This document shows, piece after piece, positions 1 to 64,000 of a stretch of DNA of 64,000 bases (its first letter is position 1; every line of letters begins with the position of its first letter). The notes beneath the pieces were generated by a model. The model saw nothing but the letters and a program-made list of their open reading frames with translations. It was not told the DNA's origin and ran no database searches. The stretch is from a virus. Both the position numbers and the translations under genes were made by a program. The stretch is from positions 1 through 64,000 of IMG/VR virus record IMGVR_UViG_3300031885_000005; one strand, given 5' to 3'.

Positions 1-2
1 CC

Positions 3-1004
3 ACACTTTCAGAAATAAAAGAAGATGTTGATATAAATGATGCAATTGATAAAAAACATTCCCCAGGTTCCGATAATCAAACCGCATCCGAAGTATTAAC
101 CGTTGAAACAGGGGTATCAGTTCAAGACAAAATAGATGATTTAGAATCTAATAAACAAGATAGTTTGGGTTTTACTCCTGAAGATTCTTCTAAAAAAGGC
201 GACCTTAATGGTTATGCTTCTTTGGATGGTTCTGGAAAAATTCCAGTAACTGAATTACCTAACGCAATAATGACTTATCAAGGAACATGGAACGCAAATA
301 CAAATACTCCTGCAATCGAAGACGGAATGACGGGAGCAACAGCAGGAGATGTTTATAGAGTATCAGTTGCAGGAACACAAGATTTGGGGTCAGGAAATAT
401 TTCTTTTGAAATAGGAGATTACTGTATTTACAATGGTTCTACTTGGGAAAAAGCAGATACTACAGATGCAGTTTCTCAAATTAATGGAAAAACTGGAGAA
501 GTAGATTTAGTTGCTTCTGATATACTTACCGACGAAACTGGAATAACGGTTCAAGACCACATAGATGATAATTCTAATCCTCATTCTGTAACAAAGACAC
601 AAGTAGGTTTAGGAAATGTAGATGACAAATCTGAAGCAACAATATTTTCTGATGTAGGAATTCTTACTAATAAAAGAATAACTAAAAGAGTTTCAAACGA
701 ATCAGATGCAATATCAATTACTCCTAATTCAGATAATTATGATATAATCTATCAGTCTAATTCTCAAAGTGTGGGTACTCTGACTATTAACAATGATACA
801 GGAGTTCCCACTAATGGACAATCTTTATTAATAAAAATAAAATCAACTAATGTTCAGACATTCTCTTGGGGAAATATTTATGTAAGTGGGATAATCCCAT
901 TACCTATTGCTACTTCTGGTAATGGAAAGATAGATTATTATGCTTTTTTATATGATACAGTCAATAGCAAATGGGATTATACAGGAAGTGCATTACAATA
1001 TTAA
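3..1004 (+). CDS. Tail fibre-like protein, 5' end cut off by the window edge
   Basis: The frame is open from the first bases of the window, so this is the C-terminal 333 residues of a longer protein. A TTG at 165 is in frame but has nothing special upstream and is probably internal. The visible part has the look of phage tail fibres: a DGSGKIPVTELP-type linker, a Gly/Thr/Asn-rich beta region, INGKTGEVDL, and a GLGNVDDKSEAT segment near the middle. It ends in a beta-rich C-terminal domain of about 120 residues. It is the first of three probable receptor-binding genes lying ahead of the terminase. Tail fibre is inferred from composition and motifs; the exact receptor-binding role is not shown. 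Confidence 0.75.
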   Translation, partial: TLSEIKEDVDINDAIDKKHSPGSDNQTASEVLTVETGVSVQDKIDDLESNKQDSLGFTPEDSSKKGDLNGYASLDGSGKIPVTELPNAIMTYQGTWNANTNTPAIEDGMTGATAGDVYRVSVAGTQDLGSGNISFEIGDYCIYNGSTWEKADTTDAVSQINGKTGEVDLVASDILTDETGITVQDHIDDNSNPHSVTKTQVGLGNVDDKSEATIFSDVGILTNKRITKRVSNESDAISITPNSDNYDIIYQSNSQSVGTLTINNDTGVPTNGQSLLIKIKSTNVQTFSWGNIYVSGIIPLPIATSGNGKIDYYAFLYDTVNSKWDYTGSALQY

Positions 1005-1054
1005 GGTGGATACGATAACATAATATAAAAAAAATTAATTCAAAGGAGAAATAG

Positions 1055-2257
1055 ATGGCAACTTTTAATGCAGCAAATACGGGAGACTGGAGAACCGCAG
1101 GTAGTTGGGCAGAAGGGTCTGGGTATCCTGTAGCTGGGGATACTGTTATTTTTGGGGCAGGTTTTACTGGAACAATTACTATTTCTCAAGCTGAAGCCTG
1201 TGCAGTATTAAACCTGACTGGTAATGGAGGTACTCTTGCTTTTGGGGCACAATCTCTGACGATTACTGCTAACATTTCTTTAGGTGGAACAATCACTGCT
1301 ACTACTGGTGGGATTATTATGACTGGCGTAGATACCTCAAGGATAATTACTTCTAATGGGGTTACTTTTCCTGGTCTTTTAACTTCAACCAATGCCAAGA
1401 CAGTTACGCTTAAAGGTAATTTGATTTTAGGAAAAGGATTGGTTATTTCGGCTTCTTCTGCTACTGTGATAAACAAGACAGACGTAGGCGACGGAGATAC
1501 TTTAACCATAAATGACGCTACTGCTTCAGTATTGACTTTGGGTACTGCTTTATCAGGAACGACTAATATAGTCATCGCAGGAACGGGGTGTGTGTGGTCG
1601 GGGAGTAATAACTTATCAAATAATCTGACATTCAACTGCACCAGTGCTACGATAAGTGGGCGGGTGAAATATATCGCAGGAACCCTTACTTATACTGCTG
1701 GAACGATTACTACCACAAGTTCTACTCTTGATATAACTGGGGCTTGCACATTAGATACTGATAGAGGAGCAACGAAAATAACTTTAAACAATTTAACTAT
1801 CTCTTTAGGTACTTACACAATCACCCTTTCTTCAAATCTTACTGGAACAGGAATGTTGAAGGCAGGGGGAGGGAATAGTCCTACATTTTCAGGAGCATTT
1901 GACATTTCATTTTATGAATTTTCTCTTGCCTCAAGTGTATCAAGTGGGGCTACGGTATTTACTTTTCCTGCGGGAAGAACTTTTACAATAACTAATTCTT
2001 TAGCAATAACATCTATCCAAGCAGCTATACCCGAGACACTACTTTGCACTTTAAAATCTTCCTCCACAAGCAATCCCTTCTACCTCAACTACACAGGCAC
2101 TCTTGCTAATTGTAAGGTCTTTGGAACGACATTCACCGATGTAGATGCATCAGGTTCTTCAATACCAATATATAATTGGTATGGGGGAACATTGACACGC
2201 ACAACGAACATCATCAATGTTACAGCAAGTAATATCGGTGGAATATTTATTCAATAA
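1055..2257 (+). CDS. Beta-rich adhesin-like tail protein
   Basis: A 400-residue protein preceded by a clear AAAGGAG site seven bases before the ATG. The N-terminus (GDWRTAGSWAEGSGYPVAGD) and the following Thr/Gly/Ser-rich repeats with alternating hydrophobic residues resemble right-handed beta-helix or autotransporter-like passenger regions. No catalytic motif is visible. It sits between a tail fibre and a PKD/leucine-rich-repeat protein, so it is probably an exposed virion protein that contacts the host or a glycan. It could also be a depolymerase whose active site I cannot recognise. Assignment to the virion is inferred from position. Confidence 0.55.
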   Translation: MATFNAANTGDWRTAGSWAEGSGYPVAGDTVIFGAGFTGTITISQAEACAVLNLTGNGGTLAFGAQSLTITANISLGGTITATTGGIIMTGVDTSRIITSNGVTFPGLLTSTNAKTVTLKGNLILGKGLVISASSATVINKTDVGDGDTLTINDATASVLTLGTALSGTTNIVIAGTGCVWSGSNNLSNNLTFNCTSATISGRVKYIAGTLTYTAGTITTTSSTLDITGACTLDTDRGATKITLNNLTISLGTYTITLSSNLTGTGMLKAGGGNSPTFSGAFDISFYEFSLASSVSSGATVFTFPAGRTFTITNSLAITSIQAAIPETLLCTLKSSSTSNPFYLNYTGTLANCKVFGTTFTDVDASGSSIPIYNWYGGTLTRTTNIINVTASNIGGIFIQ

Positions 2258-2318
2258 AGCAATTATAATAACATAAGTATTGGAAGCAGAATAATAAATT
2301 AGATTAAGGAAAAATAAA

Positions 2319-3899
2319 ATGATAATGAATTTATTAAAATCAGGAATTTTGGGGAGTAGACGTTCATTTAAATTTAGTATATTAACTACTGCTCCAAATG
2401 AAACATTTACATTACCTCTATTAGCAGGAACCCATAATTTTTCTGTTAATTGGGGAGATGGAAGTGCTGAAAATATTGTAATCGCCTTTAATGATGTCAA
2501 TAGAATACATACCTATACTGCAGCAGGAACTTATATAATCTCTATGAATGGAACTTGTACTAAATTTGCTTTTAATGATGGAGGAGATAAATTAAAAATA
2601 AAACAATTATTAGATTTTGTAGATATGGGATTTACTACTTTAAATTTTTATGGATGTTCAAATCTTACATTTATCGCAAGTAGTATGAAAAAGTTAGAAT
2701 CTTTAACTACAGCAGTAAATATGTTTAGAAGTTGTACTTCCTTGACTTCTATTCCTGCGGGGATATTTAATGGTTGCATAGGCATAACCACTTTTAATAG
2801 TACGTTTCTTGGGTGTATAAGTTTAACAGGAGTTATACCAAATAATTTATTTGATTATAATATAAAAGTAACTAATTTTGGTAATACATTTCTTGGTTGT
2901 GTAGGATTAATTGGTTCTATACCGATAGATTTGTTTAAGTACAATACCTTGGCAACTAATTTTACCAGTATATTTCAGGGATGTTCTGGATTGATTGGTG
3001 TTATTCCCACAGATTTATTTAGATATAATATAAAAGTAACTAATTTTAGTAGTGCATTTAATGGTTGCGTGGGTTTAACTTTTATCCCTAACAATTTATT
3101 TGACTATAATATCTTAGCAACTAATTGTAGTAGTATATTTTATAATTGCACAGGTCTGATAGGTGTAATTCCTACTGATTTGTTTAAGTACAATATTTTA
3201 GCAACTAATTTTAGCAGTATATTTCGGGGATGTTCTGGATTGATTGGTGTTATTCCCACAGATTTATTTAGATATAATATATTGGCAACTTCTATGGATA
3301 ATATTTTTAAGGGTTGTTCAGGACTTACGGGTTCCATACCCGTAGACCTGTTTAGATACAATATATTAGCAACAAGTTTTAATAGTGCCTTTAATGGTTG
3401 CACAAATATTGCTTCTATACCTACTGATTTATTTAGATATAATATAAAAGTAACTAATTTTGGCGGAACATTTATGAGTTGCACAAGTCTAATATCTATA
3501 CCAGTTGACTTGTTCCGATATAATACGGCAGTAACGACTTTTGAAAGTGTCTTTTATCTTTGTTCAGGGATAACTGCTATTCCAGCAGATATATTCAAAT
3601 ACAATGTTGCTGTAACTAATTGCCAAGGTATATTTGCTTCCTGCATAGGTTTAACTGGTGTTCTTGATGGTGATATATTCTTATATAATACCAAAGTGAC
3701 TACTTTTGCGTGGACATTCCAATATTGTGCAGGTTTGACAGGAAGCGGTTGGGGTTCTGGTGTTATCCCTGAAACAGTCCCAGATACTATTATTTATAAT
3801 GCAGAACATCAGCCAACGCCACCTGCTATAACTACATCTTGTTTTGATGGTTGCACTTCATTGACAGATTATTCGTTAATTCCAGTAGGATGGAAATAA
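2319..3899 (+). CDS. PKD plus leucine-rich-repeat-like tail adhesin
   Basis: A 526-residue protein. Residues of roughly 20-75 resemble a PKD fold (VNWGDGS, then HTYTAAGTY). The remainder is at least a dozen repeats of about 24-25 residues built on the pattern F-x-GC-x-x-L-x-x-IP-x-x-LF-x-YN, ending in a capping segment with CFDGCTSLTDYS. The pattern resembles BspA/DUF285-type surface repeats, which are known in bacterial adhesins. A secreted or virion-surface role is inferred. Two repeat copies are nearly identical at the DNA level, which gives scope for recombination. The start has AAGGAAAAATAAA before the ATG. Confidence 0.65.
   Translation: MIMNLLKSGILGSRRSFKFSILTTAPNETFTLPLLAGTHNFSVNWGDGSAENIVIAFNDVNRIHTYTAAGTYIISMNGTCTKFAFNDGGDKLKIKQLLDFVDMGFTTLNFYGCSNLTFIASSMKKLESLTTAVNMFRSCTSLTSIPAGIFNGCIGITTFNSTFLGCISLTGVIPNNLFDYNIKVTNFGNTFLGCVGLIGSIPIDLFKYNTLATNFTSIFQGCSGLIGVIPTDLFRYNIKVTNFSSAFNGCVGLTFIPNNLFDYNILATNCSSIFYNCTGLIGVIPTDLFKYNILATNFSSIFRGCSGLIGVIPTDLFRYNILATSMDNIFKGCSGLTGSIPVDLFRYNILATSFNSAFNGCTNIASIPTDLFRYNIKVTNFGGTFMSCTSLISIPVDLFRYNTAVTTFESVFYLCSGITAIPADIFKYNVAVTNCQGIFASCIGLTGVLDGDIFLYNTKVTTFAWTFQYCAGLTGSGWGSGVIPETVPDTIIYNAEHQPTPPAITTSCFDGCTSLTDYSLIPVGWK
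2969..3031 (+). repeat. Near-identical DNA repeat, copy 1
   Basis: About 62 bases encoding one repeat unit of the leucine-rich-like protein. It recurs 249 bases downstream with a single mismatch seen in the core. DNA identity this high within diverged protein repeats suggests recent duplication or gene conversion. Confidence 0.8.
3218..3280 (+). repeat. Near-identical DNA repeat, copy 2
   Basis: Second copy of the 62-base unit, in frame (249 bases = 83 codons from the first). Recombination between the copies would delete or add whole repeat units without breaking the frame. Confidence 0.8.
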
Positions 3900-3913
3900 T
3901 ATAGAAAGGAAGT

Positions 3914-4654
3914 ATGGATAGTATAGAACGTGAGGTTAAAAAATTAAAAAATTTGGTTCAGAACAAAAACAAAACTAATGAAGAATTGGAGATTTTGGCG
4001 AAAGAAAATATTCAACGCCAAGAAATATTGGGTTCTTTGACATTCGCACTTGATGATGAAAAATTTTTCGCTACTAATTTATTAAATAAATATTTAGAAG
4101 AATCATCTTTACAGTCAGCATCAGAGAAAGATACATTAACGCACCTTATAGATTTAGAGGTGTTACTCAATAGAATTAAAAAACAATTAAATACAGAATA
4201 TGGAAAAGCAAATCCTGCAATTCCAATTGCTTTTATAGAACAGGTAACTGAGTTGACAAATCAGATAATGGAATTGAAGGAAAAATTAGGATTGTTAAAA
4301 GAAGATGAGAATAATGATGTTTCAAAAACTATATCTGATTTATTGGAAAGATTTCATAAATGGATAAATAAACCAGAAAATAGAAGCAATTTTGAATGTC
4401 AATGCCCTAAATGTGAAGAAATTATTTTAATTAGAAGGCGACTTGATAAAGAAAAAGACGAAATTAAATCTCACCCTTGGTATATCGAGGGAGGTATTCT
4501 TTTTAATAAAGAAATATTTAAAGATTTTGAATTAGGAAAGATTTCAGAAAATCAAGTGGTTAGATATTTAAATGTTACTTCGGATTATATAAATTGGATT
4601 AGACAAAATTATCCTTTAAATCAGGACAAATCCGAAGAAGAAAAAGAAGATTAA
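3914..4654 (+). CDS. Terminase small subunit candidate
   Basis: A 246-residue, highly charged and mostly helical protein directly before the large terminase, the usual place of the DNA-recognition subunit. The first 135 residues look like coiled coil. A CQCPKCEE pair of cysteines near residue 165 suggests a small metal site, and FELGKISENQVVRYLNVTSDYINWI near the C-terminus has a helix-turn-helix look. The end is very acidic. AAGGAAGT precedes the ATG. The assignment rests on position and general architecture only; it could be a terminase-associated packaging protein. Confidence 0.45.
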   Translation: MDSIEREVKKLKNLVQNKNKTNEELEILAKENIQRQEILGSLTFALDDEKFFATNLLNKYLEESSLQSASEKDTLTHLIDLEVLLNRIKKQLNTEYGKANPAIPIAFIEQVTELTNQIMELKEKLGLLKEDENNDVSKTISDLLERFHKWINKPENRSNFECQCPKCEEIILIRRRLDKEKDEIKSHPWYIEGGILFNKEIFKDFELGKISENQVVRYLNVTSDYINWIRQNYPLNQDKSEEEKED

Positions 4655-4658
4655 ATAT

Positions 4659-6296
4659 ATGTTAAAAAATTTGACTACTGAAGAGTTGTTCTTTTGTGAA
4701 AATTTTTATGATGCTAAATGTTTAATTGAGAATACATTTTCAAAAGGAACTCCTCGAAATTGGAATGATGGAAAGGATTGTATAAAATTAAGAACGTATC
4801 AACGACCATTTTTAGGATTCGATTCTGCTCTTGAAGATGATGATAAATTATCTGAGGTTGAAAATTTTAGAAGAAGAATAAAAGTAGGCACTCGAATAAT
4901 TGTTTCTGCAAGAAAAATAGGAAAGACTTTTATAGCATTGATTGCTAATATTTTATTAAAGTTAGTACATTATAGAGATAAAGAAATGACAATGAGTTCT
5001 TATGATGAGAAACATGTCAATAAAGTATTAAATGAAGTCAGAGAATTCATGGTTTATCATAATTTATATAAAAGTTACAAACAAACAATAAGAGGAAGTC
5101 CAGAATATCTTATAGAAACCAAAAATGGCAATAAACTTTTTGGTGTAAATGAAACTGTGAAAGGAAAAGCCCCAGGCGAAAATTGGTGGGGTCATCATAC
5201 TTTTATTAATTTTCAAGATGAGATTCAGGCAGAAACAGATAATGCTTATACTCATAAAGTGGATGCTACAAGTGATTTGGGTGTAATGGAGATTTTATGC
5301 GGAATTCCTTTGATTACTAAAGTTTCTCCTTTAGGTAGGATATTAAGAGATTCAATTTTGAAAAAAAATATTATTAGATTACCCCAATATGTTAGTTATC
5401 TTTGGGATGACATTACTAAACAGGAAAGAATAAGAGCTTATGGAGGATTAGAATCTTCAGGTTATCGTATAAATGTCGCAGCAGATTTAATTGAAGGGGC
5501 TTCTGGTGCTTTTGATATGGATAGAGTAAAATCTAATTATAATAAAAAAAGAATAATCAAACATTTTGAGATTACAAAGAAAAACTTTAAAGATTATAAA
5601 AATATATTAGTTTTAGAACCAATATATAATTCTTCTAAAACTTTTGTAGTATCGGATATTGGAGATGCAGCAGCAACAGAAATAACAATATTTGGAAAAG
5701 TTAATGAAAAATATCAATTGGTTTATAATGTTACAACTTATCGTCTTTCTTTAACAAAAGAATTACCCGAACTGATAGAGTACATTTTTAGAAAGGTTAA
5801 TGGGCACTATCTTTCAGTAGATTGCACTATTATGGGGAAACCAGTTTATGAAATTTTAACTGAAAAACTAAATGAGATTATAAAAGATAAAGAAGGGAAT
5901 ATTATAAAAACAATAAAAAGAGTTTTTTGGTGTGCATTTAATGAGGATATTATTACTGGTTTCGAAAAAAATGAGAGCGGACAATTAATAAGAGATTCTA
6001 AAGGTCAATACATAACAAAAAAAGAACCCACTCTTCATTTTGCAGTTACCAGATTACAACAAATGTTTTTTGATAAAAAATTCGATATACCTAACGACGA
6101 TTATAAATTTGAGAATCAATTTTCATCTTATGTAAGTATATTTTTAGGAAATAAAGTAATTTATGATACGACAATTTCAGAAGACCATTATGTACAATCT
6201 TTTGAAGTTTTTGCAATATTAGAATGGTTGACAGAACAATTGCCATTTATAACTGCAATAGAAGAAAATATACAAACACCTTTTGGTGTTTATTAA
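4659..6296 (+). CDS. terL: Terminase large subunit
   Basis: The ATP-driven DNA packaging motor and headful/cos nuclease, 545 residues, a normal family length. A Q-motif-like LRTYQRPFL lies near residue 47, a Walker A of the phage type (SARKIGKT, residues 83-90), and a Walker B with catalytic acid in FINFQDEIQ (D187, E188). The C-terminal RNase H-like nuclease has an expected first acid in VSDIGDAA (about residue 328) and a second in LSVDCTIMGK. It follows the small-subunit candidate by four bases and precedes the portal, the standard packaging order. The motifs make this assignment strong. Confidence 0.9.
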   Translation: MLKNLTTEELFFCENFYDAKCLIENTFSKGTPRNWNDGKDCIKLRTYQRPFLGFDSALEDDDKLSEVENFRRRIKVGTRIIVSARKIGKTFIALIANILLKLVHYRDKEMTMSSYDEKHVNKVLNEVREFMVYHNLYKSYKQTIRGSPEYLIETKNGNKLFGVNETVKGKAPGENWWGHHTFINFQDEIQAETDNAYTHKVDATSDLGVMEILCGIPLITKVSPLGRILRDSILKKNIIRLPQYVSYLWDDITKQERIRAYGGLESSGYRINVAADLIEGASGAFDMDRVKSNYNKKRIIKHFEITKKNFKDYKNILVLEPIYNSSKTFVVSDIGDAAATEITIFGKVNEKYQLVYNVTTYRLSLTKELPELIEYIFRKVNGHYLSVDCTIMGKPVYEILTEKLNEIIKDKEGNIIKTIKRVFWCAFNEDIITGFEKNESGQLIRDSKGQYITKKEPTLHFAVTRLQQMFFDKKFDIPNDDYKFENQFSSYVSIFLGNKVIYDTTISEDHYVQSFEVFAILEWLTEQLPFITAIEENIQTPFGVY

Positions 6297-6313
6297 AGAA
6301 AAGGAGTAAATAA

Positions 6314-7972
6314 ATGAGTGATGGCATAGGAATGGCAAATCAGAGTGTATGGGGAGCGTTTGTAAGATGGATGTTTTCCTCAAAAACAATAGAAATTCCA
6401 GGGGATTTCCAAGGAAGATGTGCCGATATAAAAGAAATGTTGGATAATGATGTTAGTGGAATTGTTTCTACTTTATTGGATTATATGGTTAATTCTGCTG
6501 CTGAAGCAAAATTTAAAGTAGAATGTTCCAACGAAACTTTGGAAAATTTATTGGACATTTGGTTGCAACAAATTAACATTTATGTAGATTTAATACCCAC
6601 AGGGCTTCAAGAATTAGCGAGAGAATATTATAGAGAAAGATGGAAAGGTTCTTCATTATGTTTAATGAAAGTTTCTGATTGGAAATCAATAAAATCAGAA
6701 AATAATATAATCGAAGTTCCGACTACATTGTGGTTTTTTAATGGTGCATCGGTTTGGATTGATAGACCAAATGCTAACAAATTTAAATTAGGAACTGATA
6801 AATATTTTAGTGATTCTAATTTAAAAAATGCAATAGTTAAATCAGATAAAGAATCGTTTGTGATTCAGAAACCTGGGTCGAGGTGGACTGACCAATATCC
6901 TTCTCCTTATTGTGTAAGAAAAGGAATTTTAAAGAATTACAAAGCAATTGAAGTATTACAATCTAAAGGCGATGAAGTAATTAGTAAAGTCTTACCTTAT
7001 ATATTGCAACAGGTAAAAGGAACTGAAGCTGCATTTATACAAAAAGGATTAAAATTTAGCCCAGACGAATTAAAATCTTTTCAAAATGTAGTTAAGACAG
7101 CACTTAAACGATATAAAAATGAAAAAGGAGAAGTTCCATTAGCCACTACTCCTTTTGATGAAGAATTCAAACACATCGTCGCTGATATTCTTCCGATGGT
7201 TAGAGAAGAACTTTTTAGGCAAGGAACAAGAAATTTATTGGCAGGTTTGGGTTTTATCGATATGTTGGAAATAGCTCCTTCTCGTCAGGAAACAAGATTA
7301 AATCCTAAACCATTTATTTTAGAAGTCAATGACGGAGTTGATGGATTTAAATCTATTTTAAAAGAAGTAATTTATTTAATTATAAATAGAAATAAGGATT
7401 ATCATAAGAAATTTTTTAGCGACAATACGACATTAAAAATAGTAAATACACCAATAAGAATCAATGTTGAACAAATTTTAGACCAATTAAGGTCGGGATT
7501 TGTTTATGGTGGATTGACAATTGAAACTTATCATGAAGTATTAGGAATCGACCATGACCAGGAAGTAGAGAGGATGCGAAAGGAATGGGATGATGGATTA
7601 AGAGAATTATTTTATCCTCATTGTATTACTAATCAAGAAGATAAGGGAATAGATACAGTTATTCCAACTACTAAAAAGCAAATAGAAAAAACTAAAGAAA
7701 AAGAAACAAAACCCACAACAATGACGAAATCAGAATTAGAAAACGAATTAGAAACTGCTCCATATAAAAATTTAGATGAATTGCCTAAATATATAAAGAA
7801 AATGACTAAACATTGTCAAGAAGTCTTTATGGCAACTTTTAATTCTGTTTACGAAGATACTGGAGATGAAGGCAAAAGTTTTGCTATAGCCAACTCGGCT
7901 GCTCGTCGTTGTATGAAGAAGCAAGGTTATACTTATGATAAAGAAACAAAAACTTGGAAAAAGAAAGAATAA
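6314..7972 (+). CDS. Portal protein with C-terminal ChaB-like domain
   Basis: A 552-residue protein with an AAAAGGAG site, immediately after terL. The N-terminal 450 residues match a portal in size, position and style: helical clip and stem regions, tryptophan-rich wing around 110-170. The last 70 residues (from about 483, APYKNLDELP, then HCQEVFMATFNSVYED and a terminal Lys/Trp segment) look like a ChaB domain, a small helical domain named after a cation-transport regulator and known in phage proteins near head genes. A charged linker of TKKQIEKTKEKETK joins the two. The portal call is strong by context; the ChaB call is by motif resemblance. Confidence 0.8.
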   Translation: MSDGIGMANQSVWGAFVRWMFSSKTIEIPGDFQGRCADIKEMLDNDVSGIVSTLLDYMVNSAAEAKFKVECSNETLENLLDIWLQQINIYVDLIPTGLQELAREYYRERWKGSSLCLMKVSDWKSIKSENNIIEVPTTLWFFNGASVWIDRPNANKFKLGTDKYFSDSNLKNAIVKSDKESFVIQKPGSRWTDQYPSPYCVRKGILKNYKAIEVLQSKGDEVISKVLPYILQQVKGTEAAFIQKGLKFSPDELKSFQNVVKTALKRYKNEKGEVPLATTPFDEEFKHIVADILPMVREELFRQGTRNLLAGLGFIDMLEIAPSRQETRLNPKPFILEVNDGVDGFKSILKEVIYLIINRNKDYHKKFFSDNTTLKIVNTPIRINVEQILDQLRSGFVYGGLTIETYHEVLGIDHDQEVERMRKEWDDGLRELFYPHCITNQEDKGIDTVIPTTKKQIEKTKEKETKPTTMTKSELENELETAPYKNLDELPKYIKKMTKHCQEVFMATFNSVYEDTGDEGKSFAIANSAARRCMKKQGYTYDKETKTWKKKE

Positions 7973-8755
7973 ATGATTAAAACAGACCCAAAAACAGGTA
8001 GATTTATTAAACAATTTTCAGATAAAGAATTAATCTGTGAACAATGTGGTAAAAAATTTATAAGAGAACATCATAGATTAAATAGACAAAAAAATAATTT
8101 TTGCTCTTTGAAATGTGCTTACGAATATAGAAAAGGAAAAAATAGTTCTTTATGGACTGGTGGTGAAATAGAAACGAAATGTGATTTTTGTAATAAAATA
8201 ATAAAAATTAAACAATATCAATTAAAACAGAAAAATCATTTTTGTTCCTATAAATGTTATGGAAAATTTAAACAAATTAAATTAAAAGGAACTCCTTCTT
8301 TTTTTAAAGGTCATATACATAAAGAAGAATCAAAAATAAAGATTGGAAATAAATTGAGGGGAAAGAAACACACAGAAGAAACTAAACAAAAAATATCAAT
8401 TGGTCATATAGGAAAAAACAAAGGCAGAAAATGTCATTTTTTTGGAAAACCATCGGAACATGGAAAATGGATTAATTACAATAATAAATGGTTCCGTTCT
8501 TCTTGGGAATCAAAATTTGCTAAATTTTTAGATTCTATAGGTATTAAATGGTTATATGAACCCGAATCATTTAATTTAGATGAGATGACATACACCCCTG
8601 ATTTCTATTTACCCGAACAAGGAATATATATAGAAATCAAAGGTTATTGGCGACCACTATTTTTAGAAAAATATAAATTATTTAAAAATAAATATATAGA
8701 CAAAGTTTTAATACTTTACGAAAAAAAAGATTTACAAAAATTGGGGGTATTATAA
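7973..8755 (+). CDS. Homing endonuclease: zinc fingers, NUMOD3 and PD-(D/E)XK nuclease
   Basis: A free-standing endonuclease of 260 residues inserted exactly between portal and protease. Two C-x2-C...C-x3-C fingers occupy about residues 22-90 (CEQCGKKF, FCSLKC; CDFCNKII, FCSYKC). A NUMOD3-like DNA-binding motif follows (HTEETKQKISIGHIG). The C-terminal nuclease has FRSSWESKFAKFL, then TPDFYLP and YIEIKGYW, which gives the E...PD...E-x-K signature. Its ATG follows the portal stop directly and its TAA shares a base with the next ATG, so it rides on the structural operon. It is a mobile gene rather than a morphogenesis factor; the cleavage site is unknown. Confidence 0.8.
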   Translation: MIKTDPKTGRFIKQFSDKELICEQCGKKFIREHHRLNRQKNNFCSLKCAYEYRKGKNSSLWTGGEIETKCDFCNKIIKIKQYQLKQKNHFCSYKCYGKFKQIKLKGTPSFFKGHIHKEESKIKIGNKLRGKKHTEETKQKISIGHIGKNKGRKCHFFGKPSEHGKWINYNNKWFRSSWESKFAKFLDSIGIKWLYEPESFNLDEMTYTPDFYLPEQGIYIEIKGYWRPLFLEKYKLFKNKYIDKVLILYEKKDLQKLGVL

Positions 8756-10122
8756 TGAATGATAAAAAACAGGTAGCAAATTTTCTTTTGGAAATTGCTA
8801 AAACTTCTAAAACAGATTTTATTGATGATGCCAAAATTGATAAAGAAATAATAGAAGCAGCTAAGAAAATAAATTTAATTTTGCCCAATTCGGATATATC
8901 GGTATTCCGTACAGTCTGGGCTGAAATTGACAAAAAAAATTTAAATGGTGTTATTCTTCCTCGTAAAGTAGTTGAAGATGGTTTACAGACTATTTTATTT
9001 AAACAATGTAACTGGGAACACGAAGGTGCCTATAATATATGTGGTGTAACTATATCAGCAAAAATAAACGGTGATAAAATAGAAACTATTAATATTTTTT
9101 ATAAATCATTATTTCCCGATAAATTTGAAGAATTGAAAGAGAAAATAAAGTCTGGAGAAGCAGCAGTCTCTTTTGAAATATGGTCGATTGACCCTGAGAC
9201 AAAAAAATCAACGATTAAAGTTTTAGCAGATGGAACAAAAGAGTTTATTAAAATGATTGTGCATGGCACAGGAGTTCTTCTTTGCAATCCTCCAGCGTGC
9301 CCTCGTGCAAAAATTTTCTCTCTTGTAGCAAAAAAAGAATTACAGAAAGCAGAACAGATAGTAAATAATGTATTTGAGCAAGACCTTGTTTATGCTCAAT
9401 TAGCAATTGAAGAGCCAAAATGCCTCAATTGCGGAAATTGCAAAAAGGAGGAATTTATTGTGGAAGAATTAGAAAACAAACAAATTTCCGAAGAACCCAA
9501 GACTGAAGAAAAAGCAACCGAAACCAAGACCGAACAGGTCGCTGAAACGAAAGTTGAAGAACCTAAAGTCGAAGAAACAAAAACGGAAGTAGCTCAACCA
9601 TTAGAAATAGTTGAGCCAAAAATTATAGTTAAAGTTACTCGTATTCATAGTGATGTTTCTATAGATACTTATATTGATGGAACCCCATCTGGAACTTCTC
9701 AAGGAAAAAGTACTTCAAAAACTATAACTGAGTATAAAGATGGAACGCAAGATGTAATAGAATCAGAATCAGAATATAAACAAAAATATGATTTAGCTCA
9801 ATTAGAAGAGGCAGTAAATAAAGCTAAAGAAGAATTAGCAAATCTTCATAAAGCCGAACTTGAAACCAAAACTAATGAGATTAAAGTTGATTTAGAAAAA
9901 AAGATAACCGATAAAGAAACAGAAATAACAAATCTGAAACAAGAACTTGTAGCGAAAGCTCAAGAGATTGCCGAATTAACTAAACCAGTTGAAGAGGCAT
10001 CAACTACTCAGGCAAGTCTTGATGTAGGCAATGTTGAAGTTGCAAAAGCAAAAGATAAAAAAGAAATTGAAGAAGCAAAAGAAAATATTAATACATTAAT
10101 CTCAAATAAACACAAAAAATAA
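8755..10122 (+). CDS. Prohead protease-scaffold fusion
   Basis: A 455-residue protein between portal and major capsid, where head proteases are found. Residues 45-200 form a compact alpha/beta domain with H89 (CNWEHEG) and S139 (AAVSFEIWS), spaced as in His/Ser prohead proteases of the XkdF/S78 type. From about residue 235 the protein becomes Glu/Lys-rich and, after a short beta segment, ends in a long coiled coil, as scaffolds do. A CLNCGNC cysteine cluster marks the junction. An internal start with its own ribosome binding site lies exactly there. The protease role is inferred from position and the two candidate residues. Confidence 0.65.
   Translation: MNDKKQVANFLLEIAKTSKTDFIDDAKIDKEIIEAAKKINLILPNSDISVFRTVWAEIDKKNLNGVILPRKVVEDGLQTILFKQCNWEHEGAYNICGVTISAKINGDKIETINIFYKSLFPDKFEELKEKIKSGEAAVSFEIWSIDPETKKSTIKVLADGTKEFIKMIVHGTGVLLCNPPACPRAKIFSLVAKKELQKAEQIVNNVFEQDLVYAQLAIEEPKCLNCGNCKKEEFIVEELENKQISEEPKTEEKATETKTEQVAETKVEEPKVEETKTEVAQPLEIVEPKIIVKVTRIHSDVSIDTYIDGTPSGTSQGKSTSKTITEYKDGTQDVIESESEYKQKYDLAQLEEAVNKAKEELANLHKAELETKTNEIKVDLEKKITDKETEITNLKQELVAKAQEIAELTKPVEEASTTQASLDVGNVEVAKAKDKKEIEEAKENINTLISNKHKK
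9447..9462 (+). promoter_or_regulatory. Internal ribosome binding site and GTG start for a nested scaffold
   Basis: GGAGG at 9447-9451 is followed after eight bases by GTG at 9460-9462, in the frame of the protease-scaffold gene. The site falls at the protease/scaffold junction, which argues that it is used. Confidence 0.6.
9460..10122 (+). CDS. Nested scaffold protein, in-frame internal start
   Basis: Translation from the internal GTG would give a 220-residue acidic, Glu/Lys-rich protein holding only the scaffold part: an acidic tract to about residue 55, a short beta segment (VTRIHSDVSIDTYIDG), and a C-terminal coiled coil. The plan copies phage lambda, where the Nu3 scaffold is made from an internal start in the C protease gene. 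Free scaffold would form the procapsid core, and the full-length fusion would bring the protease into it. The start is supported by sequence; its use in the cell is inferred. Confidence 0.55.
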   Translation: MEELENKQISEEPKTEEKATETKTEQVAETKVEEPKVEETKTEVAQPLEIVEPKIIVKVTRIHSDVSIDTYIDGTPSGTSQGKSTSKTITEYKDGTQDVIESESEYKQKYDLAQLEEAVNKAKEELANLHKAELETKTNEIKVDLEKKITDKETEITNLKQELVAKAQEIAELTKPVEEASTTQASLDVGNVEVAKAKDKKEIEEAKENINTLISNKHKK

Positions 10123-10170
10123 TTCCTATAGATATTAGGAATAAGTAAAAGGCGAAAAACGCCTGACTTA
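10123..10170 (+). other. Two tandem hairpins in the leader of the major capsid gene
   Basis: TTCCTA (10123-10128) pairs with TAGGAA (10136-10141). Just after it, TAAGT and AGGCG pair around an AAAAA loop with CGCCT and ACTTA (10142-10170). The pair sits in the 86-base gap before the capsid gene, and no T-run follows. Likely roles are mRNA 5' end protection or a processing site for the capsid transcript. Confidence 0.5.
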
Positions 10171-10208
10171 AAAGATAGAAAAAAATAAATAAGATAACGG
10201 AGAAAAAA

Positions 10209-11147
10209 ATGGACACAGTTATTGAGAGAGCGTATCAGTTAATTAATACACCTATCGATTCTAACCTTAGAGTTCCTTTTGAGTTAGTAGATATTGTTGA
10301 TTATAACGAAGCTGAACCAGGTGAGACAGTAGAATATTTTGCTGCCGATAGTTCTGCGGTTGATGGAATTTATGAAGTTACTGATAGTGTTTTAACTTAT
10401 CATAAAATAGGCTTGAGAGATGCAGTTGCTATATCATTTACAGGTTTAAATTCCAAGTTAGAGACTATTTTACTTGATGAGATTATGAATTCTAAAGACC
10501 AGACAGCTTTAGCGGTAAAGAAAGATTCTATTATTCGTTCTATGGATAAAGATGAAATTCGTAGAGTTCTTGCTGCTATCGTAGCTCTTGATGGAGACAC
10601 AGGTGAAGCTAACCAGGAAGTTGAAGCTGAAACGGGAGATGATATTTTAAGGTTAATTATAAAAATGGCGAATAAAATTACTGATTATGCAACCGATTCA
10701 GTTCTTTTACTCGGCGCAGATGCTTATGCTAAGTATGTAGATTATGATTTGGACAATGCGGATAATTTTCATTTTCCATTTCCTATCGCTGCTGAATTAG
10801 CAAAAAGAGGAATTAATAAAATTATAAAAGTTATTGGTGAGTTGGATACTGGCGAAACTGGAGCAACACAACTCTTAGATGCAAAATTAGGCATTTTGGT
10901 TGGTCGTAATTCCAATTTGGTAAAAGGCAAACCAGTAAAGATGATGAGACGTAAATTTTCTGCCGAAATTGCTGCAAGAGCTGGTGCTAAAGAGGGTGAT
11001 GTTCGTTTAGTAAATATAGCTGATGTTCCTCAACCAGTTAATGGTGGAAACGTTTTGGGTTATGCGGTTTATGGTTATGAACAGTTAGCACAGGTTATTA
11101 CAAATTATAGAGCACTCTGCTGGTCAGATTTTACAAAAGTTCTATAA
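10209..11147 (+). CDS. Major capsid protein, HK97-type
   Basis: A 312-residue protein placed right after the protease-scaffold gene, with a CGGAG ribosome site. It has no long charged N-terminal delta region, which fits a separately made scaffold. The layout fits HK97-fold shells: an E-loop-like region about residues 35-75 (EAEPGETVEYFAAD), a spine helix rich in charged residues (about 85-125), an A-domain with DSVLLLGADAYAKYV, and a C-terminal YEQLAQVITNYRALCWSDF. It is flanked by RNA hairpins on both sides, which fits a message that must be abundant. Identification is by position and architecture. Confidence 0.75.
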   Translation: MDTVIERAYQLINTPIDSNLRVPFELVDIVDYNEAEPGETVEYFAADSSAVDGIYEVTDSVLTYHKIGLRDAVAISFTGLNSKLETILLDEIMNSKDQTALAVKKDSIIRSMDKDEIRRVLAAIVALDGDTGEANQEVEAETGDDILRLIIKMANKITDYATDSVLLLGADAYAKYVDYDLDNADNFHFPFPIAAELAKRGINKIIKVIGELDTGETGATQLLDAKLGILVGRNSNLVKGKPVKMMRRKFSAEIAARAGAKEGDVRLVNIADVPQPVNGGNVLGYAVYGYEQLAQVITNYRALCWSDFTKVL

Positions 11148-11155
11148 TTTCTTTT

Positions 11156-11200
11156 AGTATAAAGGAGGGGGATTTTTCCCCCTCCCCATAAATTTATACT
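11156..11200 (+). other. Strong stem-loop after the major capsid gene
   Basis: A perfect nine-base-pair stem GGAGGGGGA/TCCCCCTCC closes on a TTTT loop (11164-11185). Outside it, AGTATAAA (11156-11163) pairs with TTTATACT (11193-11200) after a seven-base bulge. This is the most GC-rich structure for kilobases around. No T-run follows, so it looks more like a 3' mRNA stabiliser or processing signal than a classical terminator; partial termination is possible. Confidence 0.7.
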
Positions 11201-11210
11201 GAAAGGGAAA

Positions 11211-11705
11211 ATGATACAACGCATAAATTATAAAAAATTAATTGACATTTATGATTTTGTTCTTACTTGTAAAGACCGATACGAAGACTTTTATATAACA
11301 AAAGAAAACAAAAGATTATTCTTAACCGATATAAAGATTGCAGAAAAAACGATAAAATATAATGAAATTTATGCTCTTTATAATAAAGGAATTCAGGGTC
11401 TTTTGATGATAACAAGGGATAAAGGCTTTCGCCCCTACTTAAAAATACTGGCAGTAGACTCCAAGATAGAATGGAACTTATTACGGTTTTTTTCTTGGAA
11501 CTTTTACGATGAAATCTACGCCAAATTAAAAATATCGAATCCATTGGTCAGGACATTGCAAAAGCAAAATAGAACAACTAAGAAATTAATTTTTGGATTT
11601 ATTAATAAAGGAAATCGGGGAGCAGAAGTTTTGCTCTTTCGCCCCAAACAAGAAAGAAGAATAATTAAAGGAGAAGAAAAAAATGACTCCGAATATAGTA
11701 CTTAA
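11211..11705 (+). CDS. Unknown head-region protein, weak GNAT-like look
   Basis: A 164-residue protein between the capsid and neck genes. The central strand-helix pattern (LLMITRDKGFRPYLKILAV), then ISNPLVRTLQKQ and a closing FGFINKGNRGAEVLLF, recalls the second half of GNAT acetyltransferases. No clear acetyl-CoA loop of the R/Q-x-x-G-x-G/A type is seen, so this may be a degenerate or unrelated fold. It overlaps the next gene by 23 bases and shares its operon. An accessory or internal head protein is the safest guess. Confidence 0.4.
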   Translation: MIQRINYKKLIDIYDFVLTCKDRYEDFYITKENKRLFLTDIKIAEKTIKYNEIYALYNKGIQGLLMITRDKGFRPYLKILAVDSKIEWNLLRFFSWNFYDEIYAKLKISNPLVRTLQKQNRTTKKLIFGFINKGNRGAEVLLFRPKQERRIIKGEEKNDSEYST

Positions 11706-12279
11706 ACTTCGCAATTTGGTTCAAGATAACCTTAAATCTCGCAATTATAGTAGAACTTTTTATACTTCGAAAATTTTCTTACTCGAAGATGCCAATGTAA
11801 TTGACCCTGTAATTATTGAAAGAAACGGAGAAGAATGGGAAAGTGAAAATTATGAATACAATCATGATACTGGAAAATTAGTTATTCATGAAGTATCAAC
11901 AGGAGAAGAATTAGTTCCTGGAGAGAATTTAATAATTTCCTATAGTTGTTATGAAAAATATTCTACATCTGAATTAGAAACTTATATAAAAAATACTTTT
12001 TATTATTTGTCATTATTTGGGTATGAAACTTTTACTTTGGAAACTGGAGATACAATAGCCCCAGAACCTACAGAAGTCCAAGAAAATTTAATCGCTTTAG
12101 TGGCTTCTATTTTAATAAAGGGAACAATAAAGTCTTATCGTACACCTGAATTTACTATTCAATTTTCGGACAATTTATCCATAGAAGATAAAATAAAAAA
12201 ATTAGTAGATGATTTTGATAAGAGTTACGGAAATATTACATACATCGACCTTACAGAATCGGCATCCGACGAGGATTAA
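11683..12279 (+). CDS. Head-tail connector or adaptor candidate
   Basis: A 198-residue protein first in the neck block, with AAAGGAGAAG before its ATG inside the preceding gene. A beta N-terminal half (FLLEDANVIDP, then LVIHEVSTGEELVPGENLIISY) is followed by helices (TSELETYIKNTFYYLS) and a helical C-terminal part with an acidic end. Size, place and order match an adaptor that binds under the portal. No family was recognised with certainty; the call is positional. Confidence 0.45.
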   Translation: MTPNIVLKLRNLVQDNLKSRNYSRTFYTSKIFLLEDANVIDPVIIERNGEEWESENYEYNHDTGKLVIHEVSTGEELVPGENLIISYSCYEKYSTSELETYIKNTFYYLSLFGYETFTLETGDTIAPEPTEVQENLIALVASILIKGTIKSYRTPEFTIQFSDNLSIEDKIKKLVDDFDKSYGNITYIDLTESASDED

Positions 12280-12282
12280 AAA

Positions 12283-12435
12283 ATGGAAGAAAAAAGAGTG
12301 GTCGAAGTTTGGGATTGGTGGCTTGTCCGAGAAACCCAAATGGCTTATTGTCTTGGTTCTGTAGATGGTACTTTATATTTTTGTGAAAGTATGATTCAAG
12401 AATTACCAAAAGACGAGGAAGAAGATGCAAGATAA
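12283..12435 (+). CDS. Small protein of 50 residues in the neck block
   Basis: A compact frame starting three bases after the preceding stop and overlapping the next gene by 11 bases, so it fits the tight operon. It is Trp-rich near the start (VWDWWLVRE) and acidic at the end (KDEEEDAR). It resembles no family I know. Translation is likely from spacing and from filling an otherwise empty gap. Confidence 0.55.
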   Translation: MEEKRVVEVWDWWLVRETQMAYCLGSVDGTLYFCESMIQELPKDEEEDAR

Positions 12436-12805
12436 ACGAATAGATTTGTTTGGATTGTTAAAACAGGAAGGTAAACTTACTAAGATTTTAGTTATTCCTG
12501 GGATAGCAAAAGAAATTGACCCAATTTCCCATGAAAAAGGCGAAGAGTTATTAAATCCATTAGCAATCGATGCTTTTGTTAGACAAATAACTCCAGAAGC
12601 AATTGTTTGGAAATATTGGGGGCAAATCGAAAAAGATTCTTTGGAAATAATATGCGAAACCAGATGGTATGAAACTTTAAAAAGTGCAAAAAAAATTATA
12701 GTAAATGACCAGGAATACAAGACACTATTCTCGGATAAATCAGGATTTAATGTATTAAAAAGAGAGAATTATTTAATAGTTGTAATTGTTAGAGCGGATA
12801 AATAA
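12425..12805 (+). CDS. Neck protein, head-closure candidate
   Basis: A 126-residue alpha/beta protein with AAGACGAGGAAGA ahead of its ATG. The middle (GGQIEKDSLEII-like, actually WGQIEKDSLEIICETRWYETL) and a strand-rich end (YLIVVIVRADK) suit a small barrel-like head-closure protein. It lies between an adaptor candidate and an HK97 gp10-like gene. Its last base is shared with the next start codon. The role is inferred from gene order only. Confidence 0.4.
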   Translation: MQDKRIDLFGLLKQEGKLTKILVIPGIAKEIDPISHEKGEELLNPLAIDAFVRQITPEAIVWKYWGQIEKDSLEIICETRWYETLKSAKKIIVNDQEYKTLFSDKSGFNVLKRENYLIVVIVRADK

Positions 12806-13347
12806 TGCCACAAACATTTAGTATTAAAATTACAAAAAGAGGCAAAGACCTAAGACAATTTCTAAAAGAAATTTCTGGAAGAATCTATCCTGATTTGCAA
12901 AATGAAATTTTACTTTCTGCCGAGGCTACCGCAGATATAATGAGAAGAATTCTCGATGGTTCAGGTTATAATTTAAAAGCATTATCTGGAGCAATTGGAG
13001 TAGATATTCTTCGTTCAACAGGTGGTATTCATGTAGGAATAGGAAATATAGATTCTTTTCCATTAGGTCATGAAAGTGGAGCATCTTATTGGGAAGCATT
13101 TAATGATGGATTCAAAGTAACTCAAGCTAATATAGGCTATTTTGGTGATAGTTTTCGCAGACCAGAATCAGGTGGTTCAGGAGAGAAATGGCATCATACA
13201 GGAAAAGGTTCTGGATTCTTTTTAATGCAACCAAATAAAATAATTGAGCCTTTAAAATATGTTGATTTGGGATATGAGACTTTAGTTAAACATATAGAAA
13301 AAGAAATTTCAAAATTTGAAAAATCATTAGAATCGGCAGGAAAATAA
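12805..13347 (+). CDS. HK97 gp10-like neck/tail-completion protein
   Basis: A 180-residue protein in the usual gp10 position. The N-terminal helix (LRQFLKEISGRIYPDLQNEILLSA) is followed by a Gly/His-rich middle (GNIDSFPLGHESGASYWEAF and GEKWHHTGKGSGFFLM) and a C-terminal helix rich in Lys/Glu. This pattern of a helix, a Gly-rich aromatic loop and a helix recalls gp10-type proteins that join head and tail. It is translationally coupled by TAATG to the gene before. Confidence 0.5.
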   Translation: MPQTFSIKITKRGKDLRQFLKEISGRIYPDLQNEILLSAEATADIMRRILDGSGYNLKALSGAIGVDILRSTGGIHVGIGNIDSFPLGHESGASYWEAFNDGFKVTQANIGYFGDSFRRPESGGSGEKWHHTGKGSGFFLMQPNKIIEPLKYVDLGYETLVKHIEKEISKFEKSLESAGK

Positions 13348-13348
13348 A

Positions 13349-13843
13349 ATGTCAACAGAATCAAAATACGGAATTACAAGAAATATCGAAGCCTCAGTCA
13401 AAACTTGGCTTGAAGAAGAATTAGAAGACTATGGTTGGAAGTGTAGGGTTGAACTTGAGTTTTCCGAAGCATACAGAACTGCATTGCCTTTGCCATGTAT
13501 TGTAATCAATGCCGATGATAACCCAGATAAAAGAATAGAAATTGGAAGCAATCAATTATCTAATTATTTTAATATAGAGTTTAGAATTTTTGCTACAGGT
13601 AATGGACAACGACTCGACCTACGTGATTGGTTACGAGATAAAGTAATGGAAGGAATTCCTTATTATGAATTTGTTATAGATAATGATAATAATACAATAC
13701 AAAGCAACTCTCCTCTTGCAGGAAGAATAAGTATAATTGAAATTATTCAAAATAGACGAGAATTAAGAAATACTGACAACACCGACCAGAGGGATAGGTC
13801 GAGGCATTTACTTTCCTTCTCGACAAGAATAGTATTAATTTAA
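13349..13843 (+). CDS. Tail terminator/completion protein candidate
   Basis: A 164-residue protein next to the gp10-like gene. An initial helix (ASVKTWLEEELEDYGW) is followed by beta strands (LPLPCIVINADD, NYFNIEFRIFATG), a helix (LRDWLRDKVMEGI) and a final strand (LLSFSTRIVLI). This is the alpha/beta pattern of tail terminators that cap the tube. The order gp10-like, terminator, major tail protein is usual for siphoviruses. No database check was possible. Confidence 0.5.
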   Translation: MSTESKYGITRNIEASVKTWLEEELEDYGWKCRVELEFSEAYRTALPLPCIVINADDNPDKRIEIGSNQLSNYFNIEFRIFATGNGQRLDLRDWLRDKVMEGIPYYEFVIDNDNNTIQSNSPLAGRISIIEIIQNRRELRNTDNTDQRDRSRHLLSFSTRIVLI

Positions 13844-13853
13844 GGAGATAATT

Positions 13854-14072
13854 ATGAATTGGTTTTCATTAATAGGAGTTACTTTTTCGGTTTCTTCTGC
13901 TATTGTTAATGTAATTGTTTTATTAGCAGTTAAATTTAACGACCTCAAGCATGTTCAGAAGGATTTAGAAGAAATAAAAAAATCAATAGACTGTATTGAT
14001 AAAAAACTATATAAAAATGCAGAAAAGATTGGCGAAATTGAAGGTAGATGTTCTGCCAATCATCCGAAATAA
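13854..14072 (+). CDS. Small membrane protein with coiled coil
   Basis: A 72-residue protein with a strong AAGGAG site. One transmembrane helix (LIGVTFSVSSAIVNVIVLLAV, about residues 5-26) precedes a charged coiled coil with two cysteines. It resembles membrane-anchored accessory proteins such as XhlA-like hemolysin or spanin-like factors, but no lysis enzyme lies near. Its place between tail terminator and major tail protein is odd for such a protein. Function unknown. Confidence 0.6.
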   Translation: MNWFSLIGVTFSVSSAIVNVIVLLAVKFNDLKHVQKDLEEIKKSIDCIDKKLYKNAEKIGEIEGRCSANHPK

Positions 14073-14191
14073 AAAAGATAATAGTATGGTTGCTTGATAG
14101 ATATACAAGCGAATTCAAATTAGTATGGTATTACGATTCATTGATTAATTTTTTCTATGAAGAGAAAAATTTACCAATAATCAATGGCTAA
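14048..14191 (+). CDS. Possible 47-residue overlapping protein
   Basis: An ATG at 14048 inside the preceding gene opens a frame that runs through most of the 167-base gap. The product is aromatic and hydrophobic in the middle (IIVWLLDRYTSEF, WYYDSLINFFYEE). A GAAGG lies only about four bases before the ATG, so initiation may be weak. It would account for a gap that is otherwise unexplained in a genome with few gaps. Confidence 0.4.
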   Translation: MFCQSSEIKKIIVWLLDRYTSEFKLVWYYDSLINFFYEEKNLPIING

Positions 14192-14239
14192 TGAAGAGCA
14201 AAAAATCGTAATTAATTTTTAAACAAAGGAGATATAAAG

Positions 14240-15466
14240 ATGATAAAAGGAAATGCTACAGAACCAAGGGCATACCCTTGGAATTCAGCAAGACAACCTG
14301 AACAGATTAACCGCCTAAATGAATTAACGGGCAATGTTACTCTTAATCAGGAAAAGATGTATGAAGTTGGAAGAGCACTTAAACTTGGTGTTCGTAAACT
14401 TACTCCAGCAACTCCAATTACACTTAATCAAAATGAAAATCTTACTATGGATTTTTGGAGAGTACTGGCAAATAAAGTTGACCCAGGTACAGGCGGTGAA
14501 GTAAAAATTGATTTAGATGACATTAAGGGAGAAAGAATAGACATTAGTGCATCCCTTACTGATGAAGACGAATCATTTAAAGGTACTGTTTATTTTTCCA
14601 ATATGAGGGTAAATAATTTTGCTATTAATATCGGAAATCCAGATGCTAAAATAGAAAGAACTTTTGATTTAGTTGGAGAATATTGCAGAGTCATAGTTGA
14701 TAATTATTTGGCTTATGCGGAAAAAGTGGCTGTAGGCGCAAGTGAAGACATTACTTTTGGTGGAACAGGTGAACCTCCAGTTCCATTAGAAGATATTATT
14801 TTTAGAGTATTAAGAGTTAGTGACGATGCAGTTTCTGAAGTGGAATCTAATTCTTATTCTTATGTCGGGGAAACAGGTGGAATAGGAACTCTTACAGTAA
14901 CAGGATGTGAAGTAGATGATTTAATTAAAGTTTATTATCCTGCTGCGGATGCTTATACAGACCTTTGGGAAGATAATGTTATAGACCCCTTGGCGTGTTA
15001 TGCTGACCAATGTGAAATTTATTTAAGGATAGGAGAAGGTACTGCTCAAAAATTATACAGAATTCAGAGTGCAAATATTGCAGGAGCTTTTGATAGAAAA
15101 GATTATAAAGAAATAGGAAATAGAGATGTGGTTCAAACAGGAGTTAGTGCAAAAACAGTTACAGTAACATTAGGAAGAATTCTTGAAGATTTTACATTAG
15201 AACAAATCTTGGCTGATTTAGCAGACCCAAGCGATTCTAAAATAATAGATGTTGAAAAGTTATCTGCAAGTATTGGATTAGTTGTGAAAATGTATACAGA
15301 CAATTTGAAAACGGATTTTGCAATGGGAATTAGAATTGACAATTTATCACCCACTACATTAAAACCATTATCGGCGAAGCCCGAAGCCATGAACGAAGCA
15401 GAGAACGCTTTAGAGTCGGATAATTTTCTTGTAACTACATCAATTGATGATTTAGAATTAGTATAA
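14240..15466 (+). CDS. Major tail (tube) protein with inserted Ig-like domain
   Basis: A 408-residue protein with a full AAAGGAG site, after the tail terminator and followed by hairpins. The outer parts are beta-rich tube material (SASLTDEDESFKGTVYFS, then VTVTLGRILEDFTLEQIL and FAMGIRIDNLSPTTLKP). Residues about 175-245 (VEVESNSYSYV-like strand set, then GTLTVTGCEVDDLIKVYY) look like a separate Ig-like module, which would project from the tube. Such decoration is known in several siphoviral tube proteins. The call is by position, size and fold style. Confidence 0.6.
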   Translation: MIKGNATEPRAYPWNSARQPEQINRLNELTGNVTLNQEKMYEVGRALKLGVRKLTPATPITLNQNENLTMDFWRVLANKVDPGTGGEVKIDLDDIKGERIDISASLTDEDESFKGTVYFSNMRVNNFAINIGNPDAKIERTFDLVGEYCRVIVDNYLAYAEKVAVGASEDITFGGTGEPPVPLEDIIFRVLRVSDDAVSEVESNSYSYVGETGGIGTLTVTGCEVDDLIKVYYPAADAYTDLWEDNVIDPLACYADQCEIYLRIGEGTAQKLYRIQSANIAGAFDRKDYKEIGNRDVVQTGVSAKTVTVTLGRILEDFTLEQILADLADPSDSKIIDVEKLSASIGLVVKMYTDNLKTDFAMGIRIDNLSPTTLKPLSAKPEAMNEAENALESDNFLVTTSIDDLELV

Positions 15467-15473
15467 TAAAATA

Positions 15474-15500
15474 GAGAGGGATAGAGAAATCTTCCCTCTC
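15474..15500 (+). other. GAAA-tetraloop stem-loop after the major tail gene
   Basis: GAGAGGGA pairs with TCCCTCTC, a single T is bulged, then AGA pairs with TCT around a GAAA loop. The structure starts eight bases after the stop codon. GNRA loops give very stable RNA, and there is no T-run, so protection of the tail-protein message is the better guess. Confidence 0.65.
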
Positions 15501-15558
15501 CCAAAGTATTTTGTACGGTAAGGCATAATTAAAATTTCTCGAAATATTAAACACGCAG

Positions 15559-15606
15559 GGGAAGTGCCTTCTACCGTATATGGAAGAAGTAACACTTCCC
15601 TTTTTG
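15559..15606 (+). terminator. Rho-independent terminator downstream of major tail gene
   Basis: GGGAAGTG (15559-15566) pairs with CACTTCCC (15593-15600). A smaller inner stem (CTTC with GAAG) is possible in the loop, and TTTTT follows directly. TACGGTA (15513-15519) and TACCGTA (15572-15578) could pair as an alternative, which would compete with the inner stem. Partial read-through must occur if the tail-tip genes share this promoter. Confidence 0.7.
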
Positions 15607-15621
15607 CTAATGAGGAATAAA

Positions 15622-15882
15622 ATGTCTGACGAAAAATTAAATAATTTATTTGACCACATTATAAATAATGAAGCCAGGAAGACCGTAGGTATGACTCTGA
15701 AAAGAATAGAAATTTTTGTTGACCAAGCGCAAAAAGAAGGAAGGGATTATTTAACATTTAAGGAATTGGAATTGGTCAAATCCAGCATAAAAGAGGTAAT
15801 ATACGAGCAGTTTAGGAATGTGATAGATTTTATTAAAACAGGAAAATATTGTATGGAATTCAATCAAAAAAAGGAGAATTAA
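15622..15882 (+). CDS. Small tail protein, chaperone position
   Basis: The longest frame begins at 15580, inside the terminator, but the ATG at 15622 has TGAGG just upstream and is the likely start (86 residues). The protein is helical and charged, with no recognised domain. It ends at a TAA directly before the next ATG. A classical slippery A_AAA_AAG occurs at 15867-15873 just before the stop, but a -1 shift adds only a few residues. Position between tail tube and tape measure is where assembly chaperones lie. Confidence 0.5.
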   Translation: MSDEKLNNLFDHIINNEARKTVGMTLKRIEIFVDQAQKEGRDYLTFKELELVKSSIKEVIYEQFRNVIDFIKTGKYCMEFNQKKEN

Positions 15883-16530
15883 ATGGAAGAAAGTAAGGAA
15901 TTAATTAGAGTTGAAGAAGCACAGAAAATTGCTGAAGATTTAAAAGAAAAGTATGAGATAGAGAAACTCGCAGAAATGATAAAGAATAATTATATCTTAT
16001 TTACTTATAAAGATAAAGAATATAAAATTGGATTGCTCGACCAAAAAAGAAAAGACGAATTGGATTTGTTTCGTAGGCGTAAGTTTGGCGAATTATTGCA
16101 AGACAAGAACATTCTCTTTGAAAATGAAATGATTAAATTATACAAAGAAAAAGGAATTGATATAGAGGTAGAGATAAAAGAAAAAATCAAGAAAATAAAC
16201 ATAGAATTGAATGAGAATAATTTTAAGTTAGGAGAGGCTTTAGAGAAAAAAGACCCAGAATCTATTCTAAAAACTTATAGAGACGAAATAAAACGAATCC
16301 AGAATGAAATTGACGGATTGGTTATTCAAAAATCCAATTTGCTTGAGAATTCATTCGAAAAGACATTGGAAGGGCAAACGATAAAATATCTCTCTTATCT
16401 ATCTTTAGAAGTAAAAGTAGAAGATAAATTTGTGAAAGCCTTTGACAGTATAGATGAATTTTTGAAAACAGAAGATGAGTTAATCGGGAAGACAATAACA
16501 TACGCGATAACTATAAATTACAGAATATAA
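15883..16530 (+). CDS. Tail assembly chaperone candidate
   Basis: A 215-residue Glu/Lys-rich helical protein with AAAAAGGAG before its ATG. The N-terminal half includes a short beta segment (ILFTYKDKEYKIGLLDQKRKDELD) followed by long coiled-coil helices, ending in FVKAFDSIDEFLKTEDELIG. Tape-measure chaperones often have such a helical charged makeup. It is in the same frame as the preceding gene but separated by a stop, so no frameshift fusion is needed. Call by position. Confidence 0.45.
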   Translation: MEESKELIRVEEAQKIAEDLKEKYEIEKLAEMIKNNYILFTYKDKEYKIGLLDQKRKDELDLFRRRKFGELLQDKNILFENEMIKLYKEKGIDIEVEIKEKIKKINIELNENNFKLGEALEKKDPESILKTYRDEIKRIQNEIDGLVIQKSNLLENSFEKTLEGQTIKYLSYLSLEVKVEDKFVKAFDSIDEFLKTEDELIGKTITYAITINYRI

Positions 16531-16531
16531 A

Positions 16532-16861
16532 ATGTTAGAGAACACAATTAGAAAGTTAGCGAAGCAAATAGACCAACAAAATATTTTTGCTGCGAGTAAG
16601 GAACTACCTTCATTAAAAATATTCGAGAACGATAATAATTTAAATAAATTGCAACATATTTATTTGTCCTATCTATTCTTTTACTATAACTTGAATATGG
16701 ATGTTTCTTTAAAAAAAGTTTCAGATACCATCTTCAATAATGAAATAGATGAGGATGCTTATTATTATTATAAACAGAATAAATCTACAGAATCTATAGA
16801 TAAGGATGATAAGAACAAAGATATTCACCTGGTTTTTCCTAAATCTAAAAGAGGTAAATAA
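16532..16861 (+). CDS. Second small protein before tape measure
   Basis: A 109-residue protein starting two bases after the preceding stop with no good ribosome site, so it is probably made by coupling. Its N-terminal half is helical (LRKLAKQ-type, then LQHIYLSYLFFYYNL), and the end is basic. It could be the short-chaperone partner of the preceding protein, the role that a frameshift product fills in many phages. No domain was recognised. Confidence 0.45.
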   Translation: MLENTIRKLAKQIDQQNIFAASKELPSLKIFENDNNLNKLQHIYLSYLFFYYNLNMDVSLKKVSDTIFNNEIDEDAYYYYKQNKSTESIDKDDKNKDIHLVFPKSKRGK

Positions 16862-16863
16862 AA

Positions 16864-19266
16864 ATGGAAGGAAAGTACACGCACTTAATCGACATAGTAT
16901 CTCAATATACCGAAAGAGGGAATGTTTCTGGAAAAGTAGAACAGATTACTAAAGCCCTCGAAGGTACAGAAAAAATAACTCCCAAACTATCTACTCAGAT
17001 GGAATCTGTTGCTACCGCTATGCAGGGAATAATTCCTCCTGAGATGCAAGGGAAATTAGAAGGAGTTTTTAAAACTTTTGAAGAAGGAAGTAAAGTAACT
17101 CAATTAAGTACAAGACAAGTTGATTTATTAAAGGATTCATTATTTAAAGCAGGGGCATCTAAAGACCAAGTTGGTGCAATTACTAAAAATTTACAAGAAA
17201 TGGGAGTGGTAACTAAATCATCTTCTGGTGCAATGGGGGATTTTGAAAGAGCAATGCGCAGAGCATTAATTGTTGCTCCTATATGGATGTTGACAAGAGA
17301 AATAATTAAACAGGTTACTAATTTTGTTAAAGAAGGTATACAATATTATTTAGAAACAGAAAAAGCAATTTTAAATGTTCGTTCTGCTATAGAAGAAATG
17401 GGGCAATCGGGAGGTTCTACTATATCCGAATTAACTGACCGATTTCGTTCTTTATCCGCAGAAACTGGAAAAACAACAGCAAGTATAGCAAATGTTTATG
17501 CTTCAATTAATCGAATTCTTGGTAATACAGAACAATCTTATTTAGCAACAAATGCAGCAGTAAAATTATCAGAAGCCACAGGAGTAGATGCAGCCAAAAT
17601 AGCAGAAACATTAGCTTTTATGTATAAATTACAGGGAGATTCTTTAAAAGGAGTTACTACAGATACACAAAAATTTCAAGAAATATCTGCATTATTATAT
17701 GCAACTCAGGCAAAGACTCCAGGGGGATTAGAAAAATTAATAACAGACATCAGGAATTTTGCTGCTACAATGAATCTTGCCGATTTTGGAATTGAAAATA
17801 CAGTAAAATTATTTGGTGCATTAGAATCGGCTGGAGTATCTTCGAGCCAAGTTTTAAGAACAGGAGTAATGAAAGTTTTAACTAATATGAATGAAGTATC
17901 AAAAATGTTAGGAATAACTCTTTCTGACAATATTACTCCCTTTGAGGCATTTATTTTAGTATTAGAGAAATTAGGAGCAAATCTAAAACCAGATAAATTA
18001 AATGTTAATACATTTGCAGTTATTAAAGATATTTTTGGACAAGGTGCGAGAGGTGCAGGTCAAGTTGCAGCGTTGGCGAAAGACATCGGTGCATTAAAAA
18101 GTGCTTTAGCAGGTGGCGGAGTTTCAGAAAGAGACCGTTATTTATATCAAAAACAATTAGATGATGTAAATGATTCTGCTCAACATCAAATAGAAATTTT
18201 TGGTAATTTAAAGAAACAAGCAGGAGAGGCATTTATTACAGGTATTATGGGCGGAGAAGACTTTGCAACAGCAATAAAAAATGCAAATAATCTTATGAAT
18301 GAATCTATAAGAGTTGCACAAAATTTAGGAATAGAATTTAATGTAGTGGCAAAGGCAATAAATATTATTTTATCATTAGGAACTTCTTCATTTACAGATG
18401 CAGCAAAAAAACGAGTCCAAGCAGCAAAAGACGAATACGATTTACAAACCAGAATACAAATGGCATTAAAAGGACAACTCACACTCCAAGAAGTAAATGC
18501 TTTGGCAGGAGAGGTTTCTGTATCTAATTTAATAAAAGAAGAAGGATTAAGACAAAGAGTATTGGATGCTTTGCAGCAACAATCAATCGCTGAAGCAAAA
18601 ACAGGAATTGAATCGGCAAAAAATAAAGAAATAGAAGAAGGCAGATTAGCTTTAGCAAAAGAAATACAAAAAGAAATAGAAAAACAAATTGGCTATGCTT
18701 CTTCTATTCTAAGTATTGCAGGAGAACAAGAATCTTCTATAATTAGGCAAGAAATGGCATTTAGAGCAATGACCGAAGGAGAATCTTATTTAAAAGATAC
18801 AATGAAAGATAGACTTAGATTGGCACAAGCATTGACTAAAGAAGCAGATGAACAAGAGAAAAGTTCTTCTCGATTAGTAGAATTATATAAAATAGCTAAA
18901 AAATATGGAAAGGATACTGCTCAAGAAGTTTCTGATTATCTTGCTGGAATTAAAAAATTTGGAGAATTAAGTCCCAGAGCAACAACTGCATTGAGAAGAG
19001 TAACTCCTGCTGAATTCGAAAGAGGAACTGCGGAAGAATATTTTAGGGGTAAAGGATTTCAATTTCCTGAACAAATCGAAAGAGAAAGAATTCGCCAAAG
19101 AAATATTCAAATTCTTCAAAACGTTATGGTAGAACCAATTCAATTAAATGTAAATCTTGAATCTGAAAATTTAATACAAAGAATAAAAGATGAAATAAAT
19201 AAAGAAGTAGACAAAATAGGTTCTAAATTGAATACTTCAGTACAACAACAAATAAAAGGTTATTAA
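16864..19266 (+). CDS. Tape measure protein
   Basis: The 800-residue ruler that sets tail length and occupies the tube lumen. The Thr/Ala/Gly/Gln-rich helical sequence is typical, with a hydrophobic segment near residues 138-160 (ALIVAPIWMLTREIIK) and the conserved-looking central block of TIGR01760-type proteins (LSEATGVDAAKIAETLA, ESAGVSSSQVLRTGVMKVL, FGQGARGAG). C-terminal coiled coils follow. It starts three bases after the previous stop. At roughly 1.5 angstrom per residue a tail near 120 nm would be expected, an inference from the general rule. Confidence 0.85.
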   Translation: MEGKYTHLIDIVSQYTERGNVSGKVEQITKALEGTEKITPKLSTQMESVATAMQGIIPPEMQGKLEGVFKTFEEGSKVTQLSTRQVDLLKDSLFKAGASKDQVGAITKNLQEMGVVTKSSSGAMGDFERAMRRALIVAPIWMLTREIIKQVTNFVKEGIQYYLETEKAILNVRSAIEEMGQSGGSTISELTDRFRSLSAETGKTTASIANVYASINRILGNTEQSYLATNAAVKLSEATGVDAAKIAETLAFMYKLQGDSLKGVTTDTQKFQEISALLYATQAKTPGGLEKLITDIRNFAATMNLADFGIENTVKLFGALESAGVSSSQVLRTGVMKVLTNMNEVSKMLGITLSDNITPFEAFILVLEKLGANLKPDKLNVNTFAVIKDIFGQGARGAGQVAALAKDIGALKSALAGGGVSERDRYLYQKQLDDVNDSAQHQIEIFGNLKKQAGEAFITGIMGGEDFATAIKNANNLMNESIRVAQNLGIEFNVVAKAINIILSLGTSSFTDAAKKRVQAAKDEYDLQTRIQMALKGQLTLQEVNALAGEVSVSNLIKEEGLRQRVLDALQQQSIAEAKTGIESAKNKEIEEGRLALAKEIQKEIEKQIGYASSILSIAGEQESSIIRQEMAFRAMTEGESYLKDTMKDRLRLAQALTKEADEQEKSSSRLVELYKIAKKYGKDTAQEVSDYLAGIKKFGELSPRATTALRRVTPAEFERGTAEEYFRGKGFQFPEQIERERIRQRNIQILQNVMVEPIQLNVNLESENLIQRIKDEINKEVDKIGSKLNTSVQQQIKGY

Positions 19267-19276
19267 GGAGCAAATT

Positions 19277-20182
19277 ATGTCCACAGTAACTTTTAAACTA
19301 TACGATAATTATATACCATCAGAAGAAGAATTAAATGTAAATCAATATGCACGTAATGAAAATTTTGAAATGGGTGATATTAATGGTTCTTCGGATAGAA
19401 TATCTCAAACATTTATTCCCAGTAAAAATGGAGTATTAAGTAAAATAGTAATAAATACACAACCTCATGATACTCCTGTGCCTGGAAGTATATTAACAAT
19501 TGAAATTAGAACAACTTCAGATGGACTTCCTACAAGTACGGTATTGGCAACAGAAAATAGAGTTATCACCGAATTAAATGAAGGAGAAAATGAAATAATA
19601 TTTTCTGCCCCAACATCAGTAGTTTTAGGAACTAAATATGCAATAGTAAGTTATAAAAATTCAGAAAATAGATTTATATTTAAATATTATGTTGATAATA
19701 TAGACAGTTATTTAGATGGAATGGCTATATATTCTACAAATTCTGGGGCAAGTTGGTCTTCTGTAGAAGATGAAGAAACATTATATGGAGATTTATGTTT
19801 TAAAGTTTATTTAGAATCAGAACAACCAGAATTTACTTTCCCTGTAGTATTTTCAGCTAATTATCCTCATACGGGCAAGAAAATAATAGAACATGAAAAT
19901 GTTCGTGGTAAGGGGTCAATTACCGTTGATGCTGGTCAGGAAAGTTGGGATTTAGTTTTAAAAGGAGTTTTAAAAGCAGATGATTATGATTCATTAATGG
20001 AATTAGTTGATGATATGGAAGAAAATGTGCAAATTAATGTTCCTTATACTTTAGTAATATCCAATGGTGTTACTACTTATGAATATCGTGTAAAAAGAAT
20101 TACACCAATTGAATACCAGGAAGACAATCTCAAGACAGACTTTTTAGAATACATTGTAACTTTAAAGTGTTTATCATGGTAG
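19277..20182 (+). CDS. Dit-like distal tail protein with N-terminal beta-sandwich
   Basis: A 301-residue protein directly after the tape measure, with an AAGGAG site. About residues 25-160 resemble a jelly-roll or carbohydrate-binding beta domain (SQTFIPSKNGVLSKIVI, SILTIEIRTTSDGLPT, YAIVSYKNS). The C-terminal 130 residues (FPVVFSANYPHTGKKI, then ITVDAGQESWDLVLKGVL and LEYIVTLKCLSW) suit the Dit ring that joins tube to tip. The extra N-terminal domain may help contact the host. Identification by position and fold style. Confidence 0.55.
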   Translation: MSTVTFKLYDNYIPSEEELNVNQYARNENFEMGDINGSSDRISQTFIPSKNGVLSKIVINTQPHDTPVPGSILTIEIRTTSDGLPTSTVLATENRVITELNEGENEIIFSAPTSVVLGTKYAIVSYKNSENRFIFKYYVDNIDSYLDGMAIYSTNSGASWSSVEDEETLYGDLCFKVYLESEQPEFTFPVVFSANYPHTGKKIIEHENVRGKGSITVDAGQESWDLVLKGVLKADDYDSLMELVDDMEENVQINVPYTLVISNGVTTYEYRVKRITPIEYQEDNLKTDFLEYIVTLKCLSW

Positions 20183-20231
20183 TTAATAAAAAAGTTTTAT
20201 ATAATGAAGAATAAATAAGGAGGAATAAAAT

Positions 20232-20849
20232 ATGGCATTTAAATTATATATTAATGTAGGTACTGAAGACTTAGAATTTGGGAAAACTGGTGCAGAATAT
20301 GTGGAAATGAATCTGACCGCAGATAGATTAATCTTTTCTGCTGGTTCAGATGTAGTAAAAGATACATTCCCAATTCCAAGTCCTCAACAATTAAATTCTG
20401 CTGGTATTTTAATTGGAACTGAGGATGTGGAAGTACCTCATTTATTTTTGGCAGATGCAAGTGAAGGCGGTAGTTTAAAAGAAATACATCTTGCGGGAAA
20501 TAAAAACAATCGATTTGTATTTTGTGTTGCTTTTGATGCAGGAACTAATTCCGAACCTATTTTAGAATTATGGGATAATTTAGATTTAAATTCTATAAAC
20601 CTTTATTCTTTAGGTTCAGGAGTTGCTAACAATAGTTTTTTTAGAGGAAAAAGAACTACGGATGGATTTCCAGGAACAATGACTGATAGATTAGCAGGAA
20701 GTTCAGAAACTCATTTTTTATGGTTGAAGGATGGAACTGGATTAGGACTTGAAGGAGCCGAAAACCTTTATTTTAATTTAAGAATTACCGTTCCTCCAAC
20801 TGCTACTGCAGCAGGAGAAATACCAATTATTGCAATAAAGTATACCTAA
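20232..20849 (+). CDS. Beta-rich tail-tip protein
   Basis: A 205-residue protein with a very strong AAGGAGGAAT site. It is Gly/Asn/Leu-rich with regular strands (DRLIFSAGSDVV, NRFVFCVAFDAG, ENLYFNLRITVPP) and ends in IPIIAIKYT. No enzyme motif is present. It lies in a series of tail-tip genes, so it is probably a structural or decorating component. The strong ribosome site suggests a high copy number. Confidence 0.45.
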   Translation: MAFKLYINVGTEDLEFGKTGAEYVEMNLTADRLIFSAGSDVVKDTFPIPSPQQLNSAGILIGTEDVEVPHLFLADASEGGSLKEIHLAGNKNNRFVFCVAFDAGTNSEPILELWDNLDLNSINLYSLGSGVANNSFFRGKRTTDGFPGTMTDRLAGSSETHFLWLKDGTGLGLEGAENLYFNLRITVPPTATAAGEIPIIAIKYT

Positions 20850-20864
20850 GATAAGGAATAAAAT

Positions 20865-21437
20865 ATGAAGAATAAATTTACTTTTTTAGGTGAGAACAGG
20901 ATTAGTGCTACTTTAGTATCTGGGGAATATATTTGGTTAGCTTTCTTGGGAGAAGATAATATATGTTCATTACAAAAAAATTCCGTCCATAATCCTAATA
21001 TGATTTATTGGGATGTTTCTGTTGTCGGCGATGAAATTATTTCAATGATTGAAGATACCACTTATTTATATGGCGCATTAGATGATTTGGTTAATATTGG
21101 GGCAAAAATAACTAAAGATAATCCAACTACAATATCTTATTTTATTAAAGATTCGGGATTAACTGAAAAAGCAATAGACCTAATTAAGGATACTACTTAT
21201 ATTTATTTCTTATTGCCAGGAATAGAATCTGGAATCAATACAAAAATAGGGAAATATAATAAAACAACAAGAGCATACGTAGAAACAATAGATTTAACTA
21301 CTATTTTTAATGCAAAAAAGATAGATATAGATGCCAATGGAGTGATTTGGATTGTTACAAATAATGACCCCTCAGAATTAGTAAAAGTCTGGTATTCGTC
21401 TGGAACGTGGCATTATACCATATATACATTATCTTAA
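20865..21437 (+). CDS. Propeller-like tail-tip protein
   Basis: A 190-residue protein made of repeated strand sets (EYIWLAFLGEDNICSLQ, TYLYGALDDLVNIGAKI, TYIYFLLPGIESG, VIWIVTNNDPSEL). The spacing of about 45 residues recalls blades of a beta-propeller, though only four or so fit. It is coupled to its neighbours in the tip operon. Probably a virion protein; the precise role is unknown. Confidence 0.4.
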   Translation: MKNKFTFLGENRISATLVSGEYIWLAFLGEDNICSLQKNSVHNPNMIYWDVSVVGDEIISMIEDTTYLYGALDDLVNIGAKITKDNPTTISYFIKDSGLTEKAIDLIKDTTYIYFLLPGIESGINTKIGKYNKTTRAYVETIDLTTIFNAKKIDIDANGVIWIVTNNDPSELVKVWYSSGTWHYTIYTLS

Positions 21438-21448
21438 TGGAGCAAACC

Positions 21449-21586
21449 ATGATTACGAAAAATGATTTTATTGAGAGAATTTTATTTATGATAAGAAAAA
21501 TTTTAATGGAATCATTGCCAAAAGAAGATACTTTAGATGGTTTTATGGAAAAGGCAGAAAAATTAATAGGAAAAATTTTCAAATAA
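21449..21586 (+). CDS. Small helical protein of 45 residues
   Basis: Two ATGs are possible (21437 and 21449); GGAG six bases before the second favours it. The product is an amphipathic helical peptide (FIERILFMIRKILMESL, then FMEKAEKLIGKIF). It fills the gap between two tail-tip genes and ends next to the strong site of the following gene. Function unknown. Confidence 0.55.
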   Translation: MITKNDFIERILFMIRKILMESLPKEDTLDGFMEKAEKLIGKIFK

Positions 21587-21598
21587 GGAGGAAAATCA

Positions 21599-22096
21599 AT
21601 GGGAGCTGTACATCATTTCTCAGAAAGTAATCTTGTTGGTCAAGTAGAGACTTTGGATATTGCTAATTTAAACTTCGGTAGTGTTGATGATTCAGAAATA
21701 GTTCCTGCGGATAATCCAGTTACTATTGGAGAAAATTCTTTTATAAAGTATCTTCGATGTAAATTTACTGGTACTTGGACTGAAATTTCGAATATGCTTC
21801 TATGGAAATCTTCTGGTGATTATAAAACAGAAGAAACAATTAAAGCAGAAGCTAATGTTGCTTATGCAACTCCTACCCAAGATACTATGGCAGGAACGGG
21901 AGTAGATGACATTCCTATTTCTGAAGGAACTGCATTAACAATTTTGTCAGCAGAGGGGGCAGCAACTATAGTTTATGGGGCTACGGGAGTTTCGGGTTAT
22001 ACAAAATATATAAAGTTACAAGACCAAAGTACAGAAAATACAGAAGTCGGTGCAGGTAACCAGAAAGTTTTTACTTTCAGTTACGACGAAAGTTAA
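21599..22096 (+). CDS. Tail-tip protein of unknown function
   Basis: A 165-residue protein with an AAGGAGG site. It mixes beta strands (SFIKYLRCKFTGTW, ALTILSAEGAATIVYG) with an Ala/Thr-rich middle and ends in QKVFTFSYDES. Nothing catalytic is seen. By position it is a tail-tip or baseplate component. I do not recognise the family. Confidence 0.45.
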   Translation: MGAVHHFSESNLVGQVETLDIANLNFGSVDDSEIVPADNPVTIGENSFIKYLRCKFTGTWTEISNMLLWKSSGDYKTEETIKAEANVAYATPTQDTMAGTGVDDIPISEGTALTILSAEGAATIVYGATGVSGYTKYIKLQDQSTENTEVGAGNQKVFTFSYDES

Positions 22097-22122
22097 GTAA
22101 TATCAATAGGTTAGGAGAAAAA

Positions 22123-22572
22123 ATGTCAAATACAATTGACTTAAATTTGGAAAGTGGAAACAATAACATGGATTCACTTTCTTTTTATTGGATGGCGGAA
22201 TTCGATAATGGAGTTATTTTTCAGTTTGAAAATGGGAAAGAACACAGATTTCAAGAAGTTTTAGATAGAATAAATGAATTAGAATTTTTTCATTTATATC
22301 ATAGAGAAAAGGACATAAGATTTATAGTTGATTTACAAAAAGGTCTTATAAAATTTAATGACTGCGGAGAACCAAATATAGTAGAGAAGAAAGAAAACAT
22401 TCGACTTATTTATTTTAGAAGACGTAAAATAGAGATAGGAACTCAGGATTTAAAAGAAAAAAGCCACACAATTCAATACCATCTTGGGTTCCAGTACATT
22501 AAAGACGGAAAAAATCAGAAAATAATACTTATCATAGATGAAGTAGGAAATTTTATAGTAATAGGAGAATAA
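22123..22572 (+). CDS. Unknown tail-region protein
   Basis: A 149-residue protein with a TAGGAG site. The pattern of strands around charged loops (VIFQFENGKEHRFQEVL, IRLIYFRRRKIEIG, KIILIIDEVGNFIVIG) suggests a small alpha/beta or beta-barrel protein. It sits directly before the 1133-residue adhesin and may help assemble it. No family recognised. Confidence 0.45.
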   Translation: MSNTIDLNLESGNNNMDSLSFYWMAEFDNGVIFQFENGKEHRFQEVLDRINELEFFHLYHREKDIRFIVDLQKGLIKFNDCGEPNIVEKKENIRLIYFRRRKIEIGTQDLKEKSHTIQYHLGFQYIKDGKNQKIILIIDEVGNFIVIGE

Positions 22573-22573
22573 T

Positions 22574-25500
22574 ATGGCAATTACTACACAAATAATAAAT
22601 GGAGGAATCTCCACTACAAGTCCTTCTACTGCGAAATACTATTCTCCTTTTGGAGAAGCAACAGGAGGTACTGCAAAAGCAGGTAGTCAAGGAATAGTAA
22701 GTACTCCTGGAACTATAAAAAATCTCAGAGTAGAATTATCTGCTGCTCCAGGAACAGGTGGTTCTGGAAAAAAATACGACATAACTCTTTATAAAAATGG
22801 CGTAGTTCAACTTTTAACTATTTCTATTTTTGAAACTGCAACAACTGGAACGGATTTATCAAATCAAATTGCTGTTATCGCTGGAGATTTGATAACAATA
22901 GAAGCAAAACCCACTAATACTCCTACAGCAGTTAGAGCAACTTGGGTTATGGATTTTGTTCCTACTACTTCAGGAGAGACTCTTTTATTATCTGCTTCAG
23001 GAAGTGATTCTGTGGTAGCAAATAATTATTTTATAGCACCAATAACATGTTTTAGTGGTGGTTCTGCTACAGAATTTGATGTGGAACTAATAATTCCTTG
23101 TTCTGGAACTATAAAAAATCTTTATATTAATTCTTCCTTAGCAGCAGGGGCTGGTAAATCATTAATTTTTACTGTAAGAAAAAATAATGCAGACCAAACT
23201 GTAACAACAACTTTAAGTGGGGCAAGTCAAAAAAACAACAACGATACTTCTCATAATTTTACTGTTGTAGCAGGAGATAGAATCTGTATTCGAATGACAG
23301 GAGATTCTACAGCAAGTCCTCGTATAGAAACTGGATTAACTTTTGTTCCAGATACAGCAGGAAACTTTATTTTAGGATACATTTCTACAAATAATAATTT
23401 AGGGTCAACGGCATCAACTAAATATATAAGTATTTCAAGAATAGCAAATACTTCAACAGGTGAGGCTGATGCAGACCAATTGTTTTCTGCATTTACTATT
23501 AAAAATTTATATGCTCAATTGAGCATTGCACCAGATTCTGGTGGGGGAATCCAATCTTTTACTTTTACTTTAAGAAAAAATGCAAGTTCACAAGGATTAT
23601 CTGTTGTTATTTCAGAAACAGCAACAACAGGGAATGCTTCTGCGGATATTTCTATTTCAACAAATGATTTATTAGATACTCAAGTAGTAAAAACAGCCAC
23701 AGTAAATGGTATAAAATTTCGGGTTTCTTATTTAGGTTATATTGCTCCTACTTCTGTAACTTATCAAGAAGAAATTAATTCTGACGTTCATTTTAAATTA
23801 GTTGGAGCACAAAAAACATTAACTTCAGATATAGAATTTACAGGAACAAAAAGAAAATATCTTAATTCAGATGTTCATTTTAAATTAGTTGGAGCACAAA
23901 AAACATTAACATCTGACGTTGAATTTGTAAATAGAATTCAAAAAACAATAAATTCTAACATCGAATTTACTATTGAATACGAAGGGAAATTTATTCACAA
24001 TACAAAGGCTTTTATTGTTACCGATACTAATCCTGCACAAATAATAAAAATAGATTTATCCAATCCTACTTCATATACAAAATATACAATAACAGGGAAA
24101 CAAAATGCAAAAGATTTAGTAATCAATCATGACAGAGAGTTTATTTATGTTTCTTTAGATAATGGCAAAGTAGCAAAAGTAGAAGCAAATAATCCTGCTA
24201 ATCAAACTATTTTTGATATAGGAGAAGATGAACAATTAGTTTCAATTGCACATAGTTCTACTTATTTGACTACATTTATTGCAGATACCAATGCAGACGA
24301 AAGTTTATTTGTTATTGATGAGGCAACTTATGGAATAATAAATACACCTGAAGCATTTCCATTATTATCATCTTTAAGGACAAGAAGATTACTTACCAGA
24401 ATTATAAATACTATCTTAAATACTTTAAAGGGATTAATAATAAATACACCCGAAGCATTTCCATTATTATCATCTTTAAGGACAAGAAAAGTAATTAAAG
24501 ATACAATAAATACCGATTTAAGATTTCTAAAAACAGAATATGATAAAATTACTTATACTAATCCAATAGCAAGAACTGATTTTCATGTTAAAATAGATGG
24601 AGTAGAATTAACAGATAATGATTTAATTTTAAGTTCTATTAAAGTAACCCATACAGCAGACAATAAGAGTACCGCTTCGTTTACTTTAACAAGAAAACAC
24701 GATGATATTGACAATCCTGTAGAAATTTCCAACAATAATATAGTTACTATTTTTATAAAAGCCCAATTGCAATTTACAGGAAAAATTCAAAAATTAGATT
24801 GCAGTAGCTCAGAAGAAAGAATTGAGGTATCTTGTGAAAGTGAAGAAATAAATGAAGATTATAATATAGTTACCAAGGATTTGCCTTTAACTAATTTAAA
24901 TGAGCAAATACATTTATATGATATATTATTGAATGATATTTCTATAGATAATCCTTTTACTGATACTCGCAATGTAATTATTTCTGGAGATGGATGGTAT
25001 TGGAATTCTACTGGATGGGTACAAAATATAACAAATGCATTAACATTTAATACTTATATTTTGGCTTATACATATATAAACAATAATATTGCTAATGAGA
25101 CATTAATAGCAAGACAACCTACTGTTGCTAACAGAGAGGAAAATCCAAAATATTATAAAGGAATAAAAATAAATTTAGGAACTAAAATAACAGAACGATA
25201 TATTCATTGGTATGTTGTGGGAGGGTCTACTGAACAAACTGCTTTGGAAATAGAAGAAGGAACATTTAAATTTATTCCCAATTATACTTATTTTTGGGAA
25301 GTTAATGTTACTTGGTTTGATTTATCAGGAGGTTATCGACCCTCGGGTTGGGTTTATATAGGAACAAGTTTGGCTCCTTTAAGTAGCGATTTATATGAAA
25401 TTACTGGAGTAGATTATAGTTATCAAAGAAAATTAGAGGATTTAGAGGAAGAATTAGGAATATATACTTTAGGAGAAGCTCCTTTTAAAGAAATTTCTGC

Positions 25501-25975
25501 AAAAAATGGATGGAAAATAACTTATCTTCATGGGGAAGATAAAGATGATGGACTTTATAGTGTTAAAGAAAAATCTTATGATTATCGTTCTTATGATATG
25601 ATTATTGCTGCAATTGAATTGGAAAAAATTAAAAATATAAATGGAGACATTCTTCCGAGAACTTCTGGCAATATAGATTTGACATTAGATGGTTATTTGT
25701 ATTATGGATTGAAATTATTAACAAAATTAAATATTGTAAATACTACAGTTCCCGATATTTATAAAAATGATAACGGATTTCCGATAAGCATAAAGCAGAT
25801 AAATATAGATTCTGGGTCAATGAAAGTTAGTTTGAATTGCAGTAACGAAAAATCTAATTGGGAATTAGAAAGACTTCAAGACCAAGCACCAGAAGAACCA
25901 GTAGAAGACATAGGATTTGCAACTTTAATACTAAAAAAATATGATTTATCCAATCAGGAAGAAATAGATGAATAA
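22574..25975 (+). CDS. Large multi-domain tail-tip/hub adhesin
   Basis: At 1133 residues this is the largest + strand protein. Residues 1-400 hold three related beta-sandwich modules, each with a TIKNL-x-x-x-L-x-x-AP/G motif and an FTLRKN-type strand. A low-complexity linker with two exact-style duplications follows (near 400-470 and 590-650). From about residue 660 (DFHVKIDGVELTDNDL, SFTLTRKHDD) the sequence resembles phage tail-hub (gp27/Tal-like) domains. It ends Asp/Glu-rich. Probably the tip protein that contacts the cell and anchors the adhesin modules; enzyme motifs were not seen. Confidence 0.55.
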   Translation: MAITTQIINGGISTTSPSTAKYYSPFGEATGGTAKAGSQGIVSTPGTIKNLRVELSAAPGTGGSGKKYDITLYKNGVVQLLTISIFETATTGTDLSNQIAVIAGDLITIEAKPTNTPTAVRATWVMDFVPTTSGETLLLSASGSDSVVANNYFIAPITCFSGGSATEFDVELIIPCSGTIKNLYINSSLAAGAGKSLIFTVRKNNADQTVTTTLSGASQKNNNDTSHNFTVVAGDRICIRMTGDSTASPRIETGLTFVPDTAGNFILGYISTNNNLGSTASTKYISISRIANTSTGEADADQLFSAFTIKNLYAQLSIAPDSGGGIQSFTFTLRKNASSQGLSVVISETATTGNASADISISTNDLLDTQVVKTATVNGIKFRVSYLGYIAPTSVTYQEEINSDVHFKLVGAQKTLTSDIEFTGTKRKYLNSDVHFKLVGAQKTLTSDVEFVNRIQKTINSNIEFTIEYEGKFIHNTKAFIVTDTNPAQIIKIDLSNPTSYTKYTITGKQNAKDLVINHDREFIYVSLDNGKVAKVEANNPANQTIFDIGEDEQLVSIAHSSTYLTTFIADTNADESLFVIDEATYGIINTPEAFPLLSSLRTRRLLTRIINTILNTLKGLIINTPEAFPLLSSLRTRKVIKDTINTDLRFLKTEYDKITYTNPIARTDFHVKIDGVELTDNDLILSSIKVTHTADNKSTASFTLTRKHDDIDNPVEISNNNIVTIFIKAQLQFTGKIQKLDCSSSEERIEVSCESEEINEDYNIVTKDLPLTNLNEQIHLYDILLNDISIDNPFTDTRNVIISGDGWYWNSTGWVQNITNALTFNTYILAYTYINNNIANETLIARQPTVANREENPKYYKGIKINLGTKITERYIHWYVVGGSTEQTALEIEEGTFKFIPNYTYFWEVNVTWFDLSGGYRPSGWVYIGTSLAPLSSDLYEITGVDYSYQRKLEDLEEELGIYTLGEAPFKEISAKNGWKITYLHGEDKDDGLYSVKEKSYDYRSYDMIIAAIELEKIKNINGDILPRTSGNIDLTLDGYLYYGLKLLTKLNIVNTTVPDIYKNDNGFPISIKQINIDSGSMKVSLNCSNEKSNWELERLQDQAPEEPVEDIGFATLILKKYDLSNQEEIDE
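23775..23925 (+). repeat. Tandem in-frame duplication of an 87-base unit
   Basis: The unit from 23775 recurs from 23862 (offset 87 bases, 29 codons) with few changes, encoding NSDVHFKLVGAQKTLTSD twice. A third partial copy with weaker identity follows. Confidence 0.75.
24334..24488 (+). repeat. Second tandem duplication, 102-base offset
   Basis: A stretch of about 53 bases at 24334-24386 recurs at 24436-24488 with one or two changes, encoding IINTPEAFPLLSSLRTR twice. The offset equals 34 codons, so the frame is kept. Confidence 0.8.
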
Positions 25976-26744
25976 TTACGAAAATACGAAACATAAAATA
26001 AGAGAATTATATTATGGTTTAGAGATTATAGAAAATGATTCGGGCAGAGTAAAAACAGGTAATATCAAAATCTTATCTTTTGATATATTACCCAATCGTA
26101 GATATATTGTGATTGCGAGAGAATCTACTTTTTTGCCTATATATAAAGAATTTAATTTTACTTTTAAAAATAACAAAAAACCAATTTTTCCCAATATTAG
26201 GATTATTCCTGTTTTGAGTACATCAGAAGGTTATGAAAAAGATTTATCGGAAAAAATATTGAGACCTTCTATACAAAAATATTTTACTCAAGAAGACGAT
26301 AATCTTAATTTATTTTTTAAAATAGATATATCCGAGATAACTTCTATTGAGAAAGAAAGAGAAAATTTTGACATAATATTAACAAAAAGATTTTTTTCAT
26401 TTGGTCAAGAAATAGATTTATATAGAGAATCTCCCATATATGTAAATGAACAGTTTAGAATTTATAGAAATAGTTCAGGTAAATTGGGTTTGAAAGTTTT
26501 TAATGGCAGTCAGGTAAAAGGAGAATATATTCTGACTAATAGTTGGGATGATTGCCAATATAACAAATATTATAATTTAAGATTTGTTAGAAAAGGAGAT
26601 ACAGTAGAATTTTATATTGATGGAGTTAAAAAAGAAATAACTACTTTAGTTGCATTTACTCATGATATTCCTGTTTATATAAAAATTTATTTGACTTGTA
26701 ATAATAGAGGAGATTTTAATGAATTACGAACAACAAAAACATAA
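25968..26744 (+). CDS. Tail-tip protein with concanavalin/LamG-like half
   Basis: A 258-residue protein overlapping the large adhesin by eight bases. The second half (DLYRESPIYVNEQFRIYRN, KYYNLRFVRKGDTVEFYIDG, DIPVYIKIYLTCNNRG) has the strand pattern of lectin-like sandwiches. The first 15 residues resemble the starts of two later tip proteins. Glycan binding is a guess from the fold style. Confidence 0.45.
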   Translation: MNNYENTKHKIRELYYGLEIIENDSGRVKTGNIKILSFDILPNRRYIVIARESTFLPIYKEFNFTFKNNKKPIFPNIRIIPVLSTSEGYEKDLSEKILRPSIQKYFTQEDDNLNLFFKIDISEITSIEKERENFDIILTKRFFSFGQEIDLYRESPIYVNEQFRIYRNSSGKLGLKVFNGSQVKGEYILTNSWDDCQYNKYYNLRFVRKGDTVEFYIDGVKKEITTLVAFTHDIPVYIKIYLTCNNRGDFNELRTTKT

Positions 26745-26886
26745 AATAAATAATTTAATTCAAAGAAACGAATCTTTATCTAATAAATTAGATAATATAA
26801 AATATAATGTTAAAGATTTAAATAGAGAGAATTTTATTAAGAAAATAATATATTTAGAAACCGATTGGATAACTAACTCTTATTAA
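26719..26886 (+). CDS. Small coiled-coil protein of 55 residues
   Basis: An ATG with AGGAG upstream opens inside the preceding gene and runs to 26886. The product (KINNLIQRNESLSNKL, then IIYLETDWITNSY) closely resembles the N-terminal part of the protein at 27858 (IIHLDTEWRDF). It looks like a stand-alone or degraded copy of that module. Confidence 0.6.
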   Translation: MNYEQQKHKINNLIQRNESLSNKLDNIKYNVKDLNRENFIKKIIYLETDWITNSY

Positions 26887-26887
26887 A

Positions 26888-27868
26888 ATGGAAGAATATA
26901 CTCCAATATTTATATCCTATTCCGAAAATCCTCCTCCTACGTATAAAGAAATAGTTTATAATAAGGAAGTAGAGTTATCTATTCCTGAAAAACAATTAGA
27001 TGCAATAGATTATTCCATTATCTTTGATAATACTTCTTTATTAAAAAATTGTAGTAAAAAAATAGTATATACTTTTGCTAATTATTATGAATTCAGTTCA
27101 GATGTTTCGGGAACTATTTTTAAAGGAGTTATTACTATATTAGGTGGAGTGCCAACTCAAACAGTTTGCTGTTGGAAAGCAGATTTAGATAAAAATGCGG
27201 TATATGCCAAATATCCTGGTTCTCCACTTTCAAATGGTAAAGTACCTATATATTGGGATAGTAATCATATATATCCAATTCGATTATATAATCCTGGCGG
27301 GGATTTAGTATATCCTTTTTCTTCTGGTGATGGAGCAACAACTACTTATGAAGCAGCCTTAGCTATTGTACAACCTCGCAGAGACGAAGCTGATGCAATT
27401 GGGCATACTTTTACAATGAATATGAATATACCCGAACCAGTTTTATATGAAGAATCTATAATAAATAAAGTAGGAAAAAACGGATATATGTTTATTCAAA
27501 CAGGCAAAAATAAGAAAGAAATAGGAAATAAATTCAAATTAATAATTTCTGGGAATAAATTTATAGAAAAAGAATCAGAATATTTAATAACACCATCCTA
27601 TAATTTTCCTCAATATACTGAATGGACTATGATTCATACCTATTATGATTATATTTATACTTTTTATCATCCAGAATATCCTTTCTGGTTTTGGCATTTT
27701 GAATATGGGCATACCGAACCCCCGTATAATTTTAAAATAATAAAAAATAAACAAATGGCAGGATACATCGAAAAATCGGGGCAAGAAAATAAGATAATTA
27801 AAAATAAATTTATGATTGCGGTTTCTAATAAAAGCAACAATAAAGAAGAGAAAAAATATGAGAAATAA
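26888..27868 (+). CDS. Unknown tail-tip protein
   Basis: A 326-residue protein starting two bases after the preceding stop with no strong ribosome site. A Pro-rich N-terminus is followed by beta strands and a Tyr/His/Trp-rich section (WTMIHTYYDYIYTFYHPEYP). The C-terminus is Lys/Asn-rich. No domain recognised. It lies between two related small-module proteins and probably belongs to the tip complex. Confidence 0.45.
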   Translation: MEEYTPIFISYSENPPPTYKEIVYNKEVELSIPEKQLDAIDYSIIFDNTSLLKNCSKKIVYTFANYYEFSSDVSGTIFKGVITILGGVPTQTVCCWKADLDKNAVYAKYPGSPLSNGKVPIYWDSNHIYPIRLYNPGGDLVYPFSSGDGATTTYEAALAIVQPRRDEADAIGHTFTMNMNIPEPVLYEESIINKVGKNGYMFIQTGKNKKEIGNKFKLIISGNKFIEKESEYLITPSYNFPQYTEWTMIHTYYDYIYTFYHPEYPFWFWHFEYGHTEPPYNFKIIKNKQMAGYIEKSGQENKIIKNKFMIAVSNKSNNKEEKKYEK

Positions 27869-28337
27869 AATTAGATACATTTATGATAAATTAAGAGAAT
27901 CAGAAAATAAATACTCTTCTCTCGAAGATAATGAAATTAAAGTAGATAATCTTATTGATTTAAATGTTAATAATTATGATAAAAGAATAATACATTTGGA
28001 TACCGAATGGCGAGATTTTACATTAATGGGGTTTGAAGGATTTGAAACTACAGCAGGAAGGGATATTGGATATGCGGAATTTAGTATTCCTTTTTCAAAA
28101 TTTCCTAAAAAATTTTTACCTTTTATTAATGTAGATATTTTATTATCTTCTGATATGGATGTTGATATTTTAAAAACAGAAACAATTTTTGAAATATATG
28201 AAGATTTAGAGAATCCCGATAACGTATTGAAAAATGGCAATATAAAAGTTTATTTTGTTATTGGATTTTTAAATAATTCTTCTCTTCCCAAAGCCAAAGC
28301 AAGTATAAATGTTTATAATCCTGCATGTTTAAGATAG
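27858..28337 (+). CDS. Last structural gene, unknown tip protein
   Basis: The longest frame starts at 27816, but the ATG at 27858 has AGAAGAG upstream and fits the overlap with the gene before (159 residues). A coiled-coil start (YIYDKLRESENKYSSLEDN) leads into IIHLDTEWRDFTLMGFEGFET and a beta C-terminal part (KVYFVIGFLNNSSLPKAKASINVY). It is the end of the + strand block; the convergent minus gene ends three bases away. Confidence 0.55.
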   Translation: MRNKIRYIYDKLRESENKYSSLEDNEIKVDNLIDLNVNNYDKRIIHLDTEWRDFTLMGFEGFETTAGRDIGYAEFSIPFSKFPKKFLPFINVDILLSSDMDVDILKTETIFEIYEDLENPDNVLKNGNIKVYFVIGFLNNSSLPKAKASINVYNPACLR

Positions 28338-28340
28338 AGA

Positions 28341-29054
28341 TTATTTTAATTTATTTTTAATTTCTTGTCTCAATTCTTCTTGATTAAATGTTTGAATTGA
28401 TAAAAGTTCAAACATTTTTTTATAATCTATTTTTTCGAAATTGGTTATGTTTGAATTCGGACTAACATTATAGATTTTTATATTTGGCTCTTTAAAATGC
28501 CCGAAATATTGAGATGGATTATGTCCAGTATAAGGGGCAGTATAATTCATTCCTCTATGATTAATTTCTTCTTTGGAATAGTAATGTATATTATTATCTT
28601 TTTTATTAATTGTACCCCAATCGAAACCTAAAAGAAAAATAACTCCTTTATAATCCAACAAAAATTGTGCCAAAGAAAGAGTATAGATTCCACTTAAAAA
28701 GTGGGTGTAAAAATCCCTCTTTAATGGATTGATATTGTATTCGCTTCCAGTTTTAATAAAAATAGTGTTAGATAACTGCCATTCTTTTAAATCATTTTTA
28801 TCATTGGCGTAGATTATTAGGAGTTCTTTTTTGAGTTCTTCATAAATATCTGGATGGTTCTTGCGGTTTTTTTTGGCTTGTAAGGGAACATAAAAATCGT
28901 GGTCTCCAAAAACAGTTAAAGTATGAGGGAAATGAAGAAAGGCATAATTTATGGCAAGGACACACTTTGTGGCTAAAAGTGGCTTTAAAGTGCCAAAATC
29001 GACCTGTTTTATACTACTTCCCCCACCAATAAGTATAATTTCATTAAAATTCAT
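28341..29054 (-). CDS. DUF115/MAF-like Rossmann protein, glycan-related
   Basis: A 237-residue protein closing the glycan cassette. It opens with a nucleotide-binding-type loop (IILIGGGSSIKQVD), then has VLAINYAFLHFP, a TVFGDHDFY motif and SGIYTLSLAQFLLDY...FLLGFDWG. This layout matches DUF115 (motility accessory factor-like) and CST-type sialyltransferase-like folds known in phage and capsule loci. It probably acts on a nonulosonate or similar sugar. It starts inside the end of the small zinc gene upstream. The exact substrate cannot be read. Confidence 0.55.
   Translation of the reverse strand: MNFNEIILIGGGSSIKQVDFGTLKPLLATKCVLAINYAFLHFPHTLTVFGDHDFYVPLQAKKNRKNHPDIYEELKKELLIIYANDKNDLKEWQLSNTIFIKTGSEYNINPLKRDFYTHFLSGIYTLSLAQFLLDYKGVIFLLGFDWGTINKKDNNIHYYSKEEINHRGMNYTAPYTGHNPSQYFGHFKEPNIKIYNVSPNSNITNFEKIDYKKMFELLSIQTFNQEELRQEIKNKLK
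28386..28421 (+). terminator. Possible terminator of the structural operon
   Basis: AAATGTTTGAA (28386-28396) and TTCAAACATTT (28407-28417) form an 11-base-pair stem with a ten-base loop, followed by a T-run. It lies inside the 3' end of the convergent minus gene, so coding sequence doubles as signal. The stem is AT-rich, so strength is uncertain. Confidence 0.45.
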
Positions 29055-29220
29055 TTTTACACCATTTACAGGTTTTTTTATTTTTATTTAAAAATTCAGG
29101 ATTGGGCATTTTTCTACCGCAATAAATACAGAGGCAATCATTACATGCCAATCCTCCACTTAATCCACAATAAGTAAGCCCATCTATTATTTTTTGGTGC
29201 ATACAGGCTTTATTCTTCAT
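29044..29220 (-). CDS. Cys-rich mini-protein of 58 residues
   Basis: Six or more cysteines in pairs (LACNDCLCIYCGRKMP, then CKWCKNEF) suggest one or two small zinc sites. It overlaps the gene on each side by 11 bases, so it is translationally coupled. Function unknown. Confidence 0.6.
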   Translation of the reverse strand: MKNKACMHQKIIDGLTYCGLSGGLACNDCLCIYCGRKMPNPEFLNKNKKTCKWCKNEF

Positions 29221-29374
29221 CTTTTACCTTAACTTTCCTTATTTCCCAATACTTTCGCCTAATTAATTCTCCATTCTCTAATCTAATATCCAAATCCTCA
29301 TCATAAATAATTTCTACTTTTCCTTCCTGTACAATTCCATTATGTTTGACTAAAACAGATTTACCTATATACAT
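29210..29374 (-). CDS. Small beta-rich protein of 54 residues
   Basis: A short protein (SVLVKHNGIVQEGKVEIIY, DIRLENGELIRRKYWEIRK) that looks like a small beta-barrel or SH3-like fold. It overlaps the deacetylase-like gene upstream by ten bases and the zinc mini-gene downstream by 11. Role unknown. Confidence 0.55.
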   Translation of the reverse strand: MYIGKSVLVKHNGIVQEGKVEIIYDEDLDIRLENGELIRRKYWEIRKVKVKDEE

Positions 29375-29946
29375 TGGTATATTTTAACTTTTAATATGGG
29401 TTTTTGATGCCAAGTCCAACAATTATATTTATCATAAATGTCTTGACATTGTTTGTAAAAATCCAAATCATTTATAAAGGTTCCTATTGATTTTTTAGGT
29501 AAAGAAGGATGAAATTTTTTAAAATCTCCACCTGAGAAATAAATATTAGAATACAGAAACTTAATTTTATTTTGAGTTAAAATTTTATTTACTAATATAT
29601 GGTCTAAGTTTTTATATTCTCCCCAGGGGTTATGAGAAAAAATAATATCATTTTTATTAACAAATTTTAATATTTCATTACTAAACTTTTTCAATCTGGA
29701 ATTGTTATTTTCTGCCCAACGATAAAATCGACTCCAATAATCCAAACAAATAATTTCCGCATCAATAAGTTTTCCGATTTCAAATAACGCAGTTTTCCTA
29801 TATTTCCATTGAGGGCAACAAGTATTAGTTAAATCAGATGAACAACAAATTATTTTTTTAGTATATGGTAATGCATACCAAAAAAAGATAACTTCATCAT
29901 CTGGATGCGAAATAACTATAGTTATATTTTTAGTTAAATTAATCAT
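29365..29946 (-). CDS. PIG-L/LmbE-type N-acetylglucosamine deacetylase-like
   Basis: A 193-residue protein with the metal-binding signature ISHPDDEVIFF at the start, and a later SHNPWGEYKNLDHI that supplies another expected His. The family removes acetyl groups from GlcNAc on lipids or small carriers. The ATG at 29946 forms an ATGA overlap with the glycosyltransferase stop, better than the longer start at 29958. It would deacetylate an amino sugar made in this cassette. The family call is strong; the substrate is inferred. Confidence 0.75.
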   Translation of the reverse strand: MINLTKNITIVISHPDDEVIFFWYALPYTKKIICCSSDLTNTCCPQWKYRKTALFEIGKLIDAEIICLDYWSRFYRWAENNNSRLKKFSNEILKFVNKNDIIFSHNPWGEYKNLDHILVNKILTQNKIKFLYSNIYFSGGDFKKFHPSLPKKSIGTFINDLDFYKQCQDIYDKYNCWTWHQKPILKVKIYQCI

Positions 29947-31955
29947 TTCTTTAACCATTCTTTATTTTTATATTTTTTATCATTTATTATTTGCTCCCAA
30001 GATTTCTTAGTATATTTTCGTAGATACAGAATTAAAGGTTTTGGAACTGTTATTATAATATTTTTATAATTATAATTTTTTATATGTTGAGAACGGTTTA
30101 TTTCTATTTCAATTTTAAAATCGGTATTTTTTAATAAATCTAAAATAATATTTTTATTTATTTCATTATTCGTTCCCAAATTTAAAAGAGGTTCAGTAAT
30201 TTCTTTTTTTTGAATAATATACAATAAAGTTTCTTTTGCTACCCAATAATAAAGTTTATTTTTGTTTAATATATTAAATAAGGATTCAATTTTTTCATTA
30301 TTATCAATAATAATTTTTGGATTTGTTTTTGCTTTATTTTCTAATAAATTTTGATATAGAGTTTCATAAAGGAATAGCAATTTTTCTGGAGTATAAAAGG
30401 TTTTTCTCCAATTTATTATTTTTTGTTGTGCTTTTTTTAATTCTTTTGGATTATTTATATAAAAATATAAAGTCGATTCCAAAGTTTCAATATTTGTTTT
30501 TATAAAAGGATAGTCTTCTCCACTATAACTGGTTAATGGAATTGCTCCGAAACATGTTGCTTCGAGAGAGGTACAATGAAATTCTTCAAAATTATTATTC
30601 ATATCATCAATTATAATATCGGCTTTTCTTTTTCTATTGAGATTTTCATCAAGAGGCTGTCCTTCTATTAAATCTATTTCAAACTTTAAAGTTGAGTCTT
30701 TTTTTAATTTTTCTAATATTTCTATTACTTCTTCTCTTTTTTTAGAACATAAAGGCATCCTATTTCCTAAATTTTTAATAGTAGGAGCAAAAACTATTAA
30801 TGGAACGGGATTGTCTTTGATTGTTGACTCTTCAAATAAAAATCTAATAATAGGAAGGGTATATGTTGACAATTTTTTATATATTTCTTTTTGTAAAGGT
30901 TGGTCAGCAACAGTAAGGAATGTACTATATTTTTTGACTTGGTTAAGATAAGTTTCATTATAAGATGAATGAATATCATATAAAGTAGTGATAACTATTT
31001 TATTTTTTAATAAAGGTTCAATTTCTTCAAAATAAAACCCATGATGAGCATGAATAATATCTGCTTTTTTTATAAGTTCTATACATTCATTCTTTTGTGT
31101 TTGCCAATAAAATTCATGAGGAAATTTACGAAAAGGAGCAACTGGACTATCGTTATATTCTTTTCCTAAAATATATACTGAGGTATAATTGTTAGAATAA
31201 GCGTTTATTAATTTTGATAATTCATAACCACAATTTGCACAAGGAACGGTGGCTAATTGAATTATTAATTTTTTATTTTTATTGGTATATTTTTTTCTCC
31301 ATTCATCATAATCAAGATTTTTTTTAGTTATATTTTGAAGACCATCGGAATGTTCTATTCTACAATAAAAACTTTCTGGAAAGAATAAAAAATTATAGTT
31401 TTTTTCTTTTGCTCTAATCCAAAACTCCCAATCGCTGTGGGAAATATTTTTATGCCCTCCAATATTTATCCAAATTTCTTTTTTGAATAAACAAGTTCCT
31501 GGAAGACAATTATTTTCTCTTAATTCTTCCAAAGTAAATTTTTCTTTTCCATAGTAATGCATGTCCAAATTAAATGAATCAATGTTTATTAATCTATGTG
31601 TAATTATATCTGCCTCTGGATGTTCTAAAATAAAATTTTTTAATTTTTTCCCCCAATTATTTTCAGGGGAGATATGAAAATCATCATCGTCTAAAAAAAT
31701 AATCCAATTGGATTTGCATTGAATAATTGCCCTATTTCTGGTTCTGGGCAATCCGAGATTATAATTATTTTTTAAAAATTTTATTCTCGGATATTGTTGC
31801 AATAATTCTTCTATTTTTTTAATATGAAAATCAGAAGAACCATCATCAATTACAATTATTTCATCAAAACCTTGATAATAAATAGAATTAATCGCTTTTT
31901 GTATTAAATGACTTCTATTAAATGTTGGAATAATCAAACAAATTGAATTGTTCAT
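29943..31955 (-). CDS. Bimodular glycosyltransferase (GT2 plus GT4-like)
   Basis: A 670-residue protein. Residues 1-220 are a GT2 fold: CLIIPTFNRSHLIQKAINS, VIDDGSSD, and FLDDDDFH as the metal-binding acids. Residues 230-540 look like a GT-B family transferase (IIQLATVPCANCGYELSKL, ADIIHAHHGFYFEEIEPL, then FHCTSLEATCFGAIPLTS as the donor-binding E-x7-E-like segment). A helical C-terminal part follows. The ATG at 31955 forms an ATGA overlap. Two transferases in one chain would add two sugars in turn to one acceptor; donor sugars unknown. Confidence 0.75.
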   Translation of the reverse strand: MNNSICLIIPTFNRSHLIQKAINSIYYQGFDEIIVIDDGSSDFHIKKIEELLQQYPRIKFLKNNYNLGLPRTRNRAIIQCKSNWIIFLDDDDFHISPENNWGKKLKNFILEHPEADIITHRLINIDSFNLDMHYYGKEKFTLEELRENNCLPGTCLFKKEIWINIGGHKNISHSDWEFWIRAKEKNYNFLFFPESFYCRIEHSDGLQNITKKNLDYDEWRKKYTNKNKKLIIQLATVPCANCGYELSKLINAYSNNYTSVYILGKEYNDSPVAPFRKFPHEFYWQTQKNECIELIKKADIIHAHHGFYFEEIEPLLKNKIVITTLYDIHSSYNETYLNQVKKYSTFLTVADQPLQKEIYKKLSTYTLPIIRFLFEESTIKDNPVPLIVFAPTIKNLGNRMPLCSKKREEVIEILEKLKKDSTLKFEIDLIEGQPLDENLNRKRKADIIIDDMNNNFEEFHCTSLEATCFGAIPLTSYSGEDYPFIKTNIETLESTLYFYINNPKELKKAQQKIINWRKTFYTPEKLLFLYETLYQNLLENKAKTNPKIIIDNNEKIESLFNILNKNKLYYWVAKETLLYIIQKKEITEPLLNLGTNNEINKNIILDLLKNTDFKIEIEINRSQHIKNYNYKNIIITVPKPLILYLRKYTKKSWEQIINDKKYKNKEWLKK

Positions 31956-33028
31956 TTTTTGGGTATCCATTCTCCCTGAGATGGTTCTCCTTGTTTTAAC
32001 ATTTTATAAAGTTCCTTTTTGGAAAGACAAATAGAAGAATCAAAAGTATTGAAAGTAATATTTTTCTTTGATTTTTTTCCAGGAGTAAGTATAAAAATTC
32101 TAAATTTTTTAGATTTACTCAAATATTTAGTATTAAATGGATAGACGGTTTCTTCTGTAAATGGAATTTCAGTATTTGAAATCAATTCTTCAACTATTTT
32201 TTCTCTCCCATCAATTCGTATTCCTATTGTTTTTGTTTTCACTTTATAAATTTTTGAAATGACATCTACTAAATCTCCCAAACAAAAAATAGGCATTTCT
32301 CTTGTAATTATTTGCCCTCCTTTTGAATTTAATAATGTCCACAAAAATAAATCTACCGCTTCAGACAATAATAAGGTATATCGTTTCATTTTTGGGTCTG
32401 TGATTTCTAATACTTTTTGTGATTTTGCTGTATCAATCCATATAGGTAAAATAGACCCATAACTACCAAGGAAATTTCCTCCCCTAACCAATGAAAATTT
32501 AGTTTTTATATTTCTTCCTTCTGCTCCTCGTTGGGCACCTATAAATATGTCTTCCATTGCTTTTTTAGTATTTCCATAAACATTAGAAGGATTAGTGGCT
32601 TTATCTGAACTTGCGGCAATCACATGTTCTATATTTCCATTTTGTAAAATTAATTCAGTTAAAATAGAAGTACCTCCTTGATTAATTTCAATTGCTTCTT
32701 TAGGGTGTTGTTGACATTCTTCAATTCGTTTCATCGCTGCTAAATGAAAAACAATATTTACATTTTCTAATGCTTTTTTAAGTTTATCTTTTTCTAATAT
32801 ACTCCCAGGAATATATTCAATTATCATTTTTTTTGATTTATTTTCAAATTCTTTTTTTGTTCTCGCTCGTTTATCCTCAGTTCGACTAAAAATAATTATT
32901 TTTTTTGGATTAAAACTCAATAATCTTTTAGTCAAAACTCTTCCCAAAGACCCAGTACCTCCAGTAATGAGAATTGTTTTATTTTTTAAAATAAGTTTTA
33001 ATTTTTGATTGAAGATTTTTCTTGTCAT
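31952..33028 (-). CDS. UDP-GlcNAc 4,6-dehydratase-like (PseB/CapD family)
   Basis: A 358-residue short-chain dehydrogenase-type enzyme. The NAD loop is TILITGGTGSLGRVLTKRL, then NIVFHLAAMKRIEECQQHP, and the active site set AASSDKATNPSNVYGNTK (Ser-Asp-Lys, Tyr-x3-Lys). This is the FlaA1/PseB/CapD-type signature; those enzymes start pseudaminic acid or rare-sugar pathways. The ATG at 33028 shares a base with the upstream stop. It would provide a modified amino sugar for the cassette. Family call strong, product inferred. Confidence 0.8.
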   Translation of the reverse strand: MTRKIFNQKLKLILKNKTILITGGTGSLGRVLTKRLLSFNPKKIIIFSRTEDKRARTKKEFENKSKKMIIEYIPGSILEKDKLKKALENVNIVFHLAAMKRIEECQQHPKEAIEINQGGTSILTELILQNGNIEHVIAASSDKATNPSNVYGNTKKAMEDIFIGAQRGAEGRNIKTKFSLVRGGNFLGSYGSILPIWIDTAKSQKVLEITDPKMKRYTLLLSEAVDLFLWTLLNSKGGQIITREMPIFCLGDLVDVISKIYKVKTKTIGIRIDGREKIVEELISNTEIPFTEETVYPFNTKYLSKSKKFRIFILTPGKKSKKNITFNTFDSSICLSKKELYKMLKQGEPSQGEWIPKK

Positions 33029-33597
33029 TATTTTAAATTTCTTTCCCAATTATTATAATCATTCGGTTTTTTAAAATTAGGATTAGGAATTTTCCAATTT
33101 TTGCCATATATACATTGCAAATATAATTCTGGATTATGAGGAACTAAAACTTTTAATCCCAAAAATTCTATTTCATCTAAAGTGTTAAGACATTCTTTTG
33201 GAAAATAAAAATATCCACACCATCCTCTATGATAATATTCGGTTTCAGTTTCTTCAAAAATCCAAAAATCAGTATTCCAATGAGCATATTTAGACCAAAA
33301 TTTAATCATATAAGGTCTATCTCCAAATTCTACTCTTTGTTTAAATGCTTTACATTCATATCCTTTAAATGTAAAATCTTGAACAGTTGTTAACTTTGCA
33401 ATTAATTCTTTCTGCGAATCTTTAGAAAATTCTTTTCTTAATATTCCGAAATCAAAATCGCAATCATGAGATAGAAAATCTTTTTCTCTAATAGCACCTA
33501 AAAGAGTACCTCCCTCTAAAAATATACGTAGATTCATTTCTTTTGTTACTTTTAGAGCAATTTCTAAGTCTTTTAATATTAAATGATGTTCCGCCAT
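33028..33597 (-). CDS. LicD/fukutin-type nucleotidyl-phosphotransferase
   Basis: A 189-residue protein with the LicD hallmark FLEGGTLLGAIREKDFLSHDCDFDFGI (Gly-rich loop and Asp pair), and a C-terminal PHNPELYLQCIYGKNWKIP. LicD enzymes move phosphocholine from CDP-choline; relatives fukutin and FKRP move ribitol-5-phosphate from CDP-ribitol. Its neighbour makes a CDP-ribitol-type donor, so ribitol-phosphate transfer is a coherent inference. GGAGAGAGATAAATG gives a good start. It is shorter than most LicD proteins, so it is a minimal catalytic unit. Confidence 0.75.
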   Translation of the reverse strand: MAEHHLILKDLEIALKVTKEMNLRIFLEGGTLLGAIREKDFLSHDCDFDFGILRKEFSKDSQKELIAKLTTVQDFTFKGYECKAFKQRVEFGDRPYMIKFWSKYAHWNTDFWIFEETETEYYHRGWCGYFYFPKECLNTLDEIEFLGLKVLVPHNPELYLQCIYGKNWKIPNPNFKKPNDYNNWERNLK

Positions 33598-34313
33598 TTA
33601 TCTCTCTCCATTCTAAAATAATTCCACTTTTTATAAAGTATTTCTTGGCATTGGCGTAATGTTTTGGGATTTCTTCTAATAATCGAATAATTGGAAGGTC
33701 TCAATCCATAAGAATAATGATTCGATAATAGTTCTTTATCATAAATTATATCCCATTTATCTAATTCTTTTAATTGAAGGAAAAAATCAAGATGTTCCAT
33801 TAATTTTAATCTTTCATCCCATTGAATGTCATTAAATAATTCTCTTCTTGCTACAAAGAAATTTAATACTAAATCTATTTTTTTAGAATTTTTAAGATAT
33901 AAAATTTGATTTTTAATTTCTAAGGCATATTCGTAATGTTGTTCTATGTCATTTTTTGCTTTATTAATACAACATCCCCCTATGATACCTAATTTTGAAT
34001 TTTCATTAAAATGATAAAGAATTTCATTAGGATTAGAAATTAATTCTATGTCATCATCAGCAACCAATACAAAAGGTTCTGTAACTTTTTCTACTAAGAA
34101 TTTTCTTGCTCCAGGGATTCCAAAATCTTTTGAAATACAATAAATATGATTTCCTCGATTTTCTAATTCTTTATAAAATCGTTTTTTTGTTAAAGTTATT
34201 TCTCCTTGGTCAAGTAGATAAGTAGTAATATTTTTATCAAGATGAGAACTAACACATTTCATCATCATTTCATCCCGTTTTATTGTTGTTACTATTATTG
34301 CTATTTTATTCAT
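33579..34313 (-). CDS. GT2-type glycosyltransferase
   Basis: A 244-residue protein with a GT-A start (IAIIVTTIKRDEMMMKCV) and the acids EPFVLVADDDIELI, a D-x-D type metal site. The fold continues with NFFVARRELFNDIQWDERL, which fits GT2 transferases. It overlaps the synthase by eight bases and the LicD-like gene by 19. It likely adds one sugar in the same chain; its donor is unknown. Confidence 0.75.
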   Translation of the reverse strand: MNKIAIIVTTIKRDEMMMKCVSSHLDKNITTYLLDQGEITLTKKRFYKELENRGNHIYCISKDFGIPGARKFLVEKVTEPFVLVADDDIELISNPNEILYHFNENSKLGIIGGCCINKAKNDIEQHYEYALEIKNQILYLKNSKKIDLVLNFFVARRELFNDIQWDERLKLMEHLDFFLQLKELDKWDIIYDKELLSNHYSYGLRPSNYSIIRRNPKTLRQCQEILYKKWNYFRMERDKWRNII

Positions 34314-35580
34314 ATAATCCTTTTCTTACATGAATTATTTTTCCGAATTCTTTGGTATCAGAATAAGACAGAATCATATCAGTTACTTTTTGAGGAGTTA
34401 ATGATTCTTGTTTATTGATTTTTGTTTTTAATTTTTTCCAAAAGGGGGTAATAACCTTTTCAGGGCATATACAATTGAGATAAATCTCTTTTTTGGCAAG
34501 TTCTTCTGCCTGACTCTCAACCAAACTATGTAAGGCACTTTTTGATGCAGAATAAATAGTAAACCCAAATCTTCCTTTTGTTGCGGAAGAAGAACTAATT
34601 ACAACTATATTAATGGGTCTATCGTGATATTTTCTTATTTTTTTTGCACTTTCTATTAATAATACATTAGCACGAAAATTTACATTCATCATTTCTTCAT
34701 AATGAGATAATAAGGAATCTTCATTTTTATAAGGAATTCCTGCACAATTTATGATTATATCGAGACCGCAATATTTATTAATTAAAGAATCGGAGAAATT
34801 TTCTGACAGATTTAATTCTCTATGAGAAGGAGTCCATATTTGATTGGGATTATATAACAACAGACTTTTATAGGTCGCACTTCCTATTCCTCCAGAAGAA
34901 CCTAATAATAGAATATTTTTATTTTTTAAGTCAGGAATACGAGGAGTATATTCATCATATTTTATCAAATGTTCTAATATAAAGAGGTCATAAGGATAGG
35001 TAATCTTATTATTGGCATGATTTAATTTTATGAAATTAATTTTTGGATTTTTTAATTGTTGATAAATAGCATCAGTATGATTGAAAATATTTATTTCTTT
35101 ATAAAGTTTATCAAATTTTACTACATCAGGAGATTGTATTAATTTATATTTATTTCTATCAGTATCATCAAATAAAGCATCTGTTATTGGTTCGTAAGTA
35201 ACAACGCAATCAAATCCTTTAAGTGCTTCCAAATATTGTGGCAAATCTTCTGCATTAATTAAAGGTCTTACCGCATCTTGAAAAAATACGGTATCTGAAT
35301 TATATTTCTTGATAAATTTTAATGCATTATAAATGGTTTGAGTACGAGTTTTCCCCCCTTTTATTATTTTAATTAAATTTTTATCATAATTTTTGAATAA
35401 ATATTTATATCTTAAATCATTTACTACTATAATTATTTTACTAAAGAGATTGGATTTAATATATTCATCCAATATATAGTGGATTACAATTTTACCGTTG
35501 AGTTTTATGTACTGTTTGGGTATAGAACTACCATATCTTTGACCAGTTCCACCTGCTAAAATAATGCCGATATTATTCAT
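34306..35580 (-). CDS. Fused CDP-ribitol pyrophosphorylase and SDR reductase (Bcs1-like)
   Basis: A 424-residue two-domain enzyme. The N-terminal 225 residues are an IspD/TarI-type cytidylyltransferase (IGIILAGGTGQRYGSSIPKQY, GGKTRTQTIYNAL, QDAVRPLIN, QSPDVVKF). The C-terminal part is a short-chain reductase (NILLLGSSGGIGSATYKSL, INCAGIPY, VVISSSSATKGR, YSASKSALH). The same order occurs in Haemophilus Bcs1, which reduces ribulose-5-phosphate and makes CDP-ribitol. The domain order and motifs support this; CDP-ribitol as product is inferred, since related fusions could make another CDP-polyol. Confidence 0.8.
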   Translation of the reverse strand: MNNIGIILAGGTGQRYGSSIPKQYIKLNGKIVIHYILDEYIKSNLFSKIIIVVNDLRYKYLFKNYDKNLIKIIKGGKTRTQTIYNALKFIKKYNSDTVFFQDAVRPLINAEDLPQYLEALKGFDCVVTYEPITDALFDDTDRNKYKLIQSPDVVKFDKLYKEINIFNHTDAIYQQLKNPKINFIKLNHANNKITYPYDLFILEHLIKYDEYTPRIPDLKNKNILLLGSSGGIGSATYKSLLLYNPNQIWTPSHRELNLSENFSDSLINKYCGLDIIINCAGIPYKNEDSLLSHYEEMMNVNFRANVLLIESAKKIRKYHDRPINIVVISSSSATKGRFGFTIYSASKSALHSLVESQAEELAKKEIYLNCICPEKVITPFWKKLKTKINKQESLTPQKVTDMILSYSDTKEFGKIIHVRKGLYE

Positions 35581-35710
35581 TTAATAGTTTCCATAATTTT
35601 TTTATTTTTTCTAAAGTTAATTTTTCTCCTACGAGTTCTTCTATACATAAATAAATAGTTATTGCAATCCCCAAAATAAATCCAATAATTCCATAAATTA
35701 ATTTATCCAT
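35573..35710 (-). CDS. Single-span membrane mini-protein, 45 residues
   Basis: A short N-terminus is followed by one transmembrane helix (YGIIGFILGIAITIYLCI) and a charged tail. It overlaps the synthase start and the phosphoesterase end by eight bases each. Possibly an anchor for the glycan enzymes; function unknown. Confidence 0.6.
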   Translation of the reverse strand: MDKLIYGIIGFILGIAITIYLCIEELVGEKLTLEKIKKLWKLLNE

Positions 35711-36248
35711 TTTGTTCCTTTAACCATTTTTGGTATCGTTGATTAATTTCATTCCAAGTAACGGGATAATATCCCCACACATCTGTTCCGATGTTTATGC
35801 AATCGGTGAAAGACATTCCTTTTCTAACTCTCATTATTTCCCAATTATTATGTACATGACCAACTAAATTTATTTCACAATTGACATTGCAGAATTCTGG
35901 ATTATGAACTAAAAAAATACGACGCCCCCCATGTTTAATAATTGAAGATTCTATACAAGTTTTATTAGTATTATTTGAATCATGATTACCTCGAATAAAT
36001 ATGATATTTTTACATTTTATTTGATTCCGATAATAATCAAATGCTTTTTTAGGTGCTTCCGATGCTTCTGAACTTTTAGTAAAACAAAAATCTCCCAAAT
36101 GAAATAAAGTATCGTTTTCATTCACTCGTTCATTAATATTTTTTATTATAGTACTGTCCATTTCTATTAGAGTTTTAAATGGGCGATTGCAGTATTGACA
36201 AATTCTCCAATGACCTAAATGAGTGTCGCTACAAAAAAATATATTCAT
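35703..36248 (-). CDS. Small metallophosphoesterase
   Basis: A 181-residue calcineurin-like phosphoesterase with all expected motifs: FFCSDTHLGH, HLGDFCFT, FIRGNHDSNN, a later VHNPEF and VGHVHNNWE. The family hydrolyses phosphodiester or phosphomonoester bonds. Its size matches the small YfcE/phage-type phosphodiesterases. It begins the glycan cassette as read from its promoter side. The substrate is unknown; it may process a nucleotide or glycan phosphate. Confidence 0.8.
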   Translation of the reverse strand: MNIFFCSDTHLGHWRICQYCNRPFKTLIEMDSTIIKNINERVNENDTLFHLGDFCFTKSSEASEAPKKAFDYYRNQIKCKNIIFIRGNHDSNNTNKTCIESSIIKHGGRRIFLVHNPEFCNVNCEINLVGHVHNNWEIMRVRKGMSFTDCINIGTDVWGYYPVTWNEINQRYQKWLKEQNG

Positions 36249-36343
36249 TTTTTCTTCCTAATTATATTTTCTATTTTTATTATTATAAATAATCCAATTG
36301 CCATTCCTATTACTATTAACATATCAAATATTTTTTCTTTCAT
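36245..36343 (-). CDS. Membrane mini-protein, 32 residues
   Basis: A single hydrophobic helix (FDMLIVIGMAIGLFIIIKI) with a basic end. Its TGA overlaps the phosphoesterase ATG and its ATG follows the stop of another mini-gene, so it fits the operon exactly. Function unknown. Confidence 0.5.
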   Translation of the reverse strand: MKEKIFDMLIVIGMAIGLFIIIKIENIIRKKK

Positions 36344-36345
36344 TT

Positions 36346-36450
36346 TTATTCTTCCTGCAAAGGCTGATAATCTTTTTCTATATATGGATATTTTTCTTCT
36401 AACCATCTAATATCCTCTAAAAAATCATAATAATATCGTTCATTATTCAT
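36346..36450 (-). CDS. Acidic mini-protein, 34 residues
   Basis: An acidic, Tyr-rich short frame (ERYYYDFLEDIRWLEEKY) that overlaps the nuclease-like gene by four bases (ATGA type). Only its exact fit between neighbours supports it. Function unknown. Confidence 0.45.
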   Translation of the reverse strand: MNNERYYYDFLEDIRWLEEKYPYIEKDYQPLQEE

Positions 36451-36899
36451 TTTATTTCTATTAATTTATAATTTTCAAGTTCAAAATATATTCTTCTTAT
36501 TTCTAAGGTAAGAACATTTACATAAGTCCAAAACCAAGATAAACTATTTCTTTTTTGAAAATTTTTAGGTCTTTTTATATATCGTATTTTATAATAATCA
36601 TAGGGAGTTTTTACTATCCAAATTAACCCAAAAGGAGATTCTACTTCTTTAGATTCAATCAATCCTTCGGGGCAAACTATACATAAAGAAGAACAAAACT
36701 GAGAATATTCAGTCCATTTTGTATCTTTTTGAAAATCTGGTTTTTTTGTTTTGATTTCAAATCCTCTAATCCATTTATGACCAGTATCAATAATTATTGC
36801 ATCAATTCTTAAATTTCCATGAGTAAATTCAGGAATAAAAATATTCCCATATCGAGCCAAATTTTGTTTTAAAATTTTCTTTATTTCTGAAGATGTCAT
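36447..36899 (-). CDS. MmcB-like PD-(D/E)XK protein
   Basis: The frame is open further upstream, but the ATG at 36899 forms an ATGA overlap with the transporter gene, giving 150 residues. The core RIDAIIID...GFEIKTKKPDFQKDTKWTEYSQFC and VCPEGLI follows the MmcB pattern, a nuclease-like fold tied to DNA repair (D then E-x-K). A role in DNA turnover or repair is inferred. A family call by motif resemblance, moderate. Confidence 0.55.
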   Translation of the reverse strand: MTSSEIKKILKQNLARYGNIFIPEFTHGNLRIDAIIIDTGHKWIRGFEIKTKKPDFQKDTKWTEYSQFCSSLCIVCPEGLIESKEVESPFGLIWIVKTPYDYYKIRYIKRPKNFQKRNSLSWFWTYVNVLTLEIRRIYFELENYKLIEIK

Positions 36900-38155
36900 T
36901 TTATCTCCAATTTTTTGATTAATGGAAGGCATAAGAAAGAAGTCAATGCCGAGATTATAATTAATAGGTGTAATCCTATTTTTGGAAATAAAAAAGCTCC
37001 AGATAATGAAGAACAAGTTCCAGCAAGATTATTTATGCTGCAAAGTAAGGCGAAAGAAGTGGCTTCTTTGCCTGTGATTGTACTTTTAGCCATCCATGCC
37101 ATTACATTTAAGAAAATAAACATTCCTACTAAACTAAATATTATTCCATAAACTATTGCAGTAACTGGAGTGAAGTAAAGATAACATAGAGTAGTGAAAG
37201 CTCCAATAAAAACTGAATAGAATAGACATTTTTTGATATTTATTTTCTTTCCAAATTTCCAATATAAAACAGACCCAATAATACTTATACCCGAAGTAAT
37301 TGCTCCTAAAATACCCATAAATGTTCCCGACCAATGAAATGAATCTCTTTCTATAAAAAATAAGGGTGTACCAAATGAGGGATTAAAATTATAAAGAAAT
37401 AAAAATAAACAACCAATTAAGAATTTTTTATTAGTAAACAGGTCTTTGTATGAACAAATTGTTTCTAAAATACGAACTTTTTTTTCAGGAAATCGAGGTT
37501 GAAATCCTTCACAAATTCCAATTTCATTATTATCACATTCTAAAGAAAATTTACAATCTATACAAGATTCTTCTGTACTATGTTTTAGTACAGTTGTTCT
37601 ATAACGTAGTACAATACCTACAATAATCAAGTAGAAAGGAATCAAACATAAATACCCAAATTGATAATTAAAATGGTCAGCAACATAACCTCCAATAAGA
37701 CCTGCAACGATTCCTGCTATTGTGATACTCGTCCATTGGATACTTTGAATTCTACCACATTCATTTGCTTCTTTGCCTTCCACACACATAATCCCATCTA
37801 CCGCCACATCTCTTACTGCGGTAGTCCAACTTCCTACTGAAGCTAATAAGATAATAATAGGTAAAGCAAGAAAAGGACTTAATCCTAAATAAAGACAAGT
37901 TATTAAACTTCCCAAAAGAGATATTAGAATCCATTTTTTCTTTGTTAAATAATTGTCGCACAAATATCCCCACAATGGTTTTATCAACCACGCAAGACCT
38001 GTAATTGACCCCAAATACATTATAGTCGAAGGATTAAGATGTAATTTTTCTTTTAAATAAAATGTCAAAGCTAATCCAGGCAATCCCTCTATTCCTTGAG
38101 TGAAATAGACAGAAGAACTAAGTACAAAAATCCAAAATAGTTTATTCTTTTTCAT
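36896..38155 (-). CDS. MFS transporter of the BT1 folate/biopterin type
   Basis: A 419-residue protein with about 12 hydrophobic spans and the BT1-type opening SSSVYFTQGIEGLPGLAL, then SITGLAWLIKPLWGYLCDNYL and DVAVDGIMCVEGKEANECG. Members carry folates or biopterin, and some are known only as putative transporters. A central cytoplasmic loop holds an unusual Cys cluster (CIDCKFSLECDNN, GICEGF). It starts inside a small gene and ends in the MmcB-like gene. Transport of a pterin, folate or other small molecule during infection is inferred; a phage gene of this kind is rare. Confidence 0.8.
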   Translation of the reverse strand: MKKNKLFWIFVLSSSVYFTQGIEGLPGLALTFYLKEKLHLNPSTIMYLGSITGLAWLIKPLWGYLCDNYLTKKKWILISLLGSLITCLYLGLSPFLALPIIILLASVGSWTTAVRDVAVDGIMCVEGKEANECGRIQSIQWTSITIAGIVAGLIGGYVADHFNYQFGYLCLIPFYLIIVGIVLRYRTTVLKHSTEESCIDCKFSLECDNNEIGICEGFQPRFPEKKVRILETICSYKDLFTNKKFLIGCLFLFLYNFNPSFGTPLFFIERDSFHWSGTFMGILGAITSGISIIGSVLYWKFGKKINIKKCLFYSVFIGAFTTLCYLYFTPVTAIVYGIIFSLVGMFIFLNVMAWMAKSTITGKEATSFALLCSINNLAGTCSSLSGAFLFPKIGLHLLIIISALTSFLCLPLIKKLEIK

Positions 38156-38333
38156 TTTTCTTTCTTAAATAATATCCAATTGCTTTACTTAAATTTTCCT
38201 TTATCTGTTCATTTATTGCATCATAAATTTCTATAGGAGAATATCCTAAATTAATTAAATCCTCATAAATAAATTTTAAATTAGGTTGTTTGCCAAGAAT
38301 TATATTTAATTTAATGTATTCGGTTATGTTCAT
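38142..38333 (-). CDS. Small helical protein of 63 residues
   Basis: The ATG at 38333 shares TGATG-type coupling with the membrane peptide upstream; a longer start at 38375 is less likely. Helices (EYIKLNIILGKQPN, LGYSPIEIYDAINEQIKENL) recall a small DNA-binding or regulator-like fold but no family is clear. It lies between the peptide and the transporter. Confidence 0.5.
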   Translation of the reverse strand: MNITEYIKLNIILGKQPNLKFIYEDLINLGYSPIEIYDAINEQIKENLSKAIGYYLRKKNEKE

Positions 38334-38428
38334 TCTTTCATTTCCTTTATTAATAATAAAAAAGCAAGTATCCATAATATTAATCGATATGACAAATAAA
38401 GACCTAAAAGAATTAAAATTAGTTTCAT
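38330..38428 (-). CDS. Hydrophobic 32-residue peptide next to M16 and S2P genes
   Basis: Starts inside the end of the M16 gene and ends inside the start of the next. The peptide is almost one hydrophobic helix (LILILLGLYLSYRLILWILA) with a charged end (IKEMKE). Its place beside two intramembrane-type and peptide proteases makes it a candidate substrate, which is inference. Confidence 0.5.
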   Translation of the reverse strand: MKLILILLGLYLSYRLILWILAFLLLIKEMKE

Positions 38429-39576
38429 TTTGGTATAACTCCCACTAAAATATTGTTATTAAATTTCATTTCTTTTATGAAATCATTAACTTTTTTTATT
38501 GCGTGATTCAAATTTTTCTTATAATTAACAATAAAATCTTCATAATCGGTTCCATTAATCAATGAATTTGCTACCATATTAGTTAAATTATCTATTTTAT
38601 CTAAATCCATTTCTTGAATTCCAATGGTTTTATTTAATAGGATTTTTTCATCTTTTTTTGAAATTGGTTTTATTAATTCTTTAATTATTAAATCTCTCGC
38701 TTTATTTATTTTATTCGTATCTAATCCAGCAGAAACCATCCATTGAATAGTTCCATTACTATGATAATTCCAATCAAAATGAACCCGATAAACTAAATTA
38801 TTTTTTTCCCTAAGAGAATCAAATAATCTACCACTCATATCTCCATAAAGAGCATCTAAAAGCATTAAACAGAACATCTGTTCTGTTTTATTTCGGGAAA
38901 GTTTAACGGAATTTCCTACCAAAATGTTTGCCTGAGTCAAATTATCTCTTTTTATTAAAGTCTTATCTTTATAAATTGCCAATTCTGAAGGAATGTATTT
39001 TATATCGTAAGGGTGTCTTATATTAACTTTATCCATTACATCGCCAACTATAATCAATGTCGGGTTGTTGTATTTTTCTTTATAATAATTTATTAAAGTA
39101 TCTCGGTCAATATTATGAAGAGTTTCTTTAGTTCCGACTATGGGCAGATAAAATCCAGATTGTTTGGCATAAAGAGTTTTATTAAATACTTCATAAACAT
39201 AATCTTTGGCATCGTCTTCGTACATTTTTAATTCTTGAATAATTACTTCTCTTTCTTTATCTATTTCTTTATCAGGAAATAAAGGTTTAGTTGCCAAATC
39301 AGTTATGACCTCTATTGCCAAGTCTTTATAAGAATTTCCTACTTTTGCCCAATATGCGGTAAGTTCTAAATCAGTAAAGGCATTTAAATCTCCTCCAACA
39401 TTATCTATGGCTGAACTTATCTGTTTTTGATTTCTTTTTGGATTACCTTTAAAAGACATGTGTTCCACAAAATGAGAAATTCCCTTATATGAATCTATTT
39501 CATTAAAAGAACCAGCATTTATTACAACCATAACCAAAGTGGTTTTTCCTGGTTTTTTGATTTGTATAAGATTCAT
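38425..39576 (-). CDS. M16-family zinc metallopeptidase
   Basis: A 383-residue enzyme with the inverted zinc motif HFVEH at residues 35-39 after YKGIS, and a downstream EREVIIQELKMYEDD that supplies the third ligand Glu. The fold continues in M16 style (LYAKQSGFYLPIVGTKETL, then YKEKYNNPTLIIVGDV, and SGRLFDSLREKNNLVYRV). The family cuts short peptides such as signal or pheromone-like pieces, and M16 proteins act in some peptide-maturation clusters. The ATG at 39576 shares a base with the upstream stop. A phage M16 peptidase is unusual. Confidence 0.85.
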   Translation of the reverse strand: MNLIQIKKPGKTTLVMVVINAGSFNEIDSYKGISHFVEHMSFKGNPKRNQKQISSAIDNVGGDLNAFTDLELTAYWAKVGNSYKDLAIEVITDLATKPLFPDKEIDKEREVIIQELKMYEDDAKDYVYEVFNKTLYAKQSGFYLPIVGTKETLHNIDRDTLINYYKEKYNNPTLIIVGDVMDKVNIRHPYDIKYIPSELAIYKDKTLIKRDNLTQANILVGNSVKLSRNKTEQMFCLMLLDALYGDMSGRLFDSLREKNNLVYRVHFDWNYHSNGTIQWMVSAGLDTNKINKARDLIIKELIKPISKKDEKILLNKTIGIQEMDLDKIDNLTNMVANSLINGTDYEDFIVNYKKNLNHAIKKVNDFIKEMKFNNNILVGVIPK

Positions 39577-40178
39577 TATAGTATTCCTTTCCACAATAAC
39601 ATAAATAAATAAGGTAAATATATAATATTTATTGTCATTAAAATTACAAATCCTATTTTACATATTTTATTCATTATTTCATAACCTTTTTCTTTTCCGT
39701 AAATTTTTTCTAACCAGACTAAAATAGGATAACTTCCGTCAAGACAGGGCAGGGGCAACAAATTCGTTATTCCTAAAGATAAGGCAATCGCCCCAAAATA
39801 AAATATATCGAAATTCATCAATTTTAAACCAATAATATAAAATATGATTCCAAATATAATATTTGCCGAACAACCTGCAATTGCAGTTAATAGTTTTTTA
39901 TAATAACGAAGATTGGAAAAGGCTTCTTTATCCGAACTTGTAATTAATTCATCACGAAGTTTGCAATAACCGCCCAATAAAATAGGAGCAATTTGATAAA
40001 TAGTACCTTTATATTCTTTTCTATAAAAAGGTTTTCCGAATCCAATGGAGAATATATCGACTCCACATTTTAATTTTTTGGCGACTAATAAATGTCCTAA
40101 TTCATGGACAAAAATATTTATTATGATACAAATTAAAAATCTCAAAAAATGTTGTAAAAAGAATATATAATTATTCAT
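39576..40178 (-). CDS. Site-2 protease (M50) family membrane protease
   Basis: A 200-residue membrane protein with HELGH at residues 25-29 inside a hydrophobic span and LPLPCLDGSYPIL later, the two S2P metal sites. A GFGKPFYR...GGYCKL segment lies between them. S2P enzymes cut transmembrane peptides, anti-sigma factors and, in Gram-positive bacteria, pheromone precursors. It has no PDZ domain, so it is a minimal form. It begins right after the deformylase stop. Family assignment strong; target unknown. Confidence 0.85.
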   Translation of the reverse strand: MNNYIFFLQHFLRFLICIIINIFVHELGHLLVAKKLKCGVDIFSIGFGKPFYRKEYKGTIYQIAPILLGGYCKLRDELITSSDKEAFSNLRYYKKLLTAIAGCSANIIFGIIFYIIGLKLMNFDIFYFGAIALSLGITNLLPLPCLDGSYPILVWLEKIYGKEKGYEIMNKICKIGFVILMTINIIYLPYLFMLLWKGIL

Positions 40179-40814
40179 TTATTTTGATTTATGTTTTCTT
40201 TCAAAAAGAGTGATTCCTGCCAAGTGGTCGTACTCATGCTGAATCACTAAAGATTCTAAGTCTTGCGCCAATAAAGTATGCTCTTTGAAATTTTCATCTA
40301 CATAATAAAGTGTAATATAGACATATCTTTCTGTATCGACTCTAATTCCAGGCAGACTAAGACATCCCTCGTTTTTATTAATTATTTTAGTTTCTTTTTC
40401 TACTATTTTTGGATTGATTAGAAGAAGTTCTTTTATCTCTATTTTTTTATTTTTTTGGTCAAAATAAGGAACTCTAATATAACAAACAGATTTATTATAT
40501 CCTATTTGATTGGCGGACAACCCCAGGGCTTTTGAACTAAATTTATTTAAAGTTTCTTTTAATTCAATAATAATTTGTTTAACATCTTCTCCTTTTTCTA
40601 CAGGAAGGCAAGGTTTCCTTAATTCATTTATGTTAGTAACGATAGGAAGTTTAGGTTTTTCTTCTTTTATTAGAATAGGTTTATAATCTTTCTCTTGCAT
40701 CTTTTTAAGGATTTCTCTTTCTGATTTTGTTAAGTAACCATTTTCTTGTCTAACTTTTTGTTCAGCAAGATAAATATCAAATTCAGTTTGGTCTTTAAAT
40801 TGATTTTTTAACAT
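40179..40814 (-). CDS. def: Peptide deformylase
   Basis: All three active-site motifs are present: GLSANQIGYN, EGCLSLPGIR and QHEYDHLAG. The enzyme removes the formyl group from new N-terminal Met, using Fe or Zn held by Cys and two His. The 211 residues include an N-terminal extension of about 50 residues. GGAGGAAAG lies before the start. Phage deformylases are known in several genomes, notably cyanophages, where they may hasten turnover of host membrane proteins. Its meaning here is tied to the two proteases next to it. Confidence 0.9.
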   Translation of the reverse strand: MLKNQFKDQTEFDIYLAEQKVRQENGYLTKSEREILKKMQEKDYKPILIKEEKPKLPIVTNINELRKPCLPVEKGEDVKQIIIELKETLNKFSSKALGLSANQIGYNKSVCYIRVPYFDQKNKKIEIKELLLINPKIVEKETKIINKNEGCLSLPGIRVDTERYVYITLYYVDENFKEHTLLAQDLESLVIQHEYDHLAGITLFERKHKSK

Positions 40815-41034
40815 GTTTTCTTTCCTCCATCAATTGTTTAATGAAATTTTTAATATCATTTACACATTCATTACTAAATATCGTTTCTGATTCGGGGAAA
40901 AAACAATATTGCCTCCATGCTCCATACCATTTAATATATCCAATAATTAATTGCGATTTGCAATTTCTTACAGCATAAATTCGGGTTTTTTCAGTTTGTT
41001 GTACTAAATTAAATTCTATATATTCTTTTTTCAT
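40795..41034 (-). CDS. Conserved-looking small phage protein
   Basis: A 79-residue protein with a compact core (KTRIYAVRNCKSQLIIGYIKWYGAWRQYCF, abbreviated here to IGYIKWYGAWRQYCFFPE) and a C-terminal helix. The layout recalls a small family of phage proteins of unknown function. It starts in ATGA overlap with the gene before and overlaps the deformylase by 20 bases. Confidence 0.5.
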   Translation of the reverse strand: MKKEYIEFNLVQQTEKTRIYAVRNCKSQLIIGYIKWYGAWRQYCFFPESETIFSNECVNDIKNFIKQLMEERKHVKKSI

Positions 41035-41189
41035 TCTTTAGGAAATAATTTATATGCTTTTATTAATAATTTTTTAATTTGAAATCCTTGACAATCTTCT
41101 ATACAATCTTTACATTCGCTGCATCCTTGGTCGATAAAATATTTGCATTTTTCTAAATGTTCTTTTGCTATATCTAACCAATCTTTCAT
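41031..41189 (-). CDS. Cys-rich mini-protein, 52 residues
   Basis: Four cysteines in CSECKDCIEDC follow a helix (DWLDIAKEHLEKCKYF). ATGA overlap with the next gene, and two bases after the gene before. Possible small metal-binding protein. Confidence 0.55.
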   Translation of the reverse strand: MKDWLDIAKEHLEKCKYFIDQGCSECKDCIEDCQGFQIKKLLIKAYKLFPKE

Positions 41190-41190
41190 T

Positions 41191-41355
41191 TTATATCTCC
41201 TCTATTTTTGAGTTAAATTCTCTTTGAAATAATAAAGCATCTTCTTTGGTTTTAAATTTAGCTATTTCGGAATCGTTTGCAAATAAGAAATAATTATGCC
41301 CATCGTTTGAATCTAATCCTTTCCATTGAACTTTTCTAATCCAGAAATTTATCAT
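41191..41355 (-). CDS. Small protein of 54 residues
   Basis: A mixed strand/helix protein (INFWIRKVQWKGLDS, HNYFLFANDSEIAKF, EDALLFQREF). It overlaps the gene before by 20 bases. No family known. Confidence 0.5.
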   Translation of the reverse strand: MINFWIRKVQWKGLDSNDGHNYFLFANDSEIAKFKTKEDALLFQREFNSKIEEI

Positions 41356-41464
41356 TTTCATCTCCTTCTTTTGGTTCAGGAATTTTATCGGCTATACATT
41401 TCTTATAATTTAAAGTACATTTTTCTTCTTTATCATTCCAATAAATACATTCAAAACAAAACAT
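41336..41464 (-). CDS. Cys-rich mini-protein, 42 residues
   Basis: The frame is open further, but the ATG at 41464 has a perfect GAGGAGG eight bases upstream. It carries cysteine pairs (FCFECIYW, then CTLNYKKC). Probably a small zinc protein. Confidence 0.55.
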   Translation of the reverse strand: MFCFECIYWNDKEEKCTLNYKKCIADKIPEPKEGDENDKFLD

Positions 41465-41465
41465 T

Positions 41466-41588
41466 TTATTCTTCCTCCTCATTACATCTACCTTCCTTTG
41501 TGCATATATAACGATAAGTTCTTGTATCACCATCGTCGTCTTCTACATAATCAAGATAAGAACAATATTTACATTTCTTTGGTATCAT
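41466..41588 (-). CDS. Zinc-ribbon-like mini-protein, 40 residues
   Basis: CKYCSYLDY and YICTKEGRC give a C-x2-C ... C-x5-C pattern, with an acidic end. Its stop follows the ribosome site of the next gene closely. Function unknown. Confidence 0.55.
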   Translation of the reverse strand: MIPKKCKYCSYLDYVEDDDGDTRTYRYICTKEGRCNEEEE

Positions 41589-41707
41589 TATTTGCTCCTT
41601 GCTCTTTTTAATAATTCTAAAATTACATCAGATTGCGTTATTCTTTTTGTTCTTTCGAGATACATCAATTCATCATAGTTTAATTTACTTAAAATTTTAT
41701 CAATCAT
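41588..41707 (-). CDS. Small helical protein, 39 residues
   Basis: A helical peptide (ILSKLNYDELMYLERTKR, then VILELLKRARSK) in TAATG-type coupling with the next gene. It resembles the tail of a transcription or ribbon-helix protein but is too short to place. Confidence 0.45.
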   Translation of the reverse strand: MIDKILSKLNYDELMYLERTKRITQSDVILELLKRARSK

Positions 41708-41716
41708 TTTATTCTC

Positions 41717-41860
41717 CTATTCTAAATTATTTAATCTTTCTATTTCTTTATTTAATTGTTCAATTTCTTCTAATGCTACACATAAAGGGCATTGATTTTC
41801 TTCATAACAAATTTCATCATGTGAAATATTTAATCTCCTGGTTCCTGAACAAATTTCCAT
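41717..41860 (-). CDS. Cys-rich coiled-coil mini-protein, 47 residues
   Basis: CYEENQCPLC in the middle and a coiled-coil end (EEIEQLNKEIERLNNL). AGGAGG-like TCCTCC complement lies upstream. Possible zinc-held dimer. Confidence 0.5.
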   Translation of the reverse strand: MEICSGTRRLNISHDEICYEENQCPLCVALEEIEQLNKEIERLNNLE

Positions 41861-41861
41861 T

Positions 41862-42299
41862 TTATTTTCCTCCTAAAATTAATAAAATAGTTCCAATAAT
41901 CATCCCCCAAGCATAACTAACAGGAATAAAATTTAGAAACCATCTTCGATGCCAGTAAATACGACCTTTTTTAAAATTCCGTAATCCATAATATTTTGAC
42001 TCGGCAAACCACATAAAATCTTCTATTATCCAATACCAAAAAAATAATCCCATTGTAGTTAATTCTTTTTTGATTGTCCAACTTATAAATAAAAAAGGAC
42101 TATGAAATAATAATAAAAACATAAGGCACATATAAAAGTGATAGCCCGTAAGTGGTTTATTTATTAATAAATTGATTATGCGATTATTTATAGTCCAACA
42201 AGGAAATCGTAATCCCCAACCCATTTTTCCTTCAGACATTAATTCCATCTTCGCATGAATTGCTGCTAATAAAATAAGATAAAAGATTATTATAATCAT
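41862..42299 (-). CDS. Membrane protein, paralogue of the one at 46538
   Basis: A 145-residue protein with three or four spans (IIIIFYLILLAAIHA, FYMCLMFLLLFHSPFLF, VSYAWGMIIGTILLIL). A motif in the second half (KYYGLRNFKKGRIYWHRRW) is shared with the membrane protein at 46538 (KYRGLQNFRKP). The ATG at 42299 overlaps the upstream stop. Function unknown; likely a host-membrane protein made during infection. Confidence 0.55.
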   Translation of the reverse strand: MIIIIFYLILLAAIHAKMELMSEGKMGWGLRFPCWTINNRIINLLINKPLTGYHFYMCLMFLLLFHSPFLFISWTIKKELTTMGLFFWYWIIEDFMWFAESKYYGLRNFKKGRIYWHRRWFLNFIPVSYAWGMIIGTILLILGGK

Positions 42300-42562
42300 T
42301 TTTCTAAATATTCTACTATAATATCTCCATGACAATCTTGAGGTTTACACCAGCAACCCAATATTTTTCCTTTTAAATTCCATATTCTTCTCCAGAAATT
42401 ATTATCTTCTCTTAGTCTACCATGAAAATAGATTCTATATTTCTCTATAACTTCTTCTCTCGTTCCATCTACACCTATACTGAATGGATTGCCAAAAATA
42501 GAAGGTCTTCCTATATAAACATCAGATTTTTCTTTTTTGCAATGAACTACTTTAGTTTTCAT
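42296..42562 (-). CDS. DUF4326-type protein
   Basis: An 88-residue protein with the clear pattern VYIGRPSIFGNPF, REEVIEKYRIYF, LKGKILGCWCKPQDCHGDII. This matches DUF4326, a small phage and bacterial family of unknown role, whose C-W-C and C-H-G residues suggest a metal or catalytic site. The ATG at 42562 follows the stop of the small gene before. Confidence 0.75.
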   Translation of the reverse strand: MKTKVVHCKKEKSDVYIGRPSIFGNPFSIGVDGTREEVIEKYRIYFHGRLREDNNFWRRIWNLKGKILGCWCKPQDCHGDIIVEYLEK

Positions 42563-42563
42563 T

Positions 42564-42761
42564 TTAAAATAACCAACTCCCATGTATCATATTATAAAGA
42601 TTAGTTACTAATTGATGAATTTCTTTTATTTCAATACTAAATTTCAAAGACAAATTATAAATTTTATATGCTGCACCCATCATGCAAAAAGTTAAGATAA
42701 CCATACTAATTCGCTGGATAATGCCTATAATATAGTAAATACGTTGGAGTTTTTCGTTCAT
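42564..42761 (-). CDS. Single-span membrane protein, 65 residues
   Basis: A hydrophobic helix (IIQRISMVILTFCMMGAAY) flanked by charged parts, C-terminal helix with KEIHQLVTNLYNMI. ATGA-type overlap with the gene upstream. Function unknown. Confidence 0.5.
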   Translation of the reverse strand: MNEKLQRIYYIIGIIQRISMVILTFCMMGAAYKIYNLSLKFSIEIKEIHQLVTNLYNMIHGSWLF

Positions 42762-43051
42762 TTTTTACTTTCGTCTATTGTAGGAGAAGATTTTCCTCCA
42801 AACAATCTTAATTGATATTTATATCCTTTAATTCTTATTGGTATAAATTTATGTGATTTTTCTTTAAATTCATCTATGGGTCTGGTAAGATGTTCCAAAC
42901 CGCAATCGCAACAAGTCCACCTTTCATTATTAGAACAATAAAAAGTTCTATCTATTCTTTGCTGTCTGATAGATTTATCTGTTAAAATTTCTCTTAATCT
43001 TCCGAATATTATAATGATTTGAGTTAATATGTTATAAATTAAAAGTCTCAT
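42758..43051 (-). CDS. Cys-containing unknown protein, 97 residues
   Basis: A basic N-terminal helix is followed by FYCSNNERWTCCDCGLEHLTRP, a zinc-ribbon-like segment, and a Gly/Lys-rich end. AAGGAAAAA precedes the ATG. Possibly binds nucleic acid; no family recognised. Confidence 0.5.
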   Translation of the reverse strand: MRLLIYNILTQIIIIFGRLREILTDKSIRQQRIDRTFYCSNNERWTCCDCGLEHLTRPIDEFKEKSHKFIPIRIKGYKYQLRLFGGKSSPTIDESKK

Positions 43052-43320
43052 TTTTTCCTTTTATTTGTATCTTTTAATTTTTTATGAAATAAAATTGAAG
43101 ATAATCCCATTAATAAACTATATAATTCTTCAATCATAACATCGTTAGCGTTTCGATTATTCTTTTTGATAATGCAAAATCTATAACAATCTGGTTTATA
43201 ATATCTTTTTTTGATTAACCCAAAACAAAATTGAACATTATTTTTGAATTTTACTTTTTCAATATTTTCGCAGTTTTTGCAATCAAAATGTCTTTTCTTA
43301 TTTAATCTCGCTTTTACCAT
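43048..43320 (-). CDS. Cys-rich basic protein, 90 residues
   Basis: A basic protein with paired cysteines (HFDCKNCENIEK, FCFGLIKKRYYKPDCYRFC). It overlaps the Rad50-like gene by 23 bases. A metal-binding role is likely; function unknown. Confidence 0.5.
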   Translation of the reverse strand: MVKARLNKKRHFDCKNCENIEKVKFKNNVQFCFGLIKKRYYKPDCYRFCIIKKNNRNANDVMIEELYSLLMGLSSILFHKKLKDTNKRKK

Positions 43321-44782
43321 CTTTTCTCTCCACGTTAATATAATTTATTTCTTCTAATTGAGGGCAATCTTGATAAATTATAAAAAATTGCATGGGTAGA
43401 TTTCTGCAAACTTCTATAAAATTTCTAAAATTAATTTCGTCCATACTTCCCATTCCGTCATCAGCTATTATTATTCGGTCAGATTCTCCTTTTTGCAATA
43501 AGATACCTAATTTAAATATTGCAGAAAGAAAACAAATCTGTCCAGATGAAAGTAAATCATAAGTCAATTCTTCTTTTCCATCCTTTATTTTTATAAACTC
43601 TTTTTCGTCAGTCAATTCTATAGATAAATTTACAGGTTTCAATAAATCATTAATAATCAATGTCAAATTAGTAAGCCATTCTTGAATAAAATAACCACTA
43701 AAAGAATCTAAAGTTTTGATTGAATCGGCATAAAGTTGAACATCAGATTTATTGTATTTATATTCAGAAAATTTTTGTGCCTCTTTTAATTTCATTAAAC
43801 ATTGTTGTATGCTTTTTATATGATTTTGTCCTTCCGCATACAAATCGTTGTAGTATTTCAAGTAATTTTCTTCTTCTTTAGTTTTGGATTTTGATTGTTC
43901 TATTTGATGGTTCAGTTGTTCTATTTCTTGATACATTTCAGAATTTATTTGATTATCTTTTTCGTTTAAAGATTTGCTTATTTTTTCACATTTAGTTCTG
44001 AGAATAGGGCAAATACCTTCTTTGGCTTTTTTAATTTCATTTTGTTTATAATAAACCTCTTTTTCCTTGCCTTTAATTTCCCCAACTAAATTATTAATAA
44101 TTGATTCTTGTTCTCTTTTATCTTTTAAAATAGTTGATTCCTCTTCCTGTAATCTTTTTAGTCCATTCTCTAAAATAGTCCATCGTTTAGTGGACAAATA
44201 GAAATGATAAAGTCTCTTATCTACATTATAGATTTCTCGGTCATTTTTCTTTTTCAATAACGATTCTCTGATAGGAGCAAATTCAGTATCTATGAATTGC
44301 ATTAATTCTTTTTTAAATGAAATAATTGACCGAGTATCTTCCAAGGAATCCAATAAGTTAATTCCTTTATCATCAATTAAACAATATTTTCTAAAGAATT
44401 GATAATCCCCAAATAATTGATTAAGATGATTTTGTGCAATTGTAGGAGTATTAAATTGCAATTCTTTTCCGTCTTCAATAATTTTAAGGGCAGAGGGAAT
44501 TTTGCGTGAGATAATGTAATTTTTGTTATTATGGCTCAACGCAAGTTCCACTTCTGCCTCTTTAGTTCCGAAATGAATTAATTTATTCAATTTCTTTCCG
44601 CAACCCTCCCCATAAAGAGCAAATAAAATGGCAGTTTTTAAAAGAGTAGATTTTCCACTTCCATTAGAAGAATCCTTTGAATTATCATGGTTGATTCCTC
44701 TAATAAGATTAATTTGGGCAGGATTAATCTCTGCGGATTGAAAGAGTTGAAAATCCTTTAAAATTAATTTAGAAATCTTCAT
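43298..44782 (-). CDS. Rad50/SbcC-like SMC-family ATPase
   Basis: A 494-residue ATPase with Walker A (SNGSGKST, residues 39-46), an ABC signature-like LLSSGQICFLSAIF, and Walker B RIIIADDGMGSMD. A short coiled coil with a C-x-x-C-like CPILRTKCEKI lies between the two halves, as in a zinc-hook apex. With the Mre11-like gene at 45509-46516 it would form an end-processing nuclease complex for recombination. The coiled coil is shorter than bacterial SbcC, as in T4 gp46. The C-terminal end overlaps the Cys-rich gene. Confidence 0.85.
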   Translation of the reverse strand: MKISKLILKDFQLFQSAEINPAQINLIRGINHDNSKDSSNGSGKSTLLKTAILFALYGEGCGKKLNKLIHFGTKEAEVELALSHNNKNYIISRKIPSALKIIEDGKELQFNTPTIAQNHLNQLFGDYQFFRKYCLIDDKGINLLDSLEDTRSIISFKKELMQFIDTEFAPIRESLLKKKNDREIYNVDKRLYHFYLSTKRWTILENGLKRLQEEESTILKDKREQESIINNLVGEIKGKEKEVYYKQNEIKKAKEGICPILRTKCEKISKSLNEKDNQINSEMYQEIEQLNHQIEQSKSKTKEEENYLKYYNDLYAEGQNHIKSIQQCLMKLKEAQKFSEYKYNKSDVQLYADSIKTLDSFSGYFIQEWLTNLTLIINDLLKPVNLSIELTDEKEFIKIKDGKEELTYDLLSSGQICFLSAIFKLGILLQKGESDRIIIADDGMGSMDEINFRNFIEVCRNLPMQFFIIYQDCPQLEEINYINVERKDGKSEIK

Positions 44783-45044
44783 GTAAATGTATTTCCTTTA
44801 ATTCTTTTGGGGTTAATTTAGTAGATTTTGGTTTCTTTTTATTCGGAATGATTTGAGTTTTAGGATTTATTTTCCAGGTTTTTCTTATAGGAATATGCAA
44901 ATCACATGGTTGATTGCATTTAGTGCAAATAGCATAACAAGTTCCTATAGTTGGATTTTTATCTCCAATAAAATCAGGAGCAGGATTAGATAATCTTACT
45001 TTGGCTCTACAACAAGATGATTTATAGTTATTTTTCTTGTTCAT
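44769..45044 (-). CDS. Cys-rich protein of 91 residues
   Basis: Starting at the ATG with GAGG upstream. CCRAKVRLSNP and CYAICTKCNQPCDLHI form a zinc-ribbon-like set; the C-terminal half is basic and Pro/Lys-rich. It overlaps the Rad50-like gene start by 14 bases. Probably a nucleic-acid-binding accessory of the recombination pair. Confidence 0.5.
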   Translation of the reverse strand: MNKKNNYKSSCCRAKVRLSNPAPDFIGDKNPTIGTCYAICTKCNQPCDLHIPIRKTWKINPKTQIIPNKKKPKSTKLTPKELKEIHLHEDF

Positions 45045-45243
45045 TTTCAATCCTCAATTTTAATTTAAGATAATTAGATAAATCTTTTATAAAAAATTCA
45101 TTGTTACTTCCTATTAAATAATAATTCTTAATTAATTTATCTATATGTTTTATATTATTTTTTATTACTTCTAATTCAATAATATCATCAATAATACAAT
45201 CACATCTCTTATCTAATTTATCTATACATTGTTTGTGCGCCAT
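45028..45243 (-). CDS. Small helical protein, 71 residues
   Basis: The ATG at 45243 has GAGGAGATAAAATA upstream and replaces the longer frame. CIDKLDKRCDC near the N-terminus, then helices (DIIELEVIKNNIKHI, LSNYLKLKLRIENE). Function unknown. Confidence 0.5.
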   Translation of the reverse strand: MAHKQCIDKLDKRCDCIIDDIIELEVIKNNIKHIDKLIKNYYLIGSNNEFFIKDLSNYLKLKLRIENEQEK

Positions 45244-45347
45244 TATTTTATCTCCTCTATTTGTAAAAATATAATACATACATTTAATAAATGCCATTTC
45301 AAACCTATCAAATCAAAATCCTCTTCATTACAAAAGGGGCATCTCAT
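45243..45347 (-). CDS. C2H-type mini-finger, 34 residues
   Basis: A very short protein with CPFCNEEDFDLIGLKWH, a single finger-like C-x2-C...H. GGAGG with good spacing is upstream, and the stop overlaps the next ATG. The fit suggests it is real. Confidence 0.5.
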   Translation of the reverse strand: MRCPFCNEEDFDLIGLKWHLLNVCIIFLQIEEIK

Positions 45348-45380
45348 TTCAATTCCTCCAAAAGTATTTGTTTAATTTAT

Positions 45381-45512
45381 TCATTTAATAGTTATTTCTT
45401 TTTTGCAGTATTTACAATAAAATTCTCCATAAAAAAAAGTAAATTTATCATGATTATAAGTCTTGCAATAATACTTATGAAATCCTAATAAACACAATAA
45501 TTTTCTTATCAT
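45381..45512 (-). CDS. DUF1660-like mini-protein, 43 residues
   Basis: LLCLLGFHKYYCKTYN and GEFYCKYCKKE resemble the C-x-x-C end of small phage DUF1660 proteins. The ATG overlaps the Mre11-like stop (ATGA). Confidence 0.5.
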   Translation of the reverse strand: MIRKLLCLLGFHKYYCKTYNHDKFTFFYGEFYCKYCKKEITIK

Positions 45513-46516
45513 TTTATTTCTCCTAATAATATTGATTTAATTTTTTCATCTACATTATTTTTTTCCATCCAATCAATTAATGATTCTTTTAATGAAACGT
45601 TTTCATTTTTAGGTATAACTAAATTATTTGACATTATAAAGTCTTTCTTATCTCGCAGTATAGTGAATTTATTTTTGTATTTTTGATAAAGTGGGAGAAA
45701 CTCCAACCATCCATTATAATCTTTAAAGATTATGCGGATTTTGGTCTTTTCTGGTAATTGGTCTAAATAGGAGCAAAGTTGCCCGACATCGGTCATTTTT
45801 ATGGGCAATTGTGCCTGTTTTTGGTTCATTTCAGGCACTTTCTTGGCTTCGACAGGGTCTTTTATAGGTTCGTTTTTAGGGAGTGAATCTGTTTTTTGAT
45901 GTAATTCAATGTCTATCATAGGGATAGGACTTAAAAGAGGCATAAAATGGCAAGTGGGATTGTCAGTATCATAATTTTCTATAAGTAATACTACTTTTAT
46001 TTTATCTTGTGCTTCCGAAAAATCTACCCAACGACTTGAACCTAATTGTACACAATTTTTTCCTATTTGTTCAAACGAATGAAAATGCCCTAAAACTACC
46101 CATCTAAATTTTTTGAATTCTTGAGCAAAATGAGTAGCGCCAAATTTATTTATTTTAGATTCTTTCAATCCAAAATGACCGATAAATAATTTATTTTCGT
46201 CATGGTATTCTTTTACTATGGTTATGGCATTGGATAAAATTCCAAAATGATTTAATATAGAATCTTCAGGAGTTTCTGATTCATGTGATTGCGCCGAAAT
46301 TATTATGGATGGAATATTTATTTTTTTTAGGAAAGAAGCGAAAAGGTCTAATTCTTTTGAGGTAGGTTTAACATTATCAAAGTTATCGCCAGTAGAAATA
46401 TAAGTATCGACATTATATTTTTTAATTAATTCTTTTTGTTCATTAAGAACATTAGAACATTCTTCCAAAGACGATAAATCAATATGTAAATCACCAGCAA
46501 TAAGAATGTTTTTCAA
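45509..46516 (-). CDS. Mre11/SbcD-like nuclease
   Basis: A 335-residue phosphoesterase beginning at a TTG with GGAG six bases upstream. Motifs: ILIAGDLHIDL, YISTGDNFDNV, then SAQSHESET where GNHD/E is expected, IGHFGLKES, and WVVLGHFHSFEQIG. The usual Asn of GNHD is replaced (Gln-Ser-His-Glu), so activity may be altered. Its partner is the Rad50-like ATPase at 43298. The pair would trim DNA ends for recombination. A long linker with Pro/Lys repeats leads to a C-terminal helical part that may bind the partner. Confidence 0.8.
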   Translation of the reverse strand: MKNILIAGDLHIDLSSLEECSNVLNEQKELIKKYNVDTYISTGDNFDNVKPTSKELDLFASFLKKINIPSIIISAQSHESETPEDSILNHFGILSNAITIVKEYHDENKLFIGHFGLKESKINKFGATHFAQEFKKFRWVVLGHFHSFEQIGKNCVQLGSSRWVDFSEAQDKIKVVLLIENYDTDNPTCHFMPLLSPIPMIDIELHQKTDSLPKNEPIKDPVEAKKVPEMNQKQAQLPIKMTDVGQLCSYLDQLPEKTKIRIIFKDYNGWLEFLPLYQKYKNKFTILRDKKDFIMSNNLVIPKNENVSLKESLIDWMEKNNVDEKIKSILLGEIK

Positions 46517-46537
46517 CTTTAACTCCTTTTTTAAAAA

Positions 46538-46906
46538 CTAAAGTTTTTTCCTGATTGAATTGGGAGTAATTGAATTCCAAAAATATAATAAAGTATTTGG
46601 TTTTCTAAAATTTTGTAACCCACGATACTTATAAGGATAAAATTTATAAATAGTCCAAAACAAATAACTCATGGTTCCTAAAGCCAATAAACTTGATAAA
46701 ATAATAAATAAATCATCAATTACTATGCCATAACATAATTTTGTTGTATCATTTAAAAGTGCTGCATTGATAAATTTTCTACTATGTCCTCTTGCAGTAC
46801 CTACTTTTTTTATAGATTTAGATTGCCAAATATATTTCCAAGCATCTCCAATAGAAGTCAAAACTAATAATCCACCTAAAATATCTTTAGTCAGTATTAG
46901 ATTCAT
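46538..46906 (-). CDS. Membrane protein, paralogue of the one at 41862
   Basis: A 122-residue protein with two clear spans (IDDLFIILSSLLALGTMSYLF and an N-terminal LGGLLVLTSIG). It shares the KYRGLQNFRKPNTLLYF motif with the protein at 41862 (KYYGLRNFKKGRIYW). A family of phage membrane proteins, function unknown. Confidence 0.5.
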   Translation of the reverse strand: MNLILTKDILGGLLVLTSIGDAWKYIWQSKSIKKVGTARGHSRKFINAALLNDTTKLCYGIVIDDLFIILSSLLALGTMSYLFWTIYKFYPYKYRGLQNFRKPNTLLYFWNSITPNSIRKKL

Positions 46907-47039
46907 CTTTTCCTTTTTTTAATCCAGGGAACCAATCTTCATAAATGCAAGAATCTTCATCTGCCTTATAAAAAATGCAACATATACATTCTTCGTTTTG
47001 GTCTACATACTTTCCACTTTCTTTTTCGCAAAATATCAT
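46887..47039 (-). CDS. Cys-rich mini-protein, 50 residues
   Basis: IFCEKESGKYVD, ECICCIFYKADEDSC give five cysteines; acidic end. It overlaps the membrane protein start. Likely a small metal-binding protein. Confidence 0.5.
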   Translation of the reverse strand: MIFCEKESGKYVDQNEECICCIFYKADEDSCIYEDWFPGLKKGKDESNTD

Positions 47040-47203
47040 TCTGATTCTCCTTCTTTAACTATTTTTAAATCTTTATTCCAAATTAATTGGATAGGATAAA
47101 TACAATTTACTTTAAAATCAAATAAAATAGGTAAATTCCATTTGCATTTTACACAATCAAATTTTTCATTTATTCTTATTTTAAATTTTGGGCAATATCT
47201 CAT
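47036..47203 (-). CDS. Cys-rich mini-protein, 55 residues
   Basis: The start at 47203 (or 47236) follows a hairpin. RYCPKFKIRINEKFDCVKCKW gives a C...C-x2-C set, and VNCIYPIQLIW follows. It ends in ATGA overlap with the next gene. Confidence 0.5.
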   Translation of the reverse strand: MRYCPKFKIRINEKFDCVKCKWNLPILFDFKVNCIYPIQLIWNKDLKIVKEGESE

Positions 47204-47212
47204 AATCTTTGG

Positions 47213-47240
47213 GCTGATGCGGTTATTAGCCAACATCAGC
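47213..47240 (-). other. Hairpin between 47248 and 47036 genes
   Basis: GCTGATG pairs with CATCAGC with a GG/CC inner pair. It is GC-rich against its surroundings and lacks a T-run. It overlaps the longest start of the downstream frame (47236), so it may limit its translation. Confidence 0.4.
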
Positions 47241-47247
47241 AGTATTA

Positions 47248-47478
47248 CTACTTAACGGGTCTTTCCGCTTTTTTCTTTTTAATTTCTACTTTATCTTGTT
47301 CGGTCAAGAGTTGATTCGACCTGATAGTTGAGAGAAATTTTAAAAGAATCTTAACAATAGCACCAATTTTTTCCAAATCGGTATTTAACTTTATCTCTGT
47401 TTTTGTTTCCCTATCTTTATAAATACCTTTAGAAACTACATCATCAACATCAGATAATGCTCCTTCGATTCCTATCAT
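47248..47478 (-). CDS. C-terminal 76-residue product from an internal start
   Basis: GGAGG seven bases upstream supports this start. The protein is helical with a basic end (IGIEGALSDVDDVVSKGIY, LEKIGAIVKILLKFL). Its unknown role may be regulatory; it ends near the hairpin. Confidence 0.55.
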   Translation of the reverse strand: MIGIEGALSDVDDVVSKGIYKDRETKTEIKLNTDLEKIGAIVKILLKFLSTIRSNQLLTEQDKVEIKKKKAERPVK

Positions 47479-47670
47479 GCCTTTACCTCCTTTTTTGGAA
47501 TTTTTATTATTTATTTCTTTGTTACTGATAAATAAACGTATGCTGCCAATCCGCCCACTACTATCCCTATTATCACTCCCACTACTACTCCTAAATTGAA
47601 CATTTGCTACCTCCTTTTTTAGGTTAAGTTCGGTTGCCTTTTTTTCTAAATCTTTCTGCCAATCGCTCAT
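47248..47670 (-). CDS. Open frame of 140 residues, N-terminal part doubtful
   Basis: The ATG at 47670 is in ATGA overlap with the RuvC-like gene, and the first 26 residues look like a real peptide (DWQKDLEKKATELNLKKEV). Residues 27-64 are Ser/Gly/Arg/Asn-rich and coincide with another frame's membrane peptide, so they may be incidental. An internal ATG at 47478 with GGAGG starts the C-terminal 76 residues. Either one dual-coding gene or a frame joined by chance to the downstream gene. Confidence 0.4.
   Translation of the reverse strand: MSDWQKDLEKKATELNLKKEVANVQFRSSSGSDNRDSSGRIGSIRLFISNKEINNKNSKKGGKGMIGIEGALSDVDDVVSKGIYKDRETKTEIKLNTDLEKIGAIVKILLKFLSTIRSNQLLTEQDKVEIKKKKAERPVK
47511..47603 (-). 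CDS. Membrane mini-peptide of 30 residues in an overlapping frame
   Basis: AAAAGGAGGTAGCAAATG is a near-ideal start; the peptide is one glycine/valine-rich transmembrane helix (GVVVGVIIGIVVGGLAAYVY) with a basic end. It lies inside the 140-residue frame, in another reading frame. Such a clean hydrophobic helix with a perfect ribosome site is unlikely by chance. Confidence 0.65.
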   Translation of the reverse strand: MFNLGVVVGVIIGIVVGGLAAYVYLSVTKK

Positions 47671-48221
47671 TGTATAAGTCCGTTTATAGCGTAAACGAAA
47701 GCGTCAGCTTCGTCATCATTATCTATTTTTTTACCGATTATATTACTAACAAATTCCATGACTTTTTCTTTTCTTTCTTTTCTGGGCATTTTTGGTGAAA
47801 TAGTTAATCTGATATTTTTTCTTGATGTAGTAGGAGGAATAAAATAAATCTCTTCAAAATGCTGATAAATATTTGCAAAAATAATCCCTGCAAATGCACT
47901 TAAAATTAATGCAGTATGAGCATTTTTTCCAATATAACATTTCTCAATAACCAAAATTTTATAAGGATTCTTATATGTTTTTATTTTTTGCTCCAAATCC
48001 TGTGCTAACCACATTAAGGATTCTAATATTGTCGCTACATTTTCTTTAGGATTTTCTACTTCTGGAACTTGAAATCTATAAGTTTCTATTATTGTACTTA
48101 GTTTAGTTTCAATAAAACAAATTCCAGTTACTGTAGCCAAATCAACTCCCAAACACATCACATTCTTGCGAAGTTTTAGACCTAAATTTTTTTCTAATTT
48201 TGATAATTTTAATTTAATCAT
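47667..48221 (-). CDS. RuvC-like Holliday junction resolvase
   Basis: A 184-residue RNase H-fold protein with the expected acids: GVDLATVTGICF at the first strand, ILVIEKCYIG in the middle, and NDDEADAFVYAI at the C-terminus. It would resolve branched DNA made by recombination and replication before packaging. The gene lies with the Mre11/Rad50-like pair and the polymerase. Family call by motif. Confidence 0.75.
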   Translation of the reverse strand: MIKLKLSKLEKNLGLKLRKNVMCLGVDLATVTGICFIETKLSTIIETYRFQVPEVENPKENVATILESLMWLAQDLEQKIKTYKNPYKILVIEKCYIGKNAHTALILSAFAGIIFANIYQHFEEIYFIPPTTSRKNIRLTISPKMPRKERKEKVMEFVSNIIGKKIDNDDEADAFVYAINGLIQ

Positions 48222-48351
48222 TTTTTTGCATTAAATATAGTTTATTTCCTATTTCCATTATAGTATAAAAAATATATTCATTTATAGTATAAGTATCTTT
48301 TTCCCATGAATCCCAAATTTTAACTTCTATAGTATAATTATTTTGTGCCAT
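48214..48351 (-). CDS. Small protein of 45 residues
   Basis: A short protein with a Trp-rich start (VKIWDSWEKDTYTI, then EYIFYTIMEIG). Overlaps the resolvase start by eight bases. Function unknown. Confidence 0.45.
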   Translation of the reverse strand: MAQNNYTIEVKIWDSWEKDTYTINEYIFYTIMEIGNKLYLMQKND

Positions 48352-48352
48352 T

Positions 48353-48625
48353 TTATAATCCTGCAATTACATCATCACAAAATGTTTTACCACAAGAACA
48401 ATGTGCAGTAACTCCTACTTTTGCATTAGCATTTCCATCGAATTCTATTTCTGTAGAAGAAAATACTCTACCCTTCTTTTTTTTATTAATAATAATTCTA
48501 ATATCCAAAAACGGCAATTCTAAACCATACCATATATCTTCATAAGCATAACTTCTAAACCCCGATTTATAAAATCCAAAATGATTTTGCATTTTTAATT
48601 TTCGTCTAATAAATAATAATTTCAT
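48353..48625 (-). CDS. Unknown protein of 90 residues
   Basis: AAAGGAGATTAAAA precedes the ATG. A basic N-terminus is followed by FGFYKSGFRSYAYED, a beta middle, and HCSCGKTFCDD near the end, which suggests a small zinc site. No family recognised. Confidence 0.5.
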   Translation of the reverse strand: MKLLFIRRKLKMQNHFGFYKSGFRSYAYEDIWYGLELPFLDIRIIINKKKKGRVFSSTEIEFDGNANAKVGVTAHCSCGKTFCDDVIAGL

Positions 48626-48667
48626 TTTTAATCTCCTTTATTTTTAAGAGAGAGGAAGTTTAATCAT

Positions 48668-48949
48668 TTAATTATATTTTTCTATTGTTTTACCTTCATT
48701 ACTCATCAAATAAACCCTGATTGATGGGTCAACATAAATAACTCGATGTAAAATATTATCTCCATTTGCCAATTCTATTCTTAAAGCATCATGCAGTTTA
48801 GTATTTTCTTTTTCATAAATAGAACAGGCACAAGAGACATTCATAACTTCTTTTGTAAAATCGCAGTTAGAAAATCTAACTTGGTCAAAAGCATCAAATA
48901 CTATATCATGTACTTTACAGTCATAACATTGTATTATTTTCAATATCAT
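48668..48949 (-). CDS. Cys-rich unknown protein, 93 residues
   Basis: ATGA overlap with the methyltransferase stop. IQCYDCKVHDI, VSCACSIYEKE point to a metal site; then HRVIYVDPSIRVYLM. A small conserved-looking protein tied to the methyltransferase operon. Function unknown. Confidence 0.5.
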   Translation of the reverse strand: MILKIIQCYDCKVHDIVFDAFDQVRFSNCDFTKEVMNVSCACSIYEKENTKLHDALRIELANGDNILHRVIYVDPSIRVYLMSNEGKTIEKYN

Positions 48950-50313
48950 CTCTCTTCCTCCTTATCTGTCTTTCTATCTTCCTCTCTCTTAGGAATTATT
49001 GTATTTTTTATTCTTTCTTGTGCGATTTTAAGATAATCTTCTGATAATTCTATGCCTATAAATCTACGATTAAGTAATTTGCAAGCAACTCCAGTAGTTC
49101 CCGAACCCATAAATGGGTCAAGAATAATGTCTCCCTTTTTGCTTCCTAAAGTAATAAGATAAGACATTAATTTTATAGGTTTAACTGTAGGATGGAAATT
49201 ACTTCTTTTTTCTCTTGGTTTTTCAGTTCCTTTATTAATTGCACCTACTAATCCTGCTGGTTGGCAATCTTTCTCTTCTAAATTTTCACATCCTTTATTT
49301 TTCTCACTCTTACTTGCTTTTGGGCAAATTAAAAAAGGAAAAGTATTATAATCTTCGGAAATATTATTTTCTTTAGCCCAAGCATCTAAATCAAAATAAC
49401 GAGAAAAAGAACCAGAATCATTATAAGTTTGTCCTGCTGGTTTTCCAGTAGATTTTTGCCAAATCCCACCCGAAGCAGATTTATCATCTTTAGATTTATT
49501 TGATGTTCTTTCTTTTCCATCATTTAATATATCATCAGAAACTAATAAATTAGCAGGAAAACGAGAATTTTTTTCTGTTTGTGAAATAGTAGTTATTTTT
49601 TTCCCACTGCCAAATTGATTTCCATGTATTTCTGAAAAATCATTAAAATTGGCAATTACTTTATCAGAAGTAGGAATCCTACAATCATCTAAATTAGTAA
49701 TTCCTTTATTATTTTTTAATGCTTGGTCAATATATCCTTTTTCTGATAATGATTTCATAACTACAATTATTATTTCTACTGCTGGCTTGGGTTGAAATCC
49801 GCCAAAAGAACCTTTTAATTGTTTGGCTTCTTCGCTTTCTGGTTCAGTAATAGAATACTCGCCTTTCCATTCATAATTGTCATCATCATGAACTCCTAAA
49901 TGATTATTTACTTTTTCTCCTGTATGTCCTTTTGCTTTACCTACTTCTTTTCCTTTTAATCCTTTTCTTTTATCTATTGCTTTGGAAATGTTTATTGCCT
50001 TGGGAAATCCGCTTGCATAAGCCCAATAAATAGAAGTAAATCCTGTTTCAAATCCTGCTTCTTGTAAATTATAAATCATTCTTCCTAATACATCTTGTCT
50101 TGGAGCTGACATAATAAAAGCAAATGCTCCAGGCTTTAATACTCTCAAACATTCTTTCCAAGTAGAAGAAGGAATAACTACTTTATCCCAATCCTTACCC
50201 ATAAAAGAATAGCCATAAGGGGGGTCAGTTAAAATAAGGTCAATAGAATTATCTTCTATTCCTTTTAATACTTCTTTACAATCTCCTAAATATAATTGAA
50301 TTTGTTTATCCAT
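48946..50313 (-). CDS. DNA methyltransferase, N4/N6-type with DPPY motif
   Basis: A 455-residue enzyme (start at the ATG at 50313; a GTG at 50322 is possible). Motif IV LILTDPPYGYSFMGKDW is near the start and the AdoMet motif DPFMGSGTTGVACKLLN near the end, the beta-class order. The middle is a target-recognition region of about 230 residues. It may protect phage DNA from host restriction. No cognate restriction nuclease is visible next to it. A second methyltransferase lies at 62663. Confidence 0.85.
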   Translation of the reverse strand: MDKQIQLYLGDCKEVLKGIEDNSIDLILTDPPYGYSFMGKDWDKVVIPSSTWKECLRVLKPGAFAFIMSAPRQDVLGRMIYNLQEAGFETGFTSIYWAYASGFPKAINISKAIDKRKGLKGKEVGKAKGHTGEKVNNHLGVHDDDNYEWKGEYSITEPESEEAKQLKGSFGGFQPKPAVEIIIVVMKSLSEKGYIDQALKNNKGITNLDDCRIPTSDKVIANFNDFSEIHGNQFGSGKKITTISQTEKNSRFPANLLVSDDILNDGKERTSNKSKDDKSASGGIWQKSTGKPAGQTYNDSGSFSRYFDLDAWAKENNISEDYNTFPFLICPKASKSEKNKGCENLEEKDCQPAGLVGAINKGTEKPREKRSNFHPTVKPIKLMSYLITLGSKKGDIILDPFMGSGTTGVACKLLNRRFIGIELSEDYLKIAQERIKNTIIPKREEDRKTDKEEER

Positions 50314-50314
50314 T

Positions 50315-53300
50315 TTATTCACTATAATAAGGTTTAAGTTCTTTTTCTTCTATAAAATCTTTTTCAGTAAAAGTAGGTTGAGATTTAATTATTGGAATTT
50401 CTTGTTCGGGTATTTCTTTCTTTTTACGTTCTTTTTTGGGTTTAGTTATTATTCCAATTTTTTCTTTATCCCATCTTAATGCATCAAAAATTTTTTCTGA
50501 AATATCTAAAATATTTCTTTTAATCATCATATCATAATCTACTTCGATTATTTGATTTTGAGTTTCCTCATCATAAGCGAGTACATTTTTTTCTATTATT
50601 GTGTGGGATTCTTTTAATTCTTTTTTTCCAGTTTCTTTATTTTTTCTCATTGATTTAGCATGTCTTTCTGCTTGTCCAAAAGATTTAACATAACAGTAAT
50701 AAAAAGTTTCTCCCGAATTTTTTTCTATTCCAAACAATTTCTTAGAATAATCCAAGGCTCTTAAAAAGATGGGAGGACTTTTATAGTCCTGTATATTATT
50801 TATTTTAGAAGGAAATCCTATTTCAATTATAGGAACTTTCTTAATTGTTTCTTTTTGTGAAGCAATAAATTCAATAATCGCTTCTTGAGATTCGTTATTA
50901 AGAACTTTTTCTATTAATTCTTCTTGAAATTTTTTCATAAAAATAGAACTATTCCTTCTCTTTACTTCAACCCCTTTAATTTCTTTTTTAATTCCTGTAG
51001 GAGTTTTTAAATAACCAATGTAATGGCAAAGGGCTACCACTAATAATCTATCAAATATACCTTCAGTTTCAAATTCTATTCCTAAATTATCTTTATTATA
51101 TTTTTCTTTAGCCCATTGATTTACTAACTGATTTAATAAATTGGTTGGGTCTTCTTTAGTTTGACAAAAAATACTGTCAGTATCTAAATAGGTAACTTTT
51201 ATTTCTTGTTCTTGTAATTTATTTTCTACATAATGGAGTAAATCTCTTACTATACTCGTAATTGCAGAAGCTATTCGAACATCATATAATCGGAATACTT
51301 TCAGAGCAGTTACTCCAAAAAGGCTATTTGTAAGTGCCTTGATTGCTTCATATTTTATCTGTAAATCTTTTGCTTCTTCACTTTCTGGGTCTAAAGATTT
51401 AAGTTGCTTTTTTAATATATCTTTTTTGATGATTAATTTTTTTGCAATTATGGGAAGTAAAGTATTTGGATTTTGCTTAACATAAATAGAATATTTTACT
51501 TCATTAGTTTCTCGGTCAGTTATATCTATTTTCTGTTCATTTTTATTTTCGGTAAGATTAGCAATATCTAAACAAAAATTAATAATGGCTTGGGGATAGG
51601 CACTACTTAAATCGAGTTTATAGACTTGTTCAAAACGACCAAGTTCTGCTCTTCTGTAAGCTCCTTCAAATTCTTTACCCTCCTCTATTATAATATCTTC
51701 CGCATATTTTTTTGAAGGAAGTACTATACCCATTTTTTTTGCCTCAGTTAAAAGCATTACATCAAGTACTTTTGAATTTCCACTTAATACTATTCGTTCC
51801 TTGTATCTTATTAAAAAATTGTGATATTCGTTTTCTATGCACCAAATTTTACCTTCATATTGAATCTCTTTTTTAGCATGATAACGAAATAATTTAAGTG
51901 GTTTTTTTACAATATTTCCTTCATAATATGTAAATCCGTTTTTAATTCTTTTATGTGTACTGACATTCCATCCAGCTAAAATACATAATAATTGAAATTG
52001 GTCGAGTAATTCTTTATTTTTAGAATAATAACAACCACTATTCTTGGTTTGCCAATGCCCATCCCCTTTCATCATTGTTTCTATTAATAATCTTTTTTGT
52101 TGAATAGATAATTCATAAACAAAAATCGGTAATTCTTTTTCATTATTTAATAATTGCTTATATAAACTTGTATCTCTTGCCCTAATACGAAAATTAATAC
52201 ATTTATTTTTTTTGTGGATATATTTAGAATATCCTAAATTTTCTTGATTTAATAATTCCTCTATTTCATTCGCTTTCTTTCCTTTATTTTGATAAATAGA
52301 AATACCCTTCAATTGTTTTTCAAAATGTCCTTCAGAAACTATCCAACCAATAAGTTTTATTTGATTGTCAGTTAGTTGATTAAATTTTCCCTCATAACCT
52401 TCAGAACCCACAAAGAAATATCTATCATCTCTATCAGGTATAGAATCTATAGTATTTTCTTCTAATTTGAGTTTATTACGTTCAGGTCTATTATAAGTCA
52501 TTAAAAATTTATGATTTGGAGTAACACAAAAATTAATTCGTTCATTATCATAATTTATCATTATTCCTTTATAATCATAAATAAATAGATTTTTAATTTT
52601 TGATAATTCTAATTGTAAAGTTTTCGGATTCATGGAATAAACTCTATCCGATTTTTTTATTTCATTATATTTCTTCCAACCATTTTTTGTGAGAAGTTCT
52701 GTTTGTTCATCAAGACAATGCCAAGTCAAATCCTCCCAAATACATTTCCCCATTCTGCGAATTTCGTCATAATAGGAGATTATCTTTTTTTGGTTTTCGA
52801 TTTCAATCATATCTTTTATATCTTCAATATTTTTTTCTTTAATTTCTTCAGTAATTTGGCTAAAATCTACTTTCTTTTTTGGAGGTTTTCCCAAATACTT
52901 TTGAGCAATAGAATCTAAAGCATAGGATACTTCTTTATTATAAATTTTTTTAAATAAATCCAAATAATCTAATATACTAATACCTTGAGGATAAGGAATT
53001 TCATCCTCTTTTCTTCCATAGCGACATTTTTGAATCGGACTAATTAATTCTGCTAAATTTAATGACCATAATTTTTTTATTCTCATTGCAAGATAAGGAT
53101 AATCAAATGCTATAAAATTCCACCCCAGCAAAATATCTGGTTGCTCATCTTTTATATATTTAATAAAATCTTTTAACAATTTATCTTCAAGTTCATTCCA
53201 ATCTTTAACAGCAATTCTTGGGTCAACATAATCTTTTAAATAAAATGTTTTGATTTCTTTAGATAAAGAATTATAAATACTAATACAGGTAATTGGTTGA

Positions 53301-53698
53301 TTAGGATAGAGATAATTGGGTATTCCTCCCTTTGTTTGGATTTCAATATCAATAAAAATATATTTGATTGGAGATTTAATAATTTCCCCTACCTTATCAC
53401 ACAAATATCGTTTCGTAAACAAAACATCTGCTTCGTAGGAATTTTCGTCTCTTTTGCGAGAAACTTCTGAAGGCAATTTACAAAATACTTTATTTACTTT
53501 TTTTCCGTTAATAGTTCTAAAAATTCCTGTCGAAGATTCTTGATAAAAATAAGGCATAAAATTCTTATCCCTAAACTGAACCAATTGCCCATCGGGTTGG
53601 CGATTAAAGAGGACAATTTCTCTCCCCAAATTACTTATATTCTGAATCGGAAAATTTAAAATATGTCCTCCAATTTTAATAAATGAAAAGGTCTCCAA
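50315..53698 (-). CDS. Family B DNA polymerase, intein-containing
   Basis: A 1127-residue precursor; 813 residues remain after removal of an intein. The proofreading exonuclease has YIFIDIEI (115-120) and GWNFIAFDYPYL (192-203). The polymerase core has KLDLSSAYPQ (about 695-702), KALTNSLFGV and TYLDTDSIF, the A, B and C motifs. It starts at a TTG with GGAAGAG seven bases upstream and overlaps the receiver-like gene by 43 bases. The C-terminal 60 residues are basic then acidic. It should be the replicative enzyme of the phage. Confidence 0.9.
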   Translation of the reverse strand: METFSFIKIGGHILNFPIQNISNLGREIVLFNRQPDGQLVQFRDKNFMPYFYQESSTGIFRTINGKKVNKVFCKLPSEVSRKRDENSYEADVLFTKRYLCDKVGEIIKSPIKYIFIDIEIQTKGGIPNYLYPNQPITCISIYNSLSKEIKTFYLKDYVDPRIAVKDWNELEDKLLKDFIKYIKDEQPDILLGWNFIAFDYPYLAMRIKKLWSLNLAELISPIQKCRYGRKEDEIPYPQGISILDYLDLFKKIYNKEVSYALDSIAQKYLGKPPKKKVDFSQITEEIKEKNIEDIKDMIEIENQKKIISYYDEIRRMGKCIWEDLTWHCLDEQTELLTKNGWKKYNEIKKSDRVYSMNPKTLQLELSKIKNLFIYDYKGIMINYDNERINFCVTPNHKFLMTYNRPERNKLKLEENTIDSIPDRDDRYFFVGSEGYEGKFNQLTDNQIKLIGWIVSEGHFEKQLKGISIYQNKGKKANEIEELLNQENLGYSKYIHKKNKCINFRIRARDTSLYKQLLNNEKELPIFVYELSIQQKRLLIETMMKGDGHWQTKNSGCYYSKNKELLDQFQLLCILAGWNVSTHKRIKNGFTYYEGNIVKKPLKLFRYHAKKEIQYEGKIWCIENEYHNFLIRYKERIVLSGNSKVLDVMLLTEAKKMGIVLPSKKYAEDIIIEEGKEFEGAYRRAELGRFEQVYKLDLSSAYPQAIINFCLDIANLTENKNEQKIDITDRETNEVKYSIYVKQNPNTLLPIIAKKLIIKKDILKKQLKSLDPESEEAKDLQIKYEAIKALTNSLFGVTALKVFRLYDVRIASAITSIVRDLLHYVENKLQEQEIKVTYLDTDSIFCQTKEDPTNLLNQLVNQWAKEKYNKDNLGIEFETEGIFDRLLVVALCHYIGYLKTPTGIKKEIKGVEVKRRNSSIFMKKFQEELIEKVLNNESQEAIIEFIASQKETIKKVPIIEIGFPSKINNIQDYKSPPIFLRALDYSKKLFGIEKNSGETFYYCYVKSFGQAERHAKSMRKNKETGKKELKESHTIIEKNVLAYDEETQNQIIEVDYDMMIKRNILDISEKIFDALRWDKEKIGIITKPKKERKKKEIPEQEIPIIKSQPTFTEKDFIEEKELKPYYSE
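51776..52717 (-). other. Intein in the DNA polymerase (314 residues)
   Basis: The insertion begins with Cys328 (CLDEQTELLTKNGW, block A) and ends at Asn641 before Ser642. Block B is CVTPNHKFLM; a LAGLIDADG-type nuclease lies in LIGWIVSEGHF and LLIETMMKGDGHW; block F is EYHNFLIRYKERI and block G is RIVLSGN. The penultimate residue is Gly rather than the usual His. Removal would join TWH to SKVLDVMLL, restoring a polymerase core. The homing domain suggests it can spread. Confidence 0.85.
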
Positions 53699-54024
53699 AT
53701 TGCATCTCTTCCGTTGTCTAATAAATAATTCATCATTCTATTTGCACCCACAAAATTCATAGAATGAATATAACACAATGCTTGCTTTTGACTTTCATTA
53801 TCAATCAACCATTTTACAAATGTGTAACCTGTATTTTCTTCATTAGAATCCACCCAAAGTTGATTTCCGAGGTCGTGGTCTAATAGCATTGTTTGAAAAT
53901 CATTTAATAAACATGCTTCTTTAGCTGCGTTTACAGTTTCACAAATAAATAATTCTTGATTCCTCAATAATTGTTTGAATTTTTCTATACGGATAGGATT
54001 ATCTTCTAATATAAGAATTTTCAT
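53656..54024 (-). CDS. Cyclic-phosphate-processing receiver-like protein
   Basis: A 122-residue receiver-style protein (MKILILEDNPIRIEKF, then QTMLLDHDLGNQLW and ENTGYTFVKWLID). It resembles the cyclic-phosphate-processing receiver family, predicted to act on RNA cyclic phosphates or nucleotide repair products. Its true start is at 54024. It precedes the polymerase and overlaps it. The receiver fold is clear; the family assignment is by resemblance. Confidence 0.55.
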   Translation of the reverse strand: MKILILEDNPIRIEKFKQLLRNQELFICETVNAAKEACLLNDFQTMLLDHDLGNQLWVDSNEENTGYTFVKWLIDNESQKQALCYIHSMNFVGANRMMNYLLDNGRDAIWRPFHLLKLEDIF

Positions 54025-54224
54025 TTTTTAAATTCTGAATGAATATGTAATTTTATTGTATTTATTTTTTTAATTAATTCAATCTGTTCATCAGTAATAT
54101 ATCCTTCATAATCAGAATAACCTTTGGCATTTCCTCCTGAATTTATTAATCCTATAGATTCTAATAAATTTCTATTTATTCTGGTTTCTTCTGGTTCTAT
54201 TTGTAACCAAACAAAAGTTTTCAT
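54021..54224 (-). CDS. Unknown protein of 67 residues
   Basis: TAATG coupling with the RecA-like gene. A short protein (KTFVWLQIEPEETRINR, then GYSDYEGYITDEQIELIKKI) that may be a partner of its neighbours. Function unknown. Confidence 0.5.
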   Translation of the reverse strand: MKTFVWLQIEPEETRINRNLLESIGLINSGGNAKGYSDYEGYITDEQIELIKKINTIKLHIHSEFKK

Positions 54225-55243
54225 TATTCTTTCTCCATCTCAATCCATTCAGAATACAGCGATTCTATTTGAGAATCGGTTGGTTTTTTGAACCCGAATT
54301 CATTATAAAAATTGCATCTGGTTTCGGTCTCTTCTGGAGCTGTACCGCTAATTTTTTTCTTTTCTAATCTGTAACAAATCAAAAATCCTATTGGGAATGA
54401 TTTATTTTTATCTCCTATTTTAAATTTATAAGTTGGTGCATCTGCTTTAGTAGCCCGATATGCTTTAATAATAAGTGTAGCCCAATGAGCAAGGGCTTTT
54501 CCTCCACTTAATTTCTCCAACTTGATGTACCCCCCTAAATCCATTCGGCTTTGCCCGATAAGGATGAAAGTTACATTACCTTTATAATTTCCTGAAGCAT
54601 CCATTCTAAAAAATTGGCTAAGACGTCTTGCCAAAAGTGCCATGGTATCTTCCGAAGTGGATTTGGTTTCGCCTTTCTTGGTTTCTTGTTCGCCTTCAGG
54701 ACTTAAAGACTGTACCGAATCAAGTATAATTAAATCAATTACTTTTTCTTTGCTCATCTTTATTGCGGTATCTAAGGCTTCTTCGGCATTATCAAAATGA
54801 CCAATTAATAATTTACTTCTATCTACTCCACATTTATCTGCCCAAGAATTGTCAAATGAAGTTTCAAGGTCTAAATAAAGGCAAATCTTTCCAAATTTCT
54901 GAGCTTGAGCAATTAAATATAATGCAGTAGTAGATTTGGTACTTCCTTTATTACCCCAAATAACAGAAAATGCACCAGAAGGAAATCCCTTAATCATCTT
55001 ATCTAATTCAGGTATTCCTGTAGGGATTCTTTCTCTCTCTGGTTCTTCTGAAGCGAAATGTATTATTTCGTGTCCAAAAGTTTTGCTCAAATCATTAACA
55101 ACTCGTTTAAGGTTGGGATTTATTTCTTCTTTTTTATTATCCTCTTTGCGTTCTTCTAATAATTTATGGCATATTGGAGGAGTTTTAATTATTTCTTCTT
55201 TTGCCTTAGTTATTTTATTCTTACCGCCCTTTTTTCTGCCCAT
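54224..55243 (-). CDS. RecA/UvsX-like recombinase
   Basis: A 339-residue RecA-fold ATPase. Walker A is WGNKGSTKST (residues 97-105), Walker B is IDLIILDSVQSL, with an ISGTAPEE-type end and a Gly-rich loop GGYIKLEKLSGGKALAHW. The N-terminal 70 residues are basic and may be a species-specific extension. It would pair strands during recombination-dependent replication and repair, together with the Mre11/Rad50 pair and the resolvase. AAAGGAGATTAAAG supports the start. Confidence 0.85.
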   Translation of the reverse strand: MGRKKGGKNKITKAKEEIIKTPPICHKLLEERKEDNKKEEINPNLKRVVNDLSKTFGHEIIHFASEEPERERIPTGIPELDKMIKGFPSGAFSVIWGNKGSTKSTTALYLIAQAQKFGKICLYLDLETSFDNSWADKCGVDRSKLLIGHFDNAEEALDTAIKMSKEKVIDLIILDSVQSLSPEGEQETKKGETKSTSEDTMALLARRLSQFFRMDASGNYKGNVTFILIGQSRMDLGGYIKLEKLSGGKALAHWATLIIKAYRATKADAPTYKFKIGDKNKSFPIGFLICYRLEKKKISGTAPEETETRCNFYNEFGFKKPTDSQIESLYSEWIEMEKE

Positions 55244-55275
55244 CTTTAATCTCCTTTAATTTTTTCAGAATAGAA

Positions 55276-55947
55276 CTACGATTTATTAGTTGGGGTAACA
55301 TTGAATATAGTTCCATTTTTAACTTTAACCGTATCACCATTTACCATATTACCTTCGGATTTATTGCCTTCCCCTCTTTTATATGTCATTGTGTAAATTG
55401 TGGTATCATTTATTTCGCTGGTATTAAAAGCTAACTCAATCACCTGAATAAACGTGATTTCCCTAAATGACCAACTTTTTTCTCTGCCATTTACAATAAT
55501 CGTAAATTCTTTGTTTTGTCCAAGAGAATCATTTTTTTCTTCCGCAAATTTAATATTAAAAATAAGCCACTTCCCCAAAATCTCATGAATAAAATAATCA
55601 ACCGCACGTACAATATCTTCTTTTGTTATTGGTTTAAATGTTTTTAAAGTAATTGTATTGTCAAAATAAAGTGGTATATAACTTGCCCTTACTCCATCCC
55701 AAGTTTCAATTACTTTGGATTTTGGAGTTTTAAAATAATTTTTAAAAGCAATATCTAAATCTTTGAATCCATTATAATTTTGAATAGTAAAAAGACCAAT
55801 GTCCGAATCCGCTAAATAAACATCAAATAAACAATCATTCTCATTATTTTGCATCATTTCCCAAGTATCAATAATAAGAGTTTGATTATGAGACCAATAA
55901 TATTTTTCTATTTGTTTGATTAATTTTTTCTTTTCTCTATTACTCAT
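55276..55947 (-). CDS. Two-domain protein with a C-terminal multiubiquitin-like domain
   Basis: A 223-residue protein from the ATG with GGAGG upstream. The first 140 residues (KKLIKQIEKYYWSHNQT, then FKPITKEDIVRAVDYFIHEI) fit no family I know. Residues 146-223 have the look of the multiubiquitin domain: FTIIVNGREKSW, ITFIQVIELAF, IYTMTYKRGEGNKSEGN, GDTVKVKNGTIFNVT and a TNKS end. Bacterial versions occur beside E1, E2 and JAB-type proteins in ubiquitin-like systems, some defensive. No such partner is visible in the window, so this would act with host proteins or alone. The beta-grasp call needs a structural check. Confidence 0.6.
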   Translation of the reverse strand: MSNREKKKLIKQIEKYYWSHNQTLIIDTWEMMQNNENDCLFDVYLADSDIGLFTIQNYNGFKDLDIAFKNYFKTPKSKVIETWDGVRASYIPLYFDNTITLKTFKPITKEDIVRAVDYFIHEILGKWLIFNIKFAEEKNDSLGQNKEFTIIVNGREKSWSFREITFIQVIELAFNTSEINDTTIYTMTYKRGEGNKSEGNMVNGDTVKVKNGTIFNVTPTNKS

Positions 55948-55948
55948 T

Positions 55949-56083
55949 TTATTCCTCCATCCAATCAATTATTAAATTGTACCAAATCAAACTAATTTCT
56001 AATAATTTATAATCTGTATTGATTCCAAATCCAGTAATTGTTAAAGGATAAAAATAAATTTTAAAGATGCCAATTTTTTTCAT
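55949..56083 (-). CDS. Small protein of 44 residues
   Basis: A hydrophobic mini-protein (IGIFKIYFYPLTITGFG, then LLEISLIWYNLIIDW) whose end overlaps the ribosome site of the ubiquitin-like gene. Possibly membrane-associated. Function unknown. Confidence 0.45.
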   Translation of the reverse strand: MKKIGIFKIYFYPLTITGFGINTDYKLLEISLIWYNLIIDWMEE

Positions 56084-56084
56084 T

Positions 56085-56297
56085 TTATTTATAGACCATC
56101 GCAAAATATTTAATTTCTTTCCATAAATCTTTTTCTTTATCTACTCTAAACATGGTTTTTCTTCCTTGTCCATGTTCTATAGTAACTAAAAAAGCAACAC
56201 ATCTATTTTCAATATACATTTTATCTTGATATTGTTCTATTAATCGGTCTATTTTTATAGTTACATCTCTCCAAACTTTATCTTTTAGTCTTTTCAT
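56085..56297 (-). CDS. Unknown protein of 70 residues
   Basis: TTAGGAGG precedes the ATG. A basic helix leads to strands (NRCVAFLVTIEHGQGRKTMFRV) and an amphipathic end (KDLWKEIKYFAMVYK). No family recognised; small alpha/beta fold likely. Confidence 0.5.
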   Translation of the reverse strand: MKRLKDKVWRDVTIKIDRLIEQYQDKMYIENRCVAFLVTIEHGQGRKTMFRVDKEKDLWKEIKYFAMVYK

Positions 56298-56585
56298 TTA
56301 ATTACCTCCTAAAAATCTCTGATTTCCATGCCCATAATTTTTAATAGGTCTTTTTAACCAATCTTCTAATAATGAAATCTGTTGACTTTTTTTTGTAATT
56401 ATAAGAATATTAATACATCCTAATTTTTTTAATTGTTGCAATACTTCATCTTGGATTCCATAACTTTTTTCAAGTATCATAAAGTGATTTTTCTTTACTT
56501 TTTTAATAAAAGTATAATCAAAAGAATTATATTCTCCTGCCAAGATGTTCTTTCCTTTACCTGGGTCAAAACAATAAATTTTCAT
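56298..56585 (-). CDS. Unknown protein of 95 residues, RNase H-like start
   Basis: The opening IYCFDPGKGKNILAGEY recalls the first strand of RuvC-like nucleases, but the later acids are not seen, so activity is doubtful. The rest is mixed, with LKKLGCINILIITKKSQQI. ATGA overlap with the gene before. It may be a relic or a regulator. Confidence 0.4.
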   Translation of the reverse strand: MKIYCFDPGKGKNILAGEYNSFDYTFIKKVKKNHFMILEKSYGIQDEVLQQLKKLGCINILIITKKSQQISLLEDWLKRPIKNYGHGNQRFLGGN

Positions 56586-56917
56586 CTTTTCTCTTTCAAT
56601 AATTTACAAAAATCAGCAAAAGATAACATAATTAATTTTCCTTCCACTTCATGTTCGATTACATATAAGGGAATCTTGGTCGTAGAAAAAGGAAGGGAAT
56701 CTATTAATTCCTCCCATACTTTTTTAGAGAACCATTTTCCTTTATGGGATTTGCATTCACAAAATACATTTTGACTTGTTATATCTGCAAGTTCCGTATT
56801 CCTCTGCCCTCCACTTGAGGCTTTGGAACAACGAACAGGAGGGTTTTCTTGGAAGATTTCCTGTAATCTATCGGCTACCAATAACTCTAATTGTTTACCT
56901 TTATCTTTATTGGTCAT
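56582..56917 (-). CDS. Hjc/VRR-NUC-like PD-(D/E)XK nuclease
   Basis: A 111-residue protein with DKGKQLELLVADRLQEIF, then a central GGQRNTELADITSQ and NVFCECKSHKGKW, giving the D...E-x-K nuclease signature with the conserved first Glu. Archaeal-type Holliday junction resolvases and phage VRR-NUC proteins share it. It could act on recombination intermediates beside the RuvC-like enzyme. Family call by motif. Confidence 0.6.
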   Translation of the reverse strand: MTNKDKGKQLELLVADRLQEIFQENPPVRCSKASSGGQRNTELADITSQNVFCECKSHKGKWFSKKVWEELIDSLPFSTTKIPLYVIEHEVEGKLIMLSFADFCKLLKEKR

Positions 56918-57444
56918 TTTTTGTTTTTACTTAAATTATCTTTTGCCCAAAGGGGTTGGAGATTTTTATAATTAAAACATTTCTTTTGTTCAGATTCTTT
57001 ACTTAAATCAAAAGAAACACAAGGTCTTATATGGTCAACGTGCCAACCATAGTAACCATAATTATTCCAAGACATGCCTGACTCGAATTGAGATTCGAGG
57101 TGTTTCTTCAATTTATCAATACTACATCCTACTAAATTCATAGTAGTAGATAATTTTGGATTGCCTTTTAAAATTTCATTTATTCGTGTTCTTAAATTAC
57201 ATATCAATCTAAAATAAATATCTGCCTTTCTTCTATTTTTGCGATATTTATTAGATTTTATAATATGATTTTTGCGGTATTTTTTCATATATTTTTTAAT
57301 TTTTTCTTTATTTTTTTGTTGATATTTTTTTTGATGTTCTGAGATTTCTAATTTATGTTTAATATAATATTCTGCATGATATTTTTTTCGTTCTATTTTA
57401 TATTTTATATATCTTTTTTTGTCGTAGTTTTTTCTATTAAACAT
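56914..57444 (-). CDS. HNH homing endonuclease, copy 1
   Basis: A 176-residue protein. A Lys/Tyr-rich basic helical N-terminus (KKYQQKNKEKIKKYMKKYR) is followed by LVGCSIDKLKKHLESQF, and the HNH core GWHVDHIRPC...CFNYKNLQPLWAKDNLSKNK. It is paralogous to the one at 60933 (IDHIIPC, NLQPLWAKENLRKG). HNH endonucleases are often mobile. ATGA overlap with the nuclease gene downstream. Confidence 0.75.
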   Translation of the reverse strand: MFNRKNYDKKRYIKYKIERKKYHAEYYIKHKLEISEHQKKYQQKNKEKIKKYMKKYRKNHIIKSNKYRKNRRKADIYFRLICNLRTRINEILKGNPKLSTTMNLVGCSIDKLKKHLESQFESGMSWNNYGYYGWHVDHIRPCVSFDLSKESEQKKCFNYKNLQPLWAKDNLSKNKK

Positions 57445-57453
57445 TTTTATTAA

Positions 57454-57618
57454 TTATAATAAACCAAAAAATCTTATCCAACTAAACTTAAATTTTAAAC
57501 AATAATGTTTGGTAGGTTCTGTAACATGTAAAAAATCATATATTTCACAACGAAATCCACTTACATCATCCAAATCAGGATAATAACAAAATCTGCAATA
57601 TCGGCAAGATTTAAACAT
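57454..57618 (-). CDS. Cys-rich mini-protein, 54 residues
   Basis: KSCRYCRFCYYPDLDD gives two C-x2-C pairs, then GFRCEIYDF and HYCLKFKF. It starts just after the primase gene's end. Likely a zinc protein. Function unknown. Confidence 0.5.
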   Translation of the reverse strand: MFKSCRYCRFCYYPDLDDVSGFRCEIYDFLHVTEPTKHYCLKFKFSWIRFFGLL

Positions 57619-57619
57619 T

Positions 57620-59533
57620 TTATAAGTTATTTTTCTTTTTTAATTCTCTGGTTTCAAAATTAAATTCACATGGGATTATATAATTTGAATAATGCCCACG
57701 AGGGTCGGTAATTTTGTCTATTTGAAAATGACTTATTGTTCCTGTCTCATCATCATAAACAAAACGAGTAGCAAATCTTGGGAATGATTTTATTAGATTT
57801 ACCGCAAACCATTGATAATCTTCTTTGAGTTGAGTAAATATTATAAGAATTCCTCCTTTGCGAATCATTTCATCATTGAGATGTTTAAATATTGCTTGTG
57901 TTTGTGCAAAGTCATCTCCTAAATAAATCCAATCTAAAATATTGACCGAATTTGATTCTATTTCGATTTGTAAAGGATTAGTTATTTGTTCTTTTGGAAT
58001 ATAATAATCTTTTTGTGTAAGTCCTAATAATCCAGCAACTTTTTCATGGCGACTTCCCGCTTCGAGAGATAAATAAAATGGAGTAATTCCTTGTTCTTTA
58101 AATTTTTTAATAAAATTAATAGCTATTGTAGTTTTCCCATGTCCTTGGGGTGCACCAATAAGAATAATATCCCCATTTCTAAAATAAGCTACATCGTCAA
58201 AATAGGGGATTTTGTAATTTATTTCTTTTGATTGTTCTTGAGTTTCATTGACCCATTCAACTGCTTGTTTGCAATCGTATCTACCTCTACCTCGTCTACT
58301 TAATTTTCCCTCTTTATGTAACTTGGCAAGATATTTATCAACGATAGCTCTTTTCTTATTATCTCCAGGAAAAACATGGTCTATAATATCTTTTGCCGAG
58401 ATGTCAGTCTGAATTATTTGGCAAGCATCATAAATTGATTTTTCTTGAGTTTGGTCTTCCGTTCCTCGGTACCCTTCAAGACTTCCTAACATTGCCTCAA
58501 TTACATTTGTTGGCATCGGATTTCTTAGCCAATTTTTATTTAAATAAAATAGAATTCCCTTAACAATATCTATTGATAATCCCATTTTTATTAATACTCC
58601 GCCAAAGCAAACAAAAGTATCATTACAACATCCTTCAAGATTATTATTAATTAATTCTATTGGATGTTCTGTAGCATCTTTTATTTTTTGCGATAATTCC
58701 GATGTTGTTTCGGATTTTCTACTTTTTTCTGCTTTGATTATTTCTAATAATTTAGATTTTAATTCTGGAGGAATTGTTTTTATTTCAGTTCCAAGATTAA
58801 TCCAATTATATGAATTTCCTTCGTATTTAGAAGGAGAAACTAAAAAATATCCTTTATGTGTTCTGGTATCTATGGCTAATCCAGCCACATTTACTTTTTG
58901 TTTAAAACAAAGTTCAGAATCAAATATAAATACATAATGTTTTCCGCCTCTTGGGGTATTTTGGGTTAGAGTTTTATTATCTTCTAACAATTTTTTAAGT
59001 TCATCTCTTAGAGAAATAGATTCTTCTTTTACTTCTTTATCATCAAAATCAATTATCATTACATTACTAAATTCGCAATTAACAGCCAAATTACATCCAT
59101 TTTCCAACCAATTGAGCCATTTTGATTTTTCTTTAGTGCTTACTCCTTCTTCTCTCCAATGTTCATCTTTTAATGGTTTTTTACTATTTTTAGCAATGGC
59201 AAATAAACTCCATCCATACTTTTGATAATCGTCGAGTTCAGGGCAAATATCTATTTTCATAGTATTGGTCATAAAGGAAACGATTTCGTCATTAGAAAGA
59301 GTAGGTTTTTTTTCTACTAAACGAATAAGGTCATAGATAGTTCCCTTAAATCCGCAGGAGAGACAATAGAATTTATCAGAACCTGGGATAGTTGTCATCG
59401 TAGGAGAATTAGTTTTAAATTTATGTTCTAATTCTTTTGGACAAGTAAATAAAATTTGTCCACGTTTAGAAGTTTTTGTGAAATTAGGAATTTTTTCTTT
59501 TAGGTATTTTAATAAATCTTCTACATTAATCAT
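57620..59533 (-). CDS. PrimPol-helicase fusion
   Basis: A 637-residue replicative enzyme. Residues 25-65 are a CHC2-type zinc finger (FTCPKELEHKF, FYCLSCGFKGT). Residues 105-250 are a PrimPol domain with IDFDD (161-165) and NTPRGGKHYVF carrying the expected His. A winged-helix-like linker occupies about 375-425. From 455 a RecA-type helicase begins (IILIGAPQGHGKTTIAI as Walker A; ILIIFTQLKEDY later). It primes and unwinds for the family B polymerase. Fusion of primase and helicase is common in phages and plasmids; the PrimPol type is the notable point. Confidence 0.8.
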   Translation of the reverse strand: MINVEDLLKYLKEKIPNFTKTSKRGQILFTCPKELEHKFKTNSPTMTTIPGSDKFYCLSCGFKGTIYDLIRLVEKKPTLSNDEIVSFMTNTMKIDICPELDDYQKYGWSLFAIAKNSKKPLKDEHWREEGVSTKEKSKWLNWLENGCNLAVNCEFSNVMIIDFDDKEVKEESISLRDELKKLLEDNKTLTQNTPRGGKHYVFIFDSELCFKQKVNVAGLAIDTRTHKGYFLVSPSKYEGNSYNWINLGTEIKTIPPELKSKLLEIIKAEKSRKSETTSELSQKIKDATEHPIELINNNLEGCCNDTFVCFGGVLIKMGLSIDIVKGILFYLNKNWLRNPMPTNVIEAMLGSLEGYRGTEDQTQEKSIYDACQIIQTDISAKDIIDHVFPGDNKKRAIVDKYLAKLHKEGKLSRRGRGRYDCKQAVEWVNETQEQSKEINYKIPYFDDVAYFRNGDIILIGAPQGHGKTTIAINFIKKFKEQGITPFYLSLEAGSRHEKVAGLLGLTQKDYYIPKEQITNPLQIEIESNSVNILDWIYLGDDFAQTQAIFKHLNDEMIRKGGILIIFTQLKEDYQWFAVNLIKSFPRFATRFVYDDETGTISHFQIDKITDPRGHYSNYIIPCEFNFETRELKKKNNL

Positions 59534-59652
59534 TTATCACCTGGTTTTTTTAAAGGGCATAGTTTTTTTTCACATAATTGCGATTTGTTCTTAGGATGTA
59601 TGCAAAAAATGCTCTTATCATACTGACATTGTTCGTATTTGCATTTTTTCAT
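59530..59652 (-). CDS. Cys-rich mini-protein, 40 residues
   Basis: KKCKYEQCQYDKSIFCIHP, then LCEKKLCPLKK give six cysteines. TGATG overlap with the primase-helicase start. Probably a small metal-binding partner. Confidence 0.5.
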   Translation of the reverse strand: MKKCKYEQCQYDKSIFCIHPKNKSQLCEKKLCPLKKPGDK

Positions 59653-59653
59653 T

Positions 59654-59836
59654 TTATTCTAAATCCTCAGAATTAATTTCTTTGGTTTTGCTAATACAGT
59701 TCTCTCCACATTTTAAACATCTTGTCCAATAATTAATAAAAATAATAATCCCATCAAGTCCTAAATGCGATTCTACTACTGCATTTTGTTCTGTATCTTT
59801 TTTACAGCGAAAACAATAACTAATTATTTTTCTCAT
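59654..59836 (-). CDS. Zinc-ribbon mini-protein, 60 residues
   Basis: YCFRCKKDTEQN and TRCLKCGENCISK form a C-x2-C ... C-x2-C ribbon, with hydrophobic residues between. It lies in the replication operon and may bind nucleic acid or the primase. Confidence 0.55.
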   Translation of the reverse strand: MRKIISYCFRCKKDTEQNAVVESHLGLDGIIIFINYWTRCLKCGENCISKTKEINSEDLE

Positions 59837-59853
59837 AATACATTCAAAAATAG

Positions 59854-59867
59854 TGAATAATTATTCA
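59854..59867. other. 14-base perfect palindrome
   Basis: TGAATAATTATTCA is a perfect two-fold palindrome overlapping the stop of the OB/zinc gene and the leader of the zinc-ribbon gene. It could be an operator, but AT-rich palindromes of this size can arise by chance. Confidence 0.25.
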
Positions 59868-60550
59868 GCCCTTAACCAATCCAATAATTGGTCTGCTATT
59901 ATCTTTGTTGCTTCTGCTATAGTCTGTGGGTCGCTTCCTGCAAAATTTCCACTCACAGCAGCCCCAGCAGCATTTAATGAATTGCCTCTCATTATCTGAG
60001 CTGTTTTCTCAGGATTATCGTAATTAGTATATTTTCTTTCTTTTTGTTCTCCCAATTCTTCTTTTTCTCTCCTATTAACATGAGATTTTTCTTCATTGGG
60101 GGATTTTTTATTACACAAAAAACATTTTTTGTATTTATCATCTTTTAATGCTTTTCCACAATCCTCACAAACAAATCCTGTTGCAGATTCTCTGACTTCT
60201 GATTTAGGTTCTTTATCTTTGCAATCCCAGCATTTAGGATAATTAACTCCGTTTCCTTTTAATTCTTTACCGCAAACTGAACAATTAGTATAGGTTCCTT
60301 TATTATCTTCTTTGTGTGTTTCTTTTGGTGCTTCCGCAGTTGTTCCAGAAACTTCTTTGATTAATGTAACTTCTCTTTTTACTCCTTTTTGAAAATAAGT
60401 AACTTCAACTACTTTTCCTTCCTCAATTTTAGCGAGAAAAGGAACGACCTTATCATTAGCATTAAACCAACCTTCTTGTCCTTCCAAAATAAACCCCTTA
60501 CCATTCTTCGCTTTCTTTGTTATCTTTGCTGTTATTGTTTGTGTGGGCAT
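59861..60550 (-). CDS. OB-like/zinc-ribbon protein, possible ssDNA-binding
   Basis: A 229-residue protein. The first 70 residues (TITAKITKKAKNGKGF, EGWFNANDKVVPFLA, GKVVEVTYFQKGVKREV) suit a small OB or RNA-type barrel. Two ribbons follow (CSVCGKELKGNGVNYPKC-like, and FVCEDCGKALKDDKYKKCFLC). A Glu/Lys/Asn-rich linker leads to a C-terminal helix with acidic tip (DQLLDWLRAE), a feature of phage ssDNA-binding proteins. It sits by the primase-helicase. Call by fold style. Confidence 0.5.
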   Translation of the reverse strand: MPTQTITAKITKKAKNGKGFILEGQEGWFNANDKVVPFLAKIEEGKVVEVTYFQKGVKREVTLIKEVSGTTAEAPKETHKEDNKGTYTNCSVCGKELKGNGVNYPKCWDCKDKEPKSEVRESATGFVCEDCGKALKDDKYKKCFLCNKKSPNEEKSHVNRREKEELGEQKERKYTNYDNPEKTAQIMRGNSLNAAGAAVSGNFAGSDPQTIAEATKIIADQLLDWLRAE

Positions 60551-60766
60551 TTATTCCTCCTTTTTAACTAATTTAATAAAACCGCATCTTTTTTCTGTTA
60601 AATAATCTCTTCCAATAAATTTAGGATTCCTTTCTTCATCACAAACATAAACTTCATAGTCTCCAGTTTCATCATTAGCAAATAAACAATGAATAATTTC
60701 TAAACCTGTAACTAAATCAATAACTTTATAATAAGGTGCTTCCTTATCACCAGCATGTAATATCAT
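60551..60766 (-). CDS. Unknown small protein, 71 residues
   Basis: GGGAGGAAATA supports the start. A beta-rich protein (YYKVIDLVTGLEIIHCLF, YEVYVCDEERNPKFIG) probably with a small barrel fold. It belongs to the replication operon. Function unknown. Confidence 0.5.
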   Translation of the reverse strand: MILHAGDKEAPYYKVIDLVTGLEIIHCLFANDETGDYEVYVCDEERNPKFIGRDYLTEKRCGFIKLVKKEE

Positions 60767-60936
60767 TATTTCCTCCCTGACAGGTTGACATCGAATTCAT
60801 CTGATAATATAGCTATCTCTTTTATTCCTTTAGTAGCGAAATTCTGAATTTCGAAATATGCAGATTTAGTTAATGGTTCTCCTGTAACCTTTAAATATAG
60901 TGTAAAATTTTTGCGAACTATTTGACCTCTGTTCAT
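60766..60936 (-). CDS. Small protein of 56 residues
   Basis: AAAAGGAGATAAATT precedes the ATG, and the stop overlaps the next start. Strand-helix content (VRKNFTLYLKVTGEPLTK, KGIKEIAILSDEFDV). Function unknown. Confidence 0.5.
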   Translation of the reverse strand: MNRGQIVRKNFTLYLKVTGEPLTKSAYFEIQNFATKGIKEIAILSDEFDVNLSGRK

Positions 60937-61562
60937 AATTTATCTCCTTTTCTCAAATTCTCTTTCGCCCATAAAGGTTGAAGATTCGTGTAGTAAAAGC
61001 ATTTGCGTTGTTCAGATTTTTTAATCAAATTAAATCTTGCACATGGAATGATATGGTCTATATGCCATTTTCCATAATTTGAAAAAGACATGCCCGATTT
61101 AAATTTTTTTTCAAGATGTTTCTTTAATTTTTCAATAGAACAACCCACCAATTTCATTGTAGTTTCTGATTTAGGATTGCCTTTAAGAACTTTCCTAATT
61201 CTATTTCTCAAATAAACAGAAAGTTTAAAATTAATATTAGTTCTTAATTTATTTACTGCTCTTTGGTTTATTTCTTTCTTATATTTTTTTTGGTATTTTT
61301 TTATTTGTTTTAAAAATTTTTTTCTATTTTTTAAATACCATTTATGATTCTTTATAGCAATTTCTTTTTTATGTTTATTCTGATATTTTTTTTGTTTTTT
61401 AAGAATTTCTTTTTTATGTAATTTATAATATTTCTTGATATATTTTTTCATATATTCGATATGTTCTTGTTTGTGGCATTCTTTCGAACAATAAATTTGA
61501 TTATTACTGCGTTTTATAAATATGTTTTCGCATATATGACATTTTTCTTTATATTTTTTCAT
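60933..61562 (-). CDS. HNH homing endonuclease, copy 2
   Basis: A 209-residue protein from the ATG at 61562. A C-x2-C...C-x3-C finger (CHICENIFIK, YCSKECHK) precedes a Lys/Tyr-rich helix, then LVGCSIEKLKKHLEKKF and the HNH core WHIDHIIPCARFN...CFYYTNLQPLWAKENLRKG. It is closely related to the gene at 56914. Each is inserted between replication genes, with ATGA-type coupling. Both are likely mobile. Confidence 0.75.
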   Translation of the reverse strand: MKKYKEKCHICENIFIKRSNNQIYCSKECHKQEHIEYMKKYIKKYYKLHKKEILKKQKKYQNKHKKEIAIKNHKWYLKNRKKFLKQIKKYQKKYKKEINQRAVNKLRTNINFKLSVYLRNRIRKVLKGNPKSETTMKLVGCSIEKLKKHLEKKFKSGMSFSNYGKWHIDHIIPCARFNLIKKSEQRKCFYYTNLQPLWAKENLRKGDKL

Positions 61563-61732
61563 TTTATTGTATCCCCCGAAAAACAAATTTTATTGCCTTT
61601 TTTATCGGTTATAATATGGTAATAAATCGATTCTTCCCAGTATCCCGAAAAATGACATGTTTTGCAACCTTTACCTTTGCAGACCCAACAAAGATTTTTA
61701 ATTATTTTTTTAATTACTTTTAATTTACTCAT
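61559..61732 (-). CDS. DnaJ-type Cys-rich mini-protein, 57 residues
   Basis: NLCWVCKGKGCKTCHFSG is a C-x2-C-x-G-x-G-C-x2-C finger of the DnaJ zinc-finger type, alone here. A beta C-terminal part follows. It overlaps the FEN-like gene by eight bases. Possible zinc-bound partner. Confidence 0.5.
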   Translation of the reverse strand: MSKLKVIKKIIKNLCWVCKGKGCKTCHFSGYWEESIYYHIITDKKGNKICFSGDTIK

Positions 61733-62465
61733 TTAAATTATAAATCCTTTTGAATTTCTCTCTAATAGATTGAAAAGGTATTTTATGCAGATAGATGTTC
61801 TTCGGCATTATCTTACTTAATTCTTCTTTAATTGGATTCTCTATAAATTCGGGCAAAGGATTTATCAAATCCACAATCAACTTTCTTTTTATAAATTCTG
61901 CTTCTGAAGAAGGTTTGGTCAATAAATTATCTGAAATATCCCCGCTTATCTTGTCAAGCAAAACTTTAGTAGGATTGGGAACTTTTTTAAATTTTTTACT
62001 TCGGGGAGAAAATATAGAAACATTTGTAAATGTCAATAACATCTCCCAATCTTTATCACTTGAAATTAAAATTATTTCTTTATCTCTATAATAACGACAA
62101 CAAACACTTGCAATATCATCTGCCTCTGCCTTGTAAATTTTAATTTGAGAAATAGGTAAACTTATATCCATTTTTTTATACAATATATTAAATTTCTCAT
62201 AACAAATTGTTCGCCATTCTTTTTCTTGTTCAGCTATTATGGCTCTTTGTGCTTTATAGGATTTATCAATTTCTTTTCTCCAAGAAGAATAATCTAATGC
62301 CAAAATAATTTCATCATCTAAAGTAGCATTTAATTTATTTAAATAACCGCTTATCATATTCAAATAAGTATATTCTACAGGAATATTCGGATTTACTTTT
62401 GAGGCATACATTGCAATGAATTGTATGTTTCCTCCATCTATTACTATAACTCTTTTATTTTCCAT
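61725..62465 (-). CDS. FEN/T4 RNase H-like 5' nuclease
   Basis: A 246-residue protein from the ATG at 62465. VIVIDGGNIQFIA begins the fold, ILALDYSSWRKEIDKSYKAQR supplies an acid and helical arch, and YKAEADDIASVC and LISSDKDWEMLL hold further acids. T4 RNase H and FEN-type enzymes remove RNA primers. It is short but retains all the acids seen in the family. Replication operon context agrees. Confidence 0.75.
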   Translation of the reverse strand: MENKRVIVIDGGNIQFIAMYASKVNPNIPVEYTYLNMISGYLNKLNATLDDEIILALDYSSWRKEIDKSYKAQRAIIAEQEKEWRTICYEKFNILYKKMDISLPISQIKIYKAEADDIASVCCRYYRDKEIILISSDKDWEMLLTFTNVSIFSPRSKKFKKVPNPTKVLLDKISGDISDNLLTKPSSEAEFIKRKLIVDLINPLPEFIENPIKEELSKIMPKNIYLHKIPFQSIREKFKRIYNLNE

Positions 62466-62661
62466 TAATATATTTTTTGAATTTAATTGTTTCTTTTCCA
62501 ATTAAAGTTACTGTTCCCAATTCTTTTAATTTTTTAAATAGTTTTCCTGTATTTCCTGACCGAAATTCATAAATAGTTAATCCAATATAATCCAATCCAT
62601 TTATCGGTCTTTTATCACATTCTATAATATGAAAATCGCAATTACATTTAAATTTTTTCAT
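62455..62661 (-). CDS. Small Cys/His-containing protein, 68 residues
   Basis: MKKFKCNCDFHIIEC at the start suggests a metal site; then YIGLTIYEFRSGNTG and TVTLIGKETIKF. It overlaps the FEN-like gene by 11 bases. Function unknown. Confidence 0.45.
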   Translation of the reverse strand: MKKFKCNCDFHIIECDKRPINGLDYIGLTIYEFRSGNTGKLFKKLKELGTVTLIGKETIKFKKYINGK

Positions 62662-62662
62662 T

Positions 62663-63196
62663 TTAGTTTTCCTTTCGTGGGGTTAAATCTATATCACTAT
62701 CCACTTCATTTCCCCAGACATCCCAGCCTTCTGTCTTTTGTCGGGCGAAAAGTTCTATCTTGCTCATATTAGGAAAACATTCGTCTATCCATTTTCTAAC
62801 GCAATCTGGTTTCTGGCTGTGCTTTCTTCTTGCTTCCCTGAAAACCGAAGGAACTGAATGTGTTGGGTTTTTAGGATTACCCTTCTTACCAATAAGCAAA
62901 ATCTCGTGGTAAACACGGAAGAAATAACCAAGACCATTCCCCTTGTCCCAAACGCCTGAAATTCTATAATCAAATCCCCACGCCCTTACTACTTCTAAAC
63001 ATTGAGGTAATATCTTTGCTGTTCCCCAGAGAATTAACCAAGCGTTATCATCACTCGGTATATTAAGTTCCTTTATTTCACCTAAAGTCATTGTTGGATA
63101 AAAATGTTCATTCACAAAAATCTTCTTTTCTGGATATGTATTCTGATTTTCATATCTCCACGGCGGGTCAGCATAGATTATCTGGTATTTTTTCAT
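62663..63196 (-). CDS. MT-A70-type adenine methyltransferase
   Basis: A 177-residue enzyme from the ATG at 63196, with IIYADPPWRYENQ as the DPPW motif, then AWLILWGTAKILP, EILLIGKKGNPK, and IELFARQKTEGWDVWGNE. MT-A70-type phage enzymes methylate adenine in DNA (or RNA). It is the second methyltransferase in the window and is much smaller than the one at 48946. It may mark phage DNA against restriction. Confidence 0.8.
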   Translation of the reverse strand: MKKYQIIYADPPWRYENQNTYPEKKIFVNEHFYPTMTLGEIKELNIPSDDNAWLILWGTAKILPQCLEVVRAWGFDYRISGVWDKGNGLGYFFRVYHEILLIGKKGNPKNPTHSVPSVFREARRKHSQKPDCVRKWIDECFPNMSKIELFARQKTEGWDVWGNEVDSDIDLTPRKEN

Positions 63197-63312
63197 TCTT
63201 CCCTTCCACAAAGATTACACTTATAAATATCGTAACCATCAGAAGTAACACTCGCTATTTTCATTTCTTCTCCGCAACAACAACGATAATTTATTTCCGT
63301 ATTAATTTTCAT
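63193..63312 (-). CDS. Cys-rich mini-protein, 39 residues
   Basis: YRCCCGEEMKIAS and YKCNLCGREE give two pairs for a ribbon. TGATG overlap with the methyltransferase. Function unknown. Confidence 0.5.
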   Translation of the reverse strand: MKINTEINYRCCCGEEMKIASVTSDGYDIYKCNLCGREE

Positions 63313-63551
63313 CCCACCCTCCTTTTAAACTCTTGAATTGCTGAGTTGAAGCCATACAAAGCATCAGTATTGTTACTAATAAAATCAGGTTTGGAATAAT
63401 CAAGTTTTCTCTCCTTCGGCAACATCCCCAAGAAAACCTGCTTTAGGGATTCAACTATTTTATCTTCCCAAGACATATCCGATGTTTTTATATTCCCGTC
63501 TTGATGTCCTTTTAGATATACAGAACGAAGCAGTAATCTGAGCTTATCCAT
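63309..63551 (-). CDS. Unknown protein of 80 residues
   Basis: A helical protein (LRLLLRSVYLKGHQDG, IVESLKQVFLGMLPKERK, FNSAIQEFKRRV). It overlaps its upstream neighbour by eight bases and its downstream neighbour by four. Function unknown. Confidence 0.5.
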   Translation of the reverse strand: MDKLRLLLRSVYLKGHQDGNIKTSDMSWEDKIVESLKQVFLGMLPKERKLDYSKPDFISNNTDALYGFNSAIQEFKRRVG

Positions 63552-63807
63552 TTAGTTTTCCTTTCTTAGCTATTTCAATATCTGCTTTTAGGATTTCCCT
63601 ATTAGCCTTACCGATTACACTATCCCCCATATCCAAACCCCTAAATCTTTCTGTGCGGAATTTAGTATCTTCAACAATTTCTGCCCTTTTAGAATCTGCG
63701 TTCTCTTGGGCTTTATCAAAATCTTTTCCACAAGCAACGCTCCCACGATATTCATAAAGTTTGGATAAATCAAAATACTTTTTACAGATACAGCATTGCT
63801 CTTTCAT
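63544..63807 (-). CDS. Cys-rich unknown protein, 87 residues
   Basis: EQCCICKKYFDLS gives a C-C-x2-C pattern, followed by a helical charged part (AEIVEDTKFRTERFRG). GCGAAAACTAAA precedes the ATG. Possibly a ribbon-helix regulator. Confidence 0.45.
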   Translation of the reverse strand: MKEQCCICKKYFDLSKLYEYRGSVACGKDFDKAQENADSKRAEIVEDTKFRTERFRGLDMGDSVIGKANREILKADIEIAKKGKLNG

Positions 63808-63808
63808 T

Positions 63809-64000
63809 TTAGTTTTCGCTTTGCCCAGCAGGATGTTTTCCAGTTAAATAATTCATTAATGATTGAGCGGACATAATCATTTGCCCACAAGATTTATAAT
63901 ATGCTTCAAATAAATTCGCTGTTCTTACGCAAACTAAATTATTGACTTTTGATTTCGCTTTAGCCGTATCATCTGTAGGTATTTTTTGTCCGCCTTTTCC
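63809..64000 (-). CDS. Unknown protein, 5' end beyond the window
   Basis: The frame is open to the right edge, giving the C-terminal 63 residues of a longer protein (AKSKVNNLVCVRTANLF, CGQMIMSAQSLMNYL). Helical and moderately basic. No domain recognised. Confidence 0.5.
   Translation of the reverse strand, partial: GKGGQKIPTDDTAKAKSKVNNLVCVRTANLFEAYYKSCGQMIMSAQSLMNYLTGKHPAGQSEN

Follow-up and report, generated by a model that had tools for sequence, protein, structure and literature searches.

Results

Organization of the cassette

The window analysed here is a 64,000-nt stretch of DNA, bases 1-64000 of a 77,567-bp IMG/VR virus record. A cassette of seven ORFs is located at 28341-35580 on the minus strand, and all seven were present at the coordinates claimed in an earlier sequence-only reading. 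The plus-strand structural-type genes end at 28337 and the cassette meets them end to end, at a distance of 3 bp. From 28341 to the far end, most genes lie on the minus strand, the replication genes (PolB, RecA-like, prim-pol) being further along; the cassette is the final part of this block and shares the strand of the replication genes, opposite to that of the structural genes. Six of the genes overlap by 8-22 nt. The PIG-L gene is joined to the last gene through two small overlapping minus-strand ORFs (29044-29220 and 29210-29374). The promoter and terminator scans gave nothing beyond chance.

Every domain named in the sequence-only reading was searched with Pfam, PHROGs and NCBIfam profiles, and the matches were clear for the fusion, dehydratase and LicD proteins and, in the bimodular protein, for the GT2 half. 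That reading had named missing active-site residues in the SDR, the cytidylyltransferase or the LicD-like protein as evidence against it; the motifs were found in all three. As a whole the observation was confirmed, and two details differ, namely the label of the last gene and the start of the dehydratase gene.

The cytidylyltransferase-SDR fusion

The gene at 34306-35580 (minus strand) encodes an IspD/TarI-type cytidylyltransferase fused to a short-chain dehydrogenase (SDR), with Pfam matches to PF01128 (IspD, 2e-22) and PF00106 (adh_short, 7e-23). The cytidylyltransferase motifs GGxGxR, PKQ, D102 and K192 and the SDR motifs GxSGGIG, N278, S330, Y343 and K347 were detected. The architecture is that of Bcs1: a cytidylyltransferase domain (GxGxR, PKQ, D, K) followed by an SDR (GxxxGxG, N, S-Y-K). 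The protein aligned with bacterial fusions over the full length. The closest of these, among the matches listed, belong to uncultured Clostridia MAGs (36-41% identity), and the identity with the wider bacterial fusion clade was about 25-32%.

In the tree, for which the tree tool issued a long-branch warning, the two phage fusions, that of the window and that of the relative phage described below, were sister to the Clostridia fusions with a support of 100/100. The phage fusion was not placed within the Proteobacterial/Bacteroidota clade, which includes a Pasteurellaceae member, and a very long branch lies between them. The large clade far from the phage fusions comprises Bacteroidota, Pseudomonadota and others. 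The proposed Bcs1-like fusion held for the domain order and catalytic motifs and failed for the grouping with this clade. Compared with the classic clade, 66 of 122 conserved columns differ, some of them near the SDR active site; the fusion-family motifs SSSxTxGR and PExxTP are retained in all three groups compared. A profile of the phage cytidylyltransferase domains alone scored IspD and ribitol-phosphate cytidylyltransferase structures alike and did not separate them. With the fusion-SDR profile, a generic SDR scored nearly as high as the phage SDR (68 vs 86 bits), which, like the differences from the classic clade, weighs against ribitol specificity.

Fusions of this type synthesise CDP-ribitol in Hib (PMC10299916). 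The phage protein is probably a bifunctional CDP-alditol (CDP-ribitol-type) synthase, and ribitol would be the likeliest of several alditols.

The LicD protein and its proposed pairing with the fusion

The product of 33028-33597 (minus strand) is assigned to the LicD/fukutin family as a predicted LicD/FKRP-type alditol-phosphate transferase: it matched PF04991 with 51.2 bits (cutoff 22.6) and carries the metal motif DxDxD as DCDFD. The profile match to the catalytic domain of human FKRP (6kaj) had an E value of 1.2e-5 with the three aspartates aligned, and hhalign against the bacterial LicD set gave a probability of 98.8 over residues 11-59. FKTN and FKRP, two LicD-domain enzymes, are ribitol-phosphate transferases, and proteins with this domain work with CDP conjugates (PMC4873967).

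A LicD gene was found within 5 kb of the bacterial fusion in 31 of 79 loci (directly adjacent in 25 of them), a count somewhat biased upwards since most of the seed sequences of the profile came from loci of this kind; the more distant flanks (338 kb) contained 2 LicD matches. The order GT2 - cytidylyltransferase/SDR - LicD - GT occurs in a P. distasonis polysaccharide locus. The nearest bacterial fusions, among the matches listed, reside in polysaccharide-type loci, and the neighbourhoods of the Clostridia fusions include additional stand-alone cytidylyltransferases.

The clustering of LicD genes beside the bacterial fusions supports the pairing of synthase and transferase. Together with the literature on the Hib fusion and on FKTN/FKRP, the alignment of the phage LicD protein with FKRP makes it well supported that the cassette encodes a putative CDP-alditol synthase plus an alditol-phosphate transferase. 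The CDP-ribitol pairing proposed earlier was upheld in this respect; ribitol itself is the inferred part of it, as the fusion lies outside the classic clade and the cytidylyltransferase profile does not discriminate.

The other genes of the cassette

The gene at 31952-33049 (minus strand) encodes a UDP-GlcNAc 4,6-dehydratase-like SDR of the PseB/FlaA1/CapE superfamily (PF02719, 4.9e-63). The match to PseB (TIGR03589) reached 211 bits, under its cutoff of 408, and the FnlA score was also below its cutoff, so the assignment extends to the wider PF02719 family only. The protein matched the CapE and FlaA1 structures and carries SSDK and YGNTK motifs. ATG 33028 is a more likely translation start than TTG 33049, because the ATG overlaps the stop codon of the LicD gene.

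Two glycosyltransferase genes, one of them bimodular, were recovered as described earlier. The product of 33579-34313 (minus strand) is GT2-type with a DDD motif, and its PF00535 match was just under the cutoff (2.5e-4, 21.5 bits vs 23.3). The bimodular protein (29943-31970, minus strand) has an N-terminal GT2 (PF00535, 1.5e-24, residues 12-150) and a second module at about residues 230-545, for which neither a family match nor a convincing PDB match was obtained in Pfam, PHROGs, NCBIfam and PDB searches. Its C-terminal ~120 aa perhaps resemble a degenerate LicD, a likeness too weak to rely on. The AlphaFold model of the second module (pLDDT 39) was too poor for use.

The gene at 29365-29958 (minus strand) probably encodes an accessory PIG-L-type deacetylase, as judged from the motifs HPDDE and LDH and a PF02585 match of 24.8 bits (cutoff 28.2). 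The last gene, 28341-29054 (minus strand), had been labelled DUF115-like, a label which was replaced: no Pfam match was found even at E 10 and no PDB match, and the sole significant match was to PHROG 4603 (phrog_4603), 'alpha-2,3-sialyltransferase' (4.2e-8, residues 9-217). The protein is possibly a glycosyltransferase. Its AlphaFold model was also set aside (pLDDT 36).

A simple hydropathy scan predicted no membrane segments for the cassette proteins of the window; the neighbouring transporter and protease genes do have such segments. In the relative phage, the sialyltransferase-like protein has one segment above the simple hydropathy threshold. Flippase, initiating phosphoglycosyltransferase, polymerase and ligase families were not detected among the genes scanned. 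On the hydropathy scan, the cassette contains neither the membrane flippase nor the membrane-bound glycosyltransferases of Gtr-type serotype conversion.

Conservation in a relative phage

One divergent relative, G001 (IMGVR_UViG_3300032069_000005, 86,231 bp), was found, and most of the genome order is common to both phages. Five of the seven cassette genes are kept whole in G001, with identities of 77% for the fusion, 56% for the GT2, 62% for LicD, 75% for the dehydratase and 55% for the sialyltransferase-like gene; the second GT module is also kept (62-71% conserved), and the order and place are unchanged. The other proteins of G001 have about 40-80% identity to those of the window phage. The N-terminal GT2 of the bimodular protein is not conserved, as G001 has there a 220-aa ORF of no significant similarity, and the PIG-L gene has no match in G001. 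The GT module of G001 is interrupted by an intein with a LAGLIDADG domain (L002 12276-14837; G001 49119-51680) at a conserved site, EFHCT|S; there is no intein in the copy of the window.

The dN/dS values between the two phages were about 0.11 (fusion), 0.18 (dehydratase), 0.19 (sialyltransferase-like), 0.24 (GT2) and 0.26 (LicD), with the dS between the phages being high and partly saturated; for the fusion, dN was 0.15 and dS 1.44. With values of about 0.1-0.26, the cassette genes for which the ratio was computed are under purifying selection and look maintained for function.

The genes next to the cassette at 36896-40814 (minus strand), consecutively a BT1/AmpG-type MFS transporter, an M16 peptidase, an M50 peptidase and a polypeptide deformylase, are all kept in G001, where the transporter is split into two ORFs. 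Elsewhere on the minus strand of the window, a family B DNA polymerase with intein/LAGLIDADG signals (50315-53698), a cREC_REC receiver-type domain (53656-54024), a protein with one Multiubiquitin domain (55276-55968; PF14452, E 5e-16) lacking a match in G001, and an MT-A70 methyltransferase (62663-63211) were observed. In the rest of the record, trypsin-like peptidase, M14 carboxypeptidase and amidoligase genes are consecutive on the minus strand (L004 3868-6439, record 66867-69438). The gene at L004 14006-14551 (record 77005-77550, minus strand) encodes the catalytic domain of a tyrosine recombinase, in which ARKEE, HLLRH, GH and Y motifs were recognised, and the G001 copy is longer.

Distribution among viruses

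Neither the DNA search of the cassette region nor the search with the portal-like protein gave a match in 50,697 phage records. The full-length fusion was found in no other viral contig or phage record searched apart from G001. The viral contig scans with the fusion, LicD, the sialyltransferase-like protein and the dehydratase, whose short peptide patterns may overlook distant relatives, likewise detected the cassette in G001 only. The first scan of genome contigs yielded no relative, and the second one, with a four-sequence alignment as the query, gave bacterial fusions. The matches to 'Staphylococcus' and 'Listeria' phages were set aside as partial hits to unannotated records, perhaps bacterial DNA. 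The portal-like protein had two weak partial matches among 398 genomes of the phylum of the Clostridia MAG.

Discussion

In the pathway that we propose, reduction of a ketopentose 5-phosphate (ribulose 5-phosphate being the likeliest) by the fused SDR would yield the alditol phosphate, which the fused cytidylyltransferase would convert with CTP to the CDP-alditol, most likely CDP-ribitol. The glycosyltransferases would assemble a short glycan, for which the dehydratase would supply a 4-keto-6-deoxy sugar as one of the building blocks; the pathway of the window phage may also include de-N-acetylation of a sugar by the PIG-L protein. The alditol phosphate would then be moved from the CDP donor onto the glycan by the LicD protein, in the manner of FKTN/FKRP and the LicD proteins of bacteria. 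The acceptor would most likely be a structural protein of the phage that receives its sugar chain in the cytoplasm and displays it on the virion. We infer the substrates, the order of the steps and the acceptor, and this self-contained cytoplasmic pathway as a whole is put forward at somewhat less than even confidence. The modified amino sugars suggested earlier would depend on the dehydratase, which is conserved although its scores are under the cutoffs for PseB and FnlA, and on the PIG-L protein, which is missing from the relative.

The lack of predicted membrane segments in the window cassette, and of any export or polymerisation family in the genes scanned, leans towards a cytoplasmic acceptor, e.g. 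a virion protein. The end-to-end position of the cassette beside the structural-gene block also speaks for this, and its location on the strand of the replication genes speaks against it. Peripheral glycosyltransferases and LicD proteins can also act on envelope precursors that are lipid-linked and are translocated by flippases of the host. The target might instead be a surface polymer of the host (a precursor of teichoic acid, capsule or O-antigen), which the enzymes would modify at the cytoplasmic face; its export by the host machinery would alter the phage receptor and exclude other phages. The known homologues of every core enzyme work in envelope polymer synthesis, the loci of the nearest listed bacterial fusions are of the polysaccharide type, and the tyrosine recombinase gene (77005-77550) leaves a temperate life style possible. 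Phage serotype-conversion cassettes generally do include export and membrane components, unlike the cassette described here, in which flippase, initiating transferase, polymerase, ligase and membrane-bound glycosyltransferase are all missing from the genes scanned. Modification of a host polymer is a serious contender, although on balance doubtful; virion decoration is slightly favoured and the change of the host envelope is almost as likely.

A separate question, compatible with either acceptor, concerns the substrate. The fusion could make another CDP-alditol (e.g. arabinitol or xylitol) or use another ketose phosphate, with the LicD protein adapted to it. The very long branch and the many differences shared by the phage and Clostridia clade relative to the Proteobacterial/Bacteroidota clade speak for this; in contrast, SSSxTxGR and PExxTP are kept in all three groups and the divergence may be general drift, and we consider another alditol unlikely. 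Placement of the glycan on phage DNA or a modified nucleotide is highly improbable. Phage glycosyltransferases do hypermodify DNA in work cited in PMC12619734, but the genes scanned included none of the base-modifying families (thymidylate synthase, dCMP hydroxymethylase and the like) and the LicD substrates in known cases are not nucleic acids.

Virion decoration with alditol phosphate remains the reading that we slightly prefer. Glycosylation by phages, either of themselves or of their hosts, has precedents, and elsewhere alditol-phosphate chemistry of this kind has been described for capsules and wall polymers of bacteria and for human dystroglycan. The literature and phage records searched contained no phage that combines making a CDP-activated sugar alcohol with transferring it. 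The present phage, for which the collections searched contain no close relatives, maintains under selection a small enzyme set for the probable synthesis of an activated sugar alcohol (most likely CDP-ribitol) and the transfer of its phosphate to a custom sugar chain. It is possible, at less than even odds, that phages of this lineage synthesise their own CDP-alditol and attach a glycan bearing alditol phosphate to their virion proteins, a viral parallel to the ribitol-phosphate glycans of dystroglycan. If true, the cassette would offer a compact toolkit of short enzymes, apparently soluble, for ribitol-phosphate glycan chemistry, including a small FKRP-like transferase, and a testable example of a phage surface coat.

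Compared with known systems, the fusion resembles Bcs1/Acs1 of the Haemophilus capsule in the N-terminal cytidylyltransferase, the C-terminal SDR, the catalytic motifs and PExxTP, and differs in being phage-encoded, in grouping with the Clostridia fusions and in having no Bcs3-type polymerase nearby. The phage LicD protein shares the GGTLLGxxR...DxDxD core with LicD/FKTN/FKRP and its C-terminal half also aligns to FKRP, but it is very short (189 aa) and without a membrane anchor. The dehydratase has the Polysacc_synt_2 fold family and the SSDK and YxxxK motifs in common with PseB/FlaA1/CapE/FnlA, whereas its scores are below the curated PseB and FnlA cutoffs and the cassette has no downstream PseC/FnlB-type genes. 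In mycobacteriophage virion glycosylation, phage glycosyltransferases act on virion proteins, and no CDP-alditol branch is described in that work as cited in PMC12619734, in contrast to the present cassette. The Vibrio phages MG592415 and OX241562 likewise carry a LicD gene, but with no cytidylyltransferase, dehydratase or annotated glycosyltransferase within about 6 kb, unlike the cassette described here.
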